IMG/VR virus record: IMGVR_UViG_3300017991_004456
Span: 1 to 26,586 of that record
Source of the DNA: a virus
Length of the DNA: 26,586 nucleotides
Strand: one strand, 5' to 3'
A program made the position numbers and the translations under genes. Positions 1 to 26,586 of the stretch are shown piece after piece. Positions within the stretch are counted from its first letter, which is position 1. The number at the start of each line of letters is the position of its first letter. The notes beneath the pieces were generated by a model. The model was not told where the DNA came from and searched no databases. It saw only the letters and a list, made by a program, of their open reading frames with translations.

Positions 1-309
1 AATCTCCCAAGGATCTATGTCTTGGCGCGCTACGGTGTCGGGATCGGTATAAAGGATATTGACATTGCCTTGTCGCCAGATGTCATAGATCGCATGGAAT
101 GTGGCTTTGAATGCATCATTGACGTTGTCCACTCGCCCTTGTATGAACTGGAATTCCCAGGTGCCTCGGAGATGGCGCGTAAAACTGCCCAGACTGATGC
201 GATGCATATCAAGGTATTTGGGATAAAGATCCTGTTCCTGGCTGCGATCTCGGATGTGCCAATTGGTGTCACGGATATCAAAAAGGCTTTTGACCAAGAG
301 ATTTTTCAT
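1..309 (-). CDS. Glycosyltransferase-like protein, partial (C-terminus off the left edge)
   Basis: An open frame of 103 codons runs from an ATG at 309 to the window edge without a stop, so only the N-terminal part is visible. The ATG overlaps the TGA of the upstream methyltransferase (ATGA), which supports translational coupling and this start. Near residues 85-100 there is a hydrophobic strand followed by TDPDT, which resembles the DxD metal/nucleotide-sugar motif of GT-A glycosyltransferases. The N-terminus begins MKNL, like the neighbouring gene. Two more sugar-active genes precede it in the same unit, which fits a glycosyltransferase role. The acceptor is unknown, and the call rests on one motif and context. 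Confidence 0.5.
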   Translation of the reverse strand, partial: MKNLLVKSLFDIRDTNWHIRDRSQEQDLYPKYLDMHRISLGSFTRHLRGTWEFQFIQGRVDNVNDAFKATFHAIYDIWRQGNVNILYTDPDTVARQDIDPWEI

Positions 310-1049
310 TGTTTAGGTACCATATAAAGCCAGGTTCCGGCGCTGGGTCGTCCTTCGTGTACCAGACACCACTTGTCGCAATCGCTCAAAGGACGCATGA
401 ATTCAAAATCATAAGCACCTTGGCTGTTTTGCCATATGGTAGTAACTTCATGGCTGGCATCAAATCTCGCGGCAATGATCTCCGTGAGATTGGCGTGCAA
501 GCAATCATGACATTCCACCAACATAGTGGTCTGTTTCAATGCCCGCACCTTTTTGGGATCCAGCAAGGTCAATTCAGCTCCTTCGCAATCCATTACCAAC
601 AAAGCATTAGTATTTTTGCCGAGACATCGCTGTAACCAAGCAGTGTCTACCTCTTGTATTATGGTTTCTACATTGGTGACCTTATTGGCTTCGATGTTGG
701 CGGCCGTGATCTCTGCCGCCAGCGGTTCGACATCCACTGCCAACACGCGCGCCTTGGGCAGGCAACGTGCCAGTCCAATGGCGTAGTAACCTTCTGCGCT
801 GCCAATATTGACCACTAGATCTGGTTCTCTATCTACGGCATCATCTATGCAAGACGAGAGTTCGCTTTCATACACACCCAAGAGTTTGGCAGCGAGGTCA
901 CCATCGCCCCACATGCTCCTGGGCACGATGACCGTTCCTGCAAAGGTACCTTTTTGCACAGTGCCATGAGTGCTGTGATAGATGTAGGGCAAAAGTTCTC
1001 GTCGTCTTGCATTGGCCACCAGATACAGATAGCGTTGTAGATTTTTCAA
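306..1049 (-). CDS. FkbM-type SAM-dependent methyltransferase
   Basis: This 247-aa protein has a class I methyltransferase core. NIGSAEGYY at about residues 81-89 is the glycine-rich SAM-binding motif I, AVDVEPL at about 104-110 carries the acidic ribose-binding residue, and DCEGAE at about 154-159 is the signature seen in FkbM family enzymes. FkbM proteins often O-methylate sugars. It starts with TTG at 1049, overlapping the TGA of the upstream glycosyltransferase gene (TTGA), with GGAG six bases upstream. The downstream partial gene overlaps its stop by four bases. Placement between two glycosyltransferase-like genes suggests methylation of a glycan, which is inference. Confidence 0.8.
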   Translation of the reverse strand: MKNLQRYLYLVANARRRELLPYIYHSTHGTVQKGTFAGTVIVPRSMWGDGDLAAKLLGVYESELSSCIDDAVDREPDLVVNIGSAEGYYAIGLARCLPKARVLAVDVEPLAAEITAANIEANKVTNVETIIQEVDTAWLQRCLGKNTNALLVMDCEGAELTLLDPKKVRALKQTTMLVECHDCLHANLTEIIAARFDASHEVTTIWQNSQGAYDFEFMRPLSDCDKWCLVHEGRPSAGTWLYMVPKQ

Positions 1050-1882
1050 CGCAGTCTCCGCATCTGTTTGTTCACATCAAAGGCCAACATCTTTTCCCAG
1101 GGATCGCGTTTGCCCGCCTTGATTTCTTCCCAAACCGTGATGTCATCGCCGCGTGTTCGGAGATGGTTGGCCAGCTTCTCTGCTTCTTCTAGACGCTGTC
1201 GGAAAAAATTCGCATGATTGAAATCTTTGGGATCATTGAGATCACCTTCGTAGATGCGCCGTTTTTGGTAGGTCTCGTCGTTGTTTTTGCCACTAAGATC
1301 AAATCTTTCATGATCCACCTTGACATCGAGCCGTTCAACTATGTCCAACATCCATGCGATCTGGCTCACCCATGCATCATTGAGTTGATGACCGCTGAGA
1401 TGTCCAATCACTTCAAACCATTCTCGAGGTAATATGGGAAAAATGCTGTAAGGATGTTTGTTGTGGGTGTCAAAGGCCTGGAGCACGAATCGACCATCGT
1501 GACTCATGATGGTGCTGTCCCAATTTTGGCTGCGCATCACCGCATCATCATTCCAGAACACGAACCATCGGCCCTCGGCCGCTTCGGCCAGACTGTTGAC
1601 ATATTGATGTAGATTTTCATAGCCCAAAGGCTCAAATGCCATCACGCTGAACGTTCCGCGCGATTGTGTCAAGACCGGTTCCACATTCTCGTTGAACCAG
1701 GTGTAAGTGTCGGTGTCATCTTCATCAAATCCAAACAGCCATTCCAATCGCTCGGCGTGAGCAGCATTGTCAATCAAGCTGGTGACACTATCAAGCAACA
1801 TTTCTCTACGACCTCTGGTGGGTATCAGTAGTGAAATGTCGGGGCGTTGCCGTGTTTTTTTAGCCATATTAGATTTATCCAT
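1046..1882 (-). CDS. GT-A (GT2-like) glycosyltransferase
   Basis: The predicted protein is 278 aa if it starts at the ATG at 1882, two bases after the QueD-family stop. The frame is open further upstream into that gene, but the upstream part does not look like a glycosyltransferase. SLLIPTRGR near the N-terminus is the typical first strand of GT2 enzymes, FGFDEDD follows the second strand, and FWNDD in the middle resembles the DxD-type metal site. The C-terminal third is charged and helical, without membrane segments. The ribosome binding site is weak, so translation may depend on coupling to the upstream gene. The sugar donor and acceptor are not evident. Confidence 0.72.
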   Translation of the reverse strand: MDKSNMAKKTRQRPDISLLIPTRGRREMLLDSVTSLIDNAAHAERLEWLFGFDEDDTDTYTWFNENVEPVLTQSRGTFSVMAFEPLGYENLHQYVNSLAEAAEGRWFVFWNDDAVMRSQNWDSTIMSHDGRFVLQAFDTHNKHPYSIFPILPREWFEVIGHLSGHQLNDAWVSQIAWMLDIVERLDVKVDHERFDLSGKNNDETYQKRRIYEGDLNDPKDFNHANFFRQRLEEAEKLANHLRTRGDDITVWEEIKAGKRDPWEKMLAFDVNKQMRRLR

Positions 1883-1883
1883 G

Positions 1884-2387
1884 TCAAGTAAACAAATCTT
1901 CATTCCATTCTCGATGTCCTTCACGGAACGCCATGTTGGACTGTGTTTCGCGCACTTCCACTCGATAACACCAGAGACGTTCGGCTTCGCCAGGGCCCCA
2001 CATGTCCGGAATGTACACTGCATTTACATATCGGTACAACATGTCTGCCAGACCTTCACATCCAAGTCTTGGCAACACGGTGAGTTTGGCCAGATTCTTT
2101 GATTGCAACATTCGGAAGGTCTCGATCTCGGGATCATCTTCAGCTACCAGCAATGTATGATCAAATTGATCCTCCAGCATAGTCTTGAGTTCCTTGAGAC
2201 CACCATAATCGGCGCACCAGTTGCGTATGTCCAGGTCATCTGTGCCGAAGTAAAATTTCATAGAAAAGCTATAACCATGTATGAGATTGCAATGGCTGTC
2301 AGCACGCCACTGCCGATAGGCACAGGGAAAAGCGTCGTGATACTCCTTGGTTGATGTAAATCGATAAACACGTGGGTCATTTGCCAT
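1884..2387 (-). CDS. queD: QueD/6-pyruvoyl-tetrahydropterin synthase family protein
   Basis: This 167-aa T-fold protein has recognisable QueD landmarks: the Cys of SHCNLIHGY (C33), a DYGGLK segment (D60), FDHTLL (D76-H77) and RET (catalytic Glu) near residue 148. In the 7-deazaguanine pathway QueD converts dihydroneopterin triphosphate to 6-carboxytetrahydropterin. The usual zinc ligands are altered. The HGH motif reads HGY, and the upstream AxH position is AYR, so this belongs to a divergent subgroup and metal binding may differ. The ATG at 2387 has a strong AAGGAG site. The gene leads its own unit, with a sigma70-like promoter about 80 bases upstream. Its function may be pterin or deazaguanine synthesis. 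Confidence 0.78.
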   Translation of the reverse strand: MANDPRVYRFTSTKEYHDAFPCAYRQWRADSHCNLIHGYSFSMKFYFGTDDLDIRNWCADYGGLKELKTMLEDQFDHTLLVAEDDPEIETFRMLQSKNLAKLTVLPRLGCEGLADMLYRYVNAVYIPDMWGPGEAERLWCYRVEVRETQSNMAFREGHREWNEDLFT

Positions 2388-2430
2388 CTCTAGTCTCCTT
2401 TAAAAGGGGCAAGTTTGATGACATGCAGAA

Positions 2431-2498
2431 TATTTAGAGTGGGATGAACGTCGTAGACCACTGTTTTTCATTATAGACAGCTATTTATCAATTGTCTA
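2431..2498 (-). promoter_or_regulatory. Sigma70-like promoter and 5' leader of the queD unit
   Basis: On the minus strand, TAGACA (2498-2493) and TATAAT (2475-2470) are separated by exactly 17 bases; the -10 is a perfect consensus and the -35 matches at five of six positions. The -35 lies inside the 3' end of the HIT gene. Transcription would start near 2463, leaving a leader of about 75 bases before the queD ATG at 2387. The leader contains an AT-rich TCTAAATA (2438-2431), probably not a separate promoter. Confidence 0.75.
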
Positions 2499-2886
2499 GC
2501 GGTGAGCGATAAGTGTTGCTGTGATAATTGCCCTGACCTGGCACCACGTGCCTCACACCGCCCGTGGGATCCGTACAATCTCCCGCGCGCCTGGGTATGA
2601 GATGCACGTGCGGATACATCACGGTTTGTCCGGCTGCCCTTCCCATGTTGAGTCCTATGTTGTAGCCATCGCAGTCACCGGCAGCTACCAGGCGATCGCC
2701 CTCCAGCTGTGCTTCGGTCATGGCTCTGTGTATGATCTGTGGCGTGTCTATGCGGGGCACAAACAACATGTGTCCCGCAGTCACTGGGAACCGATCTCGG
2801 AACACCGTGACGTGATCGTTCTGCCATACCAAATCGTCCCAGGGCGCTATGCCCTGTTCGTGTGCTTGAGTCAAAGTAATAGTCAT
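2488..2886 (-). CDS. HIT family protein (nucleotide hydrolase/transferase)
   Basis: This 132-aa protein ends its conserved core with AGQTVMYPHVHLIPR (about residues 85-99), the histidine-triad signature of HIT hydrolases and transferases, which act on nucleoside phosphate linkages. The first His of the usual HxHxH is Tyr (Y91). The other two (H93 and H95) remain, including the expected nucleophile. A DRFPVTAGHMLFVPR segment matches the family's second conserved block. The gene starts seven bases after the DUF4214 stop with GAGG in between, so the two are cotranscribed. The substrate is unknown. A nucleotide scavenging or housekeeping role would fit but is inference. Confidence 0.85.
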   Translation of the reverse strand: MTITLTQAHEQGIAPWDDLVWQNDHVTVFRDRFPVTAGHMLFVPRIDTPQIIHRAMTEAQLEGDRLVAAGDCDGYNIGLNMGRAAGQTVMYPHVHLIPRRAGDCTDPTGGVRHVVPGQGNYHSNTYRSPLDN

Positions 2887-2893
2887 GATTGCC

Positions 2894-4669
2894 TCACGGA
2901 AAAGAAAAGAAATTGGGATCTACCGCTACCAAATTGACAGTAGCCCAGACACTGTCAGGGCCCCATGCAAGACTGATGAGATCAAGATCTCCATCGGGAG
3001 TGCGTACCACATTGATGGGCGATGGATGGCCACCAAGCTCTAATCGCAAATCAGTAAGGTCTTGTGTGAATGCTTCATGATAGGTACCATCTTGATGAGC
3101 TATCAAGGCACGGTTACTGTTTTCTCCACCGTTGTAGTCTTGAGCCGATAACCAGATATCCATCAGTCCATCGCCATTGACATCTATCAATCGAGGCGCA
3201 TAACTCACGTTGCTGACCATGTCAAAATCTTTCAATGTGGAGGCAGTTACATCGCGAAATCTTCCCTGACCGAGGTTTTGCAAGAATTGCAATTCAAAAT
3301 AACTGTGCCAATCGTTACGAGCATTGTTGGCCGATGTGGAAATCAACACATCGGGTAAGCCATCACGATTGAAATCAAAAGTAGTAGCCCTCACCGAATG
3401 TGGTCGTTGTTGATCAAAATTGATCATGTCCGCATGATCGCGCCACTGATCGAGATAAAATCGTTCACTGGGCAACTGTGATATCTCACGAAAGTCTATG
3501 CTGGTGCCGGTAATGTCGAGGTTGTGCAACAAGGTATCTCGATCAGGCCTGATATCACTGTCAGTGGTCACGAACTGCATGGTACCATCCTGCAGGAAAT
3601 CACCAGCAGCCAAACCGGCTGCATAGACATCTAAGGTGCTGGTCTTGACTTCAAAACCTTGTGCTTGTCCCATGATCACTGTTTGCTCAGGTCCAAAACT
3701 GGCTATCACGATGTCGTCACGACCATCGCGATCAAGATCGGCCACGGCACTGTCATGAGCCCAAATGTCACCAATGTCAATGTCATGACGCGTGAGAGAT
3801 TGCCCTTTTTCATTGATCAGTATCACTCCGGGCCCATACAGCTTCATGTCGGTACTGGGAGCGATCCAGATATCCTGCCAACCATCCCCGTTAAAATCGC
3901 CAAATTTCACGGATGGTTCAGTGCCCAAGATCTTATTGTTTTGTAGCCATAGTTCGGTTTCCGTGGCAAACTCACCGGTGTTCCATCCTAGCACCTGGAT
4001 CAAACTCTCTTGCCAATCAGGCCAAGGTGAACTTTGACTTTTGCGTCCGGCCAGTATGATCTCATCTATACCATCTTGGTTAAGATCTATCATGAAAAAA
4101 TCGCCCAACCAGTTGTCACCATGGTCGGGGAACAACTTAACCGATGCCTGTGCCGTGATCGGAAATCGGAACAAAGGCGAACCAATATCTTCCGCGTCGT
4201 CGATGCGCTGGATCCACGCCGAAACCACGCTGGCGGGTTCGCTGCCTTGATACCATTCAGCCAATTTGCTGTCATCGCGCAAGCGTTGAGTGAAATCGTG
4301 ACAAGCCTCCACCCGCATCTGCAACAAAGCATGGTCTTGAGTACCAGGTTGTGCGCCATAAAAAATACGGGCACTGGCATCAATCAGGCTCACGTTGCCA
4401 CTGTCGATCTCATTGGCCCACCATGCCAGCCCTTGACTGTCGGGCTCGCGATCAAATAGTCTTAGATAGATCAGGCGTATCATGTCCCTGGTGTCAAGAT
4501 CCGAATACAAGTTTTGGCTTTCTTGGCTGCGGCCAAAAGCCTGTATGATGGAAGACATGTCGGAATCATTTTCTACCAGCTTGCTGGTCCAGTAGTCAAG
4601 TCCTTGCACATCAGCTGGCCTACCATAATAGGCCAGATACATCTGTTGTACCTGTGTAGATGCGGACAT
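2894..4669 (-). CDS. DUF4214 and FG-GAP/VCBS repeat protein
   Basis: This 591-aa protein has two regions. Residues 1-130 contain two DUF4214-like helical repeats (YLAYYGRPADVQGLDYW and the related YLRLFDREPDSQGLAWW). The rest carries FG-GAP/VCBS-type blades with DxNxDGxxD calcium loops at about 195, 258, 311, 432 and 496, predicting a beta-propeller. There is no N-terminal signal peptide. Such domains occur in secreted or surface proteins and in some phage tail or adhesion proteins. The gene starts at ATG 4669 with GGAG upstream and has its own strong sigma70-like promoter, so it is probably not only a late virion gene. A virion adhesin, a secreted host-surface factor, or cargo acquired from a bacterium are all possible. 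Confidence 0.8.
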   Translation of the reverse strand: MSASTQVQQMYLAYYGRPADVQGLDYWTSKLVENDSDMSSIIQAFGRSQESQNLYSDLDTRDMIRLIYLRLFDREPDSQGLAWWANEIDSGNVSLIDASARIFYGAQPGTQDHALLQMRVEACHDFTQRLRDDSKLAEWYQGSEPASVVSAWIQRIDDAEDIGSPLFRFPITAQASVKLFPDHGDNWLGDFFMIDLNQDGIDEIILAGRKSQSSPWPDWQESLIQVLGWNTGEFATETELWLQNNKILGTEPSVKFGDFNGDGWQDIWIAPSTDMKLYGPGVILINEKGQSLTRHDIDIGDIWAHDSAVADLDRDGRDDIVIASFGPEQTVIMGQAQGFEVKTSTLDVYAAGLAAGDFLQDGTMQFVTTDSDIRPDRDTLLHNLDITGTSIDFREISQLPSERFYLDQWRDHADMINFDQQRPHSVRATTFDFNRDGLPDVLISTSANNARNDWHSYFELQFLQNLGQGRFRDVTASTLKDFDMVSNVSYAPRLIDVNGDGLMDIWLSAQDYNGGENSNRALIAHQDGTYHEAFTQDLTDLRLELGGHPSPINVVRTPDGDLDLISLAWGPDSVWATVNLVAVDPNFFSFP

Positions 4670-4695
4670 CGAGCGCTCCGGTTATGATATCTACC

Positions 4696-4724
4696 AGTAT
4701 AACACTGTCTGATTTAGTGGTCAA
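4696..4724 (-). promoter_or_regulatory. Strong sigma70-like promoter with extended -10 (DUF4214 gene)
   Basis: TTGACC (4724-4719), a 17-base spacer and TATACT (4701-4696) lie on the minus strand. The spacer ends in TGT, giving an extended -10 (TGTTATACT) identical to the one before the DsbA-like gene. A CAGT/ACTG inverted repeat surrounds the -10. The predicted start site is about 20 bases before the ATG at 4669, and the -35 lies just inside the gap after folE. Confidence 0.8.
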
Positions 4725-4728
4725 CCAA

Positions 4729-5427
4729 CTATCGCGGCGCAAAATCTTGTTGCAGTTTGATATTGTCTATGAATTCTTTTTTCACAGCAGGGTCTTTGCG
4801 GAACGCCCCATGTAGCACCGTGGTCTGGGTAAGGCTTGAGTGTGCCATGATGCCGCGATTTTCACAGCACCCATGTTGCGCCTGTATGTACACACCTACG
4901 TCTTTCGAGTCAGTGGCTCGCATGATCTCGCGAGCGATGTCGTTACACAGCTCTTCCTGCAAGGTTCCGCGTCGACTGCACCACTGTGCGATACGAGTGT
5001 ATTTGGAGAGTCCAATCAGTTTTTCTGCTGCCAGGATGCCAATGTAAGCAACACCCACTACAGGCTGGTGGTGGTGGCTACACATGCTGCGGATCTCACT
5101 GCGCACCACCAGCATGCCCTCATAGCGATCCTTGCTGTCGTTGGGAAATGCTGTACAGTCAGGTGCGGCATGATAGCGTCCCGCCATGATCTCGTTGTAG
5201 TACATTTTGGCTAGTCGGCGTGCCGTGCCCCGTGAATTGGGATCGGTTTCTCTGTCGATCAAAAGTCGATCCAGAACCAGTTCAAATGCTTCGGTGGCTT
5301 CGTCTATTAAGAACGGTATGTCGGTGTCACGCACATAGTCCGAGACATTGTCTCCGGCCCAGAATCTCTTTCCATCTTCACGCATTCTCTTGCGCAAGAT
5401 ATCACTTAGGTACTTTCCATTTTCCAT
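4729..5427 (-). CDS. folE: GTP cyclohydrolase I
   Basis: This 232-aa protein matches FolE along its catalytic half. RSMCSHHHQPVVG (C116, H118-H119) corresponds to the CxHH zinc and active-site motif, IGLSKYTRIAQWCSRR to the GLSK/R region, and AQHGCCENRG (H185, C187) to the second zinc motif. FolE converts GTP to dihydroneopterin triphosphate, the first step towards folate, biopterin and, through QueD/QueE/QueC, 7-deazaguanines. Length is typical. Its start at 5427 has CGGAG nine bases upstream. It sits between a terminator/promoter pair and the next gene's promoter, so it forms its own transcription unit. The likely role in this phage is supplying precursor for DNA modification, an inference from the QueD and TGT-like genes. 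Confidence 0.93.
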   Translation of the reverse strand: MENGKYLSDILRKRMREDGKRFWAGDNVSDYVRDTDIPFLIDEATEAFELVLDRLLIDRETDPNSRGTARRLAKMYYNEIMAGRYHAAPDCTAFPNDSKDRYEGMLVVRSEIRSMCSHHHQPVVGVAYIGILAAEKLIGLSKYTRIAQWCSRRGTLQEELCNDIAREIMRATDSKDVGVYIQAQHGCCENRGIMAHSSLTQTTVLHGAFRKDPAVKKEFIDNIKLQQDFAPR

Positions 5428-5467
5428 TTAATTTTCTCCGAGTTAGGGCGGTGGATCGCCAGTGATT

Positions 5468-5496
5468 ATTTTAACAATTTAAAAAGACAAAATCAA
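5468..5496 (-). promoter_or_regulatory. Probable sigma70-like promoter of folE
   Basis: TTGATT (5496-5491) and TAAAAT (5473-5468) are spaced by 17 bases on the minus strand. The -35 lies within the descending arm of the upstream terminator, so termination and reinitiation share bases. The -10 is good and the -35 moderate. The remaining leader to the ATG at 5427 includes a small GGCG/CGCC inverted repeat at 5448-5461. Confidence 0.5.
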
Positions 5497-5513
5497 CCTA
5501 GTCTAGGTTGATT
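5475..5513 (-). terminator. Intrinsic terminator after the oxygenase genes
   Basis: AATCAACCTA and TAGGTTGATT form a perfect ten-base inverted repeat with a three-base loop (5491-5513). In minus-strand RNA the repeat is followed by TTGTCTTTTT. The stop codon of the last oxygenase gene (5503-5505) is inside the hairpin. This is the clearest rho-independent terminator in the window and marks the end of the long cassette. Confidence 0.85.
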
Positions 5514-6009
5514 TGAACATTCCGGTGATTTGCAGTGTATATCTGTTGCAAAGTCCTAAATTGGCGGCTAGATGCTTTTCATCGTTTTTCCATCCCACAC
5601 ACAGTCCCGCCGGCCAGTTATGATACATATGATCTCCCACTTGTAAAAAATGTCCAGGTGCAGCATCTTCTAAAAACAAAATGTATCTTCTGACGCATGA
5701 TAGATCGGATAGATTGTGTGTTCGACTGTAAAATCCGTATCGGTCAAAATGCATGGGAAAATAGGTACCTGGTGAAAATCTACTGAAACTGTAACTAATA
5801 TTTTCCAGATCTGGAAAATATTCCGACAGGTATCGCATCCATTCAAAGGGCTCGTTCAGCACATACAGTCCTATCATCAGACTGGTTTTTTGATGCCCTG
5901 AATCAGTCCAACTGGATTCTTGATTGGCATCCTTGAAAACATCTAGGGTGTATTCTAATTCTCTATGCTTGAGTCCCCATAGTATGGGTATCACTCGATT
6001 CCTAATCAT
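5503..6009 (-). CDS. 2OG-Fe(II) dioxygenase-like protein 2
   Basis: This 168-aa protein has a compact oxygenase core. MHFD near residue 86 supplies the HxD iron ligands (H87, D89), H146 in EKHLAANLG is the distal His, and R156, ten residues later, is placed to bind 2-oxoglutarate. Strand-rich sequence between them fits a double-stranded beta-helix. It overlaps the stop of the related upstream oxygenase by eight bases, and both share the same layout, so they probably arose by duplication. Its stop codon lies in the terminator hairpin. The gene is AT-rich relative to genes on either side of the cassette. The substrate is unknown; sugar, peptide or small-molecule hydroxylation are all possible. 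Confidence 0.72.
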   Translation of the reverse strand: MIRNRVIPILWGLKHRELEYTLDVFKDANQESSWTDSGHQKTSLMIGLYVLNEPFEWMRYLSEYFPDLENISYSFSRFSPGTYFPMHFDRYGFYSRTHNLSDLSCVRRYILFLEDAAPGHFLQVGDHMYHNWPAGLCVGWKNDEKHLAANLGLCNRYTLQITGMFKST

Positions 6010-6541
6010 TTAGAAATCCTGATACCTGCATAGTATACTTGTCTTGGAAACCGGCGTTGGCACTCACGTGCAATATATCACTGTCCCACATGAACCCTTC
6101 TCCGGCTTTCCAATCAGTGCAGGTCTCAAATTTGCCGTCTAATTTATATTGTAAGAATTGTCCCATCCGGTAATCATTTAGGAAAATATTAGCTCGTACT
6201 TTCCTCTCTTTGCGATCAGGGAATCTTTGGGAAATTTGGAAAAAAGTATCTCGATGATAAGGAACCACACACCCAGGCGGCTGTTTGATTGTTGACACAG
6301 TCACTACCTGCATGTTTAATTCATTTCCAATGGATTCAAAATCTAACTGTTCATCTGTCCACCATAGCTGGTGTATCTTGGTGTTGGCCAAACAATACGA
6401 GTCGGGAAATCCTCCGTACTCGTTGTGTATGTCTGTAAGTTCGTGGACTTGATGCTTAATGCAACTTCCGGTATGGCTATCATAATTAGCCTCTAACAAA
6501 GGTGTAAAATCTAAATCAAGCTCGATGTGTTTAAAATACAT
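6002..6541 (-). CDS. 2OG-Fe(II) dioxygenase-like protein 1
   Basis: The 179-aa product carries YHRD (H96, D98) as HxD iron ligands, a distal H158 in DILHVSANAG, and K168 ten residues on as a possible 2-oxoglutarate anchor. GQFLQYKLDG and WKAGEGFMWDSD are typical turns between jelly-roll strands. The start overlaps the aminotransferase stop by 11 bases, and the end overlaps the second oxygenase gene, so the three are translated together. It and its neighbour share motif order and spacing. Like them it is AT-rich, suggesting the group moved as one piece. Aspartyl/asparaginyl hydroxylase-like proteins are the nearest known type I can suggest. Confidence 0.72.
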   Translation of the reverse strand: MYFKHIELDLDFTPLLEANYDSHTGSCIKHQVHELTDIHNEYGGFPDSYCLANTKIHQLWWTDEQLDFESIGNELNMQVVTVSTIKQPPGCVVPYHRDTFFQISQRFPDRKERKVRANIFLNDYRMGQFLQYKLDGKFETCTDWKAGEGFMWDSDILHVSANAGFQDKYTMQVSGFLND

Positions 6542-7130
6542 GTTGATTGATTCTTATCTGTCTACAATCATTGTACTGTATGAATTTAGGTTCTTGGTCT
6601 ACAGTCGACAAAAGTTCCATGCCTTGTTGGCACAATTCTAATGTTGGACAATAGTGATATCCTAGATAAAATTCTTTTTGACTTATCCATGGATTGATTT
6701 TTAAATCTCTACCATCACTCCGTAACATACTTAGTACACGATGGGCCTCGAAATCATCTAATAGGATAGCTCCACCTTTGCCGAGTTGTAGAGGTTTGGT
6801 ATTACCAAAACTCAAACACTGCATCTGTCCGGATCTGTACATGTTTCGTTTGAGTAGTCTGGCGCTGTCCCAAATACGGGTGTCCAACAGTGGATATTCA
6901 CCTATCCATGTTTGACGAGGTTCGTCGAGATAAGAAAAATCTATGCCCAATTTGGTCATCAACATGGGCACACTTAGATAAGTGAACGGAGTGAACTGGC
7001 ATGATTTGATACGATCATACCTGAGACACAATTCTAAAGCATGTGTGCATCCATCAGTGAGAACAACAAAAGGAGCACCAGTAAAGTCGGACAACATTTT
7101 TTCGAAGTCAAACAGTGTTTTATATTGCAT
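6531..7130 (-). CDS. Half-length DegT/DnrJ/EryC1-type PLP aminotransferase
   Basis: The 199-aa protein resembles the large domain of sugar aminotransferases (family length about 370 aa). VLTDGCTHALEL (about residues 23-34) matches the phosphate-binding turn, WDSARL (D88) the Asp that contacts the PLP ring nitrogen, and SFGNTK (K112), followed by a GKGG loop, the Schiff-base lysine. The C-terminal domain that normally completes the fold is missing, yet the frame ends cleanly and overlaps the next gene, so this does not look like random decay. It starts inside the SGNH gene's last codons (11-base overlap). It could work as a reduced enzyme, a PLP-binding protein, or with a partner. Confidence 0.7.
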   Translation of the reverse strand: MQYKTLFDFEKMLSDFTGAPFVVLTDGCTHALELCLRYDRIKSCQFTPFTYLSVPMLMTKLGIDFSYLDEPRQTWIGEYPLLDTRIWDSARLLKRNMYRSGQMQCLSFGNTKPLQLGKGGAILLDDFEAHRVLSMLRSDGRDLKINPWISQKEFYLGYHYCPTLELCQQGMELLSTVDQEPKFIQYNDCRQIRINQHVF

Positions 7131-7785
7131 TGAATTTTTCCAATATCAAATCTGCCCACTGAAGATGACCTTGGACATTGGCATGACAGTCATCGTAACT
7201 GATAAAAAGATTATTATCCAAAAGAAAATCTAAGATATACAAAGGCGAAGAGTCCGAAATGTCTAGTCCTAGAGTTCCAACTTTGCTGAAATAAAATTGT
7301 ATCGCATTGGGTTGTCGCAGGTACACGCTGTCTATATAGCTCTGTAGATTGGTCTTGCTTTCATACTCGTTGTAATAATTGTTGAACCAAGTATCATAGT
7401 AAGTGATATCACTGTCTTTGGGCGCCAAGTGTTGAAATTTGTCGATGGCATCGGTATCTGATCCTCGACTACGCATAAACATCCTGCCATGATCGTTATA
7501 GGTAAGGCTTTGGGCTATTACTTTGTTTTGATCAGCTTTGCTTTTGTCATGTACAAAGACTTTCCTGCTGAAATGACTCCAGCCGACTACCACACGATCG
7601 TGATTAGACATGGAAACGAGATCTTGTTTCCAACTCTGGTAGATAAAAAAATTGTCTACTGCGGGCCGAGCCCGATTGATCAATTCTAATCCTAATTTTT
7701 GTGCTACTATCTCTGGCCATGACTGAGCATTAGATGGCAAATTATAATCTAAGCTATTGCTGTCACCATAGATCCATAACTTCAT
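7120..7785 (-). CDS. SGNH/GDSL-type hydrolase
   Basis: This 221-aa protein begins with KLWIYGDSNS, whose S9 in GDS is the expected nucleophile of SGNH hydrolases. Near the C-terminus, DDCHANVQGHLQWA gives the DxxH pair (D198, H201) and the following GH..WA that end this family. These enzymes cleave acyl esters, including O-acetyl groups on glycans. There is no signal peptide, so it probably acts in the cytoplasm. The start overlaps the epimerase stop as ATGA. Within a sugar cassette, deacylation of a nucleotide sugar or glycan is plausible but unproven. The gene is distinctly AT-rich. Confidence 0.8.
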   Translation of the reverse strand: MKLWIYGDSNSLDYNLPSNAQSWPEIVAQKLGLELINRARPAVDNFFIYQSWKQDLVSMSNHDRVVVGWSHFSRKVFVHDKSKADQNKVIAQSLTYNDHGRMFMRSRGSDTDAIDKFQHLAPKDSDITYYDTWFNNYYNEYESKTNLQSYIDSVYLRQPNAIQFYFSKVGTLGLDISDSSPLYILDFLLDNNLFISYDDCHANVQGHLQWADLILEKFNAI

Positions 7786-8762
7786 TTACGATACCATTGC
7801 CAGGCATGAGTGATCATTTCGTCTAAGCCATTGATGGCGTGCCACCCCTGAGACTCAATCTGGCCAGCATCTGCCTGCAGTCGAGCAGGATCACCCGGGC
7901 GCCTTGGTCCCACTGTCATTTTGAGACGTTTTTTAGTGATACGTTCTGCAGCATCGATGATTTCTCTATTACTGAATCCTTGATTGATGCCTACATTGTA
8001 AACTCCGTTCACAAAATCTGTGTTAAGAGCTTTTAGGTGTGCTGCAGCCACATCAGCCACATGGACGTAGTCACGAATGCAGGTGCCATCATCGGTGTCA
8101 TAATCATCGCCGTTGAGCACGAAGTCCTTGTCGTCACGGATGCTTTCCAACACGCGAGCTATGATATGAGTAGCATTGTCACGTTGGCCATGCCTGCCTT
8201 CTGGATCGGCTCCGCACACGTTAAAATACCGAAACGCAGCCCAGTTGAGGCCATAGGCTCGACCGTAGCTTTTCAGCATCATCTCCGTCATGAACTTGCT
8301 TTCGCCGTAAGGACTCACGGGCACCGGCAAGTCGGACTCTACACAGGGTACCTGCTGGGGCTCGCCGTACACAGCAGCCGAACTGGAAAAAATGAATCGA
8401 CTTTTGAGGCGTTGTTTGACCACATGGTCTAAAAGAGTCTTGGTCTTGACGTAATTGTTGTGATAGTAACCAGCAGGATCTTTCATGCTGGGCCCTACCA
8501 GGCTGGTACCGCCACAGTGTATGATGGCCAAGGGCTGATGACGAAAGATGGCATCTAGAGAATAGCTGCTGGCATAATCTTCCTGCATGAAGCAGTCAGC
8601 AAATGGTTTGAGATGGTTGGGCAATCGAACTTTGTCGATGCCCAACACCTTGTAGCCGGCCTCTTTGAGTGCGATCATGGTCTGGCCGCCCACAAAGCCA
8701 GCTGCACCTGTGACCGCTACCGAGTTAGACAGCACTTCTTGATCAGATTTGTTCCTTGGCAT
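7782..8762 (-). CDS. galE: UDP-glucose 4-epimerase-like NAD-dependent epimerase
   Basis: This 326-aa extended-SDR enzyme has TGAAGFVGG near residues 18-26 for NAD binding, SSSAAVYGEP (about 126-135) with the catalytic Ser, and PYGESK (Y152, K156) as the catalytic YxxxK. RDYVHVADVA and VYNVGINQGFSN are standard GalE blocks, and the C-terminus has GPRRPGDPA. It interconverts UDP-sugars, classically UDP-glucose and UDP-galactose. It starts one base after the glycosyltransferase stop, and its own stop overlaps the SGNH gene. Epimerase next to a glycosyltransferase suggests donor-sugar supply for that enzyme. A different nucleotide sugar is possible. Confidence 0.88.
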   Translation of the reverse strand: MPRNKSDQEVLSNSVAVTGAAGFVGGQTMIALKEAGYKVLGIDKVRLPNHLKPFADCFMQEDYASSYSLDAIFRHQPLAIIHCGGTSLVGPSMKDPAGYYHNNYVKTKTLLDHVVKQRLKSRFIFSSSAAVYGEPQQVPCVESDLPVPVSPYGESKFMTEMMLKSYGRAYGLNWAAFRYFNVCGADPEGRHGQRDNATHIIARVLESIRDDKDFVLNGDDYDTDDGTCIRDYVHVADVAAAHLKALNTDFVNGVYNVGINQGFSNREIIDAAERITKKRLKMTVGPRRPGDPARLQADAGQIESQGWHAINGLDEMITHAWQWYRK

Positions 8763-8763
8763 G

Positions 8764-9984
8764 TTATTCTTCTACTTTGCGAACATGATATTTGGCAGCA
8801 CTGACATGATCTCGGTAACGACGCCCGTCGCGCAGCCATTCACCACCGCGGCCTTGCATGATGTCCACGATGCGATCTACCGTGCCATCGGTCCATTCTG
8901 ATATCAGGCCTTGATTGTGATGCGCAGACATCAAGAGATTTTCCAACTTGTGGAAAGCATCGTCTATGCTCCAAGGAACATAGAGTCGGTCAGGATCGTC
9001 CGCAAAAGTTTCCGGGAAACTGCGATAAGCAGGATATAAAACATTACAGCCCAGTGCATCTGCTTCGCTCACTGTGTTTGAGACCCAGTCTTGCAAAGCG
9101 CAGTTGAACAGCACACGAGTATCATTCAGCAGGTCGTAATAGGCATTTTTCGTGAGTGCTTGATAGATTTTGAGACGCCCAAATGATTCTAACTGCCGGG
9201 CACGTATAACATAGTCCTGATTGTTGCTACGCAGCTGGTCATTGCCGCAGAATATAGCGAACTCTATGTTTTTATGCCGACCTTGCTGATGATACATCTC
9301 GACGAGATCCATGAAAAAGCCGGGCTGCTTTTCCTGATCGAATCTAGCAGCGAATGCCACTCGCATCTTTCGTTGATCGAAGTGGCGTACATTACCTGCA
9401 CCGCCAATGCGTTCCAGAACTTCTTCTTTGCCGAACGCCAGGCCGGAAATGTTCGAGATTGGGCAGTCCCAACCCGCGATGCGCATGTGTGCTACCATCT
9501 CTTCCGAAGTGGCTAGCACAGCACCGCCAGAATGTTTTACCAGTTCGCAAACCATTTTCTCATAGAGCCCCATCCACTTTGCCATGCCCCACACATGCAC
9601 GAAATCATCCGGGTCGATGCTCTGTGCAAGACAGCGAACAAACACGCGGGGACGCTGATTGACAGGCACTTGATCCATGATATAAGGCAAGCTCTCGATA
9701 CCGGGTTGGAACATGTCCTCAAAATACACAACATCATCACTGTTGACATCTCCTTGTTGCATGAGTCGAACTAGATTCATCATCTGGCTCATGGCAAAGT
9801 AGCTACGTCCGTGTGCATCCAGGACCTGGCCCACAGAGATCTTCTGGCTGTTGTCGAGATTCAAGCCAGGAACATATACCACATCGAGCCCGCGCCGATC
9901 AAACACACGACGGTTCCACTCTGTGAGTTGTAGGGTATATCTGGATTCGTAACTTTCCAGACCCATGTAAAAAAGTTTGCGCAT
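8764..9984 (-). CDS. GT-B (GT4-like) glycosyltransferase
   Basis: This 406-aa protein has two Rossmann-like halves. The second begins with VAFAARFDQEKQPGFFMDLVE (written here as one family block, residues about 209-229), the usual start of the donor-binding domain in GT-B enzymes. NTVSEADALGCNVLYP near residue 310 matches the E(x7)E-type donor region. No membrane segment is present. A TAGGAG site precedes the ATG at 9984, shared with the stop of the upstream 70-aa gene. The epimerase gene follows at once, pointing to a UDP-hexose donor. Targets may be DNA bases, lipopolysaccharide or virion glycans; the sequence does not decide. Confidence 0.78.
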   Translation of the reverse strand: MRKLFYMGLESYESRYTLQLTEWNRRVFDRRGLDVVYVPGLNLDNSQKISVGQVLDAHGRSYFAMSQMMNLVRLMQQGDVNSDDVVYFEDMFQPGIESLPYIMDQVPVNQRPRVFVRCLAQSIDPDDFVHVWGMAKWMGLYEKMVCELVKHSGGAVLATSEEMVAHMRIAGWDCPISNISGLAFGKEEVLERIGGAGNVRHFDQRKMRVAFAARFDQEKQPGFFMDLVEMYHQQGRHKNIEFAIFCGNDQLRSNNQDYVIRARQLESFGRLKIYQALTKNAYYDLLNDTRVLFNCALQDWVSNTVSEADALGCNVLYPAYRSFPETFADDPDRLYVPWSIDDAFHKLENLLMSAHHNQGLISEWTDGTVDRIVDIMQGRGGEWLRDGRRYRDHVSAAKYHVRKVEE

Positions 9985-9992
9985 GGTCGCTC

Positions 9993-10205
9993 CTAGGAGA
10001 ATCTGCGTTGATCAATGGTCCACATGTCCTTGGCGTTTTTGCCTTGCAAGAACTTGTTGAACTGCTGATATGAATAGCTGCGCCAATTGTAAAGATCGCG
10101 TTCATCAAACTTGTAACCATAGTCCCGACAAAAATCATGGTACTGTTCGAGATCTTGTAAAATCGCTACGGCTTTGGGATTGGCGCGCACTTCGGGTCTG
10201 GCCAT
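9993..10205 (-). CDS. Small conserved-looking phage protein (70 aa)
   Basis: I do not recognise a function. The 70-aa product is soluble, rich in Tyr, Asp and Arg, and contains YHDFCRDYGYKFDERDLYNWRS, followed by a QQFNKFLQGKNAKDMW segment; secondary structure looks helical. It has one of the best ribosome binding sites in the window (AAGGAGG before the ATG at 10205). It lies 12 bases after the QueD-like gene and eight before the glycosyltransferase. I have an impression that similar small proteins occur in T4-like cyanophages, but I cannot verify it here. Confidence 0.7.
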   Translation of the reverse strand: MARPEVRANPKAVAILQDLEQYHDFCRDYGYKFDERDLYNWRSYSYQQFNKFLQGKNAKDMWTIDQRRFS

Positions 10206-10217
10206 ATTTCCTCCTTG

Positions 10218-10664
10218 TTAGACTTTGATTTGTTGAGGGTGATGTGTTTCGTAGCGGATCATGCAGCCATTTTCGCCGTCTTCGGAGACTTCGATCCAGA
10301 CAGCGCGATCAGGATAACGACCTGCTATCTGTATATATAGGTCATCGGCCATCATCTCACAACTTTTGTAGTCGAGCTTTAGAACTGAGTCCGAATTATT
10401 ATACAGGCTTTCACACCACCGCTTGAACTGGATGAACTCGATGTCCCTATCATTGTGGAGCACATCGATCCACACCCGGAAATGGAAGATATGGCGATGA
10501 GGATTAGCAAGGAACGAAACATCATATTCATCTCCGGTGGCGAGTGCAGGATCTGTGGCTGCTGCCGGATATTTATGGATGCCTTCCTTGCGGAACGTGA
10601 TCCAGATCTTGCGATCTGCTCGTGTCATGATACGGTCTGCTGTTTCTCGTTGTTGTTGGTTCAT
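10218..10664 (-). CDS. T-fold protein resembling 6-pyruvoyl-tetrahydropterin/QueD synthases
   Basis: The 148-aa product looks like a second, divergent QueD-type T-fold protein. FLANPHRHIFHFRV resembles the HxH zinc strand, DRDIEF the following conserved Asp-Phe region, and LDYKSCEMMADDLYIQI the T(a)E helix. VSEDGENG takes the place of the catalytic Glu strand. The catalytic Cys upstream of HxH is not obvious. The start at 10664 is chosen because it overlaps the stop of the 57-aa gene as ATGA and has AAAGGA upstream; a longer frame from 10703 exists but lacks this. It may have a pterin or deazaguanine role, but catalytic activity is uncertain. Confidence 0.6.
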   Translation of the reverse strand: MNQQQRETADRIMTRADRKIWITFRKEGIHKYPAAATDPALATGDEYDVSFLANPHRHIFHFRVWIDVLHNDRDIEFIQFKRWCESLYNNSDSVLKLDYKSCEMMADDLYIQIAGRYPDRAVWIEVSEDGENGCMIRYETHHPQQIKV

Positions 10665-10834
10665 TTCGATGAGTCCTTTTGTTGAATCGCACTTTTTCCG
10701 CATGTGTCTGGATACAGGATCTCGTTACAGACGTTTGAAACTCCATAATGCGAATCTTTGACAGCATACAACGGCACAAATATTATCGCCAATGCCAACA
10801 AAAGTAATGTCCATACTGTAATAGTGGTTTTCAT
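10661..10834 (-). CDS. 57-aa membrane microprotein
   Basis: This short gene encodes 57 residues: a charged MKTT start, a single hydrophobic helix at about 8-24 (WTLLLLALAIIFVPLY), and a tail with two Cys (C36 and C45). It may be a single-pass inner membrane protein or an uncleaved signal anchor, with the Cys possibly outside the cytoplasm. Its ATG overlaps the stop of the upstream 101-aa gene (ATGA), and its TGA overlaps the start of the QueD-like gene (ATGA). This double coupling and a GAGG site are strong evidence that it is translated. No family is recognised. Confidence 0.72.
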   Translation of the reverse strand: MKTTITVWTLLLLALAIIFVPLYAVKDSHYGVSNVCNEILYPDTCGKSAIQQKDSSK

Positions 10835-11136
10835 GTCTGCCTCATTGATTCCATGGTTATGATCTTGCCCAGTTCGGTATTGAAGTCCTGCTCGTCCGTG
10901 ATGATGTAGTGCCGGCTGTCTGTACGATCGGTGCGGCGATCATAGGTCCTGAAGCTGACCACACTGCCGCCGATCATTTTCTTGATTGAGATGCGCAAGC
11001 CATCTTCCCAGCCTGTTTCCTCGAGTTCTACGGAGTGTGATTTGGCAGAGGCTGACACTGTTACGAGCTCAATCTCATCACGATTTTCCCAGGCCCAGCG
11101 CCACTTGCGGGCGAACCATCGATCAAACCATTTCAT
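10831..11136 (-). CDS. Hypothetical protein (101 aa)
   Basis: I do not recognise this 101-aa protein. The N-terminus, MKWFDRWFARKWRWAWENRD, is rich in Trp and Arg and could be an amphipathic, membrane-contacting helix. The rest is predicted to be beta-rich (VELEETGWEDGLRISI, SVVSFRTYDRRTDRTDSRHYII) and ends in a helix. The ATG at 11136 follows the previous stop by 11 bases without a strong ribosome binding site. It overlaps the 57-aa membrane gene by four bases, so the two are coupled and may act together at the membrane. Confidence 0.65.
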   Translation of the reverse strand: MKWFDRWFARKWRWAWENRDEIELVTVSASAKSHSVELEETGWEDGLRISIKKMIGGSVVSFRTYDRRTDRTDSRHYIITDEQDFNTELGKIITMESMRQT

Positions 11137-11147
11137 GAGATTTATAC

Positions 11148-11417
11148 CTAGATAGTTTCTTCTTGGAACAAAGCATGATAATTTACTTTGTAGCCTGTAT
11201 CGGTAGTATCAATGACTTCAACGATGGCCCCGCCCCATCGCAACATGAATACCACTACTTCCTGGCGATCATTGAACCATAGGTCAAATGTGCCTTTGTC
11301 ACGCTGATAGTTGCTGACCAATCTCCAAGTGTCGGCACAGAGATTGTGCTGGCACCATTCCATGACCTCAGCCCGGTCACTGTTGTCCAGGCCTGTGTGT
11401 ACCACATATTGTCTCAT
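11148..11417 (-). CDS. Hypothetical protein (89 aa)
   Basis: The 89-aa product has no family I recognise. It is soluble, begins MRQYVVHTGLDNSD, and alternates short strands and helices (VMEWCQHNLC, WRLVSNYQRDKGTFDLWF, VVFMLRWGGAIVEV), a small alpha/beta fold. The ATG at 11417 overlaps the stop of the 174-aa gene as ATGA. It belongs to the block of small proteins between the TGT-like enzyme and the QueD-like gene; conserved placement could be tested in relatives. Confidence 0.65.
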   Translation of the reverse strand: MRQYVVHTGLDNSDRAEVMEWCQHNLCADTWRLVSNYQRDKGTFDLWFNDRQEVVVFMLRWGGAIVEVIDTTDTGYKVNYHALFQEETI

Positions 11418-11938
11418 AGCGTATGATCCTTTTCGTATTGGCTCCAGTCTGTGAATCGATCACGTGACCGCAGATCATGCAACTGATGAACCCATACACC
11501 CGGGTTGGTAGCTGCAAAATCTCGATCATCAATTTTGATGCAGGTATTGTAATTCCACAGTTTTGCGTAAGGCACAGGTACTTTGATGATGGGGATGAAT
11601 CTGTCAAATTCACACAGACCACCTTCGTGGAATTCTTCTACGTACTGCATGGGGATGTCCAAACTGCAAAAAAAGCCCCGCGTGAGATAGGGCATGATCA
11701 TGTTTTCCCACACAGTGATTTCTGCTGCACCTCGCGGATGATAACTGTCATTGGCGCCAAAAAAGATATGGCGTATGTTTTTGGGAGCAAGTCGCAGATT
11801 CACATCCTGCAAGGCATTATCAATCTCTTCGATGCTGTGATATCCTACCACGAACAAAGTATCCATGCCATGGGCGGGAGTGTGCTCGATCTCACGGCCT
11901 GAAAAAAAAGCCACTTGCGCATGTCCGGGTCTATCCAT
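11414..11938 (-). CDS. Conserved-looking phage protein of unknown function (174 aa)
   Basis: This 174-aa protein begins MDRPGHAQVAFFSGREIEHTP and continues with alternating strand/helix segments: TLFVVGYHS, IRHIFFGANDSYHP, FFCSLDIPMQYVEEF, FIPIIKVPVPY. It ends with a Tyr/Asn/Asp-rich NYNTCIKIDDRDFAATNPGVW stretch. The regular beta-alpha pattern suggests a Rossmann-like or partial TIM-barrel fold. I see no CxxxCxxC radical-SAM motif, so it is not a normal QueE. Its start lies within the last codons of the DUF465-like gene. Position next to the TGT-like gene raises the possibility of a role in the same pathway, but this is only context. Confidence 0.7.
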   Translation of the reverse strand: MDRPGHAQVAFFSGREIEHTPAHGMDTLFVVGYHSIEEIDNALQDVNLRLAPKNIRHIFFGANDSYHPRGAAEITVWENMIMPYLTRGFFCSLDIPMQYVEEFHEGGLCEFDRFIPIIKVPVPYAKLWNYNTCIKIDDRDFAATNPGVWVHQLHDLRSRDRFTDWSQYEKDHTL

Positions 11939-12107
11939 TTTCTTTACGCCTCTTTAGGTCTTCGATCTGATCTAGCAGTTGCAGTTTTTGCTTTTTGAGA
12001 TCAGTGAGTTGTACATCATCAAATTTTCCGGTTTTTTCCAAACCATCTATGCGTTTGTTGATAGCTGCATGTGCTTCTTTTAGATGTCGCAATCGGTTTT
12101 CAAACAT
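11931..12107 (-). CDS. DUF465/SlyX-like short coiled-coil protein (58 aa)
   Basis: The 58-aa product is almost entirely helical: it begins with RLRHLKEAHAAINKRIDGLE, then a central KTGKFDDVQLTDLKKQKLQL and a charged tail. The turn LEKTGKFDD followed by LKKQKL is the typical pattern of DUF465 (YdcH-like) proteins, about 60-75 aa with unknown function. Its ATG at 12107 shares bases with the TGT-like gene's stop (TGATG), and its own end overlaps the next start by eight bases. Its role in a phage is unknown. Confidence 0.75.
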   Translation of the reverse strand: MFENRLRHLKEAHAAINKRIDGLEKTGKFDDVQLTDLKKQKLQLLDQIEDLKRRKENG

Positions 12108-13642
12108 CACACACTGTCCTCCAAATCTATGAGTTTTTGTATATCCAGATCTTCGGGATCAACTTCTTCAGCGCCGTTGGGGAAAAGATGGTCATACATA
12201 CTGTAGGCGTTGACCGCACGTTTACCAGTGAATCCTCGGGTGCCTATGATCCTTTCCCATATACTAGCATGATCGTCGATGATGGCCAAACTTTTTGAAC
12301 GATCTCGCGCTGCAAAGACTCGATTGATCACCCGCCGGGCATCAAAAATTGGATCCAATGGGTGCACCATCATGTCTGGTGCACAACCTTGATCATACAG
12401 TCGATTGGCCCGCTGCACCGCTTCGATGTGCATCCACACATTATGACCCATTAACAAAGCATAGCTAAATGAATCCCAAGATGTTTTTCCTTCTTTGCCC
12501 ACTTTGTTTTTGTCACCAGGGCGATATACACACACGTCGCTTATCAACAGTCGGCTTGACACTGGTGAATCTTCAAAAGTTTTGTGGATACCATCTTGTG
12601 TGACTGCCGTGGCAAAGGATCGACGGTCAGTGGCATACCGTTTGTTGTCGGCGGTGGGCCCCATGCGATAGCTCCATTTTTGTCTTGGATCGCACACTAT
12701 TTCATGATACAGTTGACCATTGGCAATGGCCAAGAATGGAGAGGCACAATCAAATGATATTGTAAATCTGGGATTGTGATATTCACGCACAGCTCGCTGG
12801 ATGTCTGTGAGCAACACCGCCCACTCCAGTTTAGACGTGCCCAGAAAGTGCATCCAATCATGCAGTCCGGGTTGCAATAGTCCGTCGTGTATGAGGTGCA
12901 CCAGGCGCTTCAAGACCAGGTGCACATCACACATGTTCTGTCCACCCATGGCCCATCCTTCGAAAGGGCGTTGATACTTGCCGGGATCAGCATAATCTCG
13001 CATGAGTTCGTACCAGTGATCGGCTTCTTTGTGATTGCCGCCCTGCAATACATTCAGATGCCGAGTTGATCCGGTACGATTGTTGATCCAAAAGTCGTTG
13101 TTGATCTTGGTGGCCGTGACTGCATCCTCATAGCTGGAGATCCCGGCCTGTGCAGCCCATTCAGGATTACGATAGGTCCAGGTCGGAATGTCCATGGTCA
13201 TACCATAATCAGAGATGGCACATTGCCATTCCAAGACTTCTTGTCGTTTCTTTGCCGAGGCACGATCTTGTGGATCGGCCCAGCGGCCAGGCCACACGCC
13301 CTTGGCTATCTGGAAACCTCCGGAATCGCACAGCAAAAAACTGCTGGGGTCACGCACTCTCACCATGTCTTCTTTGGGCACATGTTTGGACACATCGAGA
13401 TTGGCATGCCCAGCCGAGTAAAGGCTCCAACGGTAGGGAAACAGGCTCTTGCCAGGATTCAACCAGTTCAGCTGTTCCATGTCCGGTATGCCAACTGGCA
13501 TGCGTGACAGCGGCACGAACTGCTCGTGTCTTTGCTTGCCTATGTATGTGGAATAGAAACTCGAGATGGCTGGCAAAAATATAGCATAATCATTCTGGGC
13601 AGCAGTCAGGTCGTGCTGACCGGGGTTGAGTGATTCGGCCAA
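12107..13642 (-). CDS. dpdA: TGT-like DNA 7-deazaguanine transglycosylase (DpdA-type)
   Basis: This 511-aa protein shares key tRNA-guanine transglycosylase motifs. LLCDSGGFQ (about residues 103-111) is the substrate-base pocket, DIPTW (D151) follows, VLQGGN is at about 198, GWAMGGQ is at 229-235, and FDCASPF (D298) corresponds to the FDCxxP nucleophile segment. The C-terminal CxCxxC-His zinc site of bacterial Tgt is not visible. DpdA enzymes are diverged Tgt homologues that exchange guanine in DNA for a 7-deazaguanine, protecting phages from restriction. FolE and two QueD-like genes here support that reading. It starts with TTG at 13642, three bases after the clamp stop; the site is weak and a later start is possible. 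Confidence 0.8.
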   Translation of the reverse strand: MAESLNPGQHDLTAAQNDYAIFLPAISSFYSTYIGKQRHEQFVPLSRMPVGIPDMEQLNWLNPGKSLFPYRWSLYSAGHANLDVSKHVPKEDMVRVRDPSSFLLCDSGGFQIAKGVWPGRWADPQDRASAKKRQEVLEWQCAISDYGMTMDIPTWTYRNPEWAAQAGISSYEDAVTATKINNDFWINNRTGSTRHLNVLQGGNHKEADHWYELMRDYADPGKYQRPFEGWAMGGQNMCDVHLVLKRLVHLIHDGLLQPGLHDWMHFLGTSKLEWAVLLTDIQRAVREYHNPRFTISFDCASPFLAIANGQLYHEIVCDPRQKWSYRMGPTADNKRYATDRRSFATAVTQDGIHKTFEDSPVSSRLLISDVCVYRPGDKNKVGKEGKTSWDSFSYALLMGHNVWMHIEAVQRANRLYDQGCAPDMMVHPLDPIFDARRVINRVFAARDRSKSLAIIDDHASIWERIIGTRGFTGKRAVNAYSMYDHLFPNGAEEVDPEDLDIQKLIDLEDSV

Positions 13643-13644
13643 GA

Positions 13645-14376
13645 TTATTTGCTCTGCGCCGGCAATAGATAACGATAGGTAGCGATACCCGAGTCAACCG
13701 TGATCTCCATGGCCCCTTCGTCGCTGATGCGCATGACTTTGTCGCCGCTCAAAGCCAGGATAGAAATCACTTTTTGCACCGGCCAGGACCAGGTCTGCTG
13801 CAGAGATCCCTCTACACCGGGCTGGAACACAAATTCTCCAGCATGTGTGCTGTGATCACCAAACATGAATTTGAGATCTTTGTTGACCACCGTGACACGG
13901 AAATTTGATTCTTCCGCATTGGCCTGCGCCTGCATGCGGAGACGCTGTATACCGGCCACGGTGGGAGCGAATTCGATGTTCCATTTGACGCCACGGAACT
14001 TGGCAGTCTTGAGTTTTTCTGTTATGATCTCGGATGTCATGAAACGATAATCATTGGTAAAGTCACCCACAGCGTTTTTGAAATGCAGTCCTACTGGTAT
14101 GATGTCACCATTTCGATCTTGGCGTCGCACAGTGATCTCAGCATCCTCACGATATTCTTGCAGATTCAGCAAGATCTTGAGCTTGGCGAGATTGGGCATG
14201 CCAAACAAACCCATAAAGTCTGCAATGGCCCCGCTGAATTCACCCTGGAGTACCACGCTTTTGTCTTCGGCAATGCTGTCAATGGTTGTTGCCTTGTCGG
14301 TTCCCGTGATCTTGATGGTATCGATGCACCCAAGATCGAATGTGTGTTCTACTAAGTCAAGCAAATGGTCTCGCAT
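13645..14376 (-). CDS. 45: Sliding clamp, T4 gp45-like
   Basis: The 243-aa protein resembles T4 gp45, the trimeric clamp that tethers the polymerase. The pattern of paired strand-rich domains, the internal FTNDYRFMTSEIITEKL, and a C-terminal GIATYRYLLPAQ fit this family, as does the length (T4 gp45 is 228 aa). I start it at ATG 14376 because AAAGGAA lies seven bases upstream; the frame extends to a TTG at 14391, but that overlaps the ribosome binding site. In T4, gp45 also activates late transcription, consistent with the late promoter box found at 25971-25978. It has its own promoter, downstream of the methyltransferase-like gene. Confidence 0.85.
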   Translation of the reverse strand: MRDHLLDLVEHTFDLGCIDTIKITGTDKATTIDSIAEDKSVVLQGEFSGAIADFMGLFGMPNLAKLKILLNLQEYREDAEITVRRQDRNGDIIPVGLHFKNAVGDFTNDYRFMTSEIITEKLKTAKFRGVKWNIEFAPTVAGIQRLRMQAQANAEESNFRVTVVNKDLKFMFGDHSTHAGEFVFQPGVEGSLQQTWSWPVQKVISILALSGDKVMRISDEGAMEITVDSGIATYRYLLPAQSK

Positions 14377-14401
14377 GTGAATTCCTTTCAAAGAATGTGT
14401 T

Positions 14402-14431
14402 ATGATATATTAGTCACCAATGTTTTGTCAA
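14402..14431 (-). promoter_or_regulatory. Sigma70-like promoter of the clamp/dpdA unit
   Basis: A perfect TTGACA (14431-14426) and TATCAT (14407-14402, five of six positions) are 18 bases apart on the minus strand. The -35 begins directly after the stop codon of the methyltransferase-like gene. The predicted start site near 14395 gives a very short leader before the ATG at 14376 and would drive the clamp, the TGT-like gene and the following small genes. Confidence 0.68.
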
Positions 14432-15382
14432 TCATTTTTTCAATGATCGGTGATTTATCACCGACAGCGCCTGTCCACCACGCAAACTGGTTCGAGTTCC
14501 AGGACGCACCAGCTCTAACCAGGTGTTGGCAGCGTCCAAGTGATATTGATACTGTATCTCATATCCCATATTCCGTGCCAGTGACGCCACCATTGAACAA
14601 GTAGCATAGCAAGCGAAGTTTCTTTCGGCCAAAAGCACTCCGCCCACACGATCGCAGTCATTGATGCTCATGGCCAGCACTCCACCCGGCGACAATTTGT
14701 GATAGATCTCCTCGAGATACTGTTTGATGATTTCAAGCGGACGGTATGTAAAAAAGTTATAGGCCAGCACAAACCCCAACTGCTGGTCTGGCAATTTTGA
14801 TAAAAATGGTGGCCCCACTGATTCTTGCACCACGCATGTGCGCAATCTGCGTTGATATTCCTCAGGAAAATTATCTATGATGGGCCTGAGCAGATCAAAG
14901 TTGATGTCACACACATACAAGGGATCCAGGGCCACCATATCCCGAGTCCATGTCTCGAGCCCTGGTCTCAAGATCATGCCGGGCTTTTGCCAATGGCTGT
15001 GCACCAAAATACGTCCCCGTACCAGGGATAGATCTTTTTCGGCCAGTTGTGGACGCCGGTTGAGCACATAGTCTGGATCACTGGTGATATCGCCAAATTC
15101 ATAGAGTTTGTAGCTGGCAGCGTGATAGGCAGGTAGCATGTCGTTGATGCTGCTTTGGATCTGATCACGTATCTGTTGCAAAACATCACCAAATTGCGTA
15201 AGACTGGTCAACACTTGTCGATAACCCTGATTCATGTCTTGTTCAAGTTCAGGAAACTTGATGGCGCTGGTTTCCACCAAATGCATCACGGGTTTGAGCT
15301 GCTGCGCCACGATTTCATGCACTTCGTTTGAAGACAGTTCCTCTAATTGATTGCGTAGATGTACTAGCTCGCTGAGTTTCAT
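14432..15382 (-). CDS. Methyltransferase-like Rossmann protein between gp43 and gp45
   Basis: The 316-aa product has an N-terminal helical region (about residues 1-110) and a C-terminal Rossmann-like half. There, VCDINFDLL, GFVLAYNFFTYRP and KLSPGGVLAMSINDCDR resemble the post-motif I, IV and V strands of SAM methyltransferases. The glycine-rich motif I is not well preserved, so activity is uncertain. Its start overlaps the polymerase stop as ATGA, and the promoter of the clamp begins at its stop. In T4 the space between genes 43 and 45 holds regA, 62 and 44; here it holds this gene instead. It could be a phage SAM-dependent enzyme or a SAM-binding regulator. Confidence 0.6.
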   Translation of the reverse strand: MKLSELVHLRNQLEELSSNEVHEIVAQQLKPVMHLVETSAIKFPELEQDMNQGYRQVLTSLTQFGDVLQQIRDQIQSSINDMLPAYHAASYKLYEFGDITSDPDYVLNRRPQLAEKDLSLVRGRILVHSHWQKPGMILRPGLETWTRDMVALDPLYVCDINFDLLRPIIDNFPEEYQRRLRTCVVQESVGPPFLSKLPDQQLGFVLAYNFFTYRPLEIIKQYLEEIYHKLSPGGVLAMSINDCDRVGGVLLAERNFACYATCSMVASLARNMGYEIQYQYHLDAANTWLELVRPGTRTSLRGGQALSVINHRSLKK

Positions 15383-18039
15383 GAAAAGTCAAACAGGCTC
15401 TGGAATGTGTTTTCGGTGTTGGTGGCTGCAGCAAGATTCCAATCCAAGACACCAAGGAGGTTGTCAATCTTGCCATCTATCACAGTAGATTCCATGGCCG
15501 CATCATCAAACGGCAAGTCACGGAACCATTGTGGAAGATGCAATTCATCAGTGGGATATGCGATGCTGGTCCATCCCAAGGGATTTGACTTTAGCTTGCA
15601 CACGATCACTTTCATGCCATCCACGATCTGCATGGAATAGTTATCACTGTTCATTTTCTTGAGAGTGTTCCAGTTCAAGCTGGCACGCACATGTCCGGGC
15701 ATGTTGGCCCTGCCTTCGCGCTCTTCTTTCTTGGCATACTGCGTGATGTTGTTGGCACGTTTAGGTGAACCTTTCTCCCATCCCGGACGCTCCGTGAACG
15801 CATATTTGAACTCACGTATCTTTTCTACGATGGCATCTCGCTCTTTGCCATTCAATGCATCATCTAGTATCTCACTGAGAAACTCTTGTATGATCTTGGG
15901 TGTATCCGATCGTTTTAGATCCAGGCCCATGGCCTTGACCTTGCCTGGCCGACCGTCCACATCATACCGTCTGCCTTCTCGATCGTAGTAGAGCACGGCG
16001 TAGCGTTTCTTGGTGATGAACAGGCCACGGCTGGCCACGATCTCACGACCACCACGTATCACTGCGCCCATCTCACGCGGCACATGGAATGCTCGTTCCA
16101 TGAAAGCTGGAAAACTCTGGTTCACTTGTTCGGCAATGCTGTCATAGAGCGCGATGGCAGTTTCTTTGCTCCATTCCATGCGGCCGGTTTCAACTTCGCC
16201 TCGCACAGCCGGCCATGCCGAAAAGTAACAGCTGTCTGTGTCACCGTAGATGATGGCGTCACCCACGTGATCGTAGCTACCTGTAATGCACTCGTTCACA
16301 TAAGCATCCATGTGCTGAGCGATGGCACGACCTGTTAGTGTTGTTGATTGGCCAATCCTCTTGTCGAAAAACCTACAACCAGGATTGAGTATAGCACCAT
16401 ACAGGCTGTTGAGATTGATCTTCTTGACCAGCTGACGTTTGTCCCAGTATTCCTCATCTTCTCGCGTGGTACATTCCTTGAGCCGGGCCTGCATTTCTTT
16501 ACGTTCAGCGTACCAACGCTTGAGCAGGCCCGGTATAACTGCTTCTGTTTCGTAAGTGAATATGGTGCCGTTGGCCGAAAGCATCCAGGGCTGATTAGAG
16601 TCAAAGATCATGCGCCATATCTCAGCGGCACTATGCACGCTCTCTTCGCCGTCGCGCCAGTCTATGGTGATCTCTGTGCCTCTTTGTTGCTCCATCACAG
16701 CCGTGTATTCTAGCGTGCCAAACAAGCCTTCCCAAGCTGCCGCGAAGCTGTCACCTTTGGCTCGCTGTTCGGCGATGTAGCGGTCAGTCATGATGGGACG
16801 CAATTGTGCTATGATGGTCTCGGGTCCCATGTTGAGTGCTCGGATAGTGGAGGGATATAGACTGTTGATGTCTATGCTGCCCACCCAGTCATGCATGCCT
16901 TTTTTTGGATACGCAACATACGCGCCTGCGGCCTGTGTGTCTTCATCGGTGAGGCGCTCTTTGCGATTGGGCACCACCATGCCACGTTCATGTGCTTCGT
17001 TGATGATGGCCTGTTCGGTCACAGCCACAGCACCCATGGTAGTGGGCAACAGCACTGTGTTTTCGTGTGCCAGGGTATTGGCGAGATCCAAGAACCTCAA
17101 TTTGCGATCTATCGCCGCCAACAGTTGTACGTCCTGCCGGTTGTATTCTATGAAAGTTTTCCAGTTCTGATTGTAGAGCTGATCCAAGGTGCCTTCAAAC
17201 GCGGTCTTGGATCCAAGTTCTTCGTATTCACCAATGGCATCTAGGCTGTAGCTGTGTCGCTCTTCATAGGTGTATTTGCGATACAGTTGCATGTAGTCGA
17301 GATGCACACGTCCTACGAGATCAAACGTGATGTTTTCGGCACCAAACCTTTCAAAGGTGCGTTGTTTTGGAAGCTGATTCCACAAGCAAAAACGCCTGGT
17401 ATCGTCTTTGCTCAATACCTTGGTGGTTCGCATCACGGTATAAGGTATATCGTAACCTTCAGAATTCCATCCACTTAAAACATCTGCGTCCTCTATGAGA
17501 TCGAGAAAAGTGCTGAGGAGATCTGCTTCATTGTCCAGCACATAGCAATTGTCAAACTCGCCAGCAATCTCTTGTGCAGTCTCACGGCTCATGTTGCGTG
17601 GTGGTACCACCATCGTGACCAAGCGATCTATCCAATCAAGATAAACAGATATAGCTGTGATGGGATTGAATGGATCACTCGGGCTAGAAAAACCACGTTC
17701 GGCATCAAAATCTACTTCGATGTCAAAAAATGCAGTATGCAATCGCGGTGCGTCTTGGCCTTTGTAGTTTTCTTCTAGGCAACGGAACACGGGATTGATG
17801 TCGGCTTCGTAGAGACGCTTGCCTTTTTGTATGGCCTGTTCTTTGCGGAACTCTTTGCTGTTGCGTGTACTGAATCTCGATACCGGCGTGCCATAGATGC
17901 TGCGGAATTTGCCACGCGGGTCATCGTAGTACATGATGTAGGTGGCTGGAAAATCTTCGTAGTAGCGTTCGCCGTCGCGGCGACCTACGATATGTATTCG
18001 ATCACGTTCGCGATCAAAAAGGGCGTCAATGTAACTGAT
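15379..18039 (-). CDS. 43: Family B DNA polymerase, T4 gp43-like
   Basis: Counting from the first in-frame ATG (17934), the exonuclease motifs are DIE (71-73), NSEGYDIPY (157-165) and YNRQD (264-268). The polymerase motifs are DINSLYPS (355-362), KKINLNSLYG (504-513) and YGDTDS (563-568), with a KKRY segment near 656. The C-terminus FQSLFDF resembles the clamp-binding peptide of T4 gp43. The ATG at 17934 has no ribosome binding site, and homology-like sequence (SYIDALFDRERDRIHIVG) continues upstream in frame to a stop at 18054. No ATG, GTG or TTG occurs there. ATC at 18039 lies six bases after GGAG, and ACG at 18045 is the alternative. I place the start at 18039; the true start is uncertain. 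Confidence 0.93.
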   Translation of the reverse strand: MSYIDALFDRERDRIHIVGRRDGERYYEDFPATYIMYYDDPRGKFRSIYGTPVSRFSTRNSKEFRKEQAIQKGKRLYEADINPVFRCLEENYKGQDAPRLHTAFFDIEVDFDAERGFSSPSDPFNPITAISVYLDWIDRLVTMVVPPRNMSRETAQEIAGEFDNCYVLDNEADLLSTFLDLIEDADVLSGWNSEGYDIPYTVMRTTKVLSKDDTRRFCLWNQLPKQRTFERFGAENITFDLVGRVHLDYMQLYRKYTYEERHSYSLDAIGEYEELGSKTAFEGTLDQLYNQNWKTFIEYNRQDVQLLAAIDRKLRFLDLANTLAHENTVLLPTTMGAVAVTEQAIINEAHERGMVVPNRKERLTDEDTQAAGAYVAYPKKGMHDWVGSIDINSLYPSTIRALNMGPETIIAQLRPIMTDRYIAEQRAKGDSFAAAWEGLFGTLEYTAVMEQQRGTEITIDWRDGEESVHSAAEIWRMIFDSNQPWMLSANGTIFTYETEAVIPGLLKRWYAERKEMQARLKECTTREDEEYWDKRQLVKKINLNSLYGAILNPGCRFFDKRIGQSTTLTGRAIAQHMDAYVNECITGSYDHVGDAIIYGDTDSCYFSAWPAVRGEVETGRMEWSKETAIALYDSIAEQVNQSFPAFMERAFHVPREMGAVIRGGREIVASRGLFITKKRYAVLYYDREGRRYDVDGRPGKVKAMGLDLKRSDTPKIIQEFLSEILDDALNGKERDAIVEKIREFKYAFTERPGWEKGSPKRANNITQYAKKEEREGRANMPGHVRASLNWNTLKKMNSDNYSMQIVDGMKVIVCKLKSNPLGWTSIAYPTDELHLPQWFRDLPFDDAAMESTVIDGKIDNLLGVLDWNLAAATNTENTFQSLFDFS

Positions 18040-18091
18040 ATCCGTCTCCGTTTATGGCCGGGTTGCCTTGCTTCATGCTGGTTACGCCAGC
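18026..18091 (-). promoter_or_regulatory. Leader of the polymerase gene: hairpin and 16-codon reading frame
   Basis: The minus strand carries a perfect five-base stem with a five-base loop (GCTGG/CCAGC, 18091-18077), followed at once by ATG 18076 and a 16-codon frame that ends at TGA 18028-18026 inside the polymerase's N-terminal region. The polymerase frame lies in +1 relative to it. T4 gp43 represses its own translation by binding an RNA hairpin near its start. This hairpin is in a comparable place, but no binding evidence exists. Confidence 0.35.
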
Positions 18092-18105
18092 GACTCTGTT
18101 TTTAC

Positions 18106-18435
18106 TTATTGATCGGTTTCCGGGGGCTTTGATTCAATGCAACCAAACACGATCATGGTTATAAACCCAATATAAGGTATCAAGATAGACGCGGCCCACC
18201 AAGGGTTCAGTGCCGCGTCACGACATCGACTGGCTGTAACAGCCAGTGTAATCCAGATCAACAACACACTGCTGACCAACATAAACACACCACCAAACGC
18301 GATCATGATACCATCCATGGCGATAAATGCCACACTGATCCCCCATACCAAAAATGCCAAAAGCCAAGATATGATCAACACGGCCCAGTACTCCGATCGT
18401 TGGGCTAGTCTATGGAAATCTAGATAGCGTTGCAT
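18106..18435 (-). CDS. DUF805 family inner membrane protein
   Basis: The 109-aa protein begins MQRYLDFHRLAQRSEYW, has three to four hydrophobic helices, and contains AVTASRCRDAALNPWWAAS, all typical of DUF805 proteins (small bacterial membrane proteins of unknown function). The TGATG overlap with the stop of the DsbA-like gene sets the start at 18435. It lies between the DsbA-like gene and the polymerase, under the promoter at 18716. Phages carry it rarely, as far as I know; it probably came from a bacterial host. Confidence 0.82.
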   Translation of the reverse strand: MQRYLDFHRLAQRSEYWAVLIISWLLAFLVWGISVAFIAMDGIMIAFGGVFMLVSSVLLIWITLAVTASRCRDAALNPWWAASILIPYIGFITMIVFGCIESKPPETDQ

Positions 18436-18695
18436 CACAGTGTCTTGCCCACAGTGGTCAAGATGTTTTCAAGTAGGGCATGATCCTGTTGTTCCCGACC
18501 AAATTCGGCCTTGTGTGCGAGACGGATGGCCTTTTTCAGCACATTGGGTTTGATTTCCAGTTCCTCGGCCACGGCCTTGATGGTGTCTGATAATCCACCA
18601 TTCAATGTTTCAATTTCGTGCATGACCTGCATGCCTTCATTCACGATCTGTGTGAGTTTGGCTTTTTGTTCTGCTGTAAAAGTTCTGTCGTCCAT
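18435..18695 (-). CDS. dsbA: DsbA-like small phage DNA-binding/transcription protein
   Basis: The 86-aa product is helical. An N-terminal EQKAKLTQIVNEGMQVMHEI helix is followed by NGGLSDTIKAVAEELEIKPNVLKKAIRLAHKAEF, a helix-turn-helix-like pattern, and an acidic tail. The layout and length resemble T4 DsbA, a small double-stranded DNA-binding protein of late transcription, and related proteins near gene 43 in T4-like phages. It starts at ATG 18695 with GGAG five bases upstream and is first in the polymerase unit behind a strong promoter. The name is by general likeness; another small phage regulator is possible. Confidence 0.6.
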   Translation of the reverse strand: MDDRTFTAEQKAKLTQIVNEGMQVMHEIETLNGGLSDTIKAVAEELEIKPNVLKKAIRLAHKAEFGREQQDHALLENILTTVGKTL

Positions 18696-18710
18696 GATGT
18701 CTCCGGGAAA

Positions 18711-18743
18711 ATGTTAGTATAACATGATTGCGTGATTTGTCAA
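18711..18743 (-). promoter_or_regulatory. Strong sigma70-like promoter with palindromic -10 (DsbA-like/gp43 unit)
   Basis: A perfect TTGACA (18743-18738) and TATACT (18721-18716) are 16 bases apart, with an upstream TGT giving the extended -10 TGTTATACT. The -35 overlaps the ahcY stop codon. The -10 lies in a 15-base palindrome (ATGTTA-TAC-TAACAT, 18725-18711), which could be an operator. The predicted start site lies near 18709, about 15 bases before the ATG at 18695. Confidence 0.8.
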
Positions 18744-20017
18744 TAACGATAAGTGTCCGTTTTGTAGGGCCCTTGTACCGGAACGCCAATATAGTCGGCC
18801 TGGGCTGCTGTGAGAGTGGTGATCTCAGCACCAATTTGTTGCAGATGCAACAGTGCAACTTCTTCGTCAAGATGTTTGGGCAGCATGTAAACCGAACCTG
18901 GTTGATACTGATCGTGATTCTGGAAAAGTTCGATCTGCGCCAGCACCTGATTGGTGAATGAATTTGACATCACGAAACTGGGATGACCAGTGGCACATCC
19001 AAGATTTACCAAACGCCCTTTTGCCAAAAGTATGATCCTTTTGCCATTGGGCCAGATCACATGATCCACTTGTGGTTTGATTTCCTCCCAGGTGAGATCG
19101 CTCAATCCGGCCACATCAATTTCATTGTCAAAGTGGCCTATGTTGCAAACAATGGCGTTATGACGCATGCGATCCATGTGGGCTCTGGTAATCACATCAA
19201 CATTGCCGGTAGCTGTAACGAAAATATCAGCTTGATCAGCCGCCCAGTCCATTGTGACCACACGATAACCCTCCATGGCTGCCTGCAGGGCGCAGATGGG
19301 ATCTACTTCTGTTACCCACACCTGAGCGCTAAGAGCACGCAGAGCTGCTGCCGAACCTTTACCTACATCGCCAAATCCACAAACCACTGCTGTTTTGCCC
19401 GCGATCATGACATCTGTGGCACGCTTGATGCCATCCACGAGGCTTTCTCTGCATCCATAGAGATTGTCGAACTTGCTTTTGGTCACCGAGTCGTTGACAT
19501 TGAAGGCCGGAAATGGCAAGGTACCAGCCGCAGCTTTTTCGCGCAGGCGTAGGATGCCGGTGGTGGTTTCTTCTGAAACACCAATGATGTTGGCAGCCTT
19601 TTCTGGATATTTTGTTAGCAATCTATCGGTGAGATCGTGACCATCGTCTAGGATCATGTTGGGTTCCCAACCTTCTATGGTCTGGTCTATGCACCACCAG
19701 TACTCGTCTTCGTTTTCGCCTTTCCAGGCAAACACCGGAATACCAAGATCGGCCATAGCCGCAGCCGCATGATCTTGCGTGCTGAAGATGTTGCAAGAAC
19801 TCCATCGTACTTCTGCGCCCAGGTCCACCAACACTTTGATCAACACAGCGGTCTGTATGGTCATGTGCAGGCTGCCCACGATGCGCGCACCTGTCAAGGG
19901 TTTGGTTTCACAATATTTGTCTCGTATGGCCATGAGACCTGGCATTTCGTGTTCGGCAATCGCGATCTCTCGGTGTCCCCAATCAGCGAGACTTATATCA
20001 TTGATTTTGTAGTGCAT
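18740..20017 (-). CDS. ahcY: S-adenosylhomocysteine hydrolase
   Basis: This 425-aa enzyme splits S-adenosylhomocysteine into homocysteine and adenosine, relieving product inhibition of methyltransferases and radical SAM enzymes. [10 protein letters not shown] (214-223) is the NAD site, [11 protein letters not shown] near residue 175 the substrate region, [10 protein letters not shown] (48-57) and [10 protein letters not shown] (78-87) the catalytic-domain blocks, and the C-terminus YKTDTYRY matches the family end. I start it at ATG 20017 (AAAGGA six bases upstream); an open extension to 20101 lacks family sequence. It follows a 105-base structured leader, unlike most genes here. Two methyltransferase-like genes in the window are possible beneficiaries. 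Confidence 0.95.
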
Positions 20018-20122
20018 GCAGTGTCCTTTGTGATGACTTTTATATATGCTCACTTCCGGTGCCTGGGTAGCGAATCCGGAACCGGGGCAGCAGCCGCCCA
20101 CTGGCCAAAGGGGCTAACGGTC
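20018..20122 (-). ncRNA. Structured leader upstream of ahcY (candidate cis-regulatory RNA)
   Basis: This is the longest gap between genes in the window. In minus-strand sense it contains GGGC/GCCC around a seven-base loop, then TTCCGG and CCGGAA enclosing a 16-base loop that includes CCCAGG, then an AT-rich stretch and the ahcY ribosome binding site. A CCAGG loop next to the stem and the position before ahcY recall SAH riboswitches. The expected GCGC-rich pseudoknot partner is missing, so I cannot assign that class. It could be a variant riboswitch, a translational operator, or mere GC-rich filler. Confidence 0.35.
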
Positions 20123-20368
20123 CTAAGGCGAGTCCTGATATTTCAGTTGATAGTAGAGTTTGACCTGGTCCAGCATTTGTTTCAATGCAGCATCATGTTC
20201 TGCGGCACGGTGGACTTGGTGCCAAAATTTAGTTTCTGCAAGTTCTTGCATGAGATTCTTGCGGCGAGGGCTGACACTGTGCAAGGTTCTTTGATTACTG
20301 CCTACTTCGCGAGCGTACACGGTATCGCCACCATCTGGACTTTCATATATCACAGCAGTGGATGTCAT
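20123..20368 (-). CDS. Small phage protein (81 aa)
   Basis: I recognise no function. The 81-aa product starts MTSTAVIYESPDGGDTVYARE, a beta-hairpin-like region, and continues with a helical, charged half (KFWHQVHRAAEHDAALKQML and DQVKLYYQL). The ATG at 20368 has AAGG immediately before it. It precedes the ahcY leader and may be the end of the late block. Similar short proteins with an ESPDGG start seem familiar from T4-like aquatic phages, but this is memory, not a search. Confidence 0.65.
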   Translation of the reverse strand: MTSTAVIYESPDGGDTVYAREVGSNQRTLHSVSPRRKNLMQELAETKFWHQVHRAAEHDAALKQMLDQVKLYYQLKYQDSP

Positions 20369-20381
20369 ACCTTAGTGTACA

Positions 20382-20666
20382 CTACTTTCCGGCACGTTGC
20401 AAGGCCGCACCATTGTTGAAACTGGGGCTCCAGGAATTGGGTACACGACCACCTTTGCGTTGGCTCCATTCATATCCGGCACGGTGTCCGCTGCAGTCTT
20501 TGGTGCAGGGACTGCCTTTGAATGTGAGTTCATCCAATTTTTCTTCATCAGTTTTACGCCGACCTTGGCAGTGGGCACGCTGACTGAACCCACGTGGACG
20601 ATCACAATTGATTGAACGTTTATACTTGTTGCTCCATCTCTCTCGGACGAATTCTTGGGCGCGCAT
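20382..20666 (-). CDS. Small basic protein with SPCTKDCSGH motif (94 aa)
   Basis: The 94-aa product is basic, with an N-terminal MRAQEFVRERW and a C-terminal segment GSPCTKDCSGHRAGYEWS followed by SFNNGAALQRAGK. The Cys/His pair spacing suggests metal binding or a disulfide. The ATG at 20666 directly follows the TAA of the upstream gene with no gap. This frame is preferred because it carries the conserved-looking motif, while overlapping frames in this GC-rich stretch do not. The function is unknown. The C-terminal segment resembles modules that recur at protein ends in aquatic T4-like phages, as far as I can recall. Confidence 0.75.
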   Translation of the reverse strand: MRAQEFVRERWSNKYKRSINCDRPRGFSQRAHCQGRRKTDEEKLDELTFKGSPCTKDCSGHRAGYEWSQRKGGRVPNSWSPSFNNGAALQRAGK

Positions 20667-20981
20667 TTATTGTTTCTTTTTGGTGGCCACGTTCTTGGCT
20701 GCACCTCGTCGTTCGGGATTGGGGTCTTGTCGGCGTTTGCGTGCCGCTGCCGATGCACGACCTTTTTTGCCCAGGGCATGTGCCTTGCTCTGTGGCAAGC
20801 ATTTGGGCTTGCCTTCGCTTTCACTGCCCCTGGCGCAATCACCACGTATCTTGCCGTCAGGACCGAAACGCACCCATTTCTCTTTAAACCACTTTTTGAG
20901 ATCTTCGTCTACTTCACGCTTGATCACTCCGCCCATGGGCATGGCTACGGGTGCTATAGCTCCCGCAGTTGTGGTTTCCAT
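20667..20981 (-). CDS. DUF5872-like basic protein (104 aa)
   Basis: The 104-aa product starts METTTAGAIAPVAMPMGG, then has LKKWFKEKWVRFGPDGKIRG and a Cys-containing GDCARGSESEGKPKCLP stretch, and ends in an Arg/Lys-rich tail (GKKGRASAAARKRRQDPNPE). The KWVxxG...C...PKC pattern resembles the DUF5872 domain seen in phages and giant viruses. I start at 20981; an open extension upstream overlaps the neighbouring gene. The strong positive charge suggests DNA or RNA contact, perhaps inside the capsid. It is coupled to the following gene (TAA then ATG). Confidence 0.75.
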   Translation of the reverse strand: METTTAGAIAPVAMPMGGVIKREVDEDLKKWFKEKWVRFGPDGKIRGDCARGSESEGKPKCLPQSKAHALGKKGRASAAARKRRQDPNPERRGAAKNVATKKKQ

Positions 20982-20998
20982 GACAAACTCTCGAGCTC

Positions 20999-21403
20999 TC
21001 ACCGTATGGGGCCACCTTCCACCCAGGCAGTGCAGGTGCGTTTGGCAGCACATTTAAATTTCAGGAACTTGCAGTAGCCCAAAGTGCCAGCATCAATGGT
21101 GTCCATGGGGTCGGATCCAGCTTCGCTGCCGATACCTTTAGAGATGCAGTCTTGCATGCGCTCCGTGATGTCGAAGGCCGCACAGTTTCCGCAGCGGGCG
21201 CTCTTGGCCTGCTCGATGTCTGTCATGTTCCATTCTGCGGCGATTTTCTCCCAGTAATCCTCATTGGGCTCGTTGGGATCCAAGGGACCGTAGTCATACT
21301 CGTCGATGGCTTTTTTGCGATTACGGAGATTGAGATCGATGCTCTGCGTGGCCGGGGGGCAGCCCTGTTCAACTGCTTCCAGTAGATTCATGATGTCTCT
21401 CAT
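20999..21403 (-). CDS. Cys-rich protein, possibly iron-sulfur or zinc binding (134 aa)
   Basis: The 134-aa product has a charged N-terminal half and a Cys-rich C-terminal half: ARCGNCAAF, MQDCISKG, LGYCKFLKFKCAAKRTCTAW. The order C-x2-C, C, C, C, C is like high-potential iron-sulfur or other metal-binding proteins, but I cannot choose among them. The ATG at 21403 overlaps the stop of the 1005-aa gene (ATGA); a second ATG at 21391 with GAGAG upstream is an alternative start. It belongs to the group of Cys-containing late proteins. Confidence 0.75.
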   Translation of the reverse strand: MRDIMNLLEAVEQGCPPATQSIDLNLRNRKKAIDEYDYGPLDPNEPNEDYWEKIAAEWNMTDIEQAKSARCGNCAAFDITERMQDCISKGIGSEAGSDPMDTIDAGTLGYCKFLKFKCAAKRTCTAWVEGGPIR

Positions 21404-24400
21404 TGCACAATCAACCTTTGATATTGTCCGGATCCAGGAACACCTCGTTCGATCCGGCCTTGCCACGGCATGCCTTGGCGAGCAAAAAAGTCATCAAGGA
21501 ACTTTTCCACTTCCCTTACATCGCGGAATCCTTTGGCGGTAAGGTCCAATTTTTTGATCTCGCCGTCTACCACGATGGTGGCGATCATGGGCACCTGTTG
21601 AGAATCAGCCGCCACGTCAGCTGCGGAAACACCTGGGCTTAGAGCCATGATGCCAGCAGCAGCCAAGGCCGCCAAGACCTCACGCCAGCCTTCGTTGACC
21701 TGGCTCTTGTTGCCCCAGTTCTTGGCGCCTTTCTTGCGACACTGCACCAAGGCACCGCTGGCATAGGCCGAAGGCCATACCTTGTATCTGCTCTTGACTT
21801 TGTGATAGCAGGCGTCTTTCTTTTCAGCCAATAATCGGCTTTTATAGGCAGCACCTCCGCATTCAGGACAGGTCAGGCGTGATTCGTTTTTGGCAGCTAG
21901 TTCGCTGACACCAACGACGCGTTCGAGATTGTCAATATCTGCTTCCTCTTGATCGTTTTCGAGATCGAGTCGAGAGATATCACGCCGGTCACGTGACTGC
22001 TCGCGTCGAAAAGCCAGCAGTATGGCTTCAAGGTCGCTCTGAGCCTGGGGATATTCGCCACGAAGCTGTGTCATGATACGCTGTGTTCTGGCAGTTTTGC
22101 GTAGATCCGGCTCGCGCTTTTCAGCCAAACCTTGCGCCTGTACTTGCTGCATGATCTTTTCATAGTTAGGATCACGCGGAGAAATAGTCTGCCCGCCGAT
22201 TTTGATTGGCTGTTTCTGTGCCACTGCCTGAGCAGCACCGGAGGTCTTTGCCAGTTGACTTTGTTGTGGTACAGCTGGTGGGCGCAGATTGTATCGACTA
22301 CGGGCTTGCGTTGTGCGTTGGCCAGCAACAGGTTGGGTGGTGGCAGCAGGTTGGGTGGTGGCAGCAGTATTTTGCACACTGTAACGGCTGCGGGCTTGCG
22401 TGGTGCGTTGTCCGGTACCGGAAGGCTGAGTGCGATTAACAGCAGGTGTGATCTGTTGCGCTTGGCCCTGTTGCGCCTGTGCTAACACTTTGATCATCTG
22501 TTGTTTTTCGCCTTGACTGATAGACCCCACGTATTTTTTCAGTGCTTCATATTCGGCACCCCCTGCACGCAAAGGTTTATTACCGGTGGGGTTCTGCAAG
22601 AGATCTATCATGTCGGCCCGGACTTCAGGACGAAGGTTAGCAGCGTGCCTTTGCAGGGCCGCTACCATGTTGCCTTTGGGCGATGCTTGCAGCCCAATCT
22701 GTTGATACACATCTCGGATCAGTGTTTCAGGCAATCCTTGATCGGCCAAAAAACTTTTCAATCGTTCACTGTCAGTGGGGCTGCCCGCGTCCTTCCATGC
22801 CATCATCAGTTTGGCTTTGGTAAATTTGTTGGCGAGTTGTTGTCCTAGACTCGAGAGCCCGGATCGCACACCCTGGCCAATCCTCGAAAGCAAACCAGGT
22901 CGTTGTTCGATGAGAGTTTTGACATGACCTGTGTAGTTTTCAATTTCGGTGAAAATGAATTCAACACCTTGGGGACTCAGTTCAAAGCCACGAACTTTGA
23001 TTTTTTGTAGACTTTCGGTCAAGGCCCAACGCCATGCAGTGGCATCTCGATCTACTATGTCACTGAGGTTTACCTTGGGCAATCGATAGATTCCAATGGT
23101 TTCTTGCAATGGTGGCAATCCCAGACGTCCACGTATGAAAGGATCAGTGGGATCAGCATTACCTAAGGCTTGCAATTGCTCGGGAGAAAGTCCTTGGATT
23201 GCACGTGCGTAGGCATCGGGCGAGACACCTGGCGCACCGGTACGCACTGGAGAACCGTCACCGCTGCTGATCACTTCCCCAGAAGCATCTCTCGCGAAAC
23301 CCTGTAGATTGTCAGGTACTGCTACTCTTGATCGTATGTCTTGTGCTTGGGACGAGTCACTGGGTATCAGCTCACCCGAATCGGGGTCATAGACAAAGTC
23401 ATAAGGGTTACCTTGCGCAGCATCTTGAGCTCGCTGGGCTGCCTGGCGAGCCCCATCAACATCGAGATTGGTGGCTTGGCCAATGTTTTGGCCCGGTGCC
23501 ATATCGGCACCGGGACGTATACCGCCAGTGTAGGTTTGTCCGGTGTTGGGAGTGGTGGCTGCTGGTTGGTTATAATCTATACTGTAAGGTTGCACTGTGG
23601 TCACCCCAGGAACTTCACCGGGATCGGTCTGACCACCCAATGTCCAGGGATTCTCTCCGGGGTCTGTTTGTACCCACGACGGATCTCCTGGAAAGGCAGT
23701 GACACCGGGAATCTCGCCGGGATCTACGTTTGAATAGGTGGCACCAGGTGTCGCAGGCTGCGTACCGGGTTGAGTGGCGGTGGCAGTATCGGGGGCTCCA
23801 GGCTGTAGCAATTGCTGAGCAGCATAACCAAGGGCAGCGGCTCCAGCGCCTTTGCCGATCACTGCACTGAGTTTATCACCCTTGACCGCAGAATCCATGG
23901 TCTGTATGATGCCGGCTATGGCCGGAAGGCCAGCACCTCCTGTGGCCAACCCCAGCGCAGCGATCAAACCCGCCTTTATGAATCCCTGGGTTTTGGGGTA
24001 TTGTTTGGCCAACACGCGATACTTGTTGATGGCCTGCATGACCGGACTGTTTGCTCCCAGCTGTTGTCCCAGTTTGTCTGTGGCATCATCATACCAGGCA
24101 TCAAAGCCCTTGACCACTGTGGTATTTTGTATGGCATCGGTTATTTTGTCATAGGCTTTTTTCAATTGTTGCGCTATGTCACGTGTAGTATCAACTGTGC
24201 GCCCAATACCAGTACGATTGATTCCAGCCGCTGAGGCCGATTTTTCGATTTGTGTAAACAGATTGGATATTTCGTCGCGAGACATTTCACGCTCGGCGAT
24301 GATGCGTCCGATACGGTGCCAGCTCTCAAAAAGGGGATCGCGTTGCAGCGCCGTTTCAAAAAGTCGTGTACGAATTGCCGGGTCTAAAGGGCTGGCATAA

Positions 24401-24417
24401 ACTTCACTGAGATTCAT
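21400..24417 (-). CDS. Large low-complexity phage protein, probable virion-associated (1005 aa)
   Basis: The 1005-aa protein is modular. The first 150 residues are helical, followed by a hydrophobic glycine/alanine stretch (about 148-175) and low-complexity Pro/Thr/Gln regions with DPGE(I/N/V)PG repeats near 230-265. A helical middle part is followed by two RTTQARSRY repeats near 670 and 700. Near residue 850 there is a CPECGG knuckle, then CYHKVKSRYKVWPSAYASGALVQC (written as a block, about 868-891). A second hydrophobic segment lies near 915. No enzymatic motif is seen. It is the largest late-type gene here, coupled to its neighbours (TGATG at 24417, ATGA at 21403). Candidate roles are an internal virion or ejected protein. 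Confidence 0.72.
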   Translation of the reverse strand: MNLSEVYASPLDPAIRTRLFETALQRDPLFESWHRIGRIIAEREMSRDEISNLFTQIEKSASAAGINRTGIGRTVDTTRDIAQQLKKAYDKITDAIQNTTVVKGFDAWYDDATDKLGQQLGANSPVMQAINKYRVLAKQYPKTQGFIKAGLIAALGLATGGAGLPAIAGIIQTMDSAVKGDKLSAVIGKGAGAAALGYAAQQLLQPGAPDTATATQPGTQPATPGATYSNVDPGEIPGVTAFPGDPSWVQTDPGENPWTLGGQTDPGEVPGVTTVQPYSIDYNQPAATTPNTGQTYTGGIRPGADMAPGQNIGQATNLDVDGARQAAQRAQDAAQGNPYDFVYDPDSGELIPSDSSQAQDIRSRVAVPDNLQGFARDASGEVISSGDGSPVRTGAPGVSPDAYARAIQGLSPEQLQALGNADPTDPFIRGRLGLPPLQETIGIYRLPKVNLSDIVDRDATAWRWALTESLQKIKVRGFELSPQGVEFIFTEIENYTGHVKTLIEQRPGLLSRIGQGVRSGLSSLGQQLANKFTKAKLMMAWKDAGSPTDSERLKSFLADQGLPETLIRDVYQQIGLQASPKGNMVAALQRHAANLRPEVRADMIDLLQNPTGNKPLRAGGAEYEALKKYVGSISQGEKQQMIKVLAQAQQGQAQQITPAVNRTQPSGTGQRTTQARSRYSVQNTAATTQPAATTQPVAGQRTTQARSRYNLRPPAVPQQSQLAKTSGAAQAVAQKQPIKIGGQTISPRDPNYEKIMQQVQAQGLAEKREPDLRKTARTQRIMTQLRGEYPQAQSDLEAILLAFRREQSRDRRDISRLDLENDQEEADIDNLERVVGVSELAAKNESRLTCPECGGAAYKSRLLAEKKDACYHKVKSRYKVWPSAYASGALVQCRKKGAKNWGNKSQVNEGWREVLAALAAAGIMALSPGVSAADVAADSQQVPMIATIVVDGEIKKLDLTAKGFRDVREVEKFLDDFFARQGMPWQGRIERGVPGSGQYQRLIVQ
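22331..22366 (-). repeat. Two exact 18-bp tandem copies within the 1005-aa gene
   Basis: An 18-base unit, ggttgggtggtggcagca on the plus strand, occurs twice in perfect tandem (22331-22348 and 22349-22366), adding an Ala-Thr-Gln-Pro-rich hexapeptide to the protein. The flanks carry a longer imperfect duplication (about 22286-22323 and 22379-22415) encoding RTTQARSRY twice. Lengths in multiples of three suggest in-frame expansion. Confidence 0.85.
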
Positions 24418-25496
24418 CAGCGTTCCTCCAGGTAATCACGCGAACGTTGTCTATCACAAAACATCTCAGTGGCCATGACCGCATGGTCCAGCTTTGAGAA
24501 TCGTGTGGGCAAATCACGATTTTGCACCGTGATCCTAAAACCATCATCTTCGTTTCCGTGTATTTTTATTTGATGTCCGTCATCGGTAGTGATTACCTTG
24601 ACTGGTTTGATGTTGTTGTCGTTACCGGACAGTTTGTCCAGGAGATCTGGATCTTTTTTCACAGCGGAGGCCACGTCTTGCAAGTAGTCACCCAGTTGTT
24701 TTTTTATGGACGACAAAACATCTTCCGATGCAAATTTGGCTGCTTCGGTGACTTTATCGGTTGGGTGGCGTGTGATCACGACATCTCGGCTGGGATCACG
24801 ATCTTTGATGGTCTGGCCTGCACGCTGGGCATGCTGGCGTCCCTGGAAAGCAACAGGTTCTCCATTTCGCCGCCAGATGCGTCCGTTGATGCGCAGATAG
24901 AAGGTGCCCGCGTTATAGGCACGCATGCGCTCTTCTTCGCCTCGCAGTTCAAATTCAAGTTCATCTCTCTTGAACTGCCGACGTTCTTGATCCATGGCAC
25001 GCTGTTCTCTTCGCTCATCGTCCAAGGGATTCCATGTCTCTCGGATGTTATCATCAACGATGCGGGATTTCAATCTATAGGCCTGGAAGCGTTTCACCAG
25101 GCGTTCGGCTTCGGGCCGGGATTTCTCTGTGACAATGGCGCCGCCGTTTTTGGCGATCTCAGCCACTTTGGTGGCTGCCGCATCTTCATTGGGATATTCT
25201 TGGGGCAGTTCTCGCTGCAAGGCTGCCCAGGCTGTGCGTGCCATGGGATCGGTCTTGCCAAATCTGCCAAACATCAGCACACCAACCTGTCGCTCGGGAT
25301 TGTCGGCAGCCGCGGGCGCTGTCGTAGTGGCATACTGCATCTCATCGCCAGTGAATTCTGACAGGCGATCGTTGTCGCTCTCGCCTACGAGATAACCGCG
25401 GGTGGCGTTGCGTCCCGGATAAGGACCACTCAGTTGAGGTGATGTGTTGGCGGGTCGAAAGTCAGCCGGTAGCTGTTTGACGTCTTTGATTTTCAT
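24417..25496 (-). CDS. Hypothetical phage protein with charged coiled-coil middle (359 aa)
   Basis: I do not recognise this 359-aa protein. It opens with MKIKDVKQLPADFRP and a Pro/Gly/Asn-rich stretch. The middle (about residues 160-200) is strongly charged and helical (REQRAMDQERRQFKRDELEF), consistent with a coiled coil, and the C-terminal part mixes strands and helices (VKVITTDDGHQIKIHG). No signal peptide, membrane segment or catalytic motif is visible. It is coupled to the Dps-like gene (ATGA at 25496) and the 1005-aa gene, so it is expressed in the same unit and may be a virion or head-associated protein. Confidence 0.68.
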   Translation of the reverse strand: MKIKDVKQLPADFRPANTSPQLSGPYPGRNATRGYLVGESDNDRLSEFTGDEMQYATTTAPAAADNPERQVGVLMFGRFGKTDPMARTAWAALQRELPQEYPNEDAAATKVAEIAKNGGAIVTEKSRPEAERLVKRFQAYRLKSRIVDDNIRETWNPLDDERREQRAMDQERRQFKRDELEFELRGEEERMRAYNAGTFYLRINGRIWRRNGEPVAFQGRQHAQRAGQTIKDRDPSRDVVITRHPTDKVTEAAKFASEDVLSSIKKQLGDYLQDVASAVKKDPDLLDKLSGNDNNIKPVKVITTDDGHQIKIHGNEDDGFRITVQNRDLPTRFSKLDHAVMATEMFCDRQRSRDYLEER

Positions 25497-25936
25497 GCTC
25501 GTTCTTCTTTGAGGAAACTCTTGAGCATCCAGCGATGCTTGCCCATGGCGTCGATGCGACCGGCCAGGAAGTCCATGATCCCTTGCTGGTCTTCGGCTTC
25601 GGCCGAACCAAAAGTGATGTTGAGATGATCGATCAGGGTCTGCGAATCTGCCAGGAGTTCTTGTATCATGAGACGTGCTCGCGGCACCCGTAGCTGTCCA
25701 GTGATGAGGCTGAGCTCACTGAATCTCTCAAAGCTGCCAGGAGTGTAGTCGTCTAGGATGCGTATGAATTCCGCGGTCTGGTCTATGCTGTTTTCATAGA
25801 CCTCTTCGTAGATCTTGCCAAAGAATCGGTGTAACTGCGCAAAGTCGGGTCCCTCCACGTTCCAGTGGAAAAACTGTGCTTTGATAACAAACGCATATTG
25901 CGTGGCTAGTAGTGTCTTGAGATCATCTGTTAACAT
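25493..25936 (-). CDS. dps: Dps-like ferritin
   Basis: The 147-aa product has the Dps signature. Starting from ATG 25936, H24 in FFHWNVEGPDF, H36 in LHRFFGK, and D52 and E56 in SIDQTAEF match the ferroxidase ligand order of Dps proteins (His-12-His-about 15-Asp-4-Glu). Dps forms a 12-subunit shell that oxidises and stores iron and protects DNA from oxidative damage. The frame is open upstream to a GTG at 25996, but family sequence starts at MLTDDLKTLLATQY. It follows a T4-type late promoter box and is coupled to the 359-aa gene by ATGA. Confidence 0.88.
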   Translation of the reverse strand: MLTDDLKTLLATQYAFVIKAQFFHWNVEGPDFAQLHRFFGKIYEEVYENSIDQTAEFIRILDDYTPGSFERFSELSLITGQLRVPRARLMIQELLADSQTLIDHLNITFGSAEAEDQQGIMDFLAGRIDAMGKHRWMLKSFLKEERA

Positions 25937-25970
25937 TCGAATTCGATTCTTTGCAGTAAAAAGATACTGG

Positions 25971-25978
25971 TATTTATA
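25971..25978 (-). promoter_or_regulatory. T4-type late promoter box (TATAAATA) upstream of dps
   Basis: The minus strand reads TATAAATA at 25978-25971, identical to the T4 late promoter consensus. It sits in a 73-base gap, 34 bases before the dps start codon. T4 late genes are read by gp55-programmed RNA polymerase aided by the clamp gp45, and a gp45-like gene is present here. One exact match in a window this size could occur by chance, so the position is the main support. Confidence 0.5.
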
Positions 25979-26009
25979 GTCAAGGTAGCTCTGCACAGAG
26001 CTGACGCTG

Positions 26010-26300
26010 TCATGATGCTATCACAAGCCGGAAATTTTTGACCCATCTAGCAGGCCCTTGCTCCACACGATTATTATGGATACAGAACTCGGCCAGGCAA
26101 GGTTCTACTGTTTCTATACGCACATCATATTTGCCTGGCGGTGCTTGTATTTGTAGTATTTGAGTGAGATAAATGTTGTCCGCCCAGTCCCACTCACGCT
26201 CAGTAAACATTTCGTCGTTGACATAGATACGATATACGGGCGGTATACCTTCCCACTTACAGTCAAGATCAAATACGGCACGAACGAAATGAGTGTCCAT
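26010..26300 (-). CDS. Small beta-rich hypothetical protein (96 aa)
   Basis: The 96-aa protein is predicted to be mostly beta strands: FVRAVFDLDCKWEGIPPVYRIYVNDEMFTERE, then a PPGKYDVRIETVEP hairpin and a KNFRLVI end. The pattern recalls small beta-sandwich, carbohydrate-binding-like domains of phage virions, but I cannot assign it to a family. It has two Cys within the visible sequence. The ATG at 26300 has no clear ribosome binding site, but it is only three bases from the next gene's stop. It lies just upstream of dps. Confidence 0.65.
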   Translation of the reverse strand: MDTHFVRAVFDLDCKWEGIPPVYRIYVNDEMFTEREWDWADNIYLTQILQIQAPPGKYDVRIETVEPCLAEFCIHNNRVEQGPARWVKNFRLVIAS

Positions 26301-26303
26301 GCG

Positions 26304-26504
26304 TTATTTAGTGTTTTTTATCTCCCGAGGCTGACCAACTATCGCACTTTGATGTCCGTATTGAGCACGGATGATACGTCGGGCCATTTCGGGCGTGCGA
26401 GCTTGTACCGTGGTATTCATGTGTTGCACATAGCCGGTTTGGCGTAAACGCAGTTTTACCAAATAGGTTTTTAGAGATCTGACCTCTAATTCTTGTACTC
26501 GCAT
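26304..26504 (-). CDS. Small basic phage protein (66 aa)
   Basis: The 66-aa protein has LKTYLVKLRLRQTGYVQHMN, a basic beta segment, then TVQARTPEMARRIIRAQYG, an amphipathic helix typical of a compact regulator or DNA-contacting protein. Its function is unknown. The ATG at 26504 is four bases after the stop of the partial gene at the window edge; an internal Met later in the frame is another possible start. The gene is closely spaced with both neighbours. Confidence 0.65.
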   Translation of the reverse strand: MRVQELEVRSLKTYLVKLRLRQTGYVQHMNTTVQARTPEMARRIIRAQYGHQSAIVGQPREIKNTK

Positions 26505-26508
26505 GTGT

Positions 26509-26586
26509 TTACTTAGTCTTACCGCTCTTCATGTTGGCGCACCAGTGATACATCTTGCCCCGTTCGCCGCCATACTTTTTTGCACG
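26509..26586 (-). CDS. Phage protein, partial (C-terminal 25 aa only)
   Basis: Only the end of this gene is in the window: 25 codons and a TAA stop at 26511-26509. The visible residues include KKYGGERGKMYHWCANMKSGKTK, with one Cys and many basic residues. The Lys/Gly-rich Cys-containing end resembles the short C-terminal Cys modules of other late proteins here. The beginning lies beyond the right edge, so no function can be given. Confidence 0.6.
   Translation of the reverse strand, partial: RAKKYGGERGKMYHWCANMKSGKTK

Follow-up and report, generated by a model that had tools for sequence, protein, structure and literature searches.

What does a virus make with FolE, a QueD-family protein, a second T-fold protein and a TGT-like enzyme that are encoded together? 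The question is raised by a 26,586-bp record, here called the window, which is a whole contig and a fragment of a large bacterial virus genome. The first-pass annotation assigned these four genes to a phage 7-deazaguanine DNA modification system, and all four are present at the positions it gave, on the minus strand (Table 1). Based on computational comparison with about 160 related loci, we consider it very likely that this cassette directs 7-deazaguanine modification of phage DNA. The kind of system is known, and the best reading is that the window holds a new form of it that is QueC-less, clamp-tethered and possibly glycosylating.

Table 1. Features of the window that bear on the proposed modification cassette
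Feature	Positions	Strand	Basis
TGT-fold DNA transglycosylase, remote DpdA2 relative, 511 aa	12107..13642	-	model pLDDT 88, Tgt fold, DpdA2 profile link, motifs
Tail motif AYSMYDHLF (residues 479-487), candidate clamp-binding peptide	codons 12182..12208	-	disorder and motif counts
Second T-fold protein (T-fold2), PHROG 17812, proposed QueE-product enzyme	10218..10664	-	T-fold model; best PDB matches PTPS/QueD
GT4-like glycosyltransferase (GT)	8764..9984	-	weak Pfam glycosyl transferase matches and homologue context
FolE, GTP cyclohydrolase I	4729..5427	-	Pfam PF01227 (GTP_cyclohydroI) E 1.9e-39
QueD-family (PTPS) protein	1884..2387	-	Pfam PF01242 E 2.5e-15; PHROG 2389 E 1.2e-36
Putative sliding clamp, PHROG 12062, directly upstream of TGT gene	13645..14391	-	Phosso homologue annotation; in 79/80 related loci
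Family B DNA polymerase, C-terminus TFQSLFDFS	15379..17934	-	NCBIfam Pol II-type matches; in 78/80 related loci
GalE, UDP-glucose 4-epimerase, possible sugar-donor supply	7782..8762	-	TIGR01179 296.9 bits (cut-off 262.3); in 48/80 related loci

The model of the 511-aa enzyme has the Tgt fold and aligns well with Tgt structures that have been solved (Foldseek E 3.6e-6, prob 1.00; VIA Z 20.4), and the protein carries the motifs DSGGFQ at 106, NVLQG at 197 and FDCASP at 297. The usual zinc site is missing, as had been noticed earlier, since CxCxxC occurs in 0 of 41 aligned members of the family. The sequence has no match in Pfam, PHROG, NCBIfam or PDB sequences, and the TGT family profile finds no useful match among PDB sequences; when the enzymes of PA5oct and 2.275.O served as queries, no homologues turned up in viral contigs. 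Profile-profile comparison links the family to DpdA2 (E 9e-7, prob 91, 191 columns), and as pairwise identity to the phi-Grn1 DpdA2 is only 15%, the enzyme would be a remote DpdA2 member or a sister family. Judged by its sequence, it groups with the DpdA2 lineage and not with the 9g/CAjan type, and it would swap guanine in phage DNA for a processed 7-deazaguanine base. Placement in a tRNA-specific family had been named as an outcome that would speak against DNA modification, and this is not where the enzyme fell; the fold resembles all Tgts, whereas the sequence link and gene context lead to DpdA2. That the enzyme acts on phage or host tRNA, with the pathway boosting queuosine-type tRNA modification, is a reading that draws on the fold shared with tRNA Tgts, and it is rendered very improbable by the missing zinc motif, the link to DpdA2, the position of the gene beside a putative clamp and the DNA polymerase gene, and a tail peptide, described below, that looks like one from the polymerase.

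The enzyme keeps company with 7-deazaguanine synthesis genes far more often than chance would allow: of 41 records searched over their whole length, 35 have FolE, 32 QueD and 29 QueE. In the alignment the QueD-family protein of the window retains C33, D76-H77 and E147, with HGY replacing HGH. The earlier statement that QueE and QueC are missing holds across the 26,586-bp record. QueE is probably missing because the contig ends, the gene lying just past this point in relatives: QueE is found in 27 of the 31 FolE-positive viral-contig relatives, and the four exceptions are contigs ending near FolE/QueD. FolE, QueD and a QueE encoded just off the contig end would convert GTP to 7-carboxy-7-deazaguanine. 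QueC, on the other hand, appears to be truly absent from the lineage, as it was found neither in the complete PA5oct and Phosso genomes nor in the viral-contig relatives. Since the relatives have no QueC, the pathway probably halts at 7-carboxy-7-deazaguanine and not at preQ0, and a QueC-less route is likely. The first proposal is thus supported in part: a phage 7-deazaguanine system with a zinc-less DpdA-type transglycosylase stands, whereas a preQ0-like product is not the natural prediction for a QueC-less lineage unless the host provides the enzyme.

Such a preQ0-type modification, in which the host supplies QueC and perhaps further steps, fits the report that the complete Q pathway is encoded by every DpdA2-phage host known at the time (Hutinet 2019, PMC6884629), as well as the existence of DpdA2 phages that carry QueC themselves (nt-1, Moby and pf16). 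It is hard, however, to explain on these terms why QueC alone would be lacking while FolE, QueD and QueE are all kept and T-fold2 and the GT are present, and we regard this alternative as unlikely. QueC was also found in 0 of 80 DpdA2 loci, a biased sample since these were chosen as the 80 best matches to ACP17. Some apparent QueC matches in relatives were read as other proteins, namely NAD synthetase-like proteins for the weak matches in G002, G003, G009 and G015 and a different PP-loop protein, adjoining a radical-SAM gene, in G033; the partial match in D479, which is over the cut-off and far from the cluster, was scored as QueC-positive. The Vibrio 2.275.O enzyme homologue lies inside a QueF/YhhQ-type transporter/QueC/FolE/QueE/QueD region.

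T-fold2, which may have a longer form starting at 10703, has no Pfam match, and its PHROG carries no assigned function. The elements of its AlphaFold model follow the order of a T-fold, and the model matches PTPS/QueD proteins (VIA Z 11.3, Foldseek E 4.4e-4). Invariant residues in the alignment are H30, H56, H58, S101-C102-E103 and E128, which include the three zinc histidines of the PTPS/QueD T-fold (the first three listed), and the QueD-type catalytic cysteine (CxxxHGH) is absent from it. In phages without QueC, T-fold2 and the GT accompany DpdA2-type enzymes, and their genes are often neighbours. Among the 80 DpdA2 loci that best match ACP17, T-fold2 is present in 74 and the GT in 73, and the gap between them is under 300 bp in 70 of 72; among 18 complete records, T-fold2 and QueC are nearly mutually exclusive (Fisher p 0.0004). 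T-fold2 would most likely process 7-carboxy-7-deazaguanine, probably by decarboxylation to 7-deazaguanine, with no preQ0 step. DpdL is said to be a predicted CDG decarboxylase, and such a role would fit T-fold2, which is QueC-less and linked to FolE, QueD and QueE; the two are likened by role and not by sequence.

The GT would then most likely add a sugar to the inserted base. The GT of the window falls below the cut-off of the Pfam glycosyl transferase models (E 0.006), whereas its BUCT-ZZ01 homologue lies above it, and profile searches of the PDB match glycosyltransferases at E 0.01. Homologues are adjacent to the TGT/DpdA2 gene or to T-fold2 in PA5oct, Phosso, ACP17, X1 and BUCT-ZZ01, and among the 18 complete records those with the GT are precisely the five that combine a DpdA2-type enzyme with T-fold2. 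Other sugar genes also lie in this region of the window, so the GT could serve a glycan instead. It is possible, then, that the same pathway and DpdA2-type enzyme yield plain dDG or dCDG and that the GT belongs to an unrelated glycan, a reading encouraged by T-fold2 proteins that occur beside or near small TGT-like proteins without this GT in phiST, D479, Ahp1, RHph_I1_18 and MA9V-3. The confinement of the GT to those five complete records and its closeness to T-fold2 in the DpdA2 loci argue against this sugar-free reading, which we consider conceivable and rather doubtful; that the base carries a sugar is itself a tentative proposal. In PhiXhv-12 a GT homologue belongs to a cluster of sugar genes at a distance from the TGT-like gene, and the 2.275.O gene adjoining its TGT was ruled out as a glycosyltransferase, being amidoligase-like.

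The enzyme ends in a disordered tail (pLDDT <50 at residues 469-499). An FxxLF-class motif is present in 57 of 60 distinct enzyme tails where 3.9 are expected, and in eleven control proteins the tail motif is at or below chance. The motif resembles the PolB C-terminus of the same phages. Polymerase and enzyme peptides also match within single phages, in the pairs of ACP17 (SLDDLFE and TLDELFE), X1 (SLESLFG and SLEELFG), 2.275.O (NNTDLFDW and NNNDLFGW), L208 (SLEDFFG and NLEDFFA) and L079 (FSDMF and FGQMF). Classical DpdA2 C-termini carry a SLEDLF-type motif in 49 of 56 cases versus 0.09 expected. Both sets of peptides resemble sliding-clamp-binding peptides, and the tail would tether the enzyme to the replication sliding clamp during base exchange, which we regard as a probable arrangement on the strength of these motifs. 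Clamp binding is not universal, given that the Phosso tail motif is degenerate (VEGLF) and the nt-1 DpdA2 is without it. The putative clamp itself does not match T4-type clamps by profile (prob 0.3) and has no PDB clamp match, and its family profile is also without a useful match among PDB sequences; the Phosso homologue is annotated as a sliding clamp. Neither this polymerase-like peptide nor the GT link appeared in the first-pass annotation.

Taken as a whole, the window may well be most of a QueC-less, clamp-tethered 7-deazaguanine cassette to whose product a sugar is most likely added, a reading to which we give somewhat less than an even chance. The full product, a glycosylated 7-deazaguanine that arises from QueC-less T-fold processing of 7-carboxy-7-deazaguanine, insertion at the fork by a clamp-tethered transglycosylase and the action of a dedicated GT, is put forward more cautiously; such a base might protect the phage DNA from restriction. 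The computations show the folds, the kinship with DpdA2, the co-occurrence of the genes, the lack of QueC and the polymerase-like peptide, and from these the chemical steps, the binding to the clamp and the protection are inferred. If the proposal is true, phage 7-deazaguanine modification gains a route that bypasses preQ0, base exchange is physically linked to replication through a short peptide, and DNA can contain a sugar-bearing deazapurine, which is not described in the literature found. The same module in the cultured phages PA5oct, ACP17 and Phosso makes direct tests possible.

In the characterized DpdA2 systems, nt-1 DNA carries dPreQ0 and the mass of 6E35.1a DNA is consistent with dPreQ1 (Hutinet 2019, PMC6884629; PMC12028318). 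The window enzyme shares with these two DpdA2 proteins the TGT fold, the DSGG.Q, HxLG and S[FY]D motifs and the company of FolE, QueD and QueE, although their sequence similarity is remote and detected by profile but not by BLAST. Unlike those systems, the window lineage is without QueC or QueF and possesses T-fold2 and the GT, and it has the tail peptide that the nt-1 DpdA2 lacks. The jumbo phage PA5oct resembles the window in encoding a 34%-identical enzyme homologue, FolE, QueD, QueE, T-fold2 and the GT. Synthesis and incorporation by its deazaguanine system are mentioned by Iyer (Iyer 2021, PMC7824862), and the passage found there makes no mention of QueC absence, T-fold2, the GT or the clamp peptide. 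A precedent for the proposed tether comes from T4, whose DNA-modifying alpha-glucosyltransferase co-purifies with the sliding clamp gp45 (PMC13216743, citing Sommer 2004). The T4 enzyme is likewise a phage DNA-modifying protein bound to the sliding clamp but acts on hydroxymethylcytosine, whereas in the window it is the enzyme for base exchange that is proposed to bind the clamp.

The first-pass annotation proposed a phage 7-deazaguanine DNA modification system here, and the cassette is real and of a known kind, in a QueC-less form. Two features are added to it: a polymerase-like tail peptide on the TGT-fold enzyme, strongly supported by computation, and a linked glycosyltransferase (GT), for which the support is moderate. 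The window, an entire 26,586-bp IMG/VR record, is probably a fragment of a phage. All four genes named earlier are present; the FolE and QueD-family identities are clear in Pfam and PHROG, and the AlphaFold model of the second T-fold protein (T-fold2) is nearest to PTPS and QueD among solved structures.

Locations of the features discussed (L-numbers, related loci; others, window)
Feature	Location	Remark
QueD-family protein	1884-2387	
FolE	4729-5427	
GT	8764-9984	GT4-like
T-fold2	10218-10664	PHROG 17812
Conserved protein	11414-11938	71 of 80 loci
TGT-fold enzyme	12107-13642	minus strand, 511 aa
Putative clamp	13645-14391	
Conserved protein	14432-15382	67 of 80 loci
PolB	15379-17934	family B DNA polymerase
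Conserved protein	18435-18695	73 of 80 loci
Adenosylhomocysteinase	18740-20101	full-length; TIGR00936 well above cut-off
PA5oct PTPS genes	L169:9207-9722 and 11502-11969	
Vibrio 2.275.O amidoligase-like gene	L083:19723-20832	directly after TGT gene
9g/CAjan-type DpdA	L271:10306-11226	C-terminus VMELF
9g/CAjan-type DpdA	L272:9369-10289	C-terminus QQGLFV
9g/CAjan-type DpdA	L275:8313-9233	C-terminus IQELF

The enzyme has no match in sequence libraries or among PDB sequences. Solved Tgts are the best matches to its AlphaFold model (pLDDT 88, pTM 0.86), with a Foldseek E of 3.6e-6 and a VIA Z of 20.4 over 321 residues (rmsd 5.3). It carries the motifs DSGGFQ, NVLQG and FDCASP, and the zinc site described earlier as lacking is indeed missing, CxCxxC occurring in 0/41 aligned members. 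Profile comparison links the family to a set made up of phi-Grn1 DpdA2 and the homologous proteins from ACP17, X1 and BUCT-ZZ01 (E 9e-7, probability 91); Hutinet et al. named the DpdA2 family from phage nt-1 (PMC6884629). Relatives occur at no fewer than 592 places in viral contigs. Among named phages they are known from the PA5oct-like phages of Pseudomonas (34% identity), from Sinorhizobium phage Phosso and from Vibrio phage 2.275.O. The 2.275.O gene sits in a region that also encodes QueF, QueC, FolE, QueE, QueD and a YhhQ-type transporter. The PA5oct deazaguanine system was already pointed out in a passage of Iyer et al. (PMC7824862). The amidoligase-like gene of 2.275.O occupies the place of the PA5oct glycosyltransferase, and in one relative (L036) the TGT reading frame is broken into two ORFs.

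Whole-record searches found FolE in 35/41, QueD in 32/41 and QueE in 29/41 records. QueE was probably cut off the window by the contig end, since it occurs in 27 of 31 FolE-positive viral contigs (window excluded) and the other four end close to FolE/QueD. QueC was seen only in 2.275.O among the records searched and is absent from the complete genomes of PA5oct and Phosso, in both of which QueE is annotated; four weak QueC matches in relatives were rejected as NAD synthetase-like. QueE of this clade, as seen in the ORFs of loci L177 and L178, appears to carry a long insert that separates cysteines two and three of the radical-SAM loop, and MetK-like and NAD synthetase-like genes follow QueE in L178. 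One PA5oct PTPS is canonical and the other is window-type, with HGY replacing HGH.

The links of T-fold2 and the GT to the enzyme were missed by the first-pass annotation. In PA5oct the T-fold2 homologue is the second gene past the enzyme, in Phosso it is close to the clamp gene, and ACP17 has the gene run DpdA2-GT-Tfold2-QueE. The window GT is homologous to those of relatives (Phosso pair; alignment A8), which immediately follow the enzyme in PA5oct, immediately precede DpdA2 in X1, and adjoin T-fold2 in Phosso, ACP17 and BUCT-ZZ01. Among 80 DpdA2 loci, a sample biased because it was picked by similarity to ACP17, T-fold2 occurs in 74, the GT in 73 and QueC in none, with a T-fold2-GT gap below 300 bp in 70/72. 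In 18 complete or near-complete named records, chosen by T-fold2, DpdA2 or QueC relationship, T-fold2 occurs in 12, QueC over the cut-off in 7 and the GT in 5 (PA5oct, Phosso, ACP17, X1, BUCT-ZZ01); T-fold2 and QueC overlap only in record D479, via a partial QueC match (Fisher p 0.0004). Three groups therefore emerge. In the first, a DpdA2-type enzyme is accompanied by QueC and lacks both T-fold2 and the GT; in the second, such an enzyme has both of these partners; the third has T-fold2 without this GT, in several cases beside small TGT-like proteins. The latter (about 260-420 aa; motifs DN[SG], HFLG and D[ST]S) lie beside or near T-fold2 in L176, L184, L183, L175 and L186. A nucleotide kinase or MazG is frequently encoded in the neighbourhood, and such loci are possibly of a complete-replacement type.

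The zinc histidine triad of T-fold2 is invariant and the catalytic cysteine of QueD is missing; its reaction is one that we infer. DpdL has reportedly been predicted to be a decarboxylase. A role for the GT in a glycan is possible, since its Pfam match to glycosyltransferases is weak and the window holds further sugar genes. A literature search, whose coverage missed key papers, found no description of glycosylated 7-deazaguanine or of a clamp peptide on DpdA.

A disordered stretch of the enzyme model, residues 469-499, contains AYSMYDHLF. The motif class to which this belongs, [FYLI]xx[LM][FY], is present in 57/60 distinct enzyme tails, versus 3.9 expected from shuffles, and in 58/60 PolB proteins; in eleven other neighbouring proteins it is at or below expectation. 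Classical DpdA2 ends in a SLEDLF-type peptide in 49/56 distinct cases versus 0.09 expected; this peptide is absent from nt-1 and phi-Grn1 DpdA2, and the tail peptides of pf16 and Phosso are degenerate. Polymerase and enzyme peptides pair up within one phage, as in ACP17 (SLDDLFE/TLDELFE), X1 (SLESLFG/SLEELFG), Moby (SLEDLFGW/SLDDLFG), locus L208 (SLEDFFG/NLEDFFA), 2.275.O (NNTDLFDW/NNNDLFGW) and locus L079 (M in both).

Peptides of this kind at the C-terminus are what T4-type polymerases use to bind the sliding clamp. A precedent for a clamp-tethered DNA-modifying enzyme, to which the tether proposed here on a transglycosylase would be analogous, is the T4 alpha-glucosyltransferase, which co-purifies with gp45; the same paper found that clamp binding is not the main determinant of the alpha-glucosylation level (PMC13216743). 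The clamp of the window is putative, identified by annotation and position, and profile and PDB comparisons with known clamps were negative. The three conserved proteins listed in the table adjoin the enzyme, clamp and polymerase genes. The listed C-termini of 9g/CAjan-type DpdA resemble bacterial beta-clamp-binding motifs, and a clamp gene lies nearby.
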